Shown here: one piece after another, positions 1 through 64,000 of the stretch
Layout of the letters: the number at the start of each line of letters is the position of its first letter
Position numbering within the stretch: the first letter of the stretch is position 1
DNA from: Spiribacter halobius
GTDB taxonomy: Bacteria > Pseudomonadota > Gammaproteobacteria > Nitrococcales > Nitrococcaceae
Assembly (NCBI RefSeq): GCF_020883455.1
Contig: NZ_CP086615.1
Span: 806,001 to 870,000 of the forward strand
Length of the DNA stretch: 64,000 nt
Direction of reading: 5' to 3'
Translations under genes and position numbers: made by a program
The notes under the pieces: model-generated
What the model was told of the DNA's origin: nothing
Databases searched by the model: none
Seen by the model: the letters and a program-made list of their open reading frames with translations, nothing else

Positions 1-1
1 T

Positions 2-61
2 CTCAAGATGTTCGACAGGCCGATTCCACCGGTACGGGCGAGGGAGGAGCCGAAGAAATGA
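2..61 (+). CDS. 3' end of an unidentified upstream gene (partial)
   Basis: The second forward frame is open from the window edge and ends at TGA 59-61, giving a 19-residue proline- and arginine-rich tail that ends in EEPKK. The stop overlaps the ATG of the next gene (ATGA), the usual sign of translational coupling. The product cannot be identified from 19 residues. If the following genes are the X and Z members of a gamma-mobile-trio module, this position would be taken by the recombinase member, but that is inference from order only. Confidence 0.5.
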   Translation, partial: LKMFDRPIPPVRAREEPKK

Positions 62-528
62 AAAGCACGCGGAAGCGGGACATCTATGCGGATGCGCTTG
101 AGCGTTACCGCGAGGAGGTGCCAATGGAGAGATGGCCGGTGTATGCGGGCGCGATAAGCAGGTCTGGTTTAGCGCGAGAGATACAGGCGCGCGGCTTTCC
201 AAGCTTTGAGCGCAAGCGGCTTCAAAGTGCGAAATGCAAGCCACTGGTCGAAGCTATGGATGCAGCGGTTAAGGACGCGACGGCAGCCGCGACGACAGTA
301 GCTGCTGCGGGTGTACGCGCAACGTCAGGCGCTAGCGATAATGCTGAGATCCGCCGGCTCACTCGTAAGGTCGAGCGACTGGAAACGGATCTCAAAAATG
401 CTGAGCGTCGGGCAGCGCGATATCGGGATCGGTGTGCGGTGTTGGAGTCTGAAAAAGAGGAAATGAGACGACAGCGCGATGTGTTTGAGGAGCATTGCCA
501 GAGCAGTCTGAGAACGCTACATGTCTGA
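58..528 (+). CDS. Small coiled-coil protein, possible GmtX-like mobility protein
   Basis: This 156-residue protein follows a good ribosome binding site (GGAGGAG, about 8 bases before ATG 58). The N-terminal half (residues 5-70) is helical and basic, with tryptophan and arginine positions suggestive of DNA binding. An alanine-rich linker follows (70-95), then a long charged coiled coil (95-150, heptad-like LTRKVERLETDLKNAE). Its start overlaps the preceding stop and its end overlaps the helicase gene by 8 bases, so the three genes form one operon. No enzyme motif is visible. Size, coiled coil and a RecD-like partner fit the middle gene of a gamma-mobile-trio module as I recall it. That identification is inference and needs a profile search. 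Confidence 0.6.
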   Translation: MKSTRKRDIYADALERYREEVPMERWPVYAGAISRSGLAREIQARGFPSFERKRLQSAKCKPLVEAMDAAVKDATAAATTVAAAGVRATSGASDNAEIRRLTRKVERLETDLKNAERRAARYRDRCAVLESEKEEMRRQRDVFEEHCQSSLRTLHV

Positions 529-2407
529 GAACGGGAACTTGGCGCGACTGCTTTCCGGCAATGCCTTCCCGGGTGTTGGGAGGGCAACGGTAAGTCGCCT
601 TATTGATACGCATGGAGACGAGTTATACGAGATTCTGGAGCGACAAGACGTCGGCGCCCTTCTGCGCACCGTGGGTGCGCGCAAGGCGGATGTCATTGTC
701 CAGGGTTGGTCCATCGTCCGGGCTCGGAGGGAGGTTGCACGGTGGCTGGATAAGCAGGGGATTGATCCCGGCCTAGGAGGAAGCGTCTATAAAGCTTGGC
801 CAACGGAGACAATCGAGAGGCTCGAGGAGAATCCGTATCGACTGTTGGCGCTGATGGGATGGAAAGCGGTCGACAGGCTCGCCAAGGGTTTGGGCATCGC
901 TTGGGATCACCCTGTGAGGCTTGTGGGCGCCGCGGAAGCGGCGTGTTACGCCTGGATCGACGACAGGGGGTCTACATGGGTGCCGCGCATTGCTCTGGAG
1001 CAGGACGCCGCGGCACTGCTTAGCGGAGCGCGTGATGCGCGTGCGGGATCGCAGACGCTTGCTCGTCAGGCGATTGAGTATGCCGTTGAAACGCGCGCGC
1101 TTATCTCTGTGCGCGATGGCTACCAGGTGCCGGGGGCGTATTTCGCAGAGCGCCTAGTCGAGAGGTGGCTGCGTGAGAGGGTCGATAATGCACCGAGCAA
1201 TGATGCGCTCAGAGAGGCTCTCAGGGCGGCAGAGAGGCGAAAAGAGGTCGAGCTGACCCCCGAGCAAAAGGAGGCCGCCATGAACGCTCTCAGGAGTCGC
1301 GTCAGCGTGTTTTACGGCGGGGCAGGGGTCGGCAAGACCACGGTTGTGAGCAGTATTTGTGAAATGGCTGAAGCGCGCGGCAAGTTGCCTGTCCTCCTGG
1401 CGCTCGCCGCAAAGGCCGTACGAAAGCTGGCACTGAGTACTGGGCGTGAGTCGATGACACTTGCGCGTGCGCTCTACCAAAGAAGCTCAGAAGACTTCAG
1501 AAACACCGTTGTAGTGATCGACGAGTTCTCCATGGTCGACCTGCTCGGGTTTCGTCAATTGATCAAAAAACTGCCGGAAGATGCACACCTGGTGCTTTGC
1601 GGCGACGCGGCGCAATTGCCAAGCATCGGCCCGGGCAGGCTTCTCTACAGCTTCATTCATGCCGGGAGCCTGCCGACGCAGGAACTCACCGTCACGCACC
1701 GCCAGGCTGCCGAGACCGGGATTCCGGAGAAGCTTCAATCTATCCGCGACGGCGTGTGGCCGAATGTCCCCGCATTCGATTGGGGTGCGCCCGAGGCGGA
1801 TGGCGTATATATGCTTCATTGTGAGAGGAAGGACGATCGTACGATCAGATCTATCATTGCGAGGCTGCTTGACGTCTACGAGGGCGAGGCACAGGTGATC
1901 TCGCCGTTAGCCCGTTACGCGCTTGGCGCCAAGGCACTCAACGCGCACATCCATCATCATCTCACCGGGGGCTCTGAATATACCCGAGGGGCGCCCGTGG
2001 TTTTTACGGCGAACCAGACGCTTGACTCCGGCCAGGAGGTGGTAAATGGTTTGCAGGGCACGATCCGCCGCATGCTTGTAGCGGAGCCTCGCTTAGGAAG
2101 TACACCCTATCTCGAAGTCGCAACCGATGAGGACGTACTCACTGTCTCCCTCGCCGAAGCCGAAACTTGTTTGGAATTGGCCTACGCCTTAACTGTCCAC
2201 CGTGCCCAAGGCAGTGACTGGGAAACGGTTATTGCTGTGCTACCGCCTTCAAGATTACTCGAACGAGCGATGGTGTACACGGCCTTAAGTCGGTGCAAAA
2301 GGCGGTGTGTGGTCGTGGTGCCGAAAGCAGGTGCGTTGCGAGACGCAGTCGCTCGCGAGCCAAGTTACGAACAACGGACTGATGGGCTTTTCACGGCTGA
2401 CACGTAG
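521..2407 (+). CDS. RecD-like superfamily 1 helicase, possible GmtZ-like mobility protein
   Basis: This 628-residue protein is laid out like RecD2 helicases. The N-terminus has helix-hairpin-helix-like segments (residues 15-40, FPGVGRATVSRL). The Walker A motif GGAGVGKT is at 266-273, Walker B VVVIDEFSMVD at 330-340, and the sensor CGDAAQLPSIGPG at 360-372. The C-terminal UvrD_C_2-type motifs ALTVHRAQGSDW (556-567) and YTALSRCKR (586-594) are present. All helicase motifs look intact, so an active 5'-3' DNA helicase or translocase is likely. It overlaps the coiled-coil gene in the same operon, and its composition is lower in G+C than the chromosome downstream. Such a helicase next to a small coiled-coil gene suggests a role in mobilising the island; a stand-alone RecD2 or conjugative helicase is the alternative. 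Confidence 0.75.
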   Translation: MSENGNLARLLSGNAFPGVGRATVSRLIDTHGDELYEILERQDVGALLRTVGARKADVIVQGWSIVRARREVARWLDKQGIDPGLGGSVYKAWPTETIERLEENPYRLLALMGWKAVDRLAKGLGIAWDHPVRLVGAAEAACYAWIDDRGSTWVPRIALEQDAAALLSGARDARAGSQTLARQAIEYAVETRALISVRDGYQVPGAYFAERLVERWLRERVDNAPSNDALREALRAAERRKEVELTPEQKEAAMNALRSRVSVFYGGAGVGKTTVVSSICEMAEARGKLPVLLALAAKAVRKLALSTGRESMTLARALYQRSSEDFRNTVVVIDEFSMVDLLGFRQLIKKLPEDAHLVLCGDAAQLPSIGPGRLLYSFIHAGSLPTQELTVTHRQAAETGIPEKLQSIRDGVWPNVPAFDWGAPEADGVYMLHCERKDDRTIRSIIARLLDVYEGEAQVISPLARYALGAKALNAHIHHHLTGGSEYTRGAPVVFTANQTLDSGQEVVNGLQGTIRRMLVAEPRLGSTPYLEVATDEDVLTVSLAEAETCLELAYALTVHRAQGSDWETVIAVLPPSRLLERAMVYTALSRCKRRCVVVVPKAGALRDAVAREPSYEQRTDGLFTADT

Positions 2408-2735
2408 GCAGATCGAATACAGTAGAAACAAAAGCGAAGGGACTGACGCAGTTCTTGGATTTGTACCCCATACATGGCTCAGATCTGATTAGAAGTTGAT
2501 GCGCATGAAAAAGACATTGATGGCGGGAGATACTCCGTCCGCACCACTCCCCATCCGAAGCCCGACACATTGAAGCTCTGGGTGCAATCGTGGCGCGCAG
2601 TCAACCCGCAATCAGAACCGAGCCCAATATTTCAATGCAAAGCTGGCCTCTCCCTAATTACTTTTGGTTCAGGAACAATTTGCTGGGCTACCGCATACAG
2701 TCAAAGTGAATGAAGTACCCACACAAACCGGCCGT
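2408..2735 (+). other. Non-coding stretch after the helicase gene
   Basis: About 330 bases of comparatively AT-rich sequence separate the helicase stop from the end of the broken lipoprotein gene on the other strand. I see no reading frame with a plausible start and family resemblance, no RNA gene and no clear terminator. Confidence 0.4.
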
Positions 2736-3544
2736 TCAACGGAATATGTACGCGTTTTCGAAGACTGGCACGATCTCTATGCGCCCGTCTGTCAATGTAA
2801 GCGGGGCATTCCGGGTGTATCGGCCGATGACCAAGACGCCGGTATTCAGGCGCACGTCGTCTTCCACGTAAACAGGGTTGAGTACTATAGCGCCCGCGTC
2901 CGGCATGGTTGGATCCAGGTCAGGCCACCACGACACATATCTGGTGCCGCGATTGTACGTGATGTAGGTGCGAATTTCGTAATATTTGCCATCGCCGCCA
3001 TTGACGCGGGGTGCAAATAGGAGTTGCGGATCCTTCGCGGGGGAGTATCGGATCCTTGCCTCCCCACTGTAGTGATTTCGCGCTGGCCTAACTCGATTTC
3101 GCGACGTACGGCGCTCTCGTTTTGTCCGTGCGCTTCCGCCTTGGCTTGGTTTGCACGCATCTCAGCGACCTCGTTCGCCACCACGCGCCTAGTGGCATCA
3201 GTGCATCGGCGGCCGCCAGCCGCAGTACTTCTGGGGAAGTCTGGCATCCGGTCCTGGCAGTACCGATCGAACGCGCGAAGGCTGACTGTTCTCCCCCGCT
3301 CGTCGAGATAGTCTTACAGGTAACGTTCGGAGAGTATCGTTGCCGCGGCCTCTAAAGCGTCACGGAGCTCGTCGGCGTCCCGAGCATCGGTGCTGACCCC
3401 TTCGTTAATAATTGCCTGCACCCTGCTGGCATCGCCATCTTCGACCGCAGCATGGAGTTTGTCTGCGTCAGACCGGAAGTCACCCATGACACACCCAATA
3501 AGCGTGGCACTAAAAGCAAGAAGGTACGAGAAACGATAATTCAT
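2736..3544 (-). pseudogene. Broken lipoprotein gene with ankyrin-like segment
   Basis: Reading the minus strand from ATG 3544 gives a lipoprotein signal peptide (MNYRFSYLLAFSATLIGC, lipobox LIGC). An ankyrin-like stretch LHAAVEDGDASRVQAIINEG follows, then TAA at 3314-3316. The same frame continues without interruption after this stop (DYLDERGRTVSLRAFDRYCQ, then a charged helical region AEMRANQAKAEAHGQNESAV). Around 3050-3070 the coherent protein sequence moves to another frame (KYYEIRTYITYNRGTRYV, then VLVIGRYTRN) and ends at TGA 2736-2738. Joined, this makes an exported protein of roughly 265 residues. One stop and one frameshift mean it is probably a decayed gene; alternatively the first 76 codons are still expressed as a short lipoprotein. 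The function is unknown. Confidence 0.55.
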
Positions 3545-3654
3545 GGGCGAGCTGTCCCGGCTAAAGTGGCAGCGGTGCTGAGAACAGATGATACATGCGT
3601 GCACAAAAAGGCAGCATGGAACGTGATTGGCTCGCGTAGGCTATCGCCCTGTGC

Positions 3655-6600
3655 TCATAGCAGCTCTATGTTCAAACAAACGAGCCCGGTGTAGCGAAAA
3701 CCGATGTGACAGGTGAACTCGTCACCTGGATCCAGTAGCGCCCACGTCTCGGAAGATAAGTCATTCTCATGAATAAATGCCGAGATGGGAAATTCCGCGA
3801 CTTCGGCAAATCCGAAGAATGGTCCGCGGCGCTGGAGGCGGGCGCGGACTCGCTTCGGCGCGACAGACCCTCCGTAGTAATCCCGGACCGCTATGCGGGT
3901 GTCAAACGGGATTGGAACGTCTCTAAGACGGTTAAAGATATCTCTAGCTTTGTCGACCCCTTGATCATCACCCGCCTCTATTGAATAACGCGCGAACCAG
4001 AACTGGGCTTGAAAATTGTCGTCGCCAGGAGTGAAAGCCCTTCGGTAGAAGTACATTAGCTCTTGAGACGTGGATGTTCCAGTCTGACGGAGCAGTTCGG
4101 CATATGCGAAGTTCAGTTTATGGTCTGCGCGCCTTGCATCCAGCGCCTTCTTCAATGTTGCCCTGGCAAGCTCGGTGTCCCCACGATTCCAATAGATGTT
4201 AGAGAGGCGCGAGGCGATGAAGGAGTCATGACTATCTTGGCTAAACGCCTGTTCAAGGGCCCTTATAGCCCTCTCTGTGTCGGAGATAAGACTTGCCAGC
4301 GACGATTCCAGCCTGAGCAGAGAGTCTTCAGTCGGGAAACGTTTCTTGCTCTCACCCAATATCTTCTCCGTCTCCCTGATGGCGTCGTCAATTACCCGGT
4401 CAGGGCTATCTTCGTCATTTAGAACATCCTTTAGGTGCGCGAGCGCGAGTTCGCCTAACACCGTGTCGATGTATGGCGTGTGGCCTTCGGTTAATATCAG
4501 CTCTTGCAAGAGCGCACGAGCCTCGCGGCGGAACTGTTGTCTTTTCTCTTCGGTTTCTTCGCGATTGGCTCGGTCGCGCCAGACGACGGCTAAACTGTGG
4601 AGGATAGATGTGTCTTGGGGGGCTCCTTCTCGTGCCTCTTCAAGTAATATCAATGCCGTCTGGAGACTGCCATTAGATCTCAGGCGCTCAAAGTTGGCGA
4701 TTTGCTGAAGGAGGTAGGGCTCTCGGCCAATAGATGTTAGTGCGATGTCGTAGATGCTTCGGACGTTTTGGTAATCCTTGAATATTTCCATTAGGTTCTT
4801 TGCGCGCACCATGCCTCGAAACGATTGGCGGTCAGACGCAAAAGAGATATTTAAGGCCTGTAAGATGCGGACATACTCGTGATAGCGGTCCTCTTCTGTC
4901 TGGAACGCTCGCTGGAAGACGATCTCCGCAATCTCGGGATGACGGGAAACGTACTGGGCATCGCGGCCTTCTCGTTGGGATGTGAGGACGACTTTCTGTA
5001 GCGGTCTGAAAAAGCGCTCGGCAAAGTCGGTGAACGTGATGCCGAATACGCGGGCAATCAAGCCGGCGCGCACGGGCACGCGGAGCCGATTCAGGCAGCA
5101 GATCGTTCTGTAGAGTTGTTTGGCTAAGTCCGGCGTCAGTGAAGAGTACTCATCTTCGATAATGTCTTCGAACGACTCGCCCATGGTTACCTCGTGCAGA
5201 GCCACCAATATCTGGCGGTCAAACGCGTTGTGAAAGCGATCGACTATCTCTCCATGCGGCAGGCCTTGTAAGGCGGGGCCCAGGCAATCATAAGTCTCGA
5301 GTAGCGTTACCAGTGCCTCTATCTCGTGTGGACCGAGGTAGGCAAGGTTATGCTTGGCGGATACTACAGATTCTAAGTCTTGGCACCGCGTATTCCATTC
5401 AGAATATCGCTCACAGGTTATTATGGTTATCGGTAGCCGTTTTTTCTTCGCTTGGCGAATGGTTTTAAGAAGTGGCGCGATGTTGTCGGATGCGTTGTCC
5501 CAGAAGAGAAAAATGCGTTCTCGGGTTAAAGTGTGCAACTCGAGCAGATGATCGAACGCTGGGGTTGCGGGGTCGTTAACGAACAGTGCTAAGCGGTCAT
5601 ATGTCGTGCCGGTCTCCCATGCCAGCCGGCGAAGTAGAACTGTTTTTCCCGAGCCGGCTTCACCACGGATTACGTGGAGTTCAACCGGGTTAGAGCGTTC
5701 CGCATCCGCAATGGTAATAACGCCCGACAGTAATTTCCGGGTGAGCGTCCGGTTGGCGTCTAGGCCTTGGGAAACAGGATACCAACCCTGATTTGCACCG
5801 CTGTAGAAAGAACGGGGCGATCCATCGGTGGTGGCGAGTGAGGTGCAAATGTGATCAACGTCGCTCGTGAGGAACGACATCATGTCGCCGCGTACGGGGA
5901 CCGCTGTGACGAAGCGTCGTTGAATTGGGTGCGATGTTGCGGGACGTGCGAGAGTAAGTGTCCGTTCACTGCCGGTGATACTCTGGTCGAGACAAGTGAG
6001 GAAATCTTCAAAAGTGAGGTCGAGTGCGGTAATTCGTTTGGTGGCCCAGAAATCACGCTCAGTCGGCGTAACTCTGGGCTTTAAAAGATAATAGCGAGGC
6101 CGCCCCTCTGGAATATTTTTGTCGATTCTTTGAATGATATGTCGGATGTCCGGATCTTGGAGGCTGTGACCGACAAAGACGAAAGTATTTTCGAAGCCGA
6201 TTTCGTATAGAAATTTGAATAAACGGTCACGGTTTGTGTCGTAGTCGTTGTACTGGTCAACACTTAAGATGAAGGGTAGGTTTTTGTCGCGCTTGCGAGA
6301 TATGCATCCGTGCAGCTTGACGAGCGGCACCTGGTGATTGTCACGGTTAACCTTATCGAGGGGATCGTCATTAGAGATTATTGGATGGCACTGCTGAAGC
6401 GCATGGGATGCCGAACGATAAGTGTCCTCTATCAGTTGATCATAGTTTGTTGTAAATAGAGCTCGCCAAGGGAATTGGGGTAAAAGGTGATGAAACGTGG
6501 CGGGTTGGATTCCGGCGAGGCGATCCGCGATGAAGTCTTGGACTTCGTATAGGCCGGCCGTACTTGTGGCTAGATCGGCGATGTAAGGCAGCGGTTCTTC

Positions 6601-6768
6601 GTAGTATTCTGGGCTCAAAAATTGGTCGCACAGAGCGCGTTTTAGTTCATTCCCGGACGAAAAATGAGTGCTAGAGGGAGAGGATGCCCCGTGAAGAGCG
6701 CCGGCGCCTAAAAAAAGGGCGACGGTCCCGCGCTTAAGTTCCGCTAGAAGGTGGGGCTCGAGAGTCAC
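3655..6768 (-). CDS. SIR2-STAND-TPR protein with C-terminal cold-shock-like domain, candidate anti-phage defence
   Basis: This protein has 1037 residues and a GTG start. Residues 1-260 are a SIR2-like NAD-binding domain with FLGAGA (19-24), TTNYDQLIED (106-115), KLHG with the candidate catalytic His153, and FVGHSLQDPDI (198-208). Asn108 and His153 are the residues needed for NADase activity in ThsA and related effectors. A STAND-type NTPase follows, with Walker A GEAGSGKT at 369-376 and Walker B IFLFWDNAS at 419-427. Helical repeats of TPR type span about 680-960. The last 55 residues (980-1037: GPFFGFAEV, then SAFIHENDL, then GDEFTCHIGF) resemble a cold-shock/OB fold. The known family logic is that the TPR sensor binds a phage protein, STAND oligomerises and SIR2 depletes NAD. 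The gene stands alone in a low-GC island. The phage trigger and the role of the OB-like end are unknown. Confidence 0.85.
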   Translation of the reverse strand: MTLEPHLLAELKRGTVALFLGAGALHGASSPSSTHFSSGNELKRALCDQFLSPEYYEEPLPYIADLATSTAGLYEVQDFIADRLAGIQPATFHHLLPQFPWRALFTTNYDQLIEDTYRSASHALQQCHPIISNDDPLDKVNRDNHQVPLVKLHGCISRKRDKNLPFILSVDQYNDYDTNRDRLFKFLYEIGFENTFVFVGHSLQDPDIRHIIQRIDKNIPEGRPRYYLLKPRVTPTERDFWATKRITALDLTFEDFLTCLDQSITGSERTLTLARPATSHPIQRRFVTAVPVRGDMMSFLTSDVDHICTSLATTDGSPRSFYSGANQGWYPVSQGLDANRTLTRKLLSGVITIADAERSNPVELHVIRGEAGSGKTVLLRRLAWETGTTYDRLALFVNDPATPAFDHLLELHTLTRERIFLFWDNASDNIAPLLKTIRQAKKKRLPITIITCERYSEWNTRCQDLESVVSAKHNLAYLGPHEIEALVTLLETYDCLGPALQGLPHGEIVDRFHNAFDRQILVALHEVTMGESFEDIIEDEYSSLTPDLAKQLYRTICCLNRLRVPVRAGLIARVFGITFTDFAERFFRPLQKVVLTSQREGRDAQYVSRHPEIAEIVFQRAFQTEEDRYHEYVRILQALNISFASDRQSFRGMVRAKNLMEIFKDYQNVRSIYDIALTSIGREPYLLQQIANFERLRSNGSLQTALILLEEAREGAPQDTSILHSLAVVWRDRANREETEEKRQQFRREARALLQELILTEGHTPYIDTVLGELALAHLKDVLNDEDSPDRVIDDAIRETEKILGESKKRFPTEDSLLRLESSLASLISDTERAIRALEQAFSQDSHDSFIASRLSNIYWNRGDTELARATLKKALDARRADHKLNFAYAELLRQTGTSTSQELMYFYRRAFTPGDDNFQAQFWFARYSIEAGDDQGVDKARDIFNRLRDVPIPFDTRIAVRDYYGGSVAPKRVRARLQRRGPFFGFAEVAEFPISAFIHENDLSSETWALLDPGDEFTCHIGFRYTGLVCLNIELL

Positions 6769-7161
6769 TGCATCACCATAGAGTCGAGGGGAGATCGGGC
6801 CGCACGCAGGCGACCTGTATAAATCTATCGATGTAGTTGGTTCCCGTAGCGTTAGGATGCATCCTTAGGTAGCTTGAGGGAAGCGTGGTGACGGTGGCTA
6901 CCAAGATGATGTGCAGCAAAGAAGGGTTAGCGGAACGGTGGGGTAGTGGTGACTCCAGGGGAACTACTCGTGGACATGCGTAGTACGCGGAATGGTGACT
7001 AGCGCGGCCGGATAGAGAGTGAGTATGTGGTGTCACGGTGGCTCGCTAACCTGTCAAACGGCATGTTGGCGGCTTCGGAGGATGGGTGAAATGTTCGGGA
7101 AAACGGGAAGATGCACTAACCCACCCAGGTGGACGTGGGGGGTTTGGTCCCCACTCCCGTT
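6769..7161 (+). other. Non-coding stretch between the SIR2-STAND gene and the palindrome
   Basis: Nearly 400 bases with no convincing gene. Short open frames on the minus strand lack a ribosome binding site and family resemblance. The sequence probably holds the promoter of the minus-strand defence gene and the outer part of the island. I could not define the sites. Confidence 0.4.
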
Positions 7162-7203
7162 CTAGTGTCCTGTAACACAGGAACCTGTGTTACAGGACAC
7201 TAG
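7162..7203. repeat. 20-bp palindrome with CTAG at both ends
   Basis: Two 20-base arms (7162-7181 and 7184-7203) are perfect reverse complements separated by AA. Each outer end is CTAG. It lies where the low-GC island changes to high-GC chromosome and 14 bases before the first possible start of the nrtR gene. IS630-family elements insert at TA within CTAG, so this could be the scar or minimal remnant of such an insertion. An operator, a terminator or an island end are the alternatives. Confidence 0.75.
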
Positions 7204-7217
7204 GTAATATCTGCCTG

Positions 7218-8240
7218 GTGGGCCGCATGTGTGCCCCAGGCCATGAGCCTGACCTGCCGCCCGTACCCGCGGGGGAGAGTCCGGTCACCGTCGACCTCAC
7301 GGCGGTGGTCGTCACCGTGGATGCGGAGCACCCCAGCGTGCTGGTGCGCCGGCTCGCCGCGGTCGCCAGCGACTCCCTCCCGTGGGGGCCGCTGCGCCCC
7401 GAGCACCGGACCCTTCAGGCCGGTCTGCGGGCTTGGGTGGAGCAGCAGACGCGCCTCTCGCTCGGCTACATCGAGCAGCTCTATACCTTTGGCGACCGCA
7501 ATCGTGCCCAACTCACCAATGCCGAGGCCGATGCGGACCGCCGGGCGATCTCGGTGGCCTACCTGGCGCTGGTGCGGGCCTCGGAGTCGGAGCCCGTACC
7601 GGAGGCGACCTGGCAGCCCTGGTATGCCTATCTGCCTTGGGAGGACTGGCGCGCCGGTGTGCCCGAGGCCCGCGCGCAGCTGCTGGCCTCCCTCGAGCAG
7701 TGGCGGGACGCGGCGGATACGCCGAGAGAGCGGCGCCAGCGCGGCGAGCGACTGTCGCTGGCCTTCGGGGCTGACGGCATGGCCTGGGACGAGGAGCGGG
7801 CACTGGAGCGCTATGAGCTGCTGTACTCGGCGCGCCTGGTGCCGGAGGCCTGGTACGACGCCGGGCAGTCCCCGCCGGCCTGGCTTGGGGCGCTGCCCGG
7901 GCGGCCCATGGCCGCCGATCACCGACGCATCCTGGCTACGGCGATCGGTCGCCTGCGCGGCAAGATCAAGTACCGCCCGGTGCTCTTCGAGCTGCTGCCG
8001 CCAACGTTCACCCTGCTGCAGCTGCAGCGGACGGCCGAGGCCATTTCCGGCGCCCGCCTGCACAAGCAGAACTTCCGCCGCCGGGTGAGCCAGGAGCGCC
8101 TGGTGGAGGAGACCGGCGGCGTCGCCACGGACACCGGCGGCCGGCCGGCACGGCTGATGCGCTTCCGGCGCGAGGTCACCCTGGAGCGCCCGGCGCCGGG
8201 GGTACGCGTCACCGCGACGCGTCGCGCCAGCCGGGTGTGA
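7218..8240 (+). CDS. nrtR: NrtR-type Nudix-like transcriptional regulator of NAD synthesis
   Basis: The N-terminal half has the fold signature of the Nudix-related NrtR family (RLSLGYIEQLYTFGDRNR, then RRAISVAYLALVR). The catalytic Nudix box is degraded: around residues 55-78 most of the conserved glutamates are missing, so it should sense ADP-ribose or a related metabolite, not hydrolyse it. The C-terminus (about 245-320; KYRPVLFELLPPTFTLLQLQ, then FRRRVSQERLVEET) is the winged helix-turn-helix of the family. It sits directly upstream of nadA on the same strand, with two inverted repeats in between that fit operators. The first start is GTG 7218; ATG 7227 in the same frame is equally possible, and neither has a strong ribosome binding site. 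Confidence 0.85.
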   Translation: MGRMCAPGHEPDLPPVPAGESPVTVDLTAVVVTVDAEHPSVLVRRLAAVASDSLPWGPLRPEHRTLQAGLRAWVEQQTRLSLGYIEQLYTFGDRNRAQLTNAEADADRRAISVAYLALVRASESEPVPEATWQPWYAYLPWEDWRAGVPEARAQLLASLEQWRDAADTPRERRQRGERLSLAFGADGMAWDEERALERYELLYSARLVPEAWYDAGQSPPAWLGALPGRPMAADHRRILATAIGRLRGKIKYRPVLFELLPPTFTLLQLQRTAEAISGARLHKQNFRRRVSQERLVEETGGVATDTGGRPARLMRFRREVTLERPAPGVRVTATRRASRV

Positions 8241-8242
8241 TC

Positions 8243-8270
8243 TTGACTTCCTTATACTCAAAGCTAGCAT
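8243..8270 (+). promoter_or_regulatory. Predicted nadA promoter
   Basis: A sigma-70-like -35 box TTGACT (8243-8248) and a -10 box TAGCAT (8265-8270) are separated by 16 bases. They start three bases after the nrtR stop codon and about 75 bases before nadA. The promoter overlaps the first inverted repeat, so a repressor bound there would block RNA polymerase. Confidence 0.55.
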
Positions 8271-8273
8271 AAG
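8251..8273. promoter_or_regulatory. Putative NrtR operator 1
   Basis: Imperfect inverted repeat with half sites CTTATACTC (8251-8259) and TAGCATAAG (8265-8273), spaced by five bases. It lies between and over the -35 and -10 boxes of the predicted nadA promoter. The half site recurs in the second repeat downstream. Assignment to NrtR is inferred from gene adjacency. Confidence 0.5.
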
Positions 8274-8312
8274 AGCGGTCCGGCGTGCTCTGGGCACGTC
8301 ACGGCGACCGCA

Positions 8313-8337
8313 TTTAATGCTCGCTATGAGCATAAGG
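8313..8337. promoter_or_regulatory. Putative NrtR operator 2
   Basis: Inverted repeat with arms TTTAATGCTC (8313-8322) and GAGCATAAGG (8328-8337), spaced by five bases. The core ATGCTC/GAGCAT is perfect. The right arm runs into the AAGGAG ribosome binding site of nadA (8334-8339), so occupancy, or the matching RNA hairpin, could also affect translation. Confidence 0.5.
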
Positions 8338-8344
8338 AGACGCC

Positions 8345-9364
8345 ATGCCATCCGGTCTCGATGCCACGCCGCGTGCTCCGGCCTACACCCCCGAGGTGGC
8401 CGCCCGCACCGCACACCTCTACGAACGGGTGAAGGGGGTTATCCCGGAGCCCGAGTGGCCCGTGCATGCCGCCGAGATCGATGCGATCCAGCGCCTCAAG
8501 CGCGAGCGCAACGCGGTGGTGCTGGCGCACAACTACCAGACGCCGGAGATCTTTCACGGCGTCGCCGACATCGTCGGCGACTCGCTCGCCCTCGCGCGCC
8601 AGGCTGCGGCGACGGAGGCGGATGTCATCGTACAGGCCGGCGTCCACTTCATGGCGGAGACCTCGAAGCTGCTGAGCCCGGAGAAGCGGGTGCTCATTCC
8701 CGATCCCCGGGCGGGCTGCTCGCTGGCCTCGTCAATCGGCGCCGAGGACGTCCGGCGCCTGCGCGAACGCTACCCGGACGCCCCGGTGGTGAGCTACGTG
8801 AACACCTCGGCGGCGGTGAAGGCGGAATCGGACATCTGCTGCACCTCGGGCAACGCGGTGCAGGTGGTGGAGTCCCTGGGCGCCCGGCGGGTGATCTTCC
8901 TGCCCGACCAGTACCTCGCGCACTATGTCGCCCTGCAGACCGACGTGGAGATCATCTCCTGGCAGGGGCAGTGCGAGGTGCACGAGCGCTTCACGGGGGC
9001 CGAGCTGGAGGCCTACCGCCGGCAGTTCGACGAGCTCGCCGTCATCGCCCATCCCGAGTGCCCGCCGGACGTGCTGGCGGCCGCGGACTACGTGGGCTCC
9101 ACCGCGCAGATGATCCGCTTCGTGGAGGAGCGGCGCCCGCGTCGGGTGCTGCTGGTGACGGAATGCTCGATGAGCGACAACGTTGCCGCGGGAGTGCCGG
9201 AGGTGGAGTTCGTGCGCCCCTGCAACCTCTGCCCCCACATGAAGCGCATCACCCTGCCCGGGATCCGTCGCGCGCTGGAGACCCTGGCCCCGGCGGTGGA
9301 GATCCCGCCGGCGCTGGCCGCCCGCGCCCGCCGGGCTGTCGAGCGGATGCTGGCCGTCGTGTAG
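8345..9364 (+). CDS. nadA: Quinolinate synthase
   Basis: NadA condenses iminoaspartate (from NadB) with dihydroxyacetone phosphate to quinolinate, the first dedicated intermediate of NAD, using a [4Fe-4S] cluster in the cytoplasm. The 339-residue protein has the family blocks [73 protein letters not shown] and TECSMSDN, plus the late cysteine in NLCPHMKRI. Three of these cysteines are the expected cluster ligands. It starts at ATG 8345 after AAGGAG. No nadB or nadC is adjacent; nadD lies about 21 kb downstream. The promoter and two inverted repeats behind nrtR suggest NrtR repression when NAD is plentiful. Confidence 0.95.
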
Positions 9365-9476
9365 CTACGGGGTTGGCTGGGACCTTCTGCCTGTGCCCCG
9401 CCCCGCGCCGGCCACGGCCACAATATCGCTTGCTACCCCGCGGGTGCCCGGGACCGGTGTGCCCCGGTCGGCGCCG

Positions 9477-10109
9477 TCAGTCGGTGGCCGCTGCCGGCGC
9501 CGGCAGCCGTCCGCGCAGGCCGCGATAGACCGGATGATGCGCCAGGGCGAGCATGGCGTGGTCGCCCGAGGTGTCGCCGTAGGCGTGGATCGGGTGGTAG
9601 GCGGCGGGGTCCAGCAGCGCCTGCACGCGCTTTACCTTTTCCCCGCCACGGCAGTTCTCGCCGTCCAGGTAGCCGGTGAGGCGGCCGTCGCGCCGCTCGA
9701 GTCGTGTTCCCAGCACCTCCAGGCCCAGTGGCTCGGCCCACGGTCGGATCCAGTCCTCCGCGGAGGCGGAGACCACCACCACGCGATCGCCGCGCTGCAG
9801 GTGCCAGAGCAGCCGCGCCTCGGCGGCCGGGCGCAGCAGAAGAGGCAGGTGGGCGCGCGCGTAGTGGCCGGCGAGGCGCCGGAACGTCGCGCACGCCATG
9901 CCGCCGAAGAAGTGCCGCAGCAGCCGGACCTTGGCGACGTCCCGCTCGACCGCGCCGATGGCAGCGCCGAGGAGGTCCGGCGCGAGGACCAGACCCGCTC
10001 GCAGGCAGGCGGCGACACCGAAGCTGCGGTAAAGCAGGTCGCTAAGGGTGTCCCGCCGGGTCAGCGTGCCGTCCAGATCAAACAGCGCCAGGGCGCGGCG
10101 TTCGGTCAT
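9477..10109 (-). CDS. HAD-IB family phosphatase (SerB-like)
   Basis: Starting at ATG 10109, the 210-residue protein begins with the HAD motif I LFDLDGTLTRRDT. It continues with motif II (VVVVSASAEDWIRP) and ends with the motif III/IV region GEKVKRVQALL and AYGDTSGDHAMLALAHHP. This is subfamily IB, which includes phosphoserine phosphatase-like enzymes and lysophospholipid phosphatases. The exact substrate cannot be told from sequence. It is a minus-strand gene converging on nadA and lies downstream of the crtB remnant. An in-frame GTG at 10202 would add a 31-residue arginine-rich extension that looks non-coding, so the ATG is preferred. Confidence 0.85.
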   Translation of the reverse strand: MTERRALALFDLDGTLTRRDTLSDLLYRSFGVAACLRAGLVLAPDLLGAAIGAVERDVAKVRLLRHFFGGMACATFRRLAGHYARAHLPLLLRPAAEARLLWHLQRGDRVVVVSASAEDWIRPWAEPLGLEVLGTRLERRDGRLTGYLDGENCRGGEKVKRVQALLDPAAYHPIHAYGDTSGDHAMLALAHHPVYRGLRGRLPAPAAATD

Positions 10110-10221
10110 TGTCACAGCCTCGTCACCATTCTCGCTGCATCGACTGCGGGACACTCGCGGGGTTCCCGCGCCCCTGCGGGCCAGCTGCGCGGCCGTGTCC
10201 ACAGCACGCTGCGAATATGCT

Positions 10222-10722
10222 GGCCTCCGTCAGCCAGCGCGCGGGTAGGCAGCAGCGGCCCATTACCGCGTTATGGACGACGGCGCGGGTGATGTTGGCG
10301 AGCTGCATGGTGATGCCGAGGTCGCTCGCCTGGTCGAGCGCATCGTCCCCGCGCGCGTTCATCTCCATCGCTATCATCACCCCCACCACGCCGGTCACAT
10401 GGTAGGCGTAGTCCAGCGTGTCCGCGAGCTCGGCGTAGCGGCGCGCCTGCGACGTCCATGCGGAAACCGGCGAGCAGCTCGACAAGGCAGCGCTCTGGGA
10501 TGTCTTGGCCGCGGACGACGCGCTGCCTAGCCTGCGGCACGTGTGCCTCGGCCCGGCCGCCGCGCAGCGCCTGCCGGATCCCGGCCTCGAGACGGTCGAG
10601 CCTCTGCTGTGCCGAGCTATCCCCGCGGCTGCCGTGCCGCCGACGCCGAGTGCCTGAACGTCCCCCATGTCATCGCAATGGCGGTAGCAGGCATACAGCG
10701 GCGAGGCGCTGTGGACATTCAC
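10222..10722 (-). pseudogene. crtB: Degenerate phytoene synthase (crtB remnant)
   Basis: Three pieces in two frames rebuild most of CrtB. LYACYRHCDDMGDVQALG (near 10698-10640) is the first Asp-rich region. SSAQQRLDRLEAG to PERCLVELLAGFRMDVAG (about 10620-10445) lies in a shifted frame. RRYAELADTLDYAYHVTGVVG to GRCCLPARWLTEA (about 10435-10222) returns to the first frame. Two frameshifts (near 10620 and 10440) break it. The second Asp-rich motif, normally RDVxxD, reads RAVVHN, so the catalytic aspartates are lost. The conserved N-terminus and the C-terminal third are missing. Phytoene synthase makes the first committed carotenoid, so this copy cannot support carotenoid synthesis. It lies just downstream of ppsR on the same strand. 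Confidence 0.85.
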
Positions 10723-10774
10723 CTCGTTAGCGCCGGATTTCGGAGAGCGGTCATCCAGGTCTCCGAAGCGGTAT

Positions 10775-12184
10775 TCATTCTGGCGGCTCGGTGTCCATCA
10801 GCCCGTAGCGGCGCATTTTGACGTACAGGCTCTGGCGGCTGAGGCCAAGCAGCGCAGCGGCGGCAGCCCGGTTGTCCCCTGTGAGCCGCAGCGCCGCCTG
10901 GATGCACAGGCGCTCGATTAGGCCGGTGGATTCCCGTACCAGCTCCTTCAGCGGCACCTGCCCCACCAGCTCGGTCATCTGTTCCGCCGAGCGCGGGTGG
11001 CCGGCCTCGGGCGGCAGCTCGGATTTGTTGCTGCCAACGCGCTTGTCCACGTGCCGGACGAACACGCCATAGAGCCTTCGGCCCCCATCGGGCGCGGTGC
11101 AGGCCGAGACCTCCACCTTGACGCTGCCGCCGTGGGCACTGCGCAGCGTGGTGGGGTAGCGGCGGAGGGAGCCGTGCCGGCGCAGGCTGGCCAGGATGAT
11201 CTCGAGGTCCACGCTCTGCCGGCCGAGCCAGCAGTCTAGGCTCTGCTGTCGGGCCTGATCCAGGTGGGTTAGCCCGACGAGATCGAGAAAGCTGTGGTTG
11301 GCGTGCAGGATAATGCCGTCGGGGTCGGTGATCAGCACCGCGTCGGGTGCGTTCTCCACCAGCTGCACGAGTTGCTGACGGGTGTCCGTCTCGCCGCCAC
11401 CGGCTGAATTTCCCGCCGGAGTCAGGTGCACCAGCAGCACCGCGCCCCGCTGCTGGCGCAGCAGCGAGGCAGAGACCCGGAATGCCGCGCCGTCGGCCTC
11501 GCGGCGAATGTCCACCGCCTCGCGACGGCCCGTCGCGGTGACCGTCTCGATAAGCCGCTCGAGTCGGCGCTGGCTGGAGGCGTCGAAGCCGCGCGGGAAA
11601 GCCTGGCCGGCGAGCCGTCCGCGACCGCCGCCGAGATGCTCCACCGCCGCCGGATTGGCGTCCTGGATGCGGCGGCTCTGGGCGTCGACGACCAGCACCG
11701 GCCCGGACTCCACCTCAAACAGCACCCGGTAGCGCGCCTCGGCCTCGCGCAGCTGCCAGTAGTCGCGTTCCAGCGACTGCTGAATGTCCACCAGTTGCTG
11801 CTGGAGCGACGCGGTGCCGCGGAGGTCACGCCCGACGGCGATCAGGCGTCCGGTGGGGTCGAGGGGCAGGACACAGTAGCTGATCGGCACGTCGGCGTTG
11901 TCATCCGCAACGGGGTGGTTGACCTGGCGCCAGCGCGGCTGCGGGTCACGCGCGCCCTCGAGCAGCGCCTCAATCTTGGGTCGGCTGTCGCCGGTCACCG
12001 TGTCGATCCACCGCCGGTCGATCCAGTCCTCGGTGAAGGCGGCGTTCCCGGCGCTGGCAACGTCACGGATCGTGCCATGGCCGTCGAGCACCAGCACGAC
12101 ATCGGCCGCGGTCGCCAGTAGCCGCGAGACCACGTCGGCGTCGAGGTGCCTGAGCCAGTGCTGGGGCGCTTGAAAGGTTCTCAC
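10775..12184 (-). CDS. ppsR: PpsR/CrtJ-type photosynthesis gene regulator
   Basis: The 469 residues, the usual length of the family, carry three PAS-like domains (about 20-125, 150-255 and 270-380). The Fis-type helix-turn-helix is at 425-463 (TGDNRAAAAALLGLSRQSLY, then VKMRRYGL). PpsR/CrtJ represses bacteriochlorophyll, carotenoid and light-harvesting genes under oxygen. The redox cysteine of the DNA-binding domain is kept (Cys427). There is no cysteine between 104 and 318, so the partner equivalent to Cys251 of Rhodobacter PpsR is absent. The frame is intact and starts at GTG 12184. Its neighbours are remnants of crtB and bchN plus tspO, so it may be a regulator left after its targets decayed, or one retained for other genes. 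Confidence 0.9.
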   Translation of the reverse strand: MRTFQAPQHWLRHLDADVVSRLLATAADVVLVLDGHGTIRDVASAGNAAFTEDWIDRRWIDTVTGDSRPKIEALLEGARDPQPRWRQVNHPVADDNADVPISYCVLPLDPTGRLIAVGRDLRGTASLQQQLVDIQQSLERDYWQLREAEARYRVLFEVESGPVLVVDAQSRRIQDANPAAVEHLGGGRGRLAGQAFPRGFDASSQRRLERLIETVTATGRREAVDIRREADGAAFRVSASLLRQQRGAVLLVHLTPAGNSAGGGETDTRQQLVQLVENAPDAVLITDPDGIILHANHSFLDLVGLTHLDQARQQSLDCWLGRQSVDLEIILASLRRHGSLRRYPTTLRSAHGGSVKVEVSACTAPDGGRRLYGVFVRHVDKRVGSNKSELPPEAGHPRSAEQMTELVGQVPLKELVRESTGLIERLCIQAALRLTGDNRAAAAALLGLSRQSLYVKMRRYGLMDTEPPE

Positions 12185-12220
12185 AGTGACGGCGCGCCTC
12201 CGGGCTGCAGGGCGTGATAC

Positions 12221-12493
12221 TCAGCCGGGTTGCAGGTTCCGCCGCGCAAGCGCGCCACGCCGGACCCGCGCGGGGGGTGTTGCGATCGCCCGCGACAGCG
12301 CCGTCTGCCCCGAGGACGGCCACCAGCTTGGGGCGGTCATCGGTAAGCCGACCTCGACCAGCAGGGCCCGCTCCCCGGCAACTGCGGTGCACAGCGCCGC
12401 CCGGCTGCGGCAGGGGCCTCCGCTCACGAGCCAGCAGTGCTGACGGAAGATCTCCGGCCATGACCTACACACCAAAGGGGTGTTGCTCTCCAT
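12221..12493 (-). CDS. Small hypothetical protein upstream of ppsR
   Basis: A 90-residue frame starts at ATG 12493 with a strong ribosome binding site (AGGAGG, five bases before the start). It ends 36 bases before the ppsR start on the same strand. The N-terminus (MESNTPLVCRSWPEIFRQHC) looks protein-like, while the C-terminal half is rich in alanine, arginine and proline and could be out-of-frame. In phototrophs a gene of the aerR/ppaA type may lie next to ppsR, but I see no cobalamin-binding signature. It could be a truncated remnant. I do not recognise it. Confidence 0.35.
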   Translation of the reverse strand: MESNTPLVCRSWPEIFRQHCWLVSGGPCRSRAALCTAVAGERALLVEVGLPMTAPSWWPSSGQTALSRAIATPPARVRRGALARRNLQPG

Positions 12494-12591
12494 CCCTGCC
12501 TCCTCCATTGGTTTCTCGCGCCCGATACGGCGCGGTGGCGCGCTTGTTGTTAATCCCGGAACTGCAGTATCTGGCGGCAATCGTCAATTAA

Positions 12592-13455
<864 letters not shown>

Positions 13456-13523
13456 GCCGTCTCCACGCTACTGATCGTTTCGGCAGTATCGTCAGGTCTC
13501 AGGGCCCCGCAGGGCGGTTCTGT

Positions 13524-13615
13524 GTGGGAGCGGCCTCCGACCGCGACAGCGCGCGGAGCGCGGTACGGTACGCCGCGGCGCGGCGTGGCGTTTCGCGGTC
13601 GGAGACCGCTCCCAC
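13524..13615. repeat. Dispersed REP-like palindrome (GTGGGAGCGG type)
   Basis: Starts GTGGGAGCGGCCTCCGACCG and ends with its near-exact complement (CGGTCGGAGACCGCTCCCAC). A GC-rich hairpin-forming centre lies between. This end motif is common in intergenic repeats of pseudomonads and related bacteria. It lies between divergent tspO and galE. Confidence 0.7.
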
Positions 13616-13810
13616 TGGGCGCAACGGCCCACTGCGACCTGACAATGCTTTCGATAGGATCAGTAATACTGGCGTCGGCGGTGCGGCGGTGCAACGGGCC
13701 GGCAGGCAGGGTCCGGGCCCGCGGCGAGCCCGTGCATCGCCGCGGCGCCCGGGTTAAGGTTGCGCGCGATCTGCCGTTCACAATGTCAGCGCGCCAGCGG
13801 GGACGAGCTC

Positions 13811-14839
13811 TTGCCATCCAGTCAGCCACAACCGGGCCGCCCGGGATCCGGCGCGGCGCTGAATCTCCTGGTCACCGGAGGTGCCGGCTACGTCGGCTCC
13901 CATGTCACGCGCCAGCTGCTGGCGGCGGGGCACCGGGTCACGGTGCTGGACAACCTCTCCACCGGCCACGCCTGGGCGGTGGGGGATGCCCGGCTGGTGG
14001 CCGCGGATCTCGCCGACGACGAGGCCCTGGAGGCAGTGCTCGGCGAGGGCATGGACGCCATCCTGCATTTCGCGGCCAGCGTGGTAGTGCCGGAGTCGGT
14101 GAGCGACCCGCTCAAGTACTACGGCAACAACACCCGCAACACACTGGGGCTGTTCGCGGCGGCCCACCGGCACGGGGTGCCGGCGGTGATCTTCTCCTCC
14201 ACGGCCGCGGTCTATGGTCTGCCGGAGACCGAGCGGGTGGACGAGTCGGCGCCGCTGGCGCCGATCAATCCTTACGGCGCCTCGAAGATGATGAGCGAGC
14301 GCATCCTGATGGACCTGGCGGCGGCCTCCCCGCTGCGCTACGGCATCCTGCGCTATTTCAACGTCGCCGGCGCCGAGCCGCAGGCCCGTCTCGGACAGGC
14401 CACGCCGGAGGCGACCCATCTCATCAAGGTGGCCTGCGAGGCCGCCGCCGGGGCGCGCGGCGGAGTGTCGATCTTCGGGACCGACTATCCCACGCCCGAT
14501 GGCACCGGCGTGCGTGACTACATCCACGTGGAGGACCTGGCGGCGGCCCATGTGCGACTGCTCGACCACCTGGCCGCCGGCGGCGACTCGCGGCTCTACA
14601 ACTGCGGCTACGGCCATGGCTACAGCGTGCGCGAGGTGGTGGAGGCCGTGCGCCGGCGCTCGGGGGTGGACTTCCAGGTCAACGAGGCGCCCCGCCGGGC
14701 AGGCGACCCGGCGTCACTGGTCGCGGATGCCGGGCGGCTGCGCCGGGAGCTCGGCTGGACGCCCCGGTACGACGACCTCGACACCATCGTCGACCACGCG
14801 CTCGCCTGGGAGCGGGCCTGGCAGTCCCGGCGCCGCTGA
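13811..14839 (+). CDS. galE: UDP-glucose 4-epimerase
   Basis: GalE interconverts UDP-glucose and UDP-galactose with bound NAD. The Rossmann motif LLVTGGAGYVGSHV opens the fold. FSSTAAVYG is followed by the catalytic pair YGASK (Tyr-x-x-x-Lys), then RYFNVAGA, DGTGVRDYIHVEDLA, and YNCGYGHGYSVREVV near the C-terminus. All are in frame. The body has normal length, but the start is uncertain. TTG 13811 is my choice because it shortens a non-family leader; a TTG at 13760 lies further upstream, and no ATG precedes the Rossmann fold closely. It is followed by ugd and manC on the same strand, so the three likely supply sugar nucleotides for an exopolysaccharide or lipopolysaccharide. Confidence 0.92.
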   Translation: MPSSQPQPGRPGSGAALNLLVTGGAGYVGSHVTRQLLAAGHRVTVLDNLSTGHAWAVGDARLVAADLADDEALEAVLGEGMDAILHFAASVVVPESVSDPLKYYGNNTRNTLGLFAAAHRHGVPAVIFSSTAAVYGLPETERVDESAPLAPINPYGASKMMSERILMDLAAASPLRYGILRYFNVAGAEPQARLGQATPEATHLIKVACEAAAGARGGVSIFGTDYPTPDGTGVRDYIHVEDLAAAHVRLLDHLAAGGDSRLYNCGYGHGYSVREVVEAVRRRSGVDFQVNEAPRRAGDPASLVADAGRLRRELGWTPRYDDLDTIVDHALAWERAWQSRRR

Positions 14840-14860
14840 GCGCCGGGAGTGCCAGGCCCG

Positions 14861-14922
14861 GTTTCGGGTTTCGGGTTTCGGGTTTAAAGTTCGGCTCCGG
14901 CGCAGATCGCGAAACCCGAAAC
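14861..14922. repeat. Heptamer repeat arms in the galE-ugd gap
   Basis: A run of TTTCGGG heptamers (14861-14885) follows the galE stop by about 20 bases. Its complement (GAAACCCGAAAC, 14911-14922) lies about 30 bases before the ugd start. The loop carries TTCGGCTCCGG, which recurs in the phoH-ybeY gap. The two arms can pair as a hairpin. Confidence 0.7.
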
Positions 14923-14953
14923 GCGCCCGGATCGCACCGTCGCAGGGGAACCC

Positions 14954-16315
14954 ATGAGAATCACCATCTTCGGCACCGGTTACGTAGGCCTCGTGACCGG
15001 CGCCTGCTTCGCCGAGGTGGGCAACCACGTCGTCTGCGTGGACGTCGACGGCGACAAGATCGCGCGGCTGAATCGCGGCGAGGTGCCCATCTACGAGCCC
15101 GGGCTGGAGGCGCTGGTGGCGCGCAACCGGGCGGCCGGACGGCTGGTGTTCACCACCGATGCCGCCGAGGGGGTGGCCCACGGGCGCTTTCAGTTCATCG
15201 CCGTCGGCACGCCGCCGGACGAGGACGGCTCGGCGGATCTGCGCCACGTGCTGGCGGTGGCGGGGACCATCGCCGAGCACATGGAGGACTTCAAGGTCGT
15301 GGTGGACAAGTCCACCGTGCCAGTGGGCACCGCGGACCGGGTGCGGGAGACGGTGGCCGCCGGGCTCGCCGAGCGCGGCACGCAAGTGCCCTTCGCGGTG
15401 GTCTCCAACCCGGAGTTCCTCAAGGAGGGCGCCGCGGTGGAGGACTTCATGAAGCCCGATCGGGTGATCCTCGGCACCGACGACGAGCGCTCGGCGGAGC
15501 TGCTGCGGGCCCTCTACGCGCCGTTCAACCGCAACCACGACCGGCTGATCGTGATGGACGTGCGCTCCGCCGAGCTCACCAAGTACGCGGCGAACGCCAT
15601 GCTCGCCACCAAGATCAGCTTCATGAACGAGCTCGCGAACATCGCCGATCGCGTCGGTGCGGACATCGAGCGGGTACGCATCGGCATCGGCTCCGACCCG
15701 CGCATCGGCTATCACTTCATCTACCCGGGCGCGGGCTACGGCGGCTCCTGCTTTCCCAAGGACGTCAAGGCCCTGGCGCGCACGGCCTATGACGTCGACT
15801 ACACGCCGCAGCTGCTGCAGGCGGTGGAGGACGTCAACGACCGGCAGAAGCATTACCTCTTCAGCCGTATCCGCGAGCATTTCCGCGGCGAGCTCGCCGG
15901 GCGGACGTTCGCGCTCTGGGGGCTCGCCTTCAAGCCCAATACCGACGACATGCGTGAGGCCGCGAGCCGGCGGCTGATGGAGTCGCTCTGGGAGGCCGGC
16001 GCCCGGGTGCAAGCCCACGACCCCAAGGCCATGGCCGAGACCCGGCGCGTCTACGGCGAGCGCCCGGAGCTCGCCCTGGTGGACAGCCCCGAGGCGGCGC
16101 TGGAGGGTGCCGATGCGCTGGTGATCCTCACCGAGTGGAACCTCTTCCGCAGCCCGGATTTCGAGACCATCCGCGAACGCCTATCGGCACCGGTGATCTT
16201 TGACGGCCGCAATCTCTACGATCCGGAGATCCTCGCCGGCCTCGGCTTCCATTACTATGCGGTGGGCCGTCCGCTGCGGGCGCCGGCCGTCGACGGGGCG
16301 GAGGAGCGGGCATGA
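14954..16315 (+). CDS. ugd: UDP-glucose 6-dehydrogenase
   Basis: Ugd oxidises UDP-glucose to UDP-glucuronate with two NAD molecules. The 453-residue protein begins with the Rossmann motif [20 protein letters not shown]. It has [25 protein letters not shown], and the catalytic cysteine block [18 protein letters not shown]. The C-terminal UDP-binding domain contains [17 protein letters not shown]. The ATG follows AGGGGA at good spacing. Its stop overlaps the manC start (ATGA), so the two are translationally coupled. UDP-glucuronate is used in capsule or exopolysaccharide and in lipid A or pentose pathways; no glycosyltransferases are adjacent. Confidence 0.95.
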
Positions 16316-17754
16316 CCGAGGTTCCGACGCTTGGCGCCACCGTGCCGGTGATCCTCTCCGGCGGCGTGGGCTCGCGGCTGTGGCCGCTATCTCGCGAGCT
16401 CTACCCCAAGCAGTTCCTCGATCTGACGGCGAGCGGCAGCACGCTGGTGCAGGAGACGGTGGCGCGGCTCGCGGGGGTGCCGGGCCTGACTGCGCCGCTG
16501 GTGGTCTGCAACCAGGAGCACCGCTTCCTGGTGGCCGAGCAGCTCCGGGAGAACCCTCTGGGCCCCGCGCGCATCCTGCTGGAGCCGATGGGCCGCAACA
16601 CCGCGCCGGCGGTGGCCGTGGCCGCACTGCAGGCGATGCGCGAGGACCCCGAGGCGGTGCTGGCGGTGTTCCCCGCCGATCATCGCATCGAGCACCCGGA
16701 GGTGCTGCGCTCGGCGCTGGGCAACGCCGTGGCGGCGGCGCGCGATGGCTGGCTGGTCACCTTCGGCATCGTGCCGACGCGGGCGGAGACCGGGTTCGGC
16801 TACATCGCCGCCGGGGAGCCCGTGGACGACGACGAGGCGGTGCTGCGGGTCGAGCGCTTCGTGGAGAAGCCGGATCGGCGGCGGGCGGAGGAGTACCTGC
16901 AGAGCGGCGGTTTCTACTGGAACAGCGGCATGTTCGTCTTCCGCGCCAGCCGCTATCTGGAGGAGCTGGAGCGGCTCGCGCCGGAAATGCTGAACGCCTG
17001 CGAGGCCGCGCTGGAGACCGCCACCGCCGATCTCGACTTTATCCGCCTGGGGGCGGCCGCCTTCGAGGCCTGTCCGGGGGAGTCCATCGACTACGCGGTC
17101 ATGGAGCACACCGAGGCGGCCGTTACCCTGCCGCTCGCCGCCGGCTGGAACGATCTCGGCTCCTGGGGCGCGCTGCTGGACAGCGGCGAGGCGGACGAGG
17201 CCGGCAACGTGCTGCTCGGTGACGTCATCAGCGAGGACAGCCAGGGCAACTATGTCCGCGCCGACAGCCGCCTGGTGGCGCTGGTGGGGCTGCGGGACCA
17301 TGTGGTGGTGGAAACCAGCGACTGCGTCCTGGTGGCCCCGCGGGAGCGGGTCCACGAGGTGAAGGGGGTGGTGGCGCGGCTGCAGCGGGAGGGCCGGCCC
17401 GAGGCGAGCCTGCATCAGCGGGTGCACCGCCCCTGGGGCAGCTATGAGGGTCTGGCGCTCGGCGAGCGCTTTCAGGTCAAGCGCATCGTGGTCAATCCCG
17501 GCTGCAGCCTGTCGCTGCAGATGCATCACCACCGGGCCGAGCACTGGGTCGTGGTCCGTGGCACGGGCCGCGTGGTCCGCGGCGAGGACAGCTTCCTGCT
17601 GAGCGAGGACCAGTCCACCTACATCCCCCTCGGCACGGTCCACCGCCTGGAGAATCCCGGTGTCATCCCCCTGGAGATGGTGGAGGTGCAGTCCGGGAGC
17701 TATCTGGGGGAGGACGACATTGTGCGGCTCGAGGACCACTTCGGCCGCGCCTGA
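16312..17754 (+). CDS. manC: Mannose-1-phosphate guanylyltransferase / mannose-6-phosphate isomerase
   Basis: A bifunctional type II PMI-GMP enzyme of 480 residues. The N-terminal nucleotidyltransferase (about 8-290) has the pyrophosphorylase signature [20 protein letters not shown], then [12 protein letters not shown] and the FVEKPD block. The C-terminal cupin isomerase (about 350-475) has [38 protein letters not shown] and the [14 protein letters not shown] zinc site. It makes GDP-mannose from fructose 6-phosphate together with a phosphomannomutase, which is not in the window. It overlaps ugd by four bases. In this gene set it points to synthesis of a mannose- and uronate-containing surface polysaccharide. 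Confidence 0.95.
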
Positions 17755-17766
17755 GGGCGCCGCCGA

Positions 17767-17910
17767 GTGGCAAGTTGCAAGCGGCAAGTTGCAAGCTGCG
17801 GGAAAGAGGCCATTCAGATGCGCGACCGTGGCCTGATCGGCCAGCGTGTCCACTTAGCGTCGAGACAAGACGCCGGGGTCTTTAAACTTTAAACTTGCAA
17901 CGTGAAACTG
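17767..17910. repeat. Decamer repeat arms in the manC-miaB gap
   Basis: Repeats of the type GTGGCAAGTTGCAAG (17767-17796) follow the manC stop by 12 bases. The complementary, more degenerate arm TTTAAACTTGCAACGTG lies near 17888-17905, just before miaB. A possible GTG start of miaB falls inside the second arm, which argues against that start. Confidence 0.65.
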
Positions 17911-17979
17911 AATCCCAGAGCTGACGTTATGTCGTCGGAGATCGAAAGCGCCGCTAGAGCAGGAGCGAAGCCCGCCCGA

Positions 17980-19359
17980 ATGCCCCGCAAAGTGTTTATC
18001 CGCACCCACGGCTGCCAGATGAACGAGTACGACTCGATGAAGATGCTGGACGTGCTGGCCGCCGAGGGGGACTACGAGCGGGTGGCGGAACCGGACGCGG
18101 CGGACGTCATCCTGCTCAATACCTGCTCCATCCGCGAGAAGGCCCAGGAGAAGGTCTTCTCCGAGCTCGGCCGCTGGCGGGCGCTGAAGGCGGAGAACCC
18201 CGATCTGCTGATCGGCGTCGGCGGCTGCGTGGCGAGCCAGGAAGGGGCGGCCATCGTCGAGCGCGCGCCTTTCGTGGACCTGGTGTTCGGCCCGCAGACC
18301 CTGCACCGGCTGCCGGACATGGTCGCCCGGGCGCGGGAGAGCCGGCGTCCGGTGGTGGATGTCTCCTTCCCCGAGATCGAGAAGTTCGACCGCCTGCCGG
18401 AGCCGCGGGCCGAGGGGCCGACGGCCTTCGTCTCCATCATGGAGGGCTGCAGCAAGTACTGCAGCTTCTGCGTGGTGCCCTATACCCGCGGCGAGGAGAT
18501 CAGCCGGCCGTTCGATGACGTGCTCGCCGAGTGCGCGCTGCTCGCCGAGCAGGGCGTGCGCGAGGTCACCCTGCTCGGGCAGAACGTCAACGGCTACGAC
18601 GGCCTCACGCACGACGGCGGCCGGGCGGATCTGGCGCTGCTGGTGCAGTACCTCGCCGCCATCGACGGTCTCGAGCGCATTCGCTTCACCACCTCGCATC
18701 CGCTGGACTTCAACGACGCCCTGGTGGCGGCCTATGCCGAGGTGCCCGAGCTCGCCGGCCACCTGCACCTGCCGGTGCAGAGCGGCTCGGACAACGTGCT
18801 GCGGCTGATGAAGCGCAATCACGGCCGCGCGGAGTTCCTCGATCTGGTGCGCCGGCTGCGCGCCGCGCGCCCGGATCTGACCCTGTCCTCCGACTTCATC
18901 GTCGGCTTCCCCGGCGAGATGCGCCAGGACTTCGAGGACACCATGGCGCTGGTGGAGGAGGTCGGCTTCGACCAGTCCTTCAGCTTCATCTACTCCCGCC
19001 GTCCCGGCACGCCGGCCGCGCAGCTCCCGGATGCCACCCCGCGGGAGGAGAAGAAGGCCCGCCTGCAGCGGCTGCAGGCAGTGCTGGACGCCAACGGCCA
19101 GCGCATCAGCGAGGCCATGGTGGGCAGCGAGCAGTCCGTGCTGGTGGACGGCGTCTCGAAGAAGCGCTCCGACGAGATCGCCGGCCGCACGGAGAACAAC
19201 CGCGTCGTCAACTTCCCCGGGCATCCGCGCCTCATCGGCCGGTTCGTGCGGGTGCGCATCACCGAGGCCCTGTCGCACTCCCTGCGCGGCGAGCTGCTGG
19301 GCCTGGATGCCGCCCGCGAACCCGAGCTCACCGGGGCGGCCCGCGCCCGCGCATCATGA
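17980..19359 (+). CDS. miaB: tRNA-2-methylthio-N6-dimethylallyladenosine synthase
   Basis: MiaB is a radical SAM methylthiotransferase that converts i6A37 to ms2i6A37 in tRNAs reading UNN codons. The N-terminal cluster cysteines are in [23 protein letters not shown] and GGCVAS. The radical SAM motif [15 protein letters not shown] and a C-terminal TRAM domain (about the last 65 residues) follow. The frame is open back to GTG 17902 and ATG 17929, but those would add a leader encoded partly by an intergenic repeat. The family begins just before the VFIRTHGCQ block, so ATG 17980 is preferred. It heads the conserved miaB-phoH-ybeY-corC-lnt series. Confidence 0.93.
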
Positions 19360-19372
19360 GGGTCTGCTGATC

Positions 19373-20353
19373 TTGGCAGCGCAACCCGAAGCCATCGATT
19401 TCACCCTGAATCCCCCGGACAACAACCGTCTCGCCAATCTCTGCGGCCAGTTCGACGAGCACCTCCGCCAGGTGGAGCGCCGGCTGGGCGTGGAGATCAA
19501 GAACCGCGGTCACCGCTTCCGAATCATCGGCGAGGATGCCGCCGCCGAGGCGGCGACGCGGGTCATCCGGGCGCTCTACGAGACCACCGCACGCGAGACC
19601 ATCGGCGCCGAGAGCGTGCACCTGCAGCTGCAGACCGCCGACCCGCCGGCCGTCGCGGCGGACGGGGGGCCGGACTGCGACGTCACCATCCGCACCCGAA
19701 AGGGGCTGGTGCGGGGCCGTGGACCGAACCAGCGCGCCTACCTGGACCAGGTACAGCGGTTCGACCTCAACTTCGGCGTCGGCCCCGCCGGCACGGGCAA
19801 GACCTACCTCGCCGTTGCCAGCGCGGTGGATGCCCTGGAGCGGGATCTGGTGCAGCGGCTGGTGCTGGTGCGCCCGGCGGTGGAGGCGGGCGAGCGCCTC
19901 GGCTTCCTGCCCGGGGACCTTGCGCAGAAGGTGGACCCCTACCTGCGCCCGCTCTACGACGCGCTGTTCGAGATGCTCGGCTTCGAGCGGGTGAACAAGC
20001 TCATCGAGCGCAACGTCATCGAGGTGGCGCCGCTGGCCTACATGCGCGGGCGCACCCTGAACGGGGCCTTCATCATCCTCGACGAGGCCCAGAACACCAC
20101 CGTGGAGCAGATGAAGATGTTCCTTACCCGCATCGGCTTTGGCTCGACGGCGGTGGTCACCGGTGACGTCACCCAGATCGACCTGCCGGCGGGCAAGACC
20201 TCGGGCCTGCGCGACGCCATCGATGTGCTGCGGGACGTGGAGGGGGTGAGTTTCACCTTCTTCAATGCCACCGACGTGGTGCGCCACGATCTGGTGCAAC
20301 GGATCGTGCGCGCCTATGACCGCCGGGACGGTCCGCAGGAGGGTGGTGGGTAG
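19373..20353 (+). CDS. ybeZ: PhoH-like ATPase (YbeZ)
   Basis: This is a 326-residue cytoplasmic P-loop ATPase of the PhoH family, which works with YbeY in rRNA and RNA metabolism. The N-terminal region has the family start IDFTLNPPDNNRLANLCGQF. The Walker A motif GPAGTGKTYLA, the block ERLGFLPGDLAQKVDPYLRP, Walker B FIILDEAQNTT and the sensor VVTGDVTQIDLP are present. The best start is TTG 19373, 14 bases after the miaB stop. The frame is open much further upstream, but only as an overlap of miaB. ybeY follows after a 234-base repeat-filled gap. Confidence 0.92.
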   Translation: MAAQPEAIDFTLNPPDNNRLANLCGQFDEHLRQVERRLGVEIKNRGHRFRIIGEDAAAEAATRVIRALYETTARETIGAESVHLQLQTADPPAVAADGGPDCDVTIRTRKGLVRGRGPNQRAYLDQVQRFDLNFGVGPAGTGKTYLAVASAVDALERDLVQRLVLVRPAVEAGERLGFLPGDLAQKVDPYLRPLYDALFEMLGFERVNKLIERNVIEVAPLAYMRGRTLNGAFIILDEAQNTTVEQMKMFLTRIGFGSTAVVTGDVTQIDLPAGKTSGLRDAIDVLRDVEGVSFTFFNATDVVRHDLVQRIVRAYDRRDGPQEGGG

Positions 20354-20380
20354 GCAGCGGCGCGATGTTCTGCGTTGGAG

Positions 20381-20570
20381 GTTTCGGGTTTAACGTTTCG
20401 AGTATAAAGTTCGGCTCCGGTCCGCGCGGTCGCCGTGGCCTGCGCTCATGCTGTCGTCGGCGGTTCACGGCAAGCCCGAACAGGCATACCGGCGAGTGCC
20501 ACTCCCAAGCCTGGAATTGCCGACCCTTCAACTCGAAACGTTAAGCCCGAAACCTCACACCAGAAACCTG
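20381..20570. repeat. Heptamer repeat arms in the phoH-ybeY gap
   Basis: GTTTCGGGTTTAACGTTTCG (from 20381) with TTCGGCTCCGG after it lies 27 bases past the phoH stop. The opposite arm ACTCGAAACGTTAAGCCCGA and CCAGAAACCTG (20530-20570) ends 17 bases before the ybeY ATG. The arms are complementary with a loop of about 110 bases. The frame of ybeY is open through the second arm, which could mislead start calling. Confidence 0.65.
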
Positions 20571-20587
20571 TTGCCAGCCGCGGTTCC

Positions 20588-21034
20588 ATGTCCAACGTCA
20601 CCATGCAAATCGCCAGCGAGCACGGTTCTATTCCCGGTGCCGCGGATTTCCGCCGCTGGGCCGCGGCCGCTCTGGGGGAGGCGCATGCGGAGGCGGAGAT
20701 GACCATCCGCGTGGTGGACGAGGCGGAGGGGCGGGCGCTGAACCGGGACTACCGGGGCAGGGACTACGCCACCAATGTGCTCTCCTTCCCGGTGGAGCTG
20801 CCGGCGGGGGTGGAGCTGCCGCTCGTCGGCGATCTCGTGATCTGCGCGCCGGTCGTGACCCGCGAGGCGGCGGAGCAGGGCAAGGCCCCGGAGGCCCATT
20901 GGGCGCATCTTGTGGTACACGGGGTCTTGCACCTCCTTGGCTACGACCATATACGGGAGGACGAGGGCGTGGTGATGGAGGCCCGTGAGCGGGAGATTCT
21001 CGCGGGACTGGGCTATCCTGATCCCTATGCTTAG
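20588..21034 (+). CDS. ybeY: Endoribonuclease YbeY, rRNA maturation factor
   Basis: YbeY is a zinc-dependent single-strand endoribonuclease for 16S rRNA 3' maturation and ribosome quality control. The zinc signature [15 protein letters not shown] (three histidines in the HxxxHxxxxxH arrangement) and the fold block [13 protein letters not shown] are intact. The 148 residues from ATG 20588 match the family length. Upstream in-frame codons translate an intergenic repeat and were left out. It lies between phoH and corC, as in Escherichia coli. Confidence 0.93.
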
Positions 21035-21260
21035 GCCGGACACCGCACCGCCGCGGGCGGTGACGACCGGCGTGACAGCGACAGCTGGCCGTTGCAGGAG
21101 CGCGCGGCCGGCGGGGCGGGAATGCCGGTTCCGGCGAAGCGCCGCCAGGGCCATGGAGGGCGCGCGGGAGATCCGGCGGTTGATCGGTTAGGGCGCTGGC
21201 GCTGCCAGCGGGCTAACCCATCGACCGGGGGATTTCTTCCGCAACCACTGACGGGGATGC

Positions 21261-22148
21261 ATGAGCGAGGATCGACCTAGCAGTAGCAGCGCCAGCCAGA
21301 GATCCTGGCTGGAGCGGATCGGGCAGGCGCTCGGCGGCAGCGAGCCGCGCGACCGCGAGGATCTCGTGCAGATCCTGCGCCACGCCAACGAGCGGGGCAT
21401 CCTGGATGGCGACGCGCTCGCCATGTTCGAGGGCGTGCTCCACGTCGCCGAGCTGCAGGCGCGGGACATCATGATCCCGCGCTCCCAGGTAGCGGTGCTC
21501 TCGCGGGCCGAGTCGGTCTGGGCGCTGCTGCCCACCATCATCGAGAGCGGGCATTCCCGCTTTCCGGTGACCGGGGACAGCCGCGACGACGTCATCGGCA
21601 TCCTCATCGCCAAGGATCTGCTGCCCTATCTGGATCCCCAGCACCAGCGGGAGTTTCGCCTGCGCGAGCTGCTTCGCCCGGCGCTGTTCATCCCCGAGAG
21701 CAAGCGCCTGGACGCGCTGCTCAAGCTGTTTCAGGAGAGCCGCAATCACCTCGCCGTGGTGGTGGACGAATACGGCGGGCTCGCGGGCATCGTGACCATC
21801 GAGGACGTCATCGAGCAGATCGTCGGCGAGATCGACGACGAGCACGATCTCGACGAGGACAGCTGGATCCTGAGCCGCGGCGAGGACGGCCGGACGGTGG
21901 TGAAGGCGCTGACGCCCATCGAGGACTTCAACGAGCACTTCGGCACCGACTTCACCGACGACGAGTTCGACACCATCGGCGGCCTGGTCGCCAACGGCTT
22001 CGGCCACGTGCCCCGGCGCGGCGAGGTCATCACCCTCGGCGATCTGCGCTTCGAGGTGGTGCGGGCCGACAGCCGGCGTATCCATCTGCTGATGGTGACG
22101 CGCTCCGTCCCCGCCCCGGCGGAATCTGCCAACGGTGCGACCCACTAG
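21261..22148 (+). CDS. corC: CorC/YbeX-type CBS-domain protein
   Basis: This 295-residue protein has two CBS domains (about 65-190; IMIPRSQVAVLSRAESVWAL, then VVVDEYGGLAGIVTIEDVIE). The C-terminal CorC_HlyC domain is at about 210-280 (FNEHFGTDFTDDEFDTIGGL). The family has been linked to cobalt and magnesium efflux and, as YbeX, to ribosome homeostasis. It lies in the phoH-ybeY-corC-lnt series; 226 bases separate it from ybeY and 40 from lnt. There is no membrane domain. It starts at ATG 21261. Confidence 0.93.
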   Translation: MSEDRPSSSSASQRSWLERIGQALGGSEPRDREDLVQILRHANERGILDGDALAMFEGVLHVAELQARDIMIPRSQVAVLSRAESVWALLPTIIESGHSRFPVTGDSRDDVIGILIAKDLLPYLDPQHQREFRLRELLRPALFIPESKRLDALLKLFQESRNHLAVVVDEYGGLAGIVTIEDVIEQIVGEIDDEHDLDEDSWILSRGEDGRTVVKALTPIEDFNEHFGTDFTDDEFDTIGGLVANGFGHVPRRGEVITLGDLRFEVVRADSRRIHLLMVTRSVPAPAESANGATH

Positions 22149-22188
22149 TGTCCCCGGAGGGCATGCGAACCGGCATTAAGGGATCCTA

Positions 22189-23694
22189 GTGCGCGCGCTC
22201 CTCGCCGCGCCGTGGGCGTATCCCCTGGCGCTCGCCGCCGGGCTGCTGATGCCCCTCGGCCTCGCGCCGGTGGGCCTTGCCTGGGCCCCGTTCGCCGGGC
22301 TGGCGGTGATCTTCGCCGTGGTCTGCGCGGCCCCGTGGCGGCGCGCGGCGCTCGCGGCCTACCTGTTTGGTCTCGGCTACGCCGGGCTCGGTGTCTACTG
22401 GATCTTCATCGCGGTGGGCGAGTACGGCGGCGGCCTGCTGGCGGCGAGCCTGGTGACGCCGCTGTTCGTGGCGCTGTTCGCGCTGCTGCCCCTGGCGGCG
22501 CTGCTGCTCGGACGGCTGCTGGGGCGCGGCCGTCCCGCGGTGACCACGCTGCTGGCGCTGCCGCTCGCCTGGATCCTGGTGGAGTGGGTGCGCAGCTGGC
22601 TGCTCACCGGCGCCACCTGGCTGTCCATCGGCTACAGCCAGCTGGAGACGCCGCTGTCGGGGCTCGCACCGGTGCTCGGGGTCTACGGCGTCGGCCTCGC
22701 CATCGCGCCGGTGGCCGGGGCGCTCGCCTGGTGGCTGCTGTCGCCGCTGTCGCTGCGTCTGCTGGCGCCGGCGCTGCTGGCATTGCTGGTGTTCGGCGTG
22801 GGGCTGCTGCTGCCCGGCCGCTGGACCGAGCCCGTGGGCGAGCGGCTCGAAGTGGCGCTCATCCAGGGCAACGTCTCCCAGGATCAGAAATGGCTCGAGG
22901 CGAACCGCGACCGGACCCTCGAACACTACATCGACACCAGCCGCGAGCACTTCGGCCGCGACCTGGTGATCTGGCCGGAGACCGCCGTGCCGGCCTTCTT
23001 CCATCAGGTGCGCGATTCCCACCTGGCGCCGCTGGCCGAGGAGGCCCGCGCGGCGGGGACCACGCTGCTGGTGGGGGCACCGGTGGCGGATGTCGCCGGC
23101 GAGGGTCTGTTCAACGCTGTCGTCTCCCTGACCGACCCGCCGGCGTTCTACTACAAGCGCCATCTGGTGCCCTTCGGCGAGTACGTCCCGTTGCGCGATG
23201 CCTTCGGCGGCGTCCTCGACTTCGTCGGCGCTCCCCTCGGCGACTTCAACGCCGGCACCGACCCGTCGCCCCTGCCGGCGGCAGGACGGCGCATCGGCGT
23301 CAGCATCTGCTACGAGGTCACCTTCGGTGCCGAGGTGGCGGAGGCGCTGCCGGCGGCCGAGCTGCTGCTGAACGTCAGCAACGACGCCTGGTTCGGCGAT
23401 TCCTTCGCCCCCTGGCAGCACCTGGAGATGGCCCGGATGCGGGCGCTGGAAACGGGGCGGCCCATGCTGCGGGCCACCAACACCGGCGTGACCGCCCTCA
23501 TCGACCACCGCGGCCGCCTCCGGACGGTCGGCCCCCTGTTCGAGCAGGCGGTGGTCACCGGCACGGTGCAGCCCCACCAGGGCGCGACGCCCTACGTCCG
23601 CTGGGGCGACTGGCCGGTGGTCGGGGTGGTGGCGGCCGGGCTGCTGGTGGTTGGACCGCTTGCGGGGCGGCGCCGCAAGGGCCTGTTCCGGTAG
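22189..23694 (+). CDS. lnt: Apolipoprotein N-acyltransferase
   Basis: Lnt adds the third acyl chain to lipoproteins in the inner membrane, so that Lol can move them outward. The 501 residues begin with about six hydrophobic spans (1-215), followed by the periplasmic nitrilase-like domain. Its catalytic Glu-Lys-Cys triad is visible as LVIWPETAVPAFF, FYYKRHLVPFGEYVP and GVSICYEVTFG. A last span precedes the basic C-terminus. It starts at GTG 22189. It serves the lipoproteins in this window (LptE, RlpA, MltB). Confidence 0.95.
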   Translation: MRALLAAPWAYPLALAAGLLMPLGLAPVGLAWAPFAGLAVIFAVVCAAPWRRAALAAYLFGLGYAGLGVYWIFIAVGEYGGGLLAASLVTPLFVALFALLPLAALLLGRLLGRGRPAVTTLLALPLAWILVEWVRSWLLTGATWLSIGYSQLETPLSGLAPVLGVYGVGLAIAPVAGALAWWLLSPLSLRLLAPALLALLVFGVGLLLPGRWTEPVGERLEVALIQGNVSQDQKWLEANRDRTLEHYIDTSREHFGRDLVIWPETAVPAFFHQVRDSHLAPLAEEARAAGTTLLVGAPVADVAGEGLFNAVVSLTDPPAFYYKRHLVPFGEYVPLRDAFGGVLDFVGAPLGDFNAGTDPSPLPAAGRRIGVSICYEVTFGAEVAEALPAAELLLNVSNDAWFGDSFAPWQHLEMARMRALETGRPMLRATNTGVTALIDHRGRLRTVGPLFEQAVVTGTVQPHQGATPYVRWGDWPVVGVVAAGLLVVGPLAGRRRKGLFR

Positions 23695-23719
23695 CGGCCG
23701 GGCCGGGGCCGGCCCGGCG

Positions 23720-24118
23720 GTTTCGGGTTTAAGGTTAAGGAAGCGCTGATTAATTCCCGCGGGCCTCTGCGCTCCAGAGCGGCGGCCTGGCAAGGCGGCG
23801 TTCGCAGTGAATGGCCGTCGCCCTTTACAAGAACGCCAACGCAGTCCAGGGCGCCGCTCTGGAGCGCCCTTCGGGGCCGCAGGTCGCGCGCGCAGCCGGC
23901 GTTGCGCTGCTTGACTGTACCCCCGGTACAGCGCTGCGCAGCGTGCCTTGTCTGCGCACGCGACCTGCGGCCAGAGGCCCGCGGGAATTGATCAGCGCTT
24001 CCTTAACGTTGAAGGTTGGCGGAAGGGGCGATACCACCGCCAGGGTTCTGGTTGGGCACGGCATCCTCCCAAACCTTAAACTCGAAACGTGAAGCTCGAA
24101 ACGCGAAACACGAAACTG
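23720..24118. repeat. Heptamer repeat arms in the lnt-ybeL gap, interrupted by a palindromic element
   Basis: TTTCGGGTTTAAGGTTAAGG (from 23721) follows the lnt stop. The complementary series AAACCTTAAACTCGAAACGT and CGAAACACGAAACTG (24070-24118) ends right at the ATG of ybeL (24120). The two arms would form a hairpin like those in other gaps, but the 270-base palindromic element at 23735-24006 sits between them, as if inserted into the bracket. Confidence 0.6.
23735..24006. repeat. Palindromic MITE-like element, copy 1
   Basis: About 270 bases bounded by 35-base inverted repeats (23735-23769 and 23972-24006, one mismatch). The shared core of the ends reads TTCCCGCGGGCCTCTG. Inside are two further hairpins, one from each half. 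A second copy is at 45135-45400 with similar core and hairpins but different outer arms. No reading frame is convincing, so it is a non-autonomous structured repeat. Confidence 0.8.
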
Positions 24119-24158
24119 AATGGCGAAGCCATTCCGCACGACCCCGGAGATCAGACGC

Positions 24159-24677
24159 ATGTCCGACAGCGACCCGAAGGACCGTCAGGTACGCGGCTAC
24201 GAGCGCATGCTCGACCGCCTGCGCCATCGCCTCGAGGATACCGAGCAGGCCTGGGGCGAGAATCTGCGCGAGGCCCTCGAGCATGCCCGCGACCGCGCGG
24301 TCGAGCTCGGCGAGCTGACCCGGGAGGAGGCCGACCGGGTCGCCGCCTGGCTGCGCCGCGATCTCGACGAGGCTGCCCAGTACACCGCCCACACCCAGCG
24401 CGACCTCGCCGACTGGCTGCACATGGACCTGCAGCTGGTGGAGAACTGGATCTGGGACCGCTTCTCCTCCGTGGCCGACCGTACCCGCCTCGAGTGGCTG
24501 CAGTTCCAGCGCGAGCTGGGCGAGGCGGCCACCTACCACACCGGCGAGATCGCCGCCCCCGGCGCGCTGGCCTGCCGGGAGTGCGGCGAGGTGCTGCATT
24601 TCGAGCGGGCCGGCCACATCCCGCCCTGCCCCCGCTGCCACGGCACGGCGTTCGAGCGCCAGGCGCAGCCGGCGTAG
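24159..24677 (+). CDS. ybeL: Zinc ribbon-containing protein YbeL (DUF1451)
   Basis: The 172 residues form a long charged helical region (residues 8-125, rich in E, R and D). A C-terminal zinc ribbon with two Cys-x2-Cys knuckles follows, LACRECGEVL and IPPCPRCHGTAF. This is the DUF1451/YbeL family. Its cellular role is unknown; the gene lies near leuS in E. coli as it does here. ATG 24159 has a GGAG ten bases upstream. ATG 24120 is also in frame but sits directly on an intergenic repeat arm. Confidence 0.88.
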   Translation: MSDSDPKDRQVRGYERMLDRLRHRLEDTEQAWGENLREALEHARDRAVELGELTREEADRVAAWLRRDLDEAAQYTAHTQRDLADWLHMDLQLVENWIWDRFSSVADRTRLEWLQFQRELGEAATYHTGEIAAPGALACRECGEVLHFERAGHIPPCPRCHGTAFERQAQPA

Positions 24678-24789
24678 CCCCGGCATCCCTGGTTCGGGGG
24701 GCTTGCGGCGGTGGCCACCTTGGACAGGTACAGCTAATGGTGCCCTTGTCGCCGTAGCCCTCGCGGAATCCGCCACCAGCGTCGGCGGT

Positions 24790-24895
24790 GCGGGGCGGGG
24801 CAGGAGCGCCCGGGACCGTAGGAGAGAGGGCCCTCGCCTACGAGCTTACAGGGACGTATTCACAGCGTGTCCCGGGCGCTCCTGCCCCGCCCCGC
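24790..24895. repeat. Long hairpin of the GTGAATACATCC family (minus orientation)
   Basis: Two perfect 27-base arms (24790-24816 and 24869-24895) enclose a second, smaller hairpin and the family core, which reads GGGACACGCTGTGAATAC on the minus strand. It lies between ybeL and leuS. Two relatives are at 40538-40645 and 40792-40903. The arms have a different sequence in each copy but pair within each copy. It could act as a bidirectional terminator or a structured RNA. Confidence 0.8.
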
Positions 24896-25090
24896 GCAGG
24901 GCACGGCGGTAACGTCAGCCGCGGCACCGCGGACCACGCGCGCCCGTGATTGTCCTCGTCCGCGGGCTTCCGGCTCCGGGCAGGCAGGCCCGCACGGATG
25001 CACGGCGGCCCACCCTCACGGTATCCTTGCGCCCTTCACCGGGCCGCGCGGCGGCCCGCCGACCCCTGAACACCGGACCAGTCCACGCCC

Positions 25091-27682
25091 ATGCAAGCGA
25101 ACTACGATCCCGCCAGCATCGAGACCGAGGCGCAGGCCTTCTGGAACGAGCAGGACAGCTTCCGGGTAACCGAGGAGCCCGGGCGGGAGACCTTCTACTG
25201 CCTCTCCATGCTGCCCTACCCGAGCGGGCGGCTGCACATGGGCCACGTGCGCAACTACACCATCGGCGACGTCATCAGCCGCTTCCAGCGCATGCAGGGC
25301 CGCAACGTCCTCCAGCCCATGGGCTGGGACGCCTTCGGCCTGCCGGCGGAGAACGCCGCGATCAAGCGGGGCGTGCCGCCGGCGCAATGGACCTACGACA
25401 ACATCGCCCACATGCGCCGCCAGCTGCAGCGCATGGGCTACGGCTACGACTGGTCCCGCGAGGTCACCACCTGCAGCCCGGACTACTACCGCTGGGAGCA
25501 GGCCATGTTCACTCGCCTGTTCCGCAAGGGCCTCGTCTACCGGGCCAAGGCAGTGGTCAACTGGGACCCGGTGGACCAGACCGTGCTCGCCAACGAGCAG
25601 GTCGTTGACGGCCGCGGCTGGCGCTCCGGGGCGCCGGTGGAGCGCCGGGAGATCCCGCAGTGGTTCCTGCGCATCACCGACTACGCCGACGAGCTGCTGG
25701 AGGGCCTGGACACGCTGCCGGGCTGGCCCGAGGCCGTGAAGACCATGCAGCGCAACTGGATCGGGCGCTCCGAGGGCGTGGAGCTGGATTTCGCCCTGGC
25801 CGACGGCGGCGAGCCCCTGCGCGTCTACACCACGCGGCCGGATACCCTCTACGGCGCCACCTACATGGCGGTGGCCGCCGACCACCCCCTGGCCAGGGCG
25901 GCCGCGGAGCGCGATCCGGAGGTGGCGGCGTTCCTCGAAGAGGCGCGCCGCGGCGCGGTGACCGAGGAGGCGCTGGAGACGCTCGAGAAGCGCGGCGTGC
26001 CCCTCGGCGTCGACGCGGTCAACCCGCTCTCCGGCGAGCGCATTCCGGTCTGGGTCGCCAACTTCGTGCTGATGGGCTACGGCACCGGCGCGATCATGGC
26101 CGTGCCCGCCCATGACGAGCGGGACCACGAATTCGCCGTGAAGTACGGCCTACCCATCCGCCAGTCCGTCGGCCCGGCCGACGGCAGCGCCATCGACGTC
26201 CAGGCCGAGGCCTGGAGCGCGAAGGAGAACCTCGTCACGGTCGACTCCGGCGAGTTCACCGGGCTCGATTTCGCCGCTGCCTTCGAGGCCATCGCAGATC
26301 ATCTGGAGCAGCGCGGCATCGGCCAGCGCCGGGTGAACTACCGCCTGCGGGACTGGGGGGTCTCGCGTCAGCGCTACTGGGGCTGCCCCATCCCGATGAT
26401 CCACTGCCCCGACTGCGGCCCCGTGCCGGTCCCGGAGGACCAGCTGCCGGTGGTGCTGCCGGAGGACGTCCGCTTCATGGGCGTGCAGTCGCCGCTCAAG
26501 GCCGATCCCGAGTGGCGGCGCACCAGCTGTCCGCATTGCGGCGGCCCCGCCGAGCGCGAGACCGACACCTTCGATACCTTCGTGGAGTCTTCCTGGTACT
26601 ACGCCCGCTACTGCTGCCCGGACGCCGGCGACATGGTTGACGCCCGCGCCGACCACTGGCTGCCCATCGACCAGTACATCGGCGGCATCGAGCATGCCGT
26701 CATGCATCTGCTCTACTTCCGGTTCTGGCACAAGCTGATGCGCGACGAGGGCCTGGTGACGAGCGACGAGCCGGCCACGCGGCTGCTCTGCCAGGGCATG
26801 GTGCTGGCGGAGTCGTACTACCGCGACGGTGCCGATGGCGGCCGCGAATGGGTGCCGCCGGCAGAGGTGCGCACCGAGCGCGACGACAAGGGCCGCATCG
26901 TGAGCGCCGTCTGGGAGCAGGACGGCGAGCCCGTGACGCCGGCGGGCTGGACCACCATGTCCAAGTCCAAGAACAACGGCGTCGATCCGGAATCCCTGGT
27001 GCAGCGCTTCGGGGCGGACACGGTGCGGCTGTTCACCATGTTCGCCGCGCCACCGGACCAGGCTCTGGAGTGGCAGGACAGCGGCGTCGAGGGCGCCGCC
27101 CGCTTCCTGCGTCGCCTCTACGGCCTGGTTTCGGAACATGTGGCTGCGGGGCCCGCGCCGGCGTTGGAGCCGGCGGCGCTGGGCGAGGACGAGCGCGCTC
27201 TGCGCCGCAAGCTGCACGAGACCCTGCGCAAGGTCACCGACGACGTCGGCCGCCGCTACACCTTCAACACGGCCGTCGCGGCGGTGATGGAGCTCTGCAA
27301 TGCCCTCGGCCGCTTCGAGGGCAGTGGCGCCGCCGCCCGCGCGGTGCGCCAGGAGGCGCTGGAGACCGTGGTGCTGATGCTGCAGCCCATCACGCCGCAC
27401 ATCAGTCACCACCTCTGGCAGGCCCTCGGTGGCAGCGGCGCCGCCGTGGACGCGCCCTGGCCGGCGGTGGACGAGAGCGCGCTGGAGCGCAGCGAGCTGG
27501 AGCTCGTGGTTCAGGTCAACGGCAAGCTGCGCAGCCGCCTCTCGGTGGCCGCCGATGCCGACCGCGAGACCATCGAGGCCGCGGCCCTCGCCGACGAGAA
27601 CGTGCAGCGCTTCACCGAGGGCAAGACCGTGCGCCGCGTGGTGGTGGTACCCGGGCGTCTGGTCAATGTGGTGGCGAACTGA
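25091..27682 (+). CDS. leuS: Leucyl-tRNA synthetase
   Basis: LeuS charges tRNA-Leu in the cytoplasm and edits mischarged products. The 863 residues have the class I HIGH motif ([20 protein letters not shown]), the CP1 editing domain (about 230-430; [17 protein letters not shown]), a zinc-like insertion with CPDCG and CPHCG, and KMSKS as TMSKSKNNG. The anticodon-binding domain and a C-terminal LeuS domain follow. It starts at ATG 25091, 413 bases after ybeL. lptE follows with overlapping or nearly touching ends. Confidence 0.97.
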
Positions 27683-28184
27683 GCCCGCGGCCGTGGCACG
27701 GGCGCTGATCCTGCTCGGCCTCTCGCTCGCGCTGACGGCCTGCGGCTGGCAGCTCCGCGGCGCGACGGGCGGTGGCTTCGAGGGCACGGTGCTGCGGCTG
27801 CAGGGCGACGTGGACACGCCGGTCCTGCGGCTCGCCGAGGCCGAGCTGCTCGATCTCGGCGCACAGGTCGCTGCCGCCGGCGCGGCCGCCGATGCCGTGC
27901 TGGTGGTCACCGGTGCCGACACCCGCCGCCGCACCGTCTCCGTGGACGACCGCGGCCGCGCCCGGGAGTACGAGCTGACCTACCGCCTGAGCTTCCGGCT
28001 GGAGCCGCCGGACGAGGCGGCGGAGCGCCCCCGCCTCGCCCCCCAGACCGTCACCACCAGCGCCGCCTACGCCGTGGACCCCCTCGACACGCAGGCCGCC
28101 GACGCCCGCGAGACCCAGCTTGGGCGGGAGCTGCGGGTGGATGCGGTGAGGCTCATGCTGGCGCGGGTCGCCCGGGCGCTCTGA
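27666..28184 (+). CDS. lptE: LPS-assembly lipoprotein LptE
   Basis: LptE is the outer-membrane lipoprotein that plugs the LptD barrel and helps insert lipopolysaccharide. A lipoprotein signal ([16 protein letters not shown], lipobox LTAC) is followed by the family start GWQLRG. The rest has the alternating strands of LptE ([42 protein letters not shown]). Two starts are possible: ATG 27666, which overlaps leuS by 17 bases, and GTG 27693 just after it; neither has a clear ribosome binding site. leuS-lptE-holA is the standard order. Its partner lptD is at 49835-52201. Confidence 0.88.
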
Positions 28185-28200
28185 GCGCCCGGGCCACTAT

Positions 28201-28392
28201 AAGTTGCAAGTGGCAAGTGGCAAGTGGCAAGTAGCAAGTTCCAAGTGGAGACGGAGCAGGAATCTGGCTCCGGTGAAATGCTGCCCGCACGACGGACAAA
28301 ACTGGGCAGCGGGGGGAGCATCGCATGGGATCATGATCGAGGCGTGCGGCCACTCGCTTTGAACTTGTAACTTGCCACTTGCAACTGCGAAC
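28201..28392. repeat. Decamer repeat arms in the lptE-holA gap
   Basis: Five near-copies of a ten-base unit (AAGTTGCAAG, TGGCAAGTGG type) at 28201-28246 start 16 bases past the lptE stop. The complementary arm, AACTTGTAACTTGCCACTTG then CAACTGCG, at 28363-28392 ends three bases before the holA ATG. GGCTCCGGTG between the arms recalls the loop of the heptamer class. No other ribosome binding site is seen for holA. Confidence 0.7.
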
Positions 28393-28395
28393 TAA

Positions 28396-29436
28396 ATGTC
28401 TTTCATCTCCACCGACCAGCTCCCCAACCGCCTGGCCCAGCGGCTCGACCCGGTGTATCTGATCGCGGGCGAGGAGCCGCTGCTGGTGGAGGAGGCGTTG
28501 GGGGCGTTGCGGGAGCGGGTGCGGGCGGCCGGGTTCGGGGAGCGAGAGGTGCTCTCGGTGGAGGCGGGGTTCGACTGGTCGCGGCTGGCGGGGGCGGCGG
28601 AGAATCTTTCGCTGTTCGCCGAGCGGCGGCTGATCGAGCTGCGCCTGCCCCAGGGCAAGCCGGGGCAGGAGGGCACGCGCGCCCTGCAGGCCTTTGCCAA
28701 GGCACCGCCGGCGGACACCGTGCTGGTGGTGATCTGCGGTCGCCTCGACAGCCGCCAGCGCAGCGCCGCCTGGGTCAAGGCGCTGGCCGGGGCCGGGGTG
28801 GTGGCCTACGCGTGGCCGGTGCGCAGCGAGGCGCTGCCGCGCTGGGCCGCCGCCCGTCTGCGCCAGCGCGGGCTCACGGCCGATCCCGAGGCGCTGGACC
28901 TGCTCGCCGAACGCGGCGAGGGCAATCTGCTGGCGCTGTCCCAGGAGATCGACAAGCTGGCCCTGCTCGCCGGGGGCGGGCACCTGGACGTCGCTACCGT
29001 GCGCGGCGCGGTGGGGGACAGCGCCCGCTTTGCCATCTTCGATCTGCCAGAGGCCGCGCTGGCCGGCGGCCTGGCGCGCACGGCGCGCATCTGCCGCGGG
29101 CTGCGCGAAGAGGGGGAAGAGCCGGTGCTGGTGCTCTGGGCGCTGGCGCGGGAGCTGCGGGTGCTGGCGGAGCTGCAGGAGAGCGCCCGGCTGCGCCGCT
29201 CGCCGGACGCCGTGTTCGGCCGCCACCGGACCTGGCGCAATCGTCAGGGCGCGCTCTGGGAGCTGGCGCGGCGCGCTCCGGCCGGCGCCTGGGTAGAGCT
29301 GGCCCGACGCACGGCCACCGCTGATCGGGTGGTCAAGGGGGCGGCAGCGGGGCGGCCGTGGGACGAGCTGTTACAATTGAGCACCGATATCGCCAGGCTC
29401 GCCGCTGCGGCGGGCAGTGACGGAAAGCGCCCATGA
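28396..29436 (+). CDS. holA: DNA polymerase III subunit delta
   Basis: HolA is the wrench subunit of the clamp loader that opens the beta sliding clamp. The 346 residues match the family: early [20 protein letters not shown], then [24 protein letters not shown] in the N-terminal domain, [15 protein letters not shown] in the middle, and the C-terminal collar helices ([13 protein letters not shown]-like region). ATG 28396 comes directly after a repeat arm and has no Shine-Dalgarno sequence. The stop overlaps proA (ATGA). Confidence 0.93.
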
Positions 29437-30716
29437 GTGCCCAGGCCGAAACCCTCATCAGCGACATCCCTGCCTACGTTCGCCGCGTCGGCGAGCAGGC
29501 CCGCGCCGCCAGCCGTGCGCTGGCCCGCGCCGAGGGGCGCGCCCGCGACGACGGGCTGCGCGCCATTGCCGCCGTCATCCGCCGCGAGGCCGCCGCCCTG
29601 CGCGCCGCCAACGCGGAGGATCTGGCCGCCGGGCGCAAGCGCGGTCTGGACACCGCGCTGCTGGACCGCCTCGAGCTCACCGACGCCCGCATCGAGGCGA
29701 TGGCCCTCGGCCTCGAGCAGATCGCCGAGCTGCCGGATCCGGTGGGTGCCATCAGCGGCCTCCAGGCGCGCCCCTCGGGGATTCGCGTCGGCCGCATGCG
29801 GGTGCCGCTGGGCGTGGTGGCGATCATCTACGAGTCGCGGCCGAACGTCACCGCCGATGCGGCCGGGCTCTGCCTGAAGTCCGGCAACGCCTGCGTGCTG
29901 CGCGGCGGCTCCGAGGCGATCCGCTCCAACCGGGCCATCGCCGCCTGCATCGCCGAAGGCCTGGCCGCGGCCGGGTTGCCGGCGGCCGCCGTGCAGATCA
30001 TCGAAACCACCGATCGCGCGGCCGTGGGCGCGCTGATCACCCTGGACGAGCACGTGGACGTGCTGGTGCCGCGGGGCGGCAAGGGACTCATCGAGCGCAT
30101 CATGCGCGAGGCCACGGTGCCGATGATCAAGCACCTGGACGGCGTCTGCCATGTCTACGTGGACGCCGGTGCCGATGCGGCCATGGCCGAGCGCATCGCC
30201 ATCAACGCCAAGACCCAGCGCTACGGCACCTGCAACACCATGGAGACGCTGCTGATCCATCGGGACGCCGCCGCCGGCCTGCTCCCGGGCCTGGCCGAGC
30301 GATTCCGGGAGCTCGGTGTGGAGCTGCGGGGCTGCGAGGAGAGCCGGGCCCTGGTGCCGGCGATGGCCGCGGCCACGCCCGAGGACTGGGACGCCGAGTA
30401 CCTGGCCCCGGTGCTTGCCGTGCGCGTGGTGCCGGATCTGGACGCGGCGATGGCGCATATCGCCCGCCACGGCTCGGGTCATACCGAGGCCATCGTCACC
30501 GAGAGCTGGTCCCGGGCCCAGCGCTTCCTGCGCGAGGTGGACTCGAGCTCGGTGATGGTGAACGCCTCCACCCGTTTCGCCGACGGCTTCGAGTACGGCC
30601 TCGGTGCGGAGATCGGCATCAGTACCGACAAGCTGCACGCCCGCGGGCCGGTGGGGCTCGAGGGGCTCACCTCAGAGAAATACGTTGTGCTGGGCGAGGG
30701 GCACGTGCGCGAATGA
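29433..30716 (+). CDS. proA: Gamma-glutamyl phosphate reductase
   Basis: ProA reduces gamma-glutamyl phosphate to glutamate semialdehyde with NADPH in proline synthesis. The 427 residues contain [37 protein letters not shown], the catalytic cysteine in [13 protein letters not shown], and the C-terminal signature [20 protein letters not shown]. It starts at ATG 29433 within an ATGA overlap with holA, and its end overlaps nadD the same way. proB is not in the window. Proline is also an osmolyte, which would suit a salt-adapted host, though that is inference. Confidence 0.96.
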
Positions 30717-31378
30717 CCGTGGCCGTGCGGCGGGCGCCGGTGGCGGTCCTGGGCGGCACCTTCGATCCGGTGCACTACGGCCATCTGCGCCCGGCCATCG
30801 AGCTGTTGGAAGGGCTCGGGCTCGCCGAGGTCCGGCTGGTGCCGGGGCGCGTGCCGCCCCACCGCGCCACGCCGTCCCGGCCACCGGCGCTGCGCCGGGC
30901 GCTGGTCGCCGCGGCGGTGGACGGCGTGCCGGGGCTGGTGGTCGACGACCGCGAGCTCCAGCGCCCCGGACCCTCCTACACCCTGGACACCCTGCGCTCG
31001 CTGCGCCAGGAGCTCGGTCCGGAGCGCCCGCTGTGCTTCGCCCTCGGCAGCGACGCCTTTCGCGGCCTCGCCGGCTGGCATCGCTGGCGTGAGCTCATCG
31101 ACTATGCCCATCTCGTCGTCATGACCCGGGCCGGGGACCGCGGCGTGCTGCCGACAGCGCTCCGCGACTGGCTCAGCGACCGCGAGACCGCCGACCCTGC
31201 CGCGCTACGCACTGCCCCTGCAGGCCGGGTCCTGTTCCATCCGGTGGCGCGGCTCGAGATCTCCGCCACCCAGATCCGGCGGCTGCTCGCCCACGGCCGC
31301 TCGGCCCGCGGCCTCATGCCCGAAGCGGTGTGGCGGCGGGTCGCCGAGGAAGGGCTGTACGGGTACCCGCAACCATGA
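30713..31378 (+). CDS. nadD: Nicotinate-nucleotide adenylyltransferase
   Basis: NadD joins nicotinate mononucleotide and ATP to deamido-NAD, downstream of the quinolinate made by NadA. The 221 residues have the nucleotidyltransferase motif [17 protein letters not shown] (with HxGH-type histidines), [10 protein letters not shown], and the C-terminal [10 protein letters not shown] motif. ATG 30713 overlaps the proA stop. The same frame is open upstream through proA, but only as an antisense-like shadow. rsfS follows after 43 bases, the usual nadD-rsfS-rlmH order. Confidence 0.95.
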
Positions 31379-31421
31379 GCGCCCTGCCGCCACGCGGGGC
31401 ACGGGAGGTTTTCACCACGTC

Positions 31422-31811
31422 ATGAAGGCAATCGCCGACACGCCGGAAGCGGCCCGCGACCTGGTCCGGGACGCGCTGGAGGAGATGAAGGCCGAGCACC
31501 CGGTCATTCTGGATGTGCGCGGGCGCACGGCCATTACCGATTTCATGGCCTTCGCCACCGGCAACTCCCGCCGGCACGTGAAGTCCATCTCCGAGCGCCT
31601 GGTGGAGCGCGCCAAGGCCGCCGGCTGCCCGCCGCTCGGGGTCGAGGGCCTGGAAGGCGGCGAATGGGTCCTGGTGGACCTGGGCGACGCCGTGGCCCAC
31701 GTCATGCTCGAGGAGGTGCGGGATTTCTACCGCCTGGAGCGCATCTGGGGCGTGGACGACGACCTGGACGCCCTCGGCGAGGACGATGCCGCCGGGCAGG
31801 GCGGCGGCTGA
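31422..31811 (+). CDS. rsfS: Ribosomal silencing factor RsfS
   Basis: RsfS binds uL14 on the large subunit and stops subunit joining in starved cells. The 129 residues include the DUF143 signature: VILDVRGRTAITDFMAFATG, then NSRRHVKSISERLVE and GGEWVLVDLGDAVAHVMLEE, then FYRLERIWG. It starts at ATG 31422. It sits between nadD and rlmH, the conserved place. Confidence 0.95.
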   Translation: MKAIADTPEAARDLVRDALEEMKAEHPVILDVRGRTAITDFMAFATGNSRRHVKSISERLVERAKAAGCPPLGVEGLEGGEWVLVDLGDAVAHVMLEEVRDFYRLERIWGVDDDLDALGEDDAAGQGGG

Positions 31812-31817
31812 GGCGCC

Positions 31818-32285
31818 ATGCGCCTGCGCCTGCTCGCCGTGGGGCGCCGGCCGCCGCGCTGGGTGCGCGAGGGCATGGAGAGCTTCGCCGAGCGTCTGCC
31901 CGGCTACCTGCGCTTCGAGCTCGTGGAGATCGCCCCGGGCGAGGCGCGCCGGGGCGGTGATGTCGCCCGCGCACGGTTGCAGGAGGCGGAACGCCTGCGG
32001 GCGGCGGCGGGCGAGGCGTGCGTCGTTGCCCTGGACGAGCGGGGCGACGCCTGGAATACGGACCAGCTGGCCCGGCGGCTGCGCGGCTGGCTGCAGGAGG
32101 GACGCGACACGGCCTTCCTCGTGGGCGGTGCCGACGGCCTCGACCCGAGCTGCCTCGCCGCCGCGGAGCATGCCTGGTCGCTGTCGGCGCTGACCCTGCC
32201 GCACATGCTGGTGCGCGTCATCGTCGCCGAGCAGCTGTACCGCGCCTGGACGCTTCTCGAGGGACATCCTTACCATCGGGGCTGA
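31818..32285 (+). CDS. rlmH: 23S rRNA pseudouridine(1915) N3-methyltransferase RlmH
   Basis: RlmH is a small SPOUT methyltransferase that modifies pseudouridine 1915 in helix 69. The 155 residues contain VVALDERGDAWNTDQLA, the SAM-binding FLVGGADGLD, and the knot-forming end LPHMLVRVIVAEQLYRAW, then HPYHRG. It starts six bases after rsfS and is translated with it. Confidence 0.95.
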   Translation: MRLRLLAVGRRPPRWVREGMESFAERLPGYLRFELVEIAPGEARRGGDVARARLQEAERLRAAAGEACVVALDERGDAWNTDQLARRLRGWLQEGRDTAFLVGGADGLDPSCLAAAEHAWSLSALTLPHMLVRVIVAEQLYRAWTLLEGHPYHRG

Positions 32286-32319
32286 ACCGCTTCGCGGCCC
32301 CCAGCCAACGAGGCCCGCC

Positions 32320-32934
32320 ATGCCCGCTCAGGACGACATCCACATCTACCTTGCCTCCGAATCGCCCCGCCGCCGCGAGCTGCTGGAGCGCATCGGCGTG
32401 CGCTTCGCCACGCTGCCCCAGGGCGTCGACGAGACCCCCCACGACGGCGAATCCCCGGAGGTGTTCGTGATCCGCCTCGCCCTCGAGAAGGCCCGGGCCG
32501 GCCTCGCCCACCGCCCCGCGGGCGACCCGCGCCCGGTGCTGGCGGCGGACACCGCCGTGGTGGTGGACGACCGGATCCTCGGCAAGCCGCAGGATCGCAG
32601 CGAGGCGATGACCATGCTGCAGCGGCTCGCCGGCCGCGCCCACCGCGTGCTCACCGGCGTCGCCATGGTGGACGGCGAGCAGGAGGCGACGCGCCTGTCC
32701 CTGAGCGGCGTGACCCTGCGCCCCATCGCCGAGGCGGAGATCCAGGCCTACTGGGCCAGCGGCGAGCCCCAGGGCAAGGCCGGCGGCTATGCCGTCCAGG
32801 GCCGGGGTGGTGTCTTCGTCGAGCAGCTCGAGGGCAGCTACTCCGGCGTCATGGGCCTGCCGCTGTTCGAGGCCCACGATCTGCTCACCGAGTTCGGTGT
32901 CGACTACCAGGCGAGCTGGCGCGAAGGCCGGTGA
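32320..32934 (+). CDS. maf: Maf-family nucleoside triphosphate pyrophosphatase
   Basis: Maf proteins cleave non-canonical or methylated nucleoside triphosphates. The 204-residue protein shows IYLASESPRRRELLERIGV, LAADTAVVVDDRILGKPQD, RAHRVLTGVAMV and the final KAGGYAVQGRGGVFVEQLEG block. A dTTP/UTP pyrophosphatase (YhdE type) is the likely activity. Its stop overlaps the GTG start of rng. maf-rng-yhdP is a conserved group. Confidence 0.92.
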   Translation: MPAQDDIHIYLASESPRRRELLERIGVRFATLPQGVDETPHDGESPEVFVIRLALEKARAGLAHRPAGDPRPVLAADTAVVVDDRILGKPQDRSEAMTMLQRLAGRAHRVLTGVAMVDGEQEATRLSLSGVTLRPIAEAEIQAYWASGEPQGKAGGYAVQGRGGVFVEQLEGSYSGVMGLPLFEAHDLLTEFGVDYQASWREGR

Positions 32935-34397
32935 GCCAGGAGGTCCTGATCAATGTCACCCCGCGCGAGACCCGCGTGGCGGTGGTGGAGAACGGCAGCC
33001 TGCAGGAGGTCTTCATCGAGCGCTCCCGGCGCCGCGGGCTGGTGGGCAACATCTACAAGGGACAGGTCTCCCGGGTGCTGCCGGGCATGCAGGCGGCGTT
33101 CATCGACGCCGGGCTGGCCCGCACGGCCTTCCTGCATGCCTCGGACATTGCGGCGGTGGACGCCGCGCTGGAGGCTGGGCCGCAGCCGACGCCGGATATC
33201 GGCCGCCTGCTGAAGGAGCAGCAGGCAGTGCTGGTGCAGGTCATCAAGGACCCCATCGGCTCCAAGGGCGCGCGCCTGACCACCCACATCACCGTGCCCT
33301 CGCGCTACATGGTCCTGCTGCCCGGCAACCCCACCGTCGGCATCTCGGCGCGCATCGAGGACGCCGGCGAGCGGGCACGCCTGCGGGCGCTGGGGGAGTC
33401 GTTCCTGGAGGGCAGCGAGGGCTGCGGCTTCATCCTGCGAACCGCCGCGGAGGGCGTCAGCGAGGAGGCGCTGACCCGGGACCGGGAGTTCCTGCTGCGA
33501 TTGTGGCGCTCGATTCAGGTTCGCGCCGCCGCCGCTCAGCCGGGCACGCTGGTCCACGGCGATCTGCCGCTGGTGCTCCGGGTGCTGCGCGACCTCGTCT
33601 CCGACGACATCGAGCGCGTGCGCATCGACTCGCGGGAGAATTTCGACCGCGTGGTGGCGTTCTGCGAGCAGTTCCTGCCGGATATCGTGCCGCGGCTCGA
33701 GCACTATCCCGGGGAGCGCCCGATCTTTGACCTCTACGCGGTGGAGGACGAGATCCAGCGGGCGCTGGAGCGCAAGGTGCCGCTCAAGTCCGGGGGCTAT
33801 CTGATCATCGACCAGACCGAGGCGATGACCACCATCGACGTCAACACCGGCGGCTACGTCGGCCACCGGACCCTCGAGGAGACCATCTTCAAGACCAACC
33901 TCGAGGCCGCCCAGGCCATCGTGCGCCAGCTGCGCCTGCGCAATCTCGGCGGCATCATCATCATCGACTTCATCGACATGGACGAGGCCGAGCACAAGCG
34001 CCAGGTGCTGCGCGCCCTGGAGAAGGCGCTGGAGCGCGACCATGCCAAGACCCAGATCAGCGGCGTTTCCGCCCTGGGCCTGGTCGAGATCACCCGCAAA
34101 CGCACCCGCGAGTCCCTGGAGCATGTGCTCTGCGAGCCCTGCCCGGCCTGCGGCGGCCGGGGCAACGTCAAAAGCGCCGAGACCGTCTGCTACGAGATCG
34201 CCCGGGAGATCCTGCGCGAGGCCCGGCAGTTCGACGTCGAGAAGCTGCTGGTGCTGGCGGCCCAGGAGGTGGTGGACCTGGTGCTGGACGAGGAGAGCGA
34301 CAGCTTCGCCGAGCTGGAGGAGTTCATCGGCAAGCCCATCGAGTTCCAGGCCGAGCCGCTGTATACCCAGGAGCAGTTCGACGTCGTGCTGATGTGA
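32931..34397 (+). CDS. rng: Ribonuclease G
   Basis: RNase G is an endoribonuclease for the 5' end of 16S rRNA and some mRNAs. The 488 residues have an S1 domain (about 38-120; GNIYKGQVSRVLPGMQAAFI), the catalytic RNase E/G core with GGYLIIDQTEAMTTIDVNTG and NLGGIIIIDFIDMDEAEHKR, and the zinc-link cysteines in CEPCPACGGRG. There is no long C-terminal tail, so it is RNase G, not RNase E. The start is GTG 32931, overlapping maf. Confidence 0.95.
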   Translation: MSQEVLINVTPRETRVAVVENGSLQEVFIERSRRRGLVGNIYKGQVSRVLPGMQAAFIDAGLARTAFLHASDIAAVDAALEAGPQPTPDIGRLLKEQQAVLVQVIKDPIGSKGARLTTHITVPSRYMVLLPGNPTVGISARIEDAGERARLRALGESFLEGSEGCGFILRTAAEGVSEEALTRDREFLLRLWRSIQVRAAAAQPGTLVHGDLPLVLRVLRDLVSDDIERVRIDSRENFDRVVAFCEQFLPDIVPRLEHYPGERPIFDLYAVEDEIQRALERKVPLKSGGYLIIDQTEAMTTIDVNTGGYVGHRTLEETIFKTNLEAAQAIVRQLRLRNLGGIIIIDFIDMDEAEHKRQVLRALEKALERDHAKTQISGVSALGLVEITRKRTRESLEHVLCEPCPACGGRGNVKSAETVCYEIAREILREARQFDVEKLLVLAAQEVVDLVLDEESDSFAELEEFIGKPIEFQAEPLYTQEQFDVVLM

Positions 34398-34419
34398 GGG
34401 GTGGAGCGCCGTCGCGGTA

Positions 34420-37400
34420 ATGCGCCAGTTCCTGTCTCCGCGCGGCCGCGAGCGGCTGCGCGCCGCACTGTTGTACAGCGTGGTCGGCCTGCTGCTGGTC
34501 GCGGCGCTGAGCCTCACCGCCACCCGTCTGGTGCTCGCGGCAGCCCCCGGCCTGCGCGGGGAGCTCGAATCGCTGCTCGGCGGGATGCTCGATCGCGAGG
34601 TGGCGATCGGCCGAATGGACGCGCGCCTCGACGGCCTGCGCCCCTCGCTGGTGCTTGAGGACGTGGTCATCAGCGGCCCGGGCGGGGCCAATCGTATCCG
34701 CTACCTGGCGGTCACGGTGGCGCCCTGGGGCTCGCTCACAGGCGGTGAGCTGCGCCTGCATCAGGTCGCCCTGCGCGGGGCGGCCATCGAGCTGGTGCGC
34801 ACCGGCGAGGAGGAGTTCGACCTGCGGGGTCTGCCGCCCCCGCAGGCGGAGGTGCCCCCGCGCTATATCACCCTCGACGACCTGAGCATCGACCTGGTGG
34901 ACCGAAGGCGCGGGGGCCGGGTCTCCCTCGCGCCGGCGGCGATACGCATCGAGCGCGGGGCAGACGGTCTGCGCGTAGGTGTGGTAGCGCGCCACGCCGG
35001 AGATGGCGACGGCCGCCTCGACCTGCGTCTGCACGCCGCCGGCGTCGACCGACTCCTGGACGGAAGGCTGTACGCCCGTCTGGAGGCCTGGCCGGCGGCA
35101 GGCCTGGGCCCCTGGCTGCCTGCCGACTTCCCCGAAGCCGGGGGCGACGCCCGACTGGCCGGCGAGCTGTGGGCCACGCTGGACGGCGGCAAGCTGCGGG
35201 CGCTGCGCGGCACCGCCCGGGCCCGCGGGCTGGCACCAGCGGATGGCGCCTTCGACCGGCTGGCCGGCGACTTCCAGTGGCGGCCGCTCGGCGACGGCTG
35301 GGAGCTGGCGCTGGGTCGTATCGACGTGCGCAGCGCCGGCGGGGAGCCACGGGCCGTTGGTCCCCTGCGCCTCGCCTCCGGTCACGGCGGTGCACCCTGG
35401 CGCCTGGCACTCGAAGGGCTCGATCTCGGACTGGCCGCCGATATGGCGCCCTTCGTGCCCGACCTCCCGGCGGCGTGGCGGGAGCGCCTGGCGGCCCTGG
35501 ACCCGCGGGGCCGGCTCGCCGTTGCGCAGGTGGTAGCGGGGCCGGATGACTGGCGCCTGAAGGGGCGGCTGGAGGAGGTGAGCGGCCAGCCCACCGGTGC
35601 CTGGCCGGGGGCGAGCGCCGTCTCCGGGGAGCTCGCCGTCGGCCCGCGCGGGGGGCGTCTGCAGCTGCGGGCGGGGGCTGGCGAGCTGCGCCTGCCGCGA
35701 CTGTTCCGCGGCCCGCTCGGCTATGACCGCGTGGCCGGCAGCGTCGCCTGGTGGCGCCCGCCCGAGGGCACGCTGAGGGTCGATTTGGACGGGCTGCAGG
35801 CCCGCATCAGGGGGGCACTGCTCACCGGCACCGCCCGCGTGTGGCTGGATCCGGAGCGGGGGCCGTTCCTCGACATCCGCGCCCGCGCCCGGAACGGGGA
35901 CGCCGCCCACACCGGGCGCTACCTGCCGGCGGGGATCATGCCGGCGCGGCTGACGGACTGGCTCGACAGCGCGGTGGTCAGCGGCCGGGTGCCGGAGGCG
36001 GAACTGCTGCTGTTCGGCCCGGCGCGGGACTTCCCGTTCGCCGAGGGGGGCGGCAGCTTCCTCGTGCGCGGTCGGGCGGAGGACACCCGCTTTGCCTTTC
36101 ATCCGGACTGGCCGGCCCTGGAGGGCGTCAGCGGCGAGCTCGAGTTCCGCAACGGCGGCCTGCGCATCGACGCCAGAGAGGGCCGGATCTACGACGCCGC
36201 CATCGCCGAGGCGACGGCGACCATCGAGGACCTGCGCGATCCCCGGCTGCAGATAGAGGGCCGGGTGGAGGGGCCGGGCGCCGCTCTGCTGCGCTTTCTC
36301 GCCGAAGCCCCGCTGTTGCGCAACCCGGAGCGTCTCGACCCGCTGCGCCTGGAGGGCGACACGGTGCTGGATCTCGCGCTGACGCTGCCGTTCCGGGGGC
36401 GTCCGCCGCAGGTCAATGGGCGGCTCGACGTCACCGGCGCCGCGCTTGCCCTGACCAACGCGCCGCTGCGGCTGGAAAACCTTCGGGGCACCGTGGGCTT
36501 CGACAGCCACGGCGTCGCCTTCGAGCGGCTGCTGGCGGATTACGCGGGGCAGACGATCCTCGCGCGGGCCCGCACCGACGGTGAAGGCGAGGCGGCCCGC
36601 ATCATCGTGGATGCGGTGGCGAACCTGGAGCCCGCGGATCTCCCCGGCGGCGAGCGCCTCGAGGAGCGCATCCAGGGGCGCTCGGAGTGGCTGCTGCGCA
36701 TGGAGCGCCCGGGCTTTCGTGCGCCCCCGGGGCCGACCCGGTTCCAGGCGGAGTCGGGGTTGCAGCAGACGCGGGTGGAGGCGCCGCTCCACCTGGGCAA
36801 GCCGGTCGGCGAGGCGCGGGCCACGCGCCTGGATGTCACCCTGGCGCCGGGCGGTGACCTTTCGCTGGTCCTGCGTTATGGGGAGACGCTCAGCGCTGCG
36901 GGCGAGCGGCCCGCCGCCGGCCGGCCGCGACTGGCGGTCAACCTCGGGCCCGAGCTGCCGCAGCCGCCGGGGGAGCCGGGGCTGGTGCTTGGCGGCGAGC
37001 TGCCGGTGCTGCCGCTGTCAGAGCTGGCCGCCCTGCGTGGCGGGGCTGAAGAGGTCAGCGGCCTGCCGCCACTGCGCCGCATGGATCTGGCGCTTGCCGG
37101 GGTGGAGACGGCGAGCTGGCGCCTCGGTGCCACCCGGATGCAGGCCGAGCCGGCCGGCGCCGGCTGGCGGGCAATGCTGGATGGCGCGGCGAGCGGTCGT
37201 GTAGAGCTGGCTCCGGACCTTGATCCGGTGCGGGCCGAGCTGGAGGCCCTGGCCCTGGAGCGCCGGGAGGCGCCCGCCGCGGGTGAGGCGAGGGCGGACG
37301 GCGACGACGGGCTCGCGCTCCCCCGGCGCCTCGCGCTGATCCTGCAGGCGCGTCGGTTCAGCGTCGCGGAGCAGGATCTCGGGCGTCTTGACCTGCAGCT

Positions 37401-38154
37401 GGATGCCCGGGACGGCCGGGCCAGGACCCTGGTAGTCGACCTCGACGGCGAAGAGGTGGCTCTGCAGCTCAGCGGCGAAGGCGCGAGCGGCGAGGGCGCG
37501 AGCCGTCTGTCACTGTCCCTCGAAACCGGCGATGCGGGGGCCTTCCTCGGCGCCCTCGGCCTCGGCAGTGCGCTCCGCGGTGGCAGCGGCGAGGCCGATG
37601 GCCGTGTGACCTGGCAGGGCGCGCTGCTGCAGCCGGACCTGACGACGCTGGCGGGCGAGGCCCGCTTCGACCTGCGCGATGGCTCGCTGCCTGCGGTGGA
37701 GCCGGGAGCCGGACGCGCCGTCGGGCTGTTCAGTCTCTCGCTGCTGCCGCGGCGGCTCGCCCTGGACTTCTCCGATCTGGTGGACACCGGTCTTGTCTTC
37801 GATCGGCTGCAGGGGCGATTCCGCATCGCCGACGGCGTGATGACCACCGAGCGCCTGCGCCTGGAAGGTCCCACCGCGAATCTGCGCCTCGGTGGCACCA
37901 TCGACCTCGTCCAGCGCACCTATGACCAGTGGGCGAGCGTCACGCCGCAGCTCTCCGCCACGCTGCCCCTGCTCGGGGGCCTTGCAGGTGGCCCCGCTGC
38001 CGCGGTACTCCTGCTGCTCGGGCAGGAGATGCTGGAGCCGGGCCTGGACCGCCTGGCGCAACTGAACTACCGCATTACCGGGAGCTGGGAGAATCCGCGG
38101 GTGACTCCCGTATCCGCGGTTCCGGCCGGCTCGGGAGATGGCGACAATGGCTGA
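34420..38154 (+). CDS. yhdP: YhdP family AsmA-like phospholipid transport protein
   Basis: YhdP is a long AsmA-like protein that bridges the periplasm and carries phospholipids to the outer membrane. The 1244 residues start with a single membrane anchor (about 20-42) after a basic end. Long stretches of amphipathic beta repeats follow (DUF3971 region), and the C-terminal AsmA_2-like domain ends with LRLGGTIDLVQRTYDQWASV. This fits the family length (about 1260). It lies between rng and the nitrilase gene, as in many gammaproteobacteria. It starts at ATG 34420, 22 bases after rng. Confidence 0.92.
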   Translation: MRQFLSPRGRERLRAALLYSVVGLLLVAALSLTATRLVLAAAPGLRGELESLLGGMLDREVAIGRMDARLDGLRPSLVLEDVVISGPGGANRIRYLAVTVAPWGSLTGGELRLHQVALRGAAIELVRTGEEEFDLRGLPPPQAEVPPRYITLDDLSIDLVDRRRGGRVSLAPAAIRIERGADGLRVGVVARHAGDGDGRLDLRLHAAGVDRLLDGRLYARLEAWPAAGLGPWLPADFPEAGGDARLAGELWATLDGGKLRALRGTARARGLAPADGAFDRLAGDFQWRPLGDGWELALGRIDVRSAGGEPRAVGPLRLASGHGGAPWRLALEGLDLGLAADMAPFVPDLPAAWRERLAALDPRGRLAVAQVVAGPDDWRLKGRLEEVSGQPTGAWPGASAVSGELAVGPRGGRLQLRAGAGELRLPRLFRGPLGYDRVAGSVAWWRPPEGTLRVDLDGLQARIRGALLTGTARVWLDPERGPFLDIRARARNGDAAHTGRYLPAGIMPARLTDWLDSAVVSGRVPEAELLLFGPARDFPFAEGGGSFLVRGRAEDTRFAFHPDWPALEGVSGELEFRNGGLRIDAREGRIYDAAIAEATATIEDLRDPRLQIEGRVEGPGAALLRFLAEAPLLRNPERLDPLRLEGDTVLDLALTLPFRGRPPQVNGRLDVTGAALALTNAPLRLENLRGTVGFDSHGVAFERLLADYAGQTILARARTDGEGEAARIIVDAVANLEPADLPGGERLEERIQGRSEWLLRMERPGFRAPPGPTRFQAESGLQQTRVEAPLHLGKPVGEARATRLDVTLAPGGDLSLVLRYGETLSAAGERPAAGRPRLAVNLGPELPQPPGEPGLVLGGELPVLPLSELAALRGGAEEVSGLPPLRRMDLALAGVETASWRLGATRMQAEPAGAGWRAMLDGAASGRVELAPDLDPVRAELEALALERREAPAAGEARADGDDGLALPRRLALILQARRFSVAEQDLGRLDLQLDARDGRARTLVVDLDGEEVALQLSGEGASGEGASRLSLSLETGDAGAFLGALGLGSALRGGSGEADGRVTWQGALLQPDLTTLAGEARFDLRDGSLPAVEPGAGRAVGLFSLSLLPRRLALDFSDLVDTGLVFDRLQGRFRIADGVMTTERLRLEGPTANLRLGGTIDLVQRTYDQWASVTPQLSATLPLLGGLAGGPAAAVLLLLGQEMLEPGLDRLAQLNYRITGSWENPRVTPVSAVPAGSGDGDNG

Positions 38155-38968
38155 GCGCAGCGGCCTGGCCGCGATACAGATGGTCTCCGGCGACGATGTC
38201 GCCAACAACCTCGACTCCGCCGGTGCGCTGGTGGACCGCGCCGCCGCGGCGAACGCCGGCCTGGTGGTCCTGCCGGAGAACTTCGGCTTCCTCGGCCGGC
38301 GCGAGCGCGACAAGCTGGCGGTGGCGGAGGACGACGGCGACGGCCCGATGCAGGCCTTTCTGGCCGACGCCGCCCGCCGCCATGGGATCCACCTCGTCGG
38401 GGGCACGGTACCCCTGCGCGGCGAGGATCCCAACCGCGTGCGCGCGGCCTGCCTGGTCTACGGGCCGGACGGCGCGCGCGTGGCCCGCTACGACAAGATG
38501 CACCTGTTCGATGTGCGCCTGGAGGACGGCCAGGCGTATCGGGAATCGGCAAGCCTCGAGCCGGGTGAGGGCCTCGCCTGCTTCGACTGCCCCCTGGGCC
38601 GTGTGGGGCTGTCCATCTGCTACGACCTGCGCTTCCCCGAGCTTTACCGCGCCCTGGTGGACCGCGGTGCGGAGATCCTCGTGGTGCCCTCGGCCTTCAC
38701 CGCCACCACGGGTGCCGCGCACTGGGAGATCCTGGTGCGGGCGCGGGCGGTGGAGAACCTCTGCTACGTCGTGGCGTCTGACCAGGGGGGCGAGCACCCC
38801 ACCGGGCGCCATACCCATGGCGAGAGCATGGTAGTGGATCCCTGGGGCCGGGTGCTGGCGCGGCGCAGCCTCGGGCCGGGCGTGGTCCAGGCGACCATGG
38901 AGCGGGAGGTGCTCGCCGACCTCCGCCAGCGCTTCCCGGCACTGGAGCATCGCCGTACCCTGGCCTGA
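38138..38968 (+). CDS. Nitrilase-family amidase (Nit1/deaminated glutathione amidase-like)
   Basis: The 276-residue carbon-nitrogen hydrolase has the Glu-Lys-Cys triad in [21 protein letters not shown] and [16 protein letters not shown]. The branch is closest to bacterial Nit/YafV-like enzymes that act on deaminated glutathione or related omega-amides; the substrate is not certain. Two ATGs compete: 38138 and 38147, both overlapping the end of yhdP. tldD follows, the common yhdP-nit-tldD order. Confidence 0.9.
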
Positions 38969-39008
38969 GACCGGTGCGGCCGCCGGCAACGGACACGGGA
39001 GAGGATCC

Positions 39009-40469
<1,461 letters not shown>

Positions 40470-40537
40470 GCGATGGGCTGCGAGTCTGAGGATCCGGGAT
40501 CCGCGGCGTGGTCGTAATGGTCGAGCACGGTGCCCAT

Positions 40538-40645
40538 GCCGGGATCGTGCACCGCCTGGCGGGACACGCTGTGAATACATCCTTGTACGCTCCATGGCGG
40601 CATCCCTGCCGCCAAGGGTCCCGCCAGGCGGCGCACGATCCCGGC
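40538..40645. repeat. Long hairpin of the GTGAATACATCC family
   Basis: Arms of 28 bases (40538-40565 and 40618-40645) pair with one mismatch. Inside are the family core GCTGTGAATACATCCTTGTA and a small hairpin TGGCGGCATCCCTGCCGCCA. It lies just downstream of tldD, where it could end transcription. Confidence 0.8.
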
Positions 40646-40714
40646 AACCCGGGCGCCGGGTGGCCGATCCGCGGGAGCATTGGTGACCCGGGGCTTGCCT
40701 CGGTGCGAATTGTT

Positions 40715-40749
40715 GTAGGTCGTGCGCGGCACCGCCGCGTGCGACATCC
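40715..40749 (-). repeat. 35-base dispersed repeat (GGATGTCGC-GACCTAC), copy 1
   Basis: Read on the minus strand, it starts GGATGTCGCACGCGGC and ends GCGCACGACCTAC, with a GCGGC/GCCGC hairpin inside. Copies at 40943-40977 and 46529-46563 have the same length. Here it lies between two long hairpins in the tldD-pmbA gap. Confidence 0.75.
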
Positions 40750-40791
40750 GGTGGCCCCGCGGCGCTCCGGTAGCGCCAACGCCCGGTGCCA

Positions 40792-40903
40792 GGGCCGGCA
40801 TCGTGTACGGGTTGGCGGGACACGCCGTGAATACATCCGTGTAGGCTCCACTGCGGCATCCCTGCCGCAGAGGGTCCCGCCAACCCGCACACGATGCCGG
40901 CCC
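40792..40903. repeat. Long hairpin of the GTGAATACATCC family
   Basis: Arms of 30 bases (40792-40821 and 40874-40903) pair with one mismatch. The core CGTGAATACATCCGTGTAGG and the inner hairpin CTGCGGCATCCCTGCCGCAG follow the same plan as the copies at 40538 and 24790. The arm sequence is different from theirs. Confidence 0.8.
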
Positions 40904-40942
40904 GGAACGCGTGGCGGCTGATCCGCGAACCACTGGGGCAGC

Positions 40943-40977
40943 GGATGTCGCGCGCGGCGGTGCCGCGCACGACCTAC
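40943..40977 (+). repeat. 35-base dispersed repeat, copy 2
   Basis: Plus-strand copy of the 35-base repeat, differing by one base from copy 1 and lying in the opposite orientation. The inner stem GCGGC-GGT-GCCGC is kept. Confidence 0.75.
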
Positions 40978-40990
40978 GCCCGAGCCGGCT

Positions 40991-41020
40991 CGCGAAACCT
41001 TGAACTCGAGACGCGAAACG
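40991..41020. repeat. Heptamer-type repeat arm before pmbA
   Basis: CGCGAAACCTTGAACTCGAG and ACGCGAAACG form a short series of the GAAAC-type units seen before ugd, ybeY and ybeL. It ends 37 bases before the pmbA ATG. I see no clear opposite arm after tldD, so here the bracket is incomplete. Confidence 0.5.
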
Positions 41021-41057
41021 GGGCCCTCAAGGGGCCCAGAACCGCCGAGGTGATGAC

Positions 41058-42416
41058 ATGACCGAGCAGAGCCATCTCGCCGCGAGCCGTGAGCTGCCCC
41101 CGGTGGGGGAGATCGAGGGGCTGGTGCGGTTTGCGCTGGCCGAGGCGAAGCGTGCGGGAGCGGACGCCGCCGAGGTCTCCGCGAGCGCGAGTCGTGGGCT
41201 GGCGGTGAAGGTGCGCCGGGGCGAGGTGGAAACCCTCGAGCACATGCGTGACCGCGGTCTGGGCGTCACCGTGTACTGCGACGGCCGCAAGGCCTCGGCG
41301 AGCTCCGCGGACTACAGCGAGGCGGCGATCCGCGAGACCGTGCGCGCCGCGCTGGACATCGCCCGCCATACCTCCGTCGACCCGTGCGCCGGCCTGGCAG
41401 ATCCCGAGCATCTGGCCGCCGAGGTGCCGGATCTCGATCTCTATCACCCCTGGGACATCACCCCGGAGGCGGCCATCGAGCTCGCGCGGGAATGCGAGGC
41501 CGCGGCGCTGGCGGTGGACTCGCGGCTGACCAACTCCGACGGCGCCGAGCTCTCCACCGGCGAGGCGGTCAACGCCTACGGCAACAGCCACGGTTTCGTC
41601 GGCGGCTTCGCCGCCTCCCAGCACGGGCTCGGCTGCGTCGTGGTGGGCCGTGAGGGCGAGCAGATGCAGCGCGAGCACTGGTTCAGCGCGGCCCGGGCGG
41701 CAGGGGACATGGAGGCTGCGGCGGATGTCGGGCGCGAGGCCGGCGAGCGCACGGCGCGTCGGCTCGGGGCACGCCGGCTTGGCACCACCTCGGCGCCCGT
41801 GCTGTTCGCTGCGCCGGTGGCGCGCTCGCTCATCGGCCACTTCGTCGGGGCTGTCTCCGGCGGCAGCCTCTACCGCCGGGCCTCGTTCCTCGTCGACAGC
41901 CTCGGCAGCCGGATTTTCCCCGAGTTCGTGCAGATGCACGAGGCGCCGCACCTGCCCCGGGCGCTCGGCAGTGCACCCTTCGACGCCGAGGGCGTGGCCA
42001 CGCGCCCCCGGGCGCTGGTGGAGGACGGGGTGCTGCAGGGCTATGTGCTCTCCAGCTATTCGGCCCGCAAGCTCGGCATGATCACCACCGGCAACGCTGG
42101 AGGCGTGCACAATCTCACCGTCAGCGGCGGCGAGCGCGGGCTTGAGGCCCTTATCCGCGACATGCACCGCGGCCTGCTGGTGACCCAGCTCATGGGGCAG
42201 GGCGTCAACCCGGTGACCGGGGACTACTCCCGCGGCGCCGCGGGCTTCTGGGTCGAGGACGGGGCCATAGCCTATCCGGTGGAGGAGATCACCGTCGCCG
42301 GCAACCTGCGGGAGATGTTCCGCAACCTGGCGGCGGTGGGCGCCGACATCGACCGCCGCGGGAATATCCGCTGCGGCTCGCTGCTGGTCGAGGGGCTCAC
42401 CATTGCCGGGGAATAG
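41058..42416 (+). CDS. pmbA: Metalloprotease-associated protein TldE (PmbA)
   Basis: This is the non-catalytic partner of TldD, 452 residues long. It shows the family blocks VKVRRGEVETLEHMRDRGLG, DGAELSTGEAVNAYGNSHGF and LVTQLMGQGVNPVTGDYSRG, then AAGFWVEDG and a C-terminal GSLLVEGLTIAG. The HExxxH zinc motif of TldD is absent, as expected for TldE. It starts at ATG 41058. Its own transcription start is probably in the repeat-rich gap after tldD. Confidence 0.94.
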   Translation: MTEQSHLAASRELPPVGEIEGLVRFALAEAKRAGADAAEVSASASRGLAVKVRRGEVETLEHMRDRGLGVTVYCDGRKASASSADYSEAAIRETVRAALDIARHTSVDPCAGLADPEHLAAEVPDLDLYHPWDITPEAAIELARECEAAALAVDSRLTNSDGAELSTGEAVNAYGNSHGFVGGFAASQHGLGCVVVGREGEQMQREHWFSAARAAGDMEAAADVGREAGERTARRLGARRLGTTSAPVLFAAPVARSLIGHFVGAVSGGSLYRRASFLVDSLGSRIFPEFVQMHEAPHLPRALGSAPFDAEGVATRPRALVEDGVLQGYVLSSYSARKLGMITTGNAGGVHNLTVSGGERGLEALIRDMHRGLLVTQLMGQGVNPVTGDYSRGAAGFWVEDGAIAYPVEEITVAGNLREMFRNLAAVGADIDRRGNIRCGSLLVEGLTIAGE

Positions 42417-42536
42417 GGTACCGCTGGTCCTTGCCGCTCCCTGCGGGGGATGGGATGCTTGGCAGGCGCCGGCCGGCGTGCGGTGTCCCCGCCCGCGGCC
42501 GGCGTGTCGATGTCCTGACCAGCGGCGAGGAGTGCT

Positions 42537-42863
42537 ATGAAGATCCGTGATCTCCTGGAGGCCTGGGAGCGATCCGCCGGTGAGCGGCGTACCCGGGAGT
42601 TCTACAGCGTGCGTCTGCCCGTGCACGACGCGGCCAAGCTCGCCGCGCTGGCCGAGATGTATCCGGGGCGCTCCGAGCAGGACATCATCACGGACCTTCT
42701 CTCCGCGGCGCTGGACGAGGTCGAGGCCGCGTTCCCCTACGTGCCGGGCCGGCGCGTGGTGAGCGAGGACGAGCACGGCGACCCGATCTACGAGGACGCC
42801 GGCCTGACTCCCCGTTTCCAGTCACTGACCCGGGAGCACCTGCGCCGCCTCGAGGAGGAGTAG
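42537..42863 (+). CDS. Conserved hypothetical protein ('type 1 pili tip component' family)
   Basis: A 108-residue acidic cytoplasmic protein with an excellent ribosome binding site (GGCGAGGAG before ATG 42537). The middle (YSVRLPVHDAAKLAALAEMY, then PGRSEQDIITDLLSAALDEV) resembles a ribbon-helix-helix or helical bundle. The end reads FPYVPGRRVVSEDEHGDPIY. I recall close relatives in pseudomonads annotated as a pilus tip component or pilin assembly protein, without good support for a role in pili. There is no signal peptide. The function is unknown. Confidence 0.8.
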   Translation: MKIRDLLEAWERSAGERRTREFYSVRLPVHDAAKLAALAEMYPGRSEQDIITDLLSAALDEVEAAFPYVPGRRVVSEDEHGDPIYEDAGLTPRFQSLTREHLRRLEEE

Positions 42864-42915
42864 CGTTTTCCCCGGGGCTCCGGGTGCTGAATGCACCTCC
42901 GACCGGGGTGCCCCC

Positions 42916-44043
42916 TCAGTCGGCTTCCAGGTAGAGGCGCTCGTAGACGCTCGCGGGAACGTGGGCACGGTTGTCCCAGGGGACGTAATCGGCCATGAAT
43001 TCGCGTTGCGCCGCCCACACCCGGGCGAACGCCTCGTCCGCCTCTGCCTGCTCGCGGATGACGGTCTGCGCCACGTCCGCAAGCTGGTGCAGCACACGCT
43101 CCGGAATGCTCGCGATGCGCACGCCGTAGGCCTGCTGCTGGCGCAGGCTCTCGGCGTTGGCGGATTCCGCCTCGGCCAGCGCCCGGCCGGTGGCCGCCTG
43201 GCAGGCAAGCCGGATGAGTCCGCGCTGCCGCTCAGTAAGCGCCTCCCAGCGCGCGCGGTTCACCATCAGGTACTGGGCACTGGAGGGCTGGTGCCAGCCG
43301 GGGAGCAGATTGAACTTGAGCAGCTGGTCGAGACCGAGGCGCTGGTCCACCACCGGAATCGAGAACTCGGTGGCGTCGATCACGCCGTCCTCGAGAGCCT
43401 CGTTGATGGCGAAGTCCGGCAGCCGGTGCACATCCGCGCCGAGGCGGGCGAGGACGTCCCCGCCGAGGCCGGCGAAGCGGATATCCAGGCCATCAAACGC
43501 CTGCAGGCTCTCCACGGGCCCGCGGAACCAGCCGGCCGTCTCCGGACTGACCAGCCCGCACAGCTCCAGGTGCACCGCGTAGCCCGCCCCGGCGTAGACC
43601 TCCTGCATCAGCGCCTCACCGCCGCGGAAACGGTACCAGGCCTGGAACGCCCACGGCTTCATGCCGAAGGGGACCGCGGAAAAGAGCACCGCGGCCGGCA
43701 GATGCTGGCGGTCATAGCCGGGCCAGGTATAGGCGGCGTCGAGCTCGCCGGCGCTCACGGCCGGCAGCAGGCCCTGGGGCGGCGGGGCCTCCCCCGGCTC
43801 CTGCAGGGCGAGGGTGAGGCTGCCGTCGGTGAGGGTCTCCAGGCGCTCGGACACCCACGCCGCCGGGCTGCCCAGCGCCGGCAGTCGCGAGGAGAACGCC
43901 ATGCCCACCGTCAGCTCGGCGGGCTGGGCACTGGCAGCGCCGACGCTCGCGAGCGCCAGCGCCGCGGCCATCCCCAGCCGCAGCGGTCGGCCAAGCCGGC
44001 CCACAGGCACCGCAGCGCTCGCCTCTGCCGTCTCTCTTCGCAC
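42916..44043 (-). CDS. TRAP transporter solute-binding protein (DctP family)
   Basis: This is a periplasmic binding protein of a tripartite ATP-independent transporter. GTG 44043 is chosen because AGGAGG lies seven bases upstream; an upstream GTG at 44064 would place that site inside the gene. A signal peptide follows (GMAAALALASVGAASAQPAE). The mature part has the DctP plan with VPFGMKPWAFQAWYRFRGGE and DIRFAGLGGDVLARLGADVH, and the family's EALEDGVIDATEFSIPVVDQ block. The ligand is probably a carboxylate or 2-oxo acid. No membrane subunits (dctQ, dctM) are adjacent, so it must work with a system encoded elsewhere or as a sensor. Confidence 0.88.
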   Translation of the reverse strand: MRRETAEASAAVPVGRLGRPLRLGMAAALALASVGAASAQPAELTVGMAFSSRLPALGSPAAWVSERLETLTDGSLTLALQEPGEAPPPQGLLPAVSAGELDAAYTWPGYDRQHLPAAVLFSAVPFGMKPWAFQAWYRFRGGEALMQEVYAGAGYAVHLELCGLVSPETAGWFRGPVESLQAFDGLDIRFAGLGGDVLARLGADVHRLPDFAINEALEDGVIDATEFSIPVVDQRLGLDQLLKFNLLPGWHQPSSAQYLMVNRARWEALTERQRGLIRLACQAATGRALAEAESANAESLRQQQAYGVRIASIPERVLHQLADVAQTVIREQAEADEAFARVWAAQREFMADYVPWDNRAHVPASVYERLYLEAD

Positions 44044-44105
44044 GGGTGCTCCTCCTCGTCTCACCCTCGGATCCGGATCTGTCTGGCCCGCAGATCGTCC
44101 GGAAA

Positions 44106-44942
44106 CTACCCGGGTGTTCGCGCCGCCGGACAGGGCAGCGCGGTTACCGGTATCCGCGGGTCGTCCAGGCGCACCGCGGTCAGCTGGCCGCCCCAGAGGC
44201 AGCCGGTATCCAGCGTGATGTAGCCGGGGCCGCGGCGCAGCCCGAGGGTGGACCAGTGGCCCGTGATCAGGGTGCCGTCCTCCGGGCGATGCCGTCGCCC
44301 CGGTGCGGCGTACCAGGGGTAGTGATCCGCCGGCGCCTGTTCCGGCGGCCCCTTGTAGCGAAACAGCAGGCGGCCCTCGGCATCGCAGAAGCGCAGCCGG
44401 GTGAAGGCATTGATGATGTAGCGCAGCCGCTCCCAGCCGGTCAGCGATTCCTGCCAGCGGTCCGGCTGGTCGCCGTACAGATGCGCGAACAGCGGGTCAC
44501 TGTCCGGCCCGCGCAGCGCTGCCTCGGCCTCGCGGGCGAGCCGTCGGGCGGTGGCGATGTCCCACTGGGGCGGCAGCCCGGCGTGCACCAGAACGAACGG
44601 CAGCTCGGCGTCTTCGTGCAGCAGCGGCCGCTGCTGGAGCCAGTCCAGCAGCTCATCCCCGTCCGCCGCGCGCAGCAGCGGCTCCAGAGTATCGCTGCGG
44701 CGCAGCTCGCCGTGACCCGCCCGGACCGCGAGCAGATGCAGATCGTGGTTGCCGAGGACGACGTGGGCCCTGCGGCCGAGGCCGCGGACGAAACGCAGGG
44801 TGCCGGCGGAGTCGGGTCCGCGGTTCACCAGGTCCCCCGTAAACCAGAGCGTATCCGCCGCGGGATCGTACCCGAGCCGGTCCAGCAGCCGCCGCAGGGG
44901 ATCGAGACAGGCGTGAACGTCGCCAATGGCGTAGACCGCCAT
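44106..44942 (-). CDS. apaH: Bis(5'-nucleosyl)-tetraphosphatase, symmetrical
   Basis: ApaH cleaves Ap4A to two ADP, lowering alarmone levels and removing Np4 caps from RNA. The metallophosphatase motifs are MAVYAIGDVHACLDPLRRLL, FTGDLVNRGPDS, VLGNHDLHLLA and the later ITGHWSTLG. It starts at ATG 44942 with GGGAGG upstream; a longer frame to 44999 adds a non-family leader. The 278 residues match the family. In many relatives apaH belongs to the lptD-surA-pdxA-rsmA-apaH group; here a stress-protein gene and repeats lie between rsmA and apaH. Confidence 0.95.
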   Translation of the reverse strand: MAVYAIGDVHACLDPLRRLLDRLGYDPAADTLWFTGDLVNRGPDSAGTLRFVRGLGRRAHVVLGNHDLHLLAVRAGHGELRRSDTLEPLLRAADGDELLDWLQQRPLLHEDAELPFVLVHAGLPPQWDIATARRLAREAEAALRGPDSDPLFAHLYGDQPDRWQESLTGWERLRYIINAFTRLRFCDAEGRLLFRYKGPPEQAPADHYPWYAAPGRRHRPEDGTLITGHWSTLGLRRGPGYITLDTGCLWGGQLTAVRLDDPRIPVTALPCPAARTPG

Positions 44943-45009
44943 GCAACCTCCCGTTGGCCGGAAACCGCCCTGGGGCGGTGGTATGGCGCAGCGCAACAAC
45001 GCTTATTCT

Positions 45010-45457
45010 AGCCCGCATATCTCACCGATTCACGGCTGCGGGCGCGGATCTGGCGGGCAGTACTGCGTTGCGCTCGGTCCGGGTGCTCGACGTACTGTCG
45101 AGTACGCCTGCGCGCCCGGACTCTCCCGCGCGTTGGGCAGCGCGGAGCCCTTCCCGCGGGCCTCTGCGCTTCAGAGCGGCGACCTGGCAAGGCGGCGTTC
45201 GCAGCGAATGGCCGTAGCCCTTTGCAAGAACGCCAACGCAGTCCAGGGCGCCGCTCTGAAGCGCCCTGCGGGGCCGCACGGCGCGCGCGCAGCCGGCGTT
45301 GCGCTGCTTGACTGTACTCGCGGTACAGCGCTGCGCAGCGCGCCTTGTCTGCACGCGCGCTGTGCGGCCAGAGGCCCGCGGGAAGGGCTCCGTGCTGCCC
45401 ATCTCCTGCCCGCCATCTCCACGCCCTCGCTTCGCGAATCGGTGAGATATGCGGGCT
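45010..45457. repeat. Outer 22-bp inverted repeat around palindromic element copy 2
   Basis: Perfect 22-base arms (45010-45031 and 45436-45457; the left contains GCCCGCATATCTCACCGATT) enclose about 400 bases. The whole 45135-45400 element lies within. The space at left holds a further dyad around CGACGTACTGTCGAGTACG. This looks like one repeat inserted into another. Confidence 0.75.
45135..45400. repeat. Palindromic MITE-like element, copy 2
   Basis: The ends are 32-base inverted repeats (45135-45166 and 45369-45400, one mismatch) sharing the core TTCCCGCGGGCCTCTG with copy 1. The inner halves, including CTTGACTGTACTCGCGGTAC and AAGAACGCCAACGCAGTCCA, are close to copy 1. The outermost arm (GGGCAGC-CGGAGCCC) is unrelated to copy 1's yet is fully paired. 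Confidence 0.8.
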
Positions 45458-45680
45458 GGTGCGCCGGCGGGGCCGGGCGCACCCCGCGTGGGTGCCGGTC
45501 GTTCGCCTAGCGGAGCCGCTGGGCCGGTGCCGCCGGTGCCCGGGGCGACGGGATCGCCGGAATGTGACGGATTTTGCGAGGAAACGCGGGGGCTTGTGCT
45601 AGGTTTCGGACGTCAGTCATGATTGGTGGTCACCCGCCGGGTGTACCGGATCCGTCCAGCATTACGTTGCGAGGCTATCC

Positions 45681-45785
45681 ATGTCCGAATCCCGCCGTCG
45701 CTTCCGCAGGCCGGACCTTCTCACTTCCCTGAGCATCACCGTCGTCCTGGCGATGACGGTGTCCATGCTGCTGCCCTACATCTGA
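45681..45785 (+). CDS. 34-residue single-span membrane microprotein
   Basis: ATG 45681 follows a GAGG at six bases and opens a 34-residue frame ended by TGA 45783-45785. The N-terminus is strongly basic (MSESRRRFRRPDLLTS). One hydrophobic span follows (LSITVVLAMTVSMLLPYI), giving an inside-positive orientation. A hairpin follows directly. The gene stands alone between a repeat block and uspA, which converges on it. It could be a small inner-membrane regulator or stress peptide. I do not recognise a family, and it may be a chance frame. Confidence 0.45.
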   Translation: MSESRRRFRRPDLLTSLSITVVLAMTVSMLLPYI

Positions 45786-45793
45786 GCACGGCC

Positions 45794-45815
45794 GCGCCGG
45801 GGCCAGCCTCGGCGC
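45794..45815. terminator. Possible bidirectional terminator
   Basis: Stem GCGCCGGGG (45794-45802) and CCTCGGCGC (45807-45815) with a CCAG loop lies in the 36-base gap between the microprotein stop and the uspA stop, which converge. No clear T-run follows, so the assignment is tentative. Confidence 0.4.
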
Positions 45816-45821
45816 CCGACC

Positions 45822-46253
45822 CTAGAGCCGCACCGCGAGCACGTCGCACTTGGCGCCGTGCAGGAGGGCGTTGGCCGTGGAGCCGAGCAGCAGCGCGAGC
45901 CCGTGGCGGCCGTGGCTGCCGACCACGATCAGATCGACGCCGTTTTCCTCGGCGAAGGTCACCACCTGATACTTGGTCTGGCCGACAGTGACATGCTGGC
46001 GCTCGGCCGGGATGCCGAGCCGTCTGCCCAGTTCCGCGAGGCGCCGTTCGGCGTTCTCCAGCAGCTCCGACTCCACCGTCGTCGCCGGTGGGATCATCAG
46101 CTCGTTGCCGGGCTCCACGGGCAGATTCTCCACCACGTGCAGCAGCGTGAGCGAGGCGCCGTAGCGCTCGGCCACGTCCACCGCCCGTTCCGCCACGCGC
46201 TCGCAGTCCGGCTGGAAGTCCACCGCCAGCAGGATCTCCCGATAGGCCGCCAT
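45822..46253 (-). CDS. Universal stress protein, UspA family
   Basis: The 143-residue cytoplasmic protein has the Usp fold: YREILLAVDFQPDCERVAER, then ASLTLLHVVENLPVEPG. The ATP-loop-like end is GVDLIVVGSHGRHGLALLLG, then STANALLH. The Gx2Gx9GS-type motif suggests nucleotide binding. GGAGGGGAG precedes ATG 46253. It is a single gene whose partners cannot be judged from context. Confidence 0.92.
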   Translation of the reverse strand: MAAYREILLAVDFQPDCERVAERAVDVAERYGASLTLLHVVENLPVEPGNELMIPPATTVESELLENAERRLAELGRRLGIPAERQHVTVGQTKYQVVTFAEENGVDLIVVGSHGRHGLALLLGSTANALLHGAKCDVLAVRL

Positions 46254-46757
46254 CGCGCTCCCCTCCGCTCGGATCTCTGCCTGTCGCTGCTTGCAGACTA
46301 ACGCAGTTTTCTGCGTGCGCAGAATGCCGCGTCGTGCCGTGAATCACGCCAGTGCCGACGCGGATCCGGCGCTCCCATGAATTCGGCGTCAGGTCGGCAA
46401 GCGCACAGCGCTCGCCGACCGCCGCGCCTCGGCGCGGCATCCGCTGATGCCGATGTCGCCGATTCGCCTGCCCGGCGTGTCGGGTACCGCCTGCGGCGGT
46501 TCCCGACCTGCGATGGCTACGAACCCGGGATGTCGCACGCGGCTTCGCCGCGCACGACCTACGCCCATGGGATCTCTCGTGCCCGCGGCGGCTGGCACCG
46601 ATGTCGGGAGGCACACGGTTCCGTCCTCGGGCACCACGCGCTGGTGTACCGAGCGGTCGCGGAACCCATGCCGGGAAACCGCCCTGCGCACTGCCGCAGG
46701 CGCCATGCGCGATGCGCCGCAGCGTCGCGGGAACGTCAGTCCGAGCCTGTCGCATCC
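46254..46757. other. Repeat-rich non-coding gap between uspA and rsmA
   Basis: Five hundred bases with no supported gene. A dyad around CGGGTACCGCCTGCGGCGGT (about 46481-46512) and the third copy of the 35-base repeat are present. Open frames here are GC-rich shadows. The part next to 46253 should hold the uspA promoter. Confidence 0.5.
46529..46563 (+). repeat. 35-base dispersed repeat, copy 3
   Basis: Same ends as the copies near 40.7 and 40.9 kb (GGATGTCGCACGCGGC and GCGCACGACCTAC). The loop is TTC in place of GGT, and the stem is kept. Confidence 0.75.
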
Positions 46758-47552
46758 TCACGACGTGGCAGCTCCGGGCAGTGCCCGGGCGAGGGCGGCG
46801 AAGTCCTCCAGGGACAGGCGCTCCGCGCGGGTGCCCGGGTCGATGCCGGCCGCGGCGATGCGCTCGGCGGGGAGCAGCGCGCCGAGGCTGTTGCGCAGGG
46901 TCTTGCGGCGCGCCGCGAAGGCGGCGGCGACGACGCGCCCGAGGGCGGCCTCGTCCGGCACCACCACCGGCGGTTCGCTGTGGGGCACGAGCCGCACGAA
47001 GGTGGAGGTTACCCGCGGCGGCGGCCGGAAGGCACCGGGGCCGATGTCGAACAGCGGGATCACCCGGCAGCGGTACTGCAGCATCACCGACAGCCGGCCA
47101 TAGTCGCGGCCGCCCGGACCCGCGGCCATGCGCGTGACCACCTCGCGCTGGAGCAGCAGGTGCAGATCAGTGACCAGCAGGGGGCTGGCCGTGAGATGGA
47201 ACAGCAGCGGCGTGGACAGGTTGTAGGGCAGATTGCCGACGATGCGCAGCCGCCGGCCGTCCGCCGGGGCCAGCTCGGCAACCGGGTAGCCGAGGGCGTC
47301 CCCGGCATGCAGCGTCAGCGCACCGCGGTCCGCTGCCGCCGTGCGGAGATGTTCGATCAGATCCCGATCCAGCTCGATGGCGGTGAGCGCGCCGGCGCGC
47401 TCGAGCAGCGGCAGGGTAAGGGCGCCCTGGCCGGGGCCGATCTCCAGAAAGGCGTCGCCGGGGGTGGGGTTGATGGCCGCCACCATGCGGCGCAGGACGC
47501 CCGGGTCGTGCAGGAAATTCTGGCCGAAGCGGCGCCGGGGCCGGTGCGCCAT
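46758..47552 (-). CDS. rsmA: 16S rRNA (adenine(1518)-N6/adenine(1519)-N6)-dimethyltransferase
   Basis: RsmA (KsgA) dimethylates two adjacent adenines at the 3' end of 16S rRNA. The 264 residues start [22 protein letters not shown] motif [13 protein letters not shown] and the catalytic NLPYN in [16 protein letters not shown] follow. It starts at ATG 47552, which abuts the pdxA stop with no gap, in the lptD-surA-pdxA-rsmA operon. Confidence 0.96.
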
Positions 47553-48521
47553 TCAGGCGGCGACCCGAGCCAGCGCCACCGCCTCGGCGATTGCTGCCCG
47601 CAGGCTGCCGCCCTCCGCCCGGCCGCTGCCGGCGAGATCCAGGGCGGTGCCGTGATCCACCGAGGTGCGGACGATGGGCAGGCCGAGGGTGACGTTCACC
47701 GCCCGGCCAAAACCCGCGTGCTTGAGCACGGGCAGGCCCTGATCGTGATACATCGCGAGCACGGCGTCCGCGCCCTGCAGGCTTCGGGGCGTGAACAGGG
47801 TGTCCGCCGGCAGCGGACCGACCAGGTTCAGGCCCTCGGCCCGCAGGCGCTCCAGCAGCGGGATGATCAGCTCGATCTCCTCGCCGCCGAGGTGCCCGCC
47901 CTCGCCTGCATGGGGGTTCAGGCCCGCCACCAGCACCCGGGGAGCGGCGAGGCCGTAGCGGCACTCCAGGTCACCCACCAGGATGCGGATAACGGTCTCC
48001 AGGCGTTCGGCGGTGATGGCGTCCGGCACGGCCCGCAACGGCAGGTGCGTGGTGGCGAGCGCGACCCGCAGGCTACCGGCAGTGAGCATCATCACCGGCA
48101 TTCGGGCACCGGTGAGCTCGGCGAGGAACTCGGTGTGGCCGCTGAAGGGCACGCCGGCCTCGTTGATCACGCCCTTGTGCACCGGGGCCGTGACCATGGC
48201 CGCGAAGCGCCCCGCGAGGCAGCCCTCGCCGGCGCGGCGCAGCGTCTCCAGCACGTAGGCGGCGTTGGCGGGATCGAGCCGCCCCGGCACCGCCGGGCGC
48301 CGCAGCGACACCGGCAGCACCTCAAGTGTGCCTGCCCGGGGCTCCCGCTCGGGATCGAATGGCACCAGGCCGGTCGCGCCCCGGGCGCCCAGCAGCTCCG
48401 GATCGGCCACCGCCACCACCCGTGCCCCCAGGTCCTCGCCGGCCAGGGCCGCCACCAGCTCCGGGCCAATGCCGGCAGGCTCGCCGGGGGTGACCGCGAT
48501 ACACGGCCGCGGGGTGTTCAC
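47553..48521 (-). CDS. pdxA: 4-hydroxythreonine-4-phosphate dehydrogenase
   Basis: PdxA oxidises 4-phosphohydroxy-L-threonine in pyridoxal phosphate synthesis with NAD and a metal. The 322 residues begin [20 protein letters not shown]. They hold the metal ligands in [28 protein letters not shown] and [13 protein letters not shown], and end [13 protein letters not shown]. It overlaps surA by four bases. Confidence 0.96.
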
Positions 48522-49804
48522 GAAGCGAGTCCCTCGCCGAGGCGGTATTCGACGAAGGCCTCCTCGCGCAGCTCCCGCAGCCAGAGCTCCGTCTGTTCCT
48601 CCTCCTTGCGCTCGCGGATCGCCTCGGCGGCCTCGGAGCGCGCGATCTCCTCGGTCACGTCGCGCTGGCGGCGCTCCTCGAGCAGCACCAGGTGCCAGCC
48701 GGACCCGGTGCGGAAGGGCTCGCTAAGCTCGCCGGGCTCCAGCGAGCGCAGCACCTCCTCGAACTGCGGCGGCGTCGCCGCGGGGTCGATCCAGCCGAGG
48801 CTGCCGCCCTCGGAGGCGCTGGCGGCGTCATCGGAGTTCGCCTGCGCCAGCTCCGCGAACGACGCCCCGCCCTGAATGCGCTCGCGCAGTGATTCCAGGC
48901 GCAGGCGGGCGTCGGTATCGGTCACCACTTCGTTCGGCTCGATCAGGATGTGGCGGACTCGCGTCTGGGTCACTAGGCGCTGCTCGGTGCTGCGCCGGTC
49001 CTGGAGCTGGAAGACGTGAAAGCCCGCGGGGCTGCGCAGGACCGGGGTGATGTCACCCGGTGACATCTGCGCCACGCGGTCGGCAACGGGCTCGGGGACC
49101 TGGGCGGCGCCGCGCCAGCCGAGGTCGCCGCCCTCCAGGGCGTTGCGGGCATCGGAATAGGTGGCCGCCACGGTAGCGAAGTCGGTACCGGCCTCGAGCT
49201 CGGCGAGAACGGACTCCGCCTCGTCCCGGGCCCCTTCGATGGCCTCCGCCGACGCCGCCTCGGGCACGGAGATCAGGATCTGGGCGAGCCGGTACTCGGT
49301 GCTGTCGTCCCGGTTCTGGGCGAGGAACTGCTCGATCTCCTGATCGGTGACGTTGACCCGCCGTTGCATCTCCCGCTGGCGCAGGCGCGAGAGCAAGATC
49401 TCCCGGCGCAGGCGCTCGCGGAACTCCGCCATGGTCAACCCCTCGGCCGACAGCGCATCCCGGAAGCGCGACAGGGACATGTTGTTCTGCTCCGCCACCC
49501 GCCGCACCGCGGCGTCCAGCGTCGCGCTGTCCACGGTGATGCCCTGGCGCTCGGCGACGTTGAGCTGCAGCGTCTGCATCACCAGGCGCTCAAGCACCTG
49601 TCGGCGCAGTTCCTCCGCCGGCGGCATGCGTACGTTGCGCTGGCGAAGCTGGGCGCGCACGGCGGCGAGCTCGGCCTCGAACTCCGAGAGCAGGACGACG
49701 TCGTCGTTCACCACGGCGACAATGCGATCAAGCAGCTGCTCCTCGGCCTGGGCGGGGAGCAGGCTGGCAGCGAGCAGCAGCGGGACGAGCAGGGCGCGGA
49801 CCAT
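48518..49804 (-). CDS. surA: Periplasmic chaperone and peptidyl-prolyl isomerase SurA
   Basis: SurA brings outer-membrane proteins, among them LptD, to the Bam complex. A signal peptide ([20 protein letters not shown]) is followed by the SurA N-terminal chaperone domain ([20 protein letters not shown]) and two parvulin domains (about 170-270 and 280-375; [13 protein letters not shown] and [11 protein letters not shown]). The 428 residues are normal. It is directly downstream of lptD with 30 bases between. Confidence 0.96.
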
Positions 49805-49834
49805 GGGTCCTCCGGACAGCGCGGGTCGGGGTTT

Positions 49835-52201
49835 TCAGTAGCCGAACGGACCGGGGCGATAGCCGCGGATCTCGTTCTCCAGGAAGCTCACTATGCTATC
49901 ACCGATGCCGCCCAGGCCTTTGAGTTCCAGCTCCAGCAGGATCTGGCTCTCCAGGGTGGCGCCGTCGCGCCCGGGGTCGCGGTCAAGATACTCGCGGTGG
50001 GTGAGCCGCAGGGCATGGCAGCAGGCATCGTACTGCAGGCCGGCGAAGCGCTGCTGGGGCTGATCGAGCTCGAAGTCCTGGATGACGCCGCCGAACACCC
50101 GCCAGCGCGGGCCGATGGGCAGGGCGAAGCTGAGCTCGCCCTGATCCAGGGTGCGCACACCGTCCACCTCGCGCCGGCGCAGCCCGAGGTTGATCACCTG
50201 GGTGGCGCTGCCACGCCACTGCAGCAGCGTGCGCAGGTCGGAGTTGCCGCTCGCCTCCGGATCCCAGCGATAGTCTGCCTGGGCGCTGAAACCGCGCGGC
50301 AGCGACAGCCGCAGCTCGGTGACGTACTCCGAGCGCTCGCGCCGGTCCGGCTCGCCGGAGAGGGTCACCTCCCGATCCTCGAAATAGAGGATCTGCCCGC
50401 CGGAGGCGCGCAGGTATTCCCGCCCGCTGCGCTCGTCGACAAAGCGGGTGGTGAGGCCGAGGCTCAGGCGCTCGCCGTCCTCCACCCGATCCGGCCCGGT
50501 GAAGGCCGACTCGCGGAACAGCTGGCCGAAGGTGGTGGCGCTGCGGCCGGTGTCGAACCGCGGCAGCTGGTCCTGATCCCGCGTCGGGGCGGCGCGGTAG
50601 AACGCCCGCGGCTCCAGGGTCTGGCGCACACCGGTGAACAGCTGCGAGGGCCGCTCCAGGAACAGCCCGGCATCCACCGTGTACACCGGCAGCGAGCGTT
50701 CCGGGCGCTCCGGCAGGCTGGCATCCGGGCGGTCCAGATCGTAGGCCGTGTAGCGCCAGGTCACCGCGGGCTCCACGTAGTAGCCGAGGGTGCGCAGGGG
50801 CAGCGCCACGCGTGGCGAGAGGTCCAGCCGGCTCCCCGTGTCCCGGGCCTCGGGCGCGGGATGGGTGAATTCCGTGAGCTCGCCGCTGATGCTGAACGCC
50901 AGTGGCAGCGGCGAGCGCAGCGGGTCGTAGGCCGCCTGCAGGCGTGGCTCCCGGGCATAGGGCTCACTGGCAGCGGCGATGTCCGGGTCGAGGCTCTGCC
51001 AGGCCTGGGCGTCCAGGCTGGCCCGGAAATCGCCGGCAGCCCAGGACACCGTGCCGAAGCTCTCGAGGAAGGAGGCCGAGCGGCGGTCGAAATCGGTGCT
51101 GAAGTCGTCCACGTAGAACGGGTCGCTTACCCGCTGCTGCTCGAGCTCGATGCGGACCCGGTCACCGGCGCGCCAGCGGTGGCGCTGCTCGATGGACCAG
51201 CGGTCGTCACCGAAGACGTTGTCCCCTGGCAGATAGGCGCCCCCCACTTCGCCGCGGCCCCAGCGTTCGAGATAGCGCACCTCGCCGCCGAGCAGCAGGC
51301 CGCGCTCGGCGAAGATCTCCGGGGTCAGGGTGGCGTCGTAGTTGGGGGCGATGTTCCAGTAGTAGGGCAGGCTGAAGCTCGCGCCGCCCTCGTCCGATCG
51401 CCCCAGCGTAGGGGCGAGGAAACCGCTCTTGCGATCAGTGCCCACCGGGAACGTGATATACGGCGTGTAGAAGACCGGCACGTTCCAGATCGACAGCCAG
51501 GCGTTCCAGGCCGAGCCCTGACGGGCCTCACGGTCGATGCTCACCTCACCGGCATGCAGCCACCAGACCTCCTCGCCGGGATTGCAGGTAGTGAGGCTCA
51601 CGCCCTGATACCGGCTGCGCATTGGGCCGTCAGCGATCACCGCCTCGGCTCGGCCCTGAAGGTGGCCGGCGGCGATGCGGTATTCCGCCACGCCTTCGAA
51701 GCGGCCGCTGTCGCTGTCGAGGTCATAGTCCAGGCGCTCGCCGCGGACCAGCGTGCCGCGGTCCAGCAGCTCCACGCCCCCGCGGGCACGCAGCTCCCCG
51801 GTGGCGGCCCGGTAGCGCAGTCGCTCGGCGCGGATACGCTGGTCGGCCCGGGTCAGCTCGGCGTCGCCGGTGAGGACGTAGACGCCCTCGTCCGCCTCCA
51901 CCACCGCCCGCTCGGCACGACCGCGAACGGGTGTATCCGGGGCGCTGCGGGCGGCTGGATCGCCCTCCACCGGCGGTACCAGCAGCGCGCCGCACAACGC
52001 CCAGCGCCCGCCCTCCTGGGCGTGGGCACTGCTGGCGGCGACCAGCGCGGCGAGTGCCACCGACCCGCCCAGCCCGGGGATCCGGCGCTGCGGGCCGGGC
52101 CGGGGCCGGGGCGGGGCTATCCGGGCTGGGCGTTTGGCGGTACTGGCGTTCACGTTTACTGTTCCGGAACAGGCTGCCCGGGCCCGGAACCCGGGCGGCA
52201 T
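49835..52201 (-). CDS. lptD: LPS-assembly outer membrane protein LptD
   Basis: LptD is the outer-membrane barrel that inserts lipopolysaccharide, together with LptE. The signal peptide is unusually preceded by a basic, proline-rich stretch. The export region is GSVALAALVAASSAHAQ, and the OstA/LptA-like jellyroll follows (GVYVLTGDAELTRADQRIRA). The beta barrel fills the rest. The expected disulfide cysteines are present: one in the mature N-terminus (ALCGAL), one in TTCNPGEE, and the CC pair near the end (YDACCHALRL). ATG 52201 follows GGGGGA; GTG codons upstream and downstream are also possible. It is divergent from amgK with a gap of only 35 bases, so their promoters must overlap. Confidence 0.93.
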   Translation of the reverse strand: MPPGFRARAACSGTVNVNASTAKRPARIAPPRPRPGPQRRIPGLGGSVALAALVAASSAHAQEGGRWALCGALLVPPVEGDPAARSAPDTPVRGRAERAVVEADEGVYVLTGDAELTRADQRIRAERLRYRAATGELRARGGVELLDRGTLVRGERLDYDLDSDSGRFEGVAEYRIAAGHLQGRAEAVIADGPMRSRYQGVSLTTCNPGEEVWWLHAGEVSIDREARQGSAWNAWLSIWNVPVFYTPYITFPVGTDRKSGFLAPTLGRSDEGGASFSLPYYWNIAPNYDATLTPEIFAERGLLLGGEVRYLERWGRGEVGGAYLPGDNVFGDDRWSIEQRHRWRAGDRVRIELEQQRVSDPFYVDDFSTDFDRRSASFLESFGTVSWAAGDFRASLDAQAWQSLDPDIAAASEPYAREPRLQAAYDPLRSPLPLAFSISGELTEFTHPAPEARDTGSRLDLSPRVALPLRTLGYYVEPAVTWRYTAYDLDRPDASLPERPERSLPVYTVDAGLFLERPSQLFTGVRQTLEPRAFYRAAPTRDQDQLPRFDTGRSATTFGQLFRESAFTGPDRVEDGERLSLGLTTRFVDERSGREYLRASGGQILYFEDREVTLSGEPDRRERSEYVTELRLSLPRGFSAQADYRWDPEASGNSDLRTLLQWRGSATQVINLGLRRREVDGVRTLDQGELSFALPIGPRWRVFGGVIQDFELDQPQQRFAGLQYDACCHALRLTHREYLDRDPGRDGATLESQILLELELKGLGGIGDSIVSFLENEIRGYRPGPFGY

Positions 52202-52236
52202 AGCTTCCCCCACGTGAGTCCGCGGAACTGTATACG

Positions 52237-53933
<1,697 letters not shown>

Positions 53934-53954
53934 GGCACGCGCAGGGAGATCGCC

Positions 53955-55388
53955 ATGGGCACGGAGATCCGCGGCCGACGCTTCACGGAGTCCGATTTCC
54001 GCCGTTTCCGCCAGGCCCTGACCGAGGAGACCGAGCGCCTGCGCCAGTGGCAGCGGACCGGTCGGCTCGCCGCGGAGCCCGCCTGCATCGGCGCCGAGGT
54101 CGAGGCCTGGCTGGTGGACGCGCTCGGGCGGCCGGCAGCGCTCAATACCGAGGTGATCGATGCGGTCGCTGACGGGCGGGTGGTGCCCGAGCTCGCGCGG
54201 TACAACCTGGAGCTGAACACGCATCCGCGACGGCTCGCCGGCCGCAGCCTCTCCGCCATGGCCGACGAGCTGGGCGCGCTTGCCGGGCGCGTCGCCGAGA
54301 TCGCCCGCGGGCGCAACGGCGCACTGGTGTTCGTTGGCATCCTGCCGTCGCTGCGCCACGAGGATCTGGACGTCGCCCACATGACGCCGCTGGCCCGCTA
54401 CCGGGCGCTGAACGAGCAGGTGCTGCTGCTGCGCAACCGCGAGCCCCTGGGCCTGGAGATCGACGGCGCCGAGCCGCTGCGCTGCGCTCAGTCCGACGTC
54501 ATGCTGGAGGCAGCGGCCACCTCGCTGCAGGTCCACCTGCAGGTGGCGCCGGCGGAGGCCGCGCGGGTCTATAACGCGGCCGTGGTGCTGTCGGCGGCCA
54601 CCGTGGCACTGGCCGCCAATGCGCCGGCGCTGTTCGGGCACTCGCTCTGGGAGGAGAGTCGCATTCCGCTGTTCGAGCAGGCGGTGGAGATGGGCCCCCC
54701 GCGGGACGGCCACGCCGGCCCCCGGGCGCGGGTGACCTTCGGCTCCGGCTACGCCCGCGAGGGACTGTTCGAGCTGTTCCGGGAGAACCTGGAGCGCTAT
54801 GCGGTGCTGCTGCCGGTCACCGCCAGCGATGACCCGGCGCGGCTGCCCCACCTGACTCTGCACAATGGCACCATATGGCGCTGGAACCGGCCGCTGGTGG
54901 GCTTCGATGGCCAGGGACGGCCGCATCTGCGGGTGGAGCACCGGGTGATGTCCGCTGGCCCGACGGTCACGGACATGGTCGCCAACGCGGCGTTCTTCTT
55001 CGGCGCCGCCTGCGGGCTTGCCGCACGCTCGCGGCCCATCGAGAGCGAGCTCTCGTTCGCCGTGGCCGAGGACAACTTCTACCGCGCCGCCCGCGAGGGG
55101 CTGGCGGCCACGGTGCGCTGGCCGGGCGGAGAGCGCCCGCTGCGCGGGCTGATCCTCGACGAGCTGCTGCCGCTGGCGCACCTCGGGCTGCAGGCCCGCG
55201 GCGTGCCCGCCGGCGAGGCCGAAAGCTGGCTCGCCCCGGTGGCGGAACGGGTGGCCCGCGGGCGCACTGGTTCCGCCTGGCAACGGGCCTGGCGCGCGCG
55301 TCATGGGCGTGACCGTCAGGCCCTGGTGCTGGCCTACCTGGCGCGCCAGCGCACCGGGGTGCCGGTGCACCGATGGGATGTGGACTGA
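53955..55388 (+). CDS. GCS2-type carboxylate-amine ligase (glutamate-cysteine ligase-like)
   Basis: The 477-residue protein has a GCS2/COG2170-like plan: GAEVEAWLVD, ARYNLELNTHPRRLAG, then SDVMLEAAATSLQVHLQVAP and LHNGTIWRWNRPLVGFD. Members make gamma-glutamyl or related amide bonds with ATP. True glutathione synthesis is only one option. GGGAGA precedes ATG 53955. It overlaps the next gene, an M14 zinc hydrolase, by one base (TGATG), which implies linked functions. No glutathione synthetase or ATP-grasp partner is adjacent. Confidence 0.85.
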   Translation: MGTEIRGRRFTESDFRRFRQALTEETERLRQWQRTGRLAAEPACIGAEVEAWLVDALGRPAALNTEVIDAVADGRVVPELARYNLELNTHPRRLAGRSLSAMADELGALAGRVAEIARGRNGALVFVGILPSLRHEDLDVAHMTPLARYRALNEQVLLLRNREPLGLEIDGAEPLRCAQSDVMLEAAATSLQVHLQVAPAEAARVYNAAVVLSAATVALAANAPALFGHSLWEESRIPLFEQAVEMGPPRDGHAGPRARVTFGSGYAREGLFELFRENLERYAVLLPVTASDDPARLPHLTLHNGTIWRWNRPLVGFDGQGRPHLRVEHRVMSAGPTVTDMVANAAFFFGAACGLAARSRPIESELSFAVAEDNFYRAAREGLAATVRWPGGERPLRGLILDELLPLAHLGLQARGVPAGEAESWLAPVAERVARGRTGSAWQRAWRARHGRDRQALVLAYLARQRTGVPVHRWDVD

Positions 55389-56419
55389 TGACCCCGCAAC
55401 TGCGTGAGCTCGACCATCTGCCGGAGGCCCTGCTGACGGCCGCGCCGCAGCGGCTGGCGGGGCTGCTCGGTGGCCCCACCCTGATCCACCTCAGCGGGCG
55501 GCGGCAGCCGCCACTGTTCGTCAGCGTGCTCGCCCACGGCAACGAGCACACCGGCTTCGCTGCCGTGCAGCGGCTGCTGCGCCGCTACGCCGGCCAGGCC
55601 CGGGAGCTGCCGCGGGCGCTGTCGCTGTTCATCGGCAATGTCGACGCAGCCGCGGCCGGCGTTCGCCGGCTGGACGGGCAGGTGGACTACAACCGGGTGT
55701 GGCCGGGCACGCTCACGCCGAGCGCGCCGGAGGCCGGCATCATGGCGACGGTCACCGAGCGCCTGCAGGCGCGGGGCTGTTTCGCCAGCGTCGACATCCA
55801 CAACAACACCGGCATCAACCCGCACTACGCCTGCGTCAACCGCCTGGCGCCCGACTTCCTGGCGCTGGCGTCGCTGTTCTCGCGCACGGTGGTGTACTTC
55901 ACCCGGCCCCAGGGGGTGCAGTCCCTCGCCTTCGCCCGCTTCTGCCCGGCGGTGACCCTGGAATGCGGGCAGAGCGGTAGCGCCGGGGCGGTGGATCACG
56001 CCGAGGACTTCCTGCGCTCGGCGCTGGCGCTGGAGCACGTGCCGGCGCACGTGGTGCCGGGCGACCTCGGGGTCTATCACACCGTGGCGGTGGCGCGAGT
56101 CGCGCGGGACTGCCGCTTCGGGCTGGAGCCCGAGGGCGAGGATCTGAGCCTGCTGGAGGACATCGACCGGCTGAATTTCCGCGAGCTGCCGGCCGGCACC
56201 GAGCTCGGCCGCGTGCATGGCCATCGCCGACCGGTGATCGTCACCGACAACGACGGCGCCGACGTGACCCCGCACTACCTGGAGTGTCGCGACGGCAGCC
56301 TGCGCACCCGCCGCCGGGTCTTCCCGGCCATGCTGACCCGCGACGTCCGCGTCATCTACCAGGACTGCCTCTGCTACTTCATGGAACGCATCCGCCTGGA
56401 GGAACAGGCCACCGGGTAA
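55388..56419 (+). CDS. M14-family zinc hydrolase (succinylglutamate desuccinylase/aspartoacylase-like)
   Basis: The 343-residue protein is of the AstE/AspA type. Zinc ligands appear in SVLAHGNEHTGF and VDIHNNTGINPHY, and the catalytic glutamate in VTLECGQSGSAGAVDH. A C-terminal beta domain follows. Relatives remove acyl or amino acid groups from small amides. The start ATG 55388 shares a base with the stop of the GCS2-type ligase, so the two proteins are probably made together and may build and trim the same compound, which is inference. After the stop comes a repeat, and the next gene is on the other strand. Confidence 0.88.
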   Translation: MTPQLRELDHLPEALLTAAPQRLAGLLGGPTLIHLSGRRQPPLFVSVLAHGNEHTGFAAVQRLLRRYAGQARELPRALSLFIGNVDAAAAGVRRLDGQVDYNRVWPGTLTPSAPEAGIMATVTERLQARGCFASVDIHNNTGINPHYACVNRLAPDFLALASLFSRTVVYFTRPQGVQSLAFARFCPAVTLECGQSGSAGAVDHAEDFLRSALALEHVPAHVVPGDLGVYHTVAVARVARDCRFGLEPEGEDLSLLEDIDRLNFRELPAGTELGRVHGHRRPVIVTDNDGADVTPHYLECRDGSLRTRRRVFPAMLTRDVRVIYQDCLCYFMERIRLEEQATG

Positions 56420-56453
56420 GTCAGAGTTCTGCTGGCCTGATTCGGTGGGTGTG

Positions 56454-56552
56454 GAAAACACAACGACACCACGGACACAACGAGGCACAACGGATAAGTG
56501 GATCAATCTCTTACGTTGTGAATCGTTGTGTCCGTCGTGTCGTTGTGTTTTC
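56454..56552. repeat. AT-richer inverted repeat (ACAACGACAC type)
   Basis: GAAAACACAACGACACCACG (from 56454) continues to 56483. Its complement at 56523-56552 has one mismatch. A shorter inner pair, GCACAACG/CGTTGTG, lies between. The unit ACAACGACAC/ACGGACACAACG is itself repetitive. It lies between the convergent M14 and lipB genes, so it could also terminate both. Confidence 0.7.
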
Positions 56553-56577
56553 TCGAGCGTCGGCTGAAGTCGGACAC

Positions 56578-57216
56578 CTACGTCCCCGAAATCGCTTGGC
56601 GGGTACCGAGGCGCTCAAGGACATGCCCGGTCAAAGCATCCGCGGCCTGTTGGCAGTCGAGGTTGGCGCCGAGGGTGCGCAGGTCGGTGACGGCCATGCC
56701 GGGGTGGCCGCAGGGGTTGATGCGCTGGAAGGGTTCCAGGTCCATGGCCACGTTCAGGGCAAGGCCGTGGTAGCTGCAGCCGCGGCGGATGCGCAGGCCG
56801 AGGGCGGCGACCTTGGCGCCATCGACATAGACCCCGGGCGCATCCGCCCGCGCGGCCCCGTCGATGCCCTGTGCCGCCAGCAGGTCCACCACGCTCTGCT
56901 CGAGCAGGGTCACCAGCCGGCGCACGCCGAGCCCGTAGCGGCGTAGCTGCAGCAGCGGGTAGAGCACCACCTGGCCCGGACCGTGGTAGGTCACCTGGCC
57001 GCCGCGGTCGGTGGCGACCACGGGGATGTTCCCCGGATCGAGCAGGTGCTCCCGGCGCCCGGCGAGGCCGAGGGTGAACACCGGCGGGTGCTCCACCAGC
57101 CAGAGCTGATCGCGGTCGGCCTCGCCGCGGCGCTCCGTGAAGGCGCGCATGGCCTCCCAGGTGGGGGTGTAATCCGCCTGCCCGAGCTGGCGGACGCGGG
57201 GCGGGGGCGTGCTCAC
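56578..57216 (-). CDS. lipB: Octanoyl-ACP:protein N-octanoyltransferase
   Basis: LipB moves octanoate from acyl carrier protein to lipoyl domains, the first step of lipoate attachment. The 212 residues have [19 protein letters not shown], the catalytic lysine in [11 protein letters not shown] and the catalytic cysteine in [14 protein letters not shown]. The GTG start at 57216 overlaps the ybeD stop (GTGA). lipA is not in the window. Confidence 0.95.
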
Positions 57217-57479
57217 AGCGTGGCGAGCACGTCGCCGTGGGACTGCAGCTCGTGGTAGATGGCGTCAAGCTGCGCCCGGCTCTCCGCGGTGATGGTGACG
57301 GTCACCGAGACGAAGCGGCCGTGCCGGCTTGGCGTGGTGCGCAGCGCCTCCGCCGGCGTCGCCGGGGCGTGGCTGCTGACGATGCGCCAGACCAGCGCCG
57401 CCAGATCGGCATCGGTACGCCCCATGGCCTTGATCGGGAACTCGCAGGGGAAGTCCAGGGGGCTGTCGTCGTCGCTCAT
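57213..57479 (-). CDS. ybeD: YbeD family protein (DUF493)
   Basis: The 88-residue ACT-like protein shows the family pattern [16 protein letters not shown], then [20 protein letters not shown]. In E. coli it lies between dacA and lipB as here. It is thought to act as a small regulator linked to lipoate metabolism, but its role is not settled. It starts at ATG 57479, 19 bases after dacA. Confidence 0.92.
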
Positions 57480-57498
57480 GCTGCCTCCCGTGCCGGCG

Positions 57499-58644
57499 TT
57501 ATTCGAACCAGAGCAGCACCTCGTCCACCAGCCGGCTCCACAGTCCGCCCTCCGGCACCGCCTCCAGGGCCACCAGCCGGGTTTCTGCCAGCGTGCTCTC
57601 GCCCAGGCGCACGCTGACGCTGCCGAGCACGGTGCCCTCGTCCACCGGCGCGTCGATGCGGCTGTCCAGGCTCAGGCTCGCGTCGAGGTTGTCGTACTGA
57701 CGCGCCGGGATGGTGACGTAGAGGTCCTCGGTGAGACCCACGCCGAGGCGGTCGCTGGCGCCCTTCCACACCCGGGCCTCGGTCAGCGGTTCGCCGGCGG
57801 CGTAGAGCCGGTGGGTCTCGAAGAAGCGGAAGCCGTAGTTGAGCAGCGCCTGGGACTGCTCGATGCGGGCGCTGGGGCTCGCCGCGCCCATCACCACCGA
57901 GATCAGCCGCATGTTCTCGCGCTGGGCCGAGGTGGCCAGGCAGTAGCCGGCGGATTCCGTGTAGCCGGTCTTCACCCCGTCCACCGAGGCATCGCGCCAG
58001 AGCATGCGGTTGCGGTTGAACTGCTCGATGCCGTTCCAGGTGAAGCTGCGCTCCGAGTAGAGCTGGTACAGCTCGGGGAAGCGCTGGATCAGCGCCCGCA
58101 CCAGCAGGGCCGTGTCCTCCGCGCTGGAGTAGTGCTCCTCGCCTGGCAGGCCGGCGGCGTTGGTGTAGTTCGTGTTCTCCATGCCGAGCTCGGCGGCGTA
58201 CTGGTTCATGAGCTCGGCGAAGGTCTCCTCGGTGCCGGCGATGTGCTCGGCGAGCGCCACGCTCGCGTCGTTGCCCGACTGGATGATCATGCCCCGCAGC
58301 AGGTTCTCCACCGTGACCCGGTCGCCCACCTCGATGAACATGCGCGAGCCCCCGGTGCGCCAGGCGCGCTCGCTCACCAGGACCTCGTCATCCATCGCCA
58401 GGTTGCCGGCGCGCAGCTCGCTGAAGACGATGAAGGCGGTCATGATCTTGGTGAGGCTCGCCGGGTCCCGGCGCAGGTCGCTCTGATGGTCCACCAGCAC
58501 CCGCCCGCTGTGGAAGTCGAGCAGCAGATAGCTCTCGGCGCCGAGCTGCGGCGGCGAGGGCACGGGGATGGGCTGGGTCTGCGCGGTGGCGGCGCCACCG
58601 AGAAGCAGGAAGACCAGCAGAATCAGGAAACGGAAGGCCTGCAT
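57499..58644 (-). CDS. dacA: D-alanyl-D-alanine carboxypeptidase (PBP5/6 type)
   Basis: DacA trims the last D-alanine from peptidoglycan stem peptides at the outer face of the inner membrane. After a signal peptide (1-22), the penicillin-binding motifs are SLTK (Ser63 to Lys66), SGN in IIQSGNDASV, and KTG in DGVKTGYTESAGYC. A beta-rich C-terminal domain and an amphipathic end (LWSRLVDEVLLWFE) for membrane binding follow. The 381 residues are normal. It is the fifth gene of the mrdA-rodA-mltB-rlpA-dacA series. Confidence 0.96.
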   Translation of the reverse strand: MQAFRFLILLVFLLLGGAATAQTQPIPVPSPPQLGAESYLLLDFHSGRVLVDHQSDLRRDPASLTKIMTAFIVFSELRAGNLAMDDEVLVSERAWRTGGSRMFIEVGDRVTVENLLRGMIIQSGNDASVALAEHIAGTEETFAELMNQYAAELGMENTNYTNAAGLPGEEHYSSAEDTALLVRALIQRFPELYQLYSERSFTWNGIEQFNRNRMLWRDASVDGVKTGYTESAGYCLATSAQRENMRLISVVMGAASPSARIEQSQALLNYGFRFFETHRLYAAGEPLTEARVWKGASDRLGVGLTEDLYVTIPARQYDNLDASLSLDSRIDAPVDEGTVLGSVSVRLGESTLAETRLVALEAVPEGGLWSRLVDEVLLWFE

Positions 58645-58778
58645 GGGTGCGCTCTCGAATCGGTGGTTGTGGCGGGCTGGCGGGGTATTCTAACCGCGGC
58701 GGCGGTTCCTGCGACCGCGTTGCCGGCGGGCGACAGGGTATCGGGCCGGGCTGCGGATCCGCCGGGCGTCCGGTAACA

Positions 58779-59645
58779 CTAGTCCGGGATCACCACATGC
58801 CCCGGGCCATGGCCGGCCTCCGCGAGCCGGTCACTGATGCGGTCCACGGCGGCGATATCCGTCAGCGGACCGAGCTGCACACGGTGGAAGCCGTCGTCGC
58901 CGGACTCCACCCGCACGTCGGCACGGAATGCATCCGCCTGCAGCCGGTCTGCCAGCCGGCGGGCATTGCCGGCCTCGCGAAAGGCGCCCACCTGCAGGAA
59001 ATAGCTCACGGCCTCGGCAGCTTCCGGCTGCGCCGGAGCGGGATCGGCAGCGATCGCCTCGGCTGCGTTGGCCGTGACGTCCTCGCCGGTCTCCGTGTCG
59101 TGTTCGCTGCCTGCCCCGGAGGCGGCCGCCTGGCGGTCAGGCGTCACCGTGCGCACCTCCACCGGCGCAGTGCCGCTCTCGAGCATGCCGAGCTTGGCCG
59201 CCGCGGCGTAGGAGAGGTCGATGATGCGATTGTCGGCAAACGGGCCGCGGTCATTGACGCGCACCACGATCTCGCGCCCGCTCTCCAGATGGCGCACGGC
59301 GACGTAGGTGGGCAGGGGCAGCGCGCGGTGGGCGGCAGTCATCGCGTACATGTCGAACGGCTCGCCGCTGGAGGTGCGGCGGCCGTGGAACTTGCTGCCG
59401 TACCAGGAGGCGATGCCGCGCTCGCGGTAGCCATCGGCGCTGTCCAGCACCTGGTAGGTGCGTCCGAAGACCTCATAGCGCTCCGGGTTGCCGTAGCGGC
59501 TCTTCGGCTCGCTCCGGGGCTCGGCGTCCGGGATCGCGCCCGGGTCGGCGATGGGCTCGCCCGGCCCGTCCCCCGGCTCCGGCGGGAGGCTGCTGCAGCC
59601 GGCCAGCAGCGCCAGCAGCAGCGCCGGCAGCAGACGGCGCGTCAT
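58779..59645 (-). CDS. rlpA: Septal ring lytic transglycosylase RlpA
   Basis: RlpA is an outer-membrane lipoprotein that binds and, in some species, cleaves denuded glycan strands. Its lipobox is LLAGC (about residues 12-16). The double-psi barrel domain (about 60-150) has GIASWYGSKFHGRRTSSGEP, then VRVNDRGPFADNRIIDLSYA. A C-terminal SPOR domain (about 210-285; VSYFLQVGAFREAGNARRLA) targets it to division sites. ATG 59645 overlaps the mltB stop. Confidence 0.94.
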   Translation of the reverse strand: MTRRLLPALLLALLAGCSSLPPEPGDGPGEPIADPGAIPDAEPRSEPKSRYGNPERYEVFGRTYQVLDSADGYRERGIASWYGSKFHGRRTSSGEPFDMYAMTAAHRALPLPTYVAVRHLESGREIVVRVNDRGPFADNRIIDLSYAAAAKLGMLESGTAPVEVRTVTPDRQAAASGAGSEHDTETGEDVTANAAEAIAADPAPAQPEAAEAVSYFLQVGAFREAGNARRLADRLQADAFRADVRVESGDDGFHRVQLGPLTDIAAVDRISDRLAEAGHGPGHVVIPD

Positions 59646-60664
59646 CGGTAGCCCTCCCGGATCTCGCGGCTCAGCTGCAGTACTGCCATGGCGTAAAGCG
59701 GGCTGTGGTTGTAGCGGGTGATCACGTAGAAGTTCTCCAGGGTGACCCAGTGCTCGTCGCCGCGCTGGCCCTCCAGCACCAGCAGCCGGGCGGCCGCGTC
59801 GCCGTCCGGGAGGCGGCGCCGGGGCGTGACGCCGGCCGCGCGCAGGGCCGCGATGGTGTCCTGCGGGCGCAGGCCGTCGCGCTGCAGCGCCTGCCAGTCG
59901 CTGCCGGTGACGTCGCCGCGCACGGCGATGGGCGCGTCCGCCTGCCAGCCGTGGCGGCCGAGGTAGTTGCCGACGCTGCCGATGGCGTCCGCGGGCTCGG
60001 ACCAGAGGTCGCGGCGGCCGTTGTCGTTGAAGTCCACCGCGTACTCGCGGTAGCTGCTGCTGATGAACTGCGGAATGCCCATGGCCCCGGCATAGGAGCC
60101 GCGGGGCTCGCGCGGGTCGAAGCCCTCCTCGCGGGCGAGCAGGAAGTAGGCTTCGAGCTCGCGGCGGAAGAAGTCCGCCCGCGGCGGGTAGTCGAAGGCC
60201 AGCGTGCGCAGGGCGTCCAGCACCCGATGGCGGCCGCGGTGGCGGCCGTAGCGGGTCTCCACGCCGATGATGGCGACCACGATCTCCGGCGGGACGCCGA
60301 AGCGGCGCTCGACGGCGGCGAGGGTTCCCGCGTGCTCACGCCAGAACGCAACCCCCTCCTCGATGCGCGCCGGCTGCAGGAATATCGGCCGGTAGCGATA
60401 CCAGGGCAGGGCCTCCGCCGGGCTGCTGATGGCGTCGATGATGTCCTGCTGGAGGCGGCTGTCCTCCCGCAGCAGACGCTCGATGCGCTCGGCCTCGAAA
60501 TCGTGGCGTTCGGCCAGGCCGCGGGCGAACGCCACGAACGCGGCCTCGGTCTCGGGAGAGGTTTCGGCCCCGCTGGAGGGCAGCACGGCGCAGCCGCCCA
60601 GCGCGAGCAGGGCCGCAAGGAGCGCTACCGCAAGGCGGCGCAGGCGGATCGGACTGGCTATCAC
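59642..60664 (-). CDS. mltB: Membrane-bound lytic murein transglycosylase B
   Basis: MltB cleaves peptidoglycan to 1,6-anhydro-MurNAc products. GTG 60664 overlaps the rodA stop (GTGA) and starts a lipoprotein signal (LAVALLAALLALGGC). The body has the SltB plan: WYRYRPIFLQPARIEEGVAF, the catalytic glutamate in IIGVETRYGRHRGRHRV, and SYAGAMGIPQFISSSYREYA, then VDFNDNGRRDLW. The same frame is open far upstream through rodA, but that part is a shadow. The 340 residues match the family. Confidence 0.94.
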   Translation of the reverse strand: MIASPIRLRRLAVALLAALLALGGCAVLPSSGAETSPETEAAFVAFARGLAERHDFEAERIERLLREDSRLQQDIIDAISSPAEALPWYRYRPIFLQPARIEEGVAFWREHAGTLAAVERRFGVPPEIVVAIIGVETRYGRHRGRHRVLDALRTLAFDYPPRADFFRRELEAYFLLAREEGFDPREPRGSYAGAMGIPQFISSSYREYAVDFNDNGRRDLWSEPADAIGSVGNYLGRHGWQADAPIAVRGDVTGSDWQALQRDGLRPQDTIAALRAAGVTPRRRLPDGDAAARLLVLEGQRGDEHWVTLENFYVITRYNHSPLYAMAVLQLSREIREGYR

Positions 60665-61806
60665 GAGGACCACAGGCGGCGGTGGGTATGGATGGACATG
60701 AGAATACCGAAGGCCGCCAGCAGGGTCACCAGCGACGAGCCGCCGAAGCTGATCAGGGGCAGCGGCAGCCCCACCACGGGCAGCAGCCCAGAGACCATGC
60801 CGATGTTGACGAAGAAGTAGACGAAGAAGGTCAGCGCGAGCCCGCCGGCGAGCAGGCGCCCGAAGCTGTCCTGGGCATGGTGGGCGATCCACAGCCCGCG
60901 GGCGACCACGGCGAAGTAGAGCGCGAGCACCAGCAGCACGCCGATGAACCCGAACTCCTCGGCGAGCACGGCGAACACGAAGTCCGTGTGGCGCTCGGGG
61001 ATGAAATCCAGATGCGCCTGGGTGCCGTTCAGCCAGCCCTTGCCATAGAGCCCGCCGGAGCCGATGGCGATCTTGGACTGGATGATGTTGTAGCCGGCAC
61101 CCAGCGGATCGCGCTCCGGGTCGAGGAAGGTCAGCACCCGCTGGCGCTGGTAGCCCTGCATGCCGAAGTACCAGAGCATCGGCGCGGCGGCCGCGAGCAG
61201 GGCCAGCAGGCCCGCCATGATGCGCCAGCGCAGGCCGGCCAGGAACAGCACCGAGCCGCCTGCGGCGGCCACCAGGATGCTGGTGCCAAGGTCCGGCTGC
61301 ACGGCGATCAGACCGACGGGCAGGGCGATCAGCAGCAGCGCCAGCATGGTGCGCCCGAAACCCGGTGGCAGCTCGCGATCGGCCAGCAGCCAGGCGACGA
61401 GCAGCGGCAGGGCGATCTTCATGAACTCCGAGGGCTGGAATCGCACCACGCCGAGATCCAGCCAGCGGCGGGCGCCGCCGCCCAGCTCGCCCGCGACCAG
61501 CACTGCCACCAGCAGCGCCAGGCTGGCGGCATAGACCCACGGGGCCCAACGGCGGTAGACCAGCGGCGGGAACTGGGCAAGCACCACCATGACGGCGAAC
61601 GCGATGGCGAGCCGGATGAGCTGGCGCTCGACCTGAACCAGGCTCTCGCCGAAGGCGCTGTAGAGCACCACCAGACCCACCGTCGAGAGCAGCAGCAGCA
61701 TCCCGAGCAGGGTGGCGTCCAGGTGCAGCCGCCGCTGCACCAGACCGAGGCCGGCGGCGCCACCGCCGCCGCTGGACTCACCGTTCGCCGACGTCGGCAG
61801 CCACAT
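60661..61806 (-). CDS. rodA: Rod shape-determining glycosyltransferase RodA
   Basis: RodA is the SEDS peptidoglycan polymerase of the elongasome and works with PBP2. The 381 residues form about ten membrane spans. They include ARRWLDLGVVRFQPSEFMKI, VQPDLGTSILVAAAG, the loop with ERHTDFVFAVLAEEFGFIGV, and the end GLPLPLISFGGSSLVTLLAA. ATG 61806 overlaps the mrdA end by 29 bases. The first 25 residues are glycine-rich and less certain. Confidence 0.95.
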   Translation of the reverse strand: MWLPTSANGESSGGGGAAGLGLVQRRLHLDATLLGMLLLLSTVGLVVLYSAFGESLVQVERQLIRLAIAFAVMVVLAQFPPLVYRRWAPWVYAASLALLVAVLVAGELGGGARRWLDLGVVRFQPSEFMKIALPLLVAWLLADRELPPGFGRTMLALLLIALPVGLIAVQPDLGTSILVAAAGGSVLFLAGLRWRIMAGLLALLAAAAPMLWYFGMQGYQRQRVLTFLDPERDPLGAGYNIIQSKIAIGSGGLYGKGWLNGTQAHLDFIPERHTDFVFAVLAEEFGFIGVLLVLALYFAVVARGLWIAHHAQDSFGRLLAGGLALTFFVYFFVNIGMVSGLLPVVGLPLPLISFGGSSLVTLLAAFGILMSIHTHRRLWSS

Positions 61807-63664
61807 CGGGCAGCTCTCCCTGTTCCAGCAGCCAGGCGTCGATCACCTGGCGGGCGATGGGCGCGGCGGTGCCGCTGCCGCTGCCGCCGTGCTCGGCGAT
61901 CACGGCGACGGCGATACGCGGTGCCCCCACCGGGGCGAAGGCGATGAACAGTGCATGGTCGCGCAACTCCCGCGGGATCTCGTCCTCATCGTATTCCTCG
62001 TCCGGCGCCAGGCCGAAGACCTGTGCCGTGCCGGTCTTGCCGGCCATGCGATAGGGCATGTCCTCGGCCACGGCGCGGGCGGTGCCGCGGCGCCCGTGCA
62101 TCACCTCGGCCATGCCCCCGATCGCCTCCTCCCAGAGTGCCGGGTTCTGCAGCGTCACCGGCGCGACCAACGGCTCTGCCGGCGCCAGGCGCGAGGCGCT
62201 GTCCTCGCCGGGCGCCTCCGTGGCCGCGACCAGGTGCGGGCGCACCGGACGCCCGGCGTTGGCGAGCATGGCGGTGGAGGCGGCGAGCTGCACCGGCGTG
62301 GCGAGCATGTACCCCTGACCGATGCCGGTGTTCACCGTCTCGCCGTGGTACCAGGGCTCACCGCGGTTCGTCCGCTTCCACTCCCGGGAGGGCATGACGC
62401 CGGTGAGCTCCCCCGGCAGATCGATGCCGCTGGGGCGGCCGAAGCCGAAACCGGTCATCCACTCGTGCATGGCGTCGATGCCCATCTCGTAGGCGAGGTC
62501 GTAGAAGTAGATGTCGCAGGACTGGGCGATGGCCTGGGTCAGGTCGATCTCGCCGTGGCCGCCACGCTTCCAGTCGCGCCAGGGCCGGCTGACGTTGGGC
62601 AGCCGGTAGAGCCCGTTGCACTGGAACTCCTCGTCCGGATCCACGGTGCCGTGGGCCGCGGCCGCGAGGCCGAGAAACGGCTTGATCACCGACCCCGGCG
62701 GGTAGCGCCCACGCAGGGCGCGATTGAACATGGGCGTGCCCGGCTGGCTCTGCAGCCCGCGGAAATCCTCCAGGGTGATTCCGGTCACGAACAGGTTGGG
62801 GTCGAAGCCGGGCTGGCTCGCCAGGGCCAGAACCGCCCCGTCCCGCGGGTCGATCGCCACCACCGCGCCGCTGTGCTCGCCGAGGGCCGTCTCGGCCACG
62901 CGCTGCAGCTCGATGTCCAGCGTCAGATGCAGATCCTCGCCCGGAACCGGCGGATCCCGCTCCAGGGTGCGCAGGGTGCGGCCGAGGGCGTTGGTCTCGA
63001 GCCGTACCAGGCCCATCTCCCCGTGCAGCCGCTCCTCGTAGAAGCGCTCGACGCCGCTCTTGCCGATGACGCTCGAGCCGCGGTACTGGCTCGCATCCAC
63101 CTGCCGTAGCTCCTGCTCGCTGATGCGGCCGACGTAGCCGATGGCGTGGGAGCCGATGGCGCCGTAGGGGTAGAAGCGGGTCAGGTGCGCCTTGACCTCG
63201 ACCCCCGGGAAGCGATGGCGGTTGACCGCCAGGCGGGCCACCTCGCTCTCGCTCAGGCGCAGCTTCAGCGGGATCTCCTGGAAGCGGCGCTGGCGCTCGC
63301 GCAGATCCCGGAACCGCTCGATATCGGTGGCCGAGAGCTCGACGATCTCCTGCAGGCCGGTGAGCAGGGCATCCATATCCTCAACCTGCTCCGGAATCAC
63401 GGTGAGGCGGAACGCCGGAACGTTCTCGGCGAGCAGGCGGCCGTCGCGGTCGTAGATGAGGCCGCGGGTGGGCTCCGCCGGGGCGATGCGGACCCGATTC
63501 TCCTGGGAGAGGCTCGCATAGTGCTGATAGCCCGCTACCTGGAGCATGGCGATGCGCCCGGCGAGCAGGCCCATCAGCAGCAGCACGGCGATGCCCGCCA
63601 CGAGCAGACGCCGGCGCACTACGCGGCTCTCTCCGGCCTTGTCGCGCAGCAGATCGAGGCTCAT
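61778..63664 (-). CDS. mrdA: Penicillin-binding protein 2 (elongation transpeptidase)
   Basis: PBP2 cross-links the glycan made by RodA during rod growth. A membrane anchor (residues 20-42) is followed by the pedestal domain (about 60-235). The transpeptidase domain has SxxK at Ser325-Lys328 (PPGSVIKPFLG), SCD in AQSCDIYFYDLA, and KTG in MAGKTGTAQVFGL. The 628 residues fit. It is four bases after mreD and overlaps rodA. Confidence 0.96.
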   Translation of the reverse strand: MSLDLLRDKAGESRVVRRRLLVAGIAVLLLMGLLAGRIAMLQVAGYQHYASLSQENRVRIAPAEPTRGLIYDRDGRLLAENVPAFRLTVIPEQVEDMDALLTGLQEIVELSATDIERFRDLRERQRRFQEIPLKLRLSESEVARLAVNRHRFPGVEVKAHLTRFYPYGAIGSHAIGYVGRISEQELRQVDASQYRGSSVIGKSGVERFYEERLHGEMGLVRLETNALGRTLRTLERDPPVPGEDLHLTLDIELQRVAETALGEHSGAVVAIDPRDGAVLALASQPGFDPNLFVTGITLEDFRGLQSQPGTPMFNRALRGRYPPGSVIKPFLGLAAAAHGTVDPDEEFQCNGLYRLPNVSRPWRDWKRGGHGEIDLTQAIAQSCDIYFYDLAYEMGIDAMHEWMTGFGFGRPSGIDLPGELTGVMPSREWKRTNRGEPWYHGETVNTGIGQGYMLATPVQLAASTAMLANAGRPVRPHLVAATEAPGEDSASRLAPAEPLVAPVTLQNPALWEEAIGGMAEVMHGRRGTARAVAEDMPYRMAGKTGTAQVFGLAPDEEYDEDEIPRELRDHALFIAFAPVGAPRIAVAVIAEHGGSGSGTAAPIARQVIDAWLLEQGELPDVAADVGER

Positions 63665-63668
63665 GCGG

Positions 63669-64000
63669 TCACTGCACCTGGAAGAAACGCCGCAGCTCGC
63701 GCAGCAGCACGAACACCACCGGCCACGCCACGGTGCCTGCCACGGCCGGCAGCCAGTAGGCCCAGTCCGCTCCGGGCTGCCCGGTCAGCCCGCGGATCCA
63801 GAGCAGCACGAGCTGCACCGTGAGCAGCAGCATGAGGACCGTCAGGGCCTGCTGCCAGAGCGGGAAGACGCGGATCCGCTGGTAGAGCTTCATGGTCAGA
63901 AAGGCCACCAGTGCAAACGCGAGGGCATGGGCACCCAGCAGGGTGCCCTGCAGGACGTCCTGCAGGATACCGACGAGCCAGGAGACACCGACGCCCACCC
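63669..64000 (-). CDS. mreD: Rod shape-determining protein MreD (3' part, cut by window end)
   Basis: The last 110 or so residues of a hydrophobic protein with four spans and the MreD-like features SWLVGILQDVLQGTLLGAHA and TMKLYQRIRVFPLWQQAL. The family usually has about 160 residues, so the N-terminus lies beyond 64000. The frame stays open to the edge. MreD links the cytoskeletal MreB/MreC complex to PBP2 and RodA, encoded just downstream. Confidence 0.9.
   Translation of the reverse strand, partial: VGVGVSWLVGILQDVLQGTLLGAHALAFALVAFLTMKLYQRIRVFPLWQQALTVLMLLLTVQLVLLWIRGLTGQPGADWAYWLPAVAGTVAWPVVFVLLRELRRFFQVQ

Follow-up and report, generated by a model that had tools for sequence, protein, structure and literature searches.

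The heptamer arrays that bracket five intergenic gaps in the window (the 64,000-nucleotide stretch of the Spiribacter halobius genome analysed here) are probably the ends of gene-less copies of a selfish element of the S23p/intervening sequence (IVS) type, whose full-length form carries one PF05635 gene. As a sequence-only reading of this DNA had described, all five gaps contain a repeat array after the stop of the first gene and its inverse before the start of the next; the arrays are AT-rich. The shortest element, 62 bp, occupies the galE-ugd gap at 14861..14922 (whole elements are given without strand), and consists of a left arm of class 1 (GTTTCGG units; 14861..14892, +) and a right arm of CGAAACCCGAAAC (14910..14922, -). 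In the manC-miaB gap (17766..17909) a class-2 left arm (CAAGTNG units; 17766..17795, +) faces a right arm of mixed class 1 and class 2 units (17880..17909, -), and the phoH-ybeY element (20381..20554) has a class-1 left arm at 20381..20412 (+) and a right arm at 20526..20554 (-). The lnt-ybeL element (23720..24117) harbours a nested MITE that shortens its class-1 left arm to 23720..23734 (+); its right arm, also class 1, lies at 24071..24117 (-). Finally, the lptE-holA element (28202..28386) has a class-2 left arm of about six units (28202..28247, +) and a right arm at 28357..28386 (-). An S23p (PF05635) open reading frame is absent from all five copies, which sit between protein genes and not in rRNA; Rfam gave no match between window positions 14000 and 29000. 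Several details of the earlier description needed correction. The arms have a period of 7 in both window classes, and the additional 10-base period was an error, since GTGGCAAGTT is GTGGCAA read with its neighbours. The loop sequence thought to be shared, GGCTCCGG, is the inner end (GTTCGGC) of the class-1 left arms, and its occurrence in lptE-holA is probably due to chance. The poor ribosome binding sites ascribed to two of the genes hold for holA, which has no visible Shine-Dalgarno sequence and whose start agrees with homology in L071 that runs from residue 1 onward; ybeL has two candidate starts, 24120 and 24159, the latter preceded by a GGAG.

A lag scan of 464 kb of the S. halobius genome (the window and 20 further stretches, each 20 kb long and placed at round coordinates) found 21 intergenic arrays at lag 7, every one of them below 58% GC, and three coding ones, at least one of which consists of N; at each of the other lags there were 0-3 intergenic arrays, except at the harmonic 14, which gave 16. 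Over the whole genome GTTTCGGGTTT occurs 16+18 times vs 0+0 for its reversed-pattern control, and with at most one mismatch GCAAGTNGCAAGT occurs 89+92 times (control 12+12) and GTTCAAAGTTCAARGTT 72+59 times (control 1+8). A third arm class (GTTCAAA) is present elsewhere in the genome and has no member in the window. The pattern CAAGTNN was tried as a copy count and discarded (46+37 vs 42+36 in the reversed-pattern control), because its reversal spells class-3 arms; all 22 merged arms that match the reversal are class 3. We then considered the order of 143 merged arms, each of at least two motif units and outside called genes, from 81 stretches mostly chosen because they hold repeats. Successive arms less than 350 bp apart were arranged left-right in 62 cases, left-left in one, and right-left or right-right in none, with 19 arms outside any left-right pair. 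In all, 62 of 63 neighbouring pairs point inward. The outer end of an arm reads A|GT, with A at 80% of 123 arms (48% in class 1) vs 8% one base farther outward, and the commonest arm has four units (48 of 124 arms). One G in each unit is 97-99% conserved, and adjacent class-2 units differ at a neighbouring position in 52% of cases. Binned coarsely, the arms show no clear pattern of chromosomal position. Some arms are homogenised internally, for example the 11 like units at 297035.

The connection to S23p comes from a PF05635 gene (E 7e-29) that lies outside the window between class-2 arms in S. halobius (G000:C1, about 3115030-3115555). The 8-nt arms of the only other PF05635 gene in this genome are GGTGATTA, and at 3003381-3003506 there is an inverted pair without a gene, built of an 8-nt unit, GGTGATGA; no gene-bearing copy with class-1 or class-3 arms was found in S. 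halobius. Relatives of the window copies with matching arms contain an S23p open reading frame both in S. halobius and in other genomes. We collected 45 PF05635 loci in Pseudomonadota, 44 of which could be placed; 30 were taken as the top scorers, and because the 44 include several orthologues or near copies of one another, they do not amount to 44 independent cases. Their inverted-arm score has a median of 41, compared with control medians of 19 for arms paired across loci (95th percentile 28) and 20 for displaced windows (95th percentile 27, maximum 49). Thirty-five of the 44 loci score above 28, the cross-locus 95th percentile, and none exceeds the 99th; the former was chosen because cross-locus scores above about 300 come from orthologous loci in opposite orientation. 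The aligned arms of these 35 have a median length of 32 nt. Among the nine loci that score 28 or less, some still have a heptad arm, and L322, L324, L330 and L334 have no clear pair. Period-7 arrays flank the gene on both sides within 300 nt at 27 of the 44 loci vs 0 of 85 displaced windows (30 of 44 if periods 6 and 8 are also counted), and the G-skew is inward at 24 of those 27. None of the 40 loci scanned with Rfam (40 of the 45) is located in rRNA.

Other genomes bear on the same relationship. Nine genomes offer a PF05635 locus together with a further array, and in five of them (S. halobius, Dokdonella, Frateuria, G090 and G128) the unit of the gene's arms equals that of the other array at 7/7 bases, four of the nine being known to match beforehand; G067 matches at 6/7, G064, G066 and G192 do not match, and the cross-genome control gives 7/7 in 3 of 72 pairs. 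One Frateuria element aligns nearly end to end, loop included, with others of its genome (best 82%), and inward pairs near stops and the preference for four units are seen again in Frateuria and Dokdonella. In two Rhodanobacteraceae, elements are inserted in frame at one place in uvrD, adding 35 and 40 residues; all 30 uvrD loci compared, the best from 59 genomes, comprise 28 empty and two filled sites, which the tree resolves as two events. Gene-less copies do not occur everywhere: we saw no period-7 array in 100 kb of G315, 160 kb of G506 or 80 kb of G200, and a single array in G192, where about 40 kb were readable; all four genomes have a PF05635 gene. Genomes G060, G068, G120 and G127 have period-7 arrays and lack a PF05635 match. 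CAAGTNN is missing in 55 of 58 relatives drawn, and GGGTGAA has few matches, in two of six genomes. At 80 named loci (1.29 Mb, coding arrays not separated) lag 7 gave 21 arrays vs 30 at lag 6, 27 at lag 9 and 36 at lag 12.

The arms had also been thought to form a long-range RNA or DNA structure, and here the predictions are divided. Predicted folding is stronger than that of shuffled sequences, the median z being -5.86 for 59 elements no longer than 260 bp and -1.20 for control gaps (n=82). Four window elements were folded, of which phoH-ybeY (z -6.5) and lptE-holA (z -5.3) are strong, and galE-ugd and manC-miaB weak (z -1.75 for one of the two and -0.67 for the other); the lnt-ybeL element is too long for this test. 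Heptamer-built terminal inverted repeats of about 28 bp are predicted to form the stem, weakly in the galE-ugd and manC-miaB copies. However, a superiority of an arm's own partner over same-class arms from other loci mostly fails to appear. The scores are 22.10 vs 21.74 for class 2 (460 of 2000 permutations as high) and 22.75 vs 22.90 for class 3 (1259 of 2000). Class 1, with nine pairs only, gives a hint of own-arm pairing at 18.0 vs 16.5 (138 of 2000), and when anchored at the outer end its own-pair match is 0.783 vs 0.714 (74 of 2000, the same nine pairs). Exchange of right arms between loci changes the mean MFE by 0.10 kcal, the own arm being lower in 29 of 57 cases, and the outer-anchored unit match in Frateuria and Dokdonella is weak (0.41 vs 0.32 in 27 pairs, a value reached by 59 of 3000 shuffles). 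Partners at one locus pair hardly, if at all, better than arms taken from different loci, which argues against an RNA switch tuned to each locus. The loops of S. halobius loci mostly lack homology to one another (more than two matches were found for 6 of 62, largely through nested repeats); in one class-3 pair the loops align at 71% over 48 nt.

The suggestion that this repeat family targets gene junctions agrees with the placement of the arms, since those on the stop side lie a median of 21 nt from the stop (n=69). In an Ectothiorhodospiraceae metagenome-assembled genome (L071) matching junctions measure 9, 5 and 12 nt vs 234, 425 and 211 nt in S. halobius, and the phoH-ybeY gap varies in other relatives (90 nt in L072, 709 in L165); empty sites for the window copies are a family-level comparison, as no genome of the same genus is among the 58 relatives drawn. 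Target-site duplications or inverted flanks at 61 elements do not exceed those of shuffled partners for k = 2-8; direct duplications of k = 9 are matched by 48 of 1000 shuffles, uncorrected for multiple tests. If the arms were selected as 3'-end stabilisers, terminators or processing sites, that is as RNA structures useful to the host, proximity to stops would be expected, as would the strong predicted folding and the distribution among gaps (15 of 60 elements are in convergent gaps, which make up 26 of 201 gaps; for divergent gaps the figures are 6 of 60 and 36 of 201). In S. halobius a short hairpin also lies directly against the arm in 30 of 68 cases on the stop side (6.7 when shuffled) and in 14 of 51 on the start side (3.5). 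These hairpins do not resemble intrinsic terminators, as 1 of 43 near stops has at least five T in the next 8 nt, and as a general target they fail, abutment being weak in Frateuria and Dokdonella (8 of 54 vs 3.8 when shuffled) and absent at PF05635 elements (4 of 70 vs 2.8). With little or no locus-specific arm pairing, and with copies inserted within the uvrD coding sequence, we consider host utility an unlikely explanation of the arms.

Other explanations fare worse. Slippage of the polymerase could generate plain microsatellites that are paired by chance or by fold-back copying, and 7-nt repeats are over-represented in some bacteria according to literature quoted in the available text of PMC4679880; the internal homogenisation of some arms fits such an origin. 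It is already contradicted by the fixed polarity of the arms and their association with PF05635 genes; moreover, the unit is common to dozens of loci, the outer ends are phase-locked and the nearly invariant G stands beside a position that differs in half of adjacent class-2 units, so that simple slippage seems very improbable. REP/BIME/REPIN-type elements mobilised by a RAYT transposase share the habitat, have a similar copy number and also form gene-less inverted pairs, and the phoH-ybeY gap of a relative (G004, L165) holds, in place of heptamer arms, REP-like palindromes. The arms, however, are tandem 7-nt arrays and not single palindromes, and the gene within them is PF05635 and not a tyrosine transposase; we give this origin very little credence. 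Least probable of all is retention for G-quadruplex formation, as discussed for heptamers of the Xanthomonas and Nostoc kind. GGGAATC repeats do share inward pairs, a stop-proximal layout and the preference for four units in the available part of PMC4692102, and class-1 units contain GGG, but classes 2 and 3 (114 of 146 raw arms) have no G-tracts and yet are equally inward-paired; for most S. halobius arms the unit sequence already contradicts this explanation.

On the reading that the arms are ends of an S23p/IVS-type element, its full-length form is mostly 410-570 bp, with two inward inverted arms of roughly 28-32 bp, each made of about four copies of the 7-nt unit, and between them a single gene, which encodes the S23/23S-rRNA-intervening-sequence four-helix-bundle protein (PF05635, TIGR02436). 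Gene-less copies would retain both arms with a little filler and become numerous in some genomes. Their mobilisation would occur in trans, with S23p, reading the arms, as the probable agent; we infer such reading because the one G per unit is so highly conserved and base-by-base pairing between partners is hardly kept. Gene junctions might retain the copies because an RNA stem is tolerated at such sites or, as in rRNA IVSs, is cleaved by RNase III. A Xanthomonas relative of S23p forms a pentameric ring. A wider proposal, on which our judgement is evenly divided, is that S23p genes with 7-nt arms make up a widespread and unrecognised class of one-gene mobile element, that rRNA IVSs are copies that landed in rRNA, that its gene-less offspring make up the heptamer "microsatellites" seen in Xanthomonas-like and Ectothiorhodospiraceae-like genomes, and that pentameric S23p recognises the units of the arms, perhaps in RNA form, mobility then being RNA-based. 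We found no paper in the open-access PMC literature that links heptamer gap repeats, S23p and rRNA IVSs; the main texts of PMC4679880 and PMC4692102 do not make this link, that of PMC4692102 does not mention S23p, and the available part of the Coxiella IVS paper (PMC4990558) notes heptamers in the IVS and does not tie them to genome-wide repeats. The proposal joins three things described separately: heptamers in gene gaps, an orphan four-helix-bundle family and rRNA IVSs. If it is true, S23p gains a testable role in binding or moving arms, where IVSs come from turns into an ordinary question of mobile-element biology, and the part played by quadruplexes in how Xanthomonas heptamers are laid out will have to be reconsidered.

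REPIN/BIME elements and MITEs are likewise gene-less, inverted, intergenic and present in many copies, and rRNA IVSs that lack a gene also exist. The family described here differs from REPIN/BIME elements and MITEs in its period-7 arms, in the S23p gene of its full-length form and in that no target duplication was seen. The TAACTGA repeats of Beggiatoaceae are, in the portion of PMC4679880 available, intergenic heptamers near starts at many loci, direct with one exception and read as a possible site for a translational regulator; S. halobius arms, unlike these, are inverted in nearly every neighbouring pair, and their unit is variable. Closer are the GGGAATC repeats of Xanthomonas, which the available text of PMC4692102 describes as inward pairs (70 and 75 in two genomes) near stops with a four-unit preference, generally without known mobile elements, and discusses as G-quadruplex formers of unknown role. 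As far as that text goes, the window family shares the inward inverted heptamer pairs near stops and the preferred four units, but most S. halobius arms (classes 2 and 3) lack the GGG that class 1 has. The 23S rRNA IVS of Coxiella burnetii, according to the accessible part of PMC4990558, is 428 nt long with a 28-bp terminal stem, tandem heptamers in its 5' region and an S23p open reading frame, and is cut out of the rRNA by RNase III. Compared with what is described there, the S. halobius family likewise has heptamer inverted arms and, in its full-length form, an S23p open reading frame, whereas the window copies are gene-less and have protein genes on either side.

AT-rich arms of period 7 are present, in inverted orientation, in all five of the window gaps galE-ugd, manC-miaB, phoH-ybeY, lnt-ybeL and lptE-holA (G000:C1:806001-870000, on the organism's own contig); the sequence-only reading had described periodic arms there in a 7-base and a 10-base class, and while the arms and their inversion stand, the "10-base" class is a 7-base unit misread. 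Across 464 kb of the S. halobius genome, 21 lag-7 arrays are intergenic and AT-rich and 3 are coding (at least one of them a run of N), and other lags, the harmonic 14 excepted, give 0–3 intergenic arrays. Twenty stretches of 20 kb hold 11 elements (an arm pair with its filler), or by proportion about 115 per genome. Neighbouring arms follow the order left-right 62 times, left-left once, and right-left or right-right never (143 arms outside called genes in 81 stretches, the majority fetched because they bear the repeat); both arms belong to one unit class in 58 of the 62 pairs, and 19 arms are unpaired. The classes GTTTCGG-like (class 1), CAAGTNG (class 2) and GTTCAAA (class 3) can all be read as GTTNNRR, within which one G is 97–99% conserved. 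The outer arm end is sharp and phase-locked: 80% of 123 arms end in A (48% of those in class 1), whereas one base further out A stands in 8%. Four units is the commonest arm length (48 of 124 arms).

By the calls of a simple codon-usage script, not a standard gene finder, the 60 elements with both neighbours called lie in 39 same-direction, 15 convergent and 6 divergent settings, compared with 139, 26 and 36 of 201 background gaps; median arm distance is 21 nt to stops and 57 nt to starts. The phoH-ybeY, lnt-ybeL and lptE-holA spacings are 234, 425 and 211 nt in S. halobius versus 9, 5 and 12 nt in an Ectothiorhodospiraceae MAG (L071), and vary in other relatives. At one relative's locus (L165, G004:C125) the phoH-ybeY gap is 709 nt and is filled by REP-like palindromes (TGTAGGAGCG...); the repeats that this junction acquires are therefore unrelated from one genus to another. 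Nested inside the lnt-ybeL copy is a 264-bp MITE (window 23739-24002) with TTAA at both sides (23735-23738 and 24003-24006) and long inverted ends (GGAAGCGCTGATTAATTCCC...); full or partial copies occur at window 45151-45384 and in the fetched loci L030, L047, L055 and L063. Short hairpins adjoin arms in S. halobius and are absent at PF05635 elements, and they were therefore left out of the model. At some gene ends (G000:C1 ~820813-820860, 834160-834196 and 588148) a perfect hairpin shortly precedes the arm, its 5' stem being the CDS end and the stop codon lying in its loop or centre. Separately, window 1-7300 received no gene from the caller, trained on this same genome, despite long ORFs, which suggests a compositionally foreign stretch.

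Predicted folding has a median z of -5.86 for 59 elements versus -1.20 for 82 control gaps, the lnt-ybeL copy being too long for inclusion; window elements fold strongly at 20381 (z -6.5) and 28207 (-5.3) and weakly at 14861 (-1.75) and 17771 (-0.67). Arms of classes 2 and 3 pair no better with their own partners than with those of other loci, nine class-1 pairs give a hint of better own-partner pairing, and arm swaps leave the folding energy unchanged. Arm pairing is mostly generic, and per-hairpin tuning by selection is therefore not visible; what is being maintained is the unit and its direction.

A 119-residue ORF between two far-apart class-2 arms of S. halobius matches PF05635 (S23p, 23S_rRNA_IVP; E 7e-29) and also TIGR02436. 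Among solved structures the closest to it is XCC0516 from Xanthomonas campestris (2gsc, five chains), which PMC4990558 describes as a homopentameric ring. A second PF05635 gene in this genome has arms of 8-nt units, and a gene-less 8-nt inverted pair lies at 3003381-3003506; no gene-bearing copy was found there for class-1 or class-3 arms. The family occurs in 9 of 20 genomes of a first set and in 62 of 397 Pseudomonadota genomes, from which we took 15 loci and the best 30, respectively, the domain being placeable in 44 of the 45. Inverted-arm scores at these loci have a median of 41, versus 19 for cross-locus arms and 20 after displacement by 0.9 kb, and exceed the 95th percentile of controls at 35 of 44. 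Period-7 arrays flank both sides at 27 of 44 loci, but in 0 of 85 control windows shifted by 1 kb; periods 6 and 8 do so at three more loci. Several of the loci are orthologous, and the cases are therefore not all independent. The unit is alike in both arms of one locus and differs between loci. One genome carries two PF05635 genes of equal score (G315:C1:1863760-1864083 and 2100178-2100501), and the element may have duplicated there recently.

Nine genomes offered a further array besides a PF05635 locus. The gene-arm unit agrees with that array at 7/7 bases in five of them (S. halobius, Dokdonella, Frateuria, G090 and G128) and at 6/7 in G067, and does not agree in G064, G066 and G192; agreement at 7/7 is seen in 3 of 72 cross-genome comparisons. 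No period-7 array occurs in the stretches sampled from three genomes that carry PF05635, and G060, G068, G120 and G127 have such arrays without a PF05635 match.

Other lineages carry heptads of other units. Dokdonella and Frateuria have inward-pointing pairs of GGGAATN, with exactly four units per arm in 18 of 27 pairs (39 stretches). In Frateuria sp. Soil773 one element sits in frame within uvrD, adding 35 residues, and the same place in G090 is taken by an element whose unit is GGGATTC (+40 residues). The site is empty in 28 of 30 loci (the best 30 from 59 genomes searched), and the uvrD tree needs two insertion events; entry of one site twice may reflect targeting, or this may simply be the sole tolerant spot. 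A search with the Frateuria uvrD element finds other elements of that genome matching over nearly its whole length, loop included. Heptad pairs also lie near uvrD (Frateuria locus L241, 2556-2659; G120 locus L242, 830-994 and 2447-2547), and subfamilies GGGAATC, GGGATTC and GGGGAAC coexist there in one genome, each pair self-matched.

The Xanthomonas heptamers, as PMC4692102 describes them, share inward pairing, stop-side placement and a four-unit preference with the S. halobius arms. A G-quadruplex explanation cannot account for this layout in units without G-tracts. PMC4990558 describes the Coxiella 23S rRNA IVS as a 428-nt selfish element with an S23p ORF, tandem heptamers (GACAGAT) and a 28-bp terminal stem, the length of four heptamers, and as excised by RNase III. 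The window elements and the 40 scanned PF05635 loci lie outside rRNA, and because of this location we do not class the window elements as rRNA IVSs in the strict sense. We infer instead that they are probably gene-less relatives, outside rRNA, of an element of the Coxiella IVS type.
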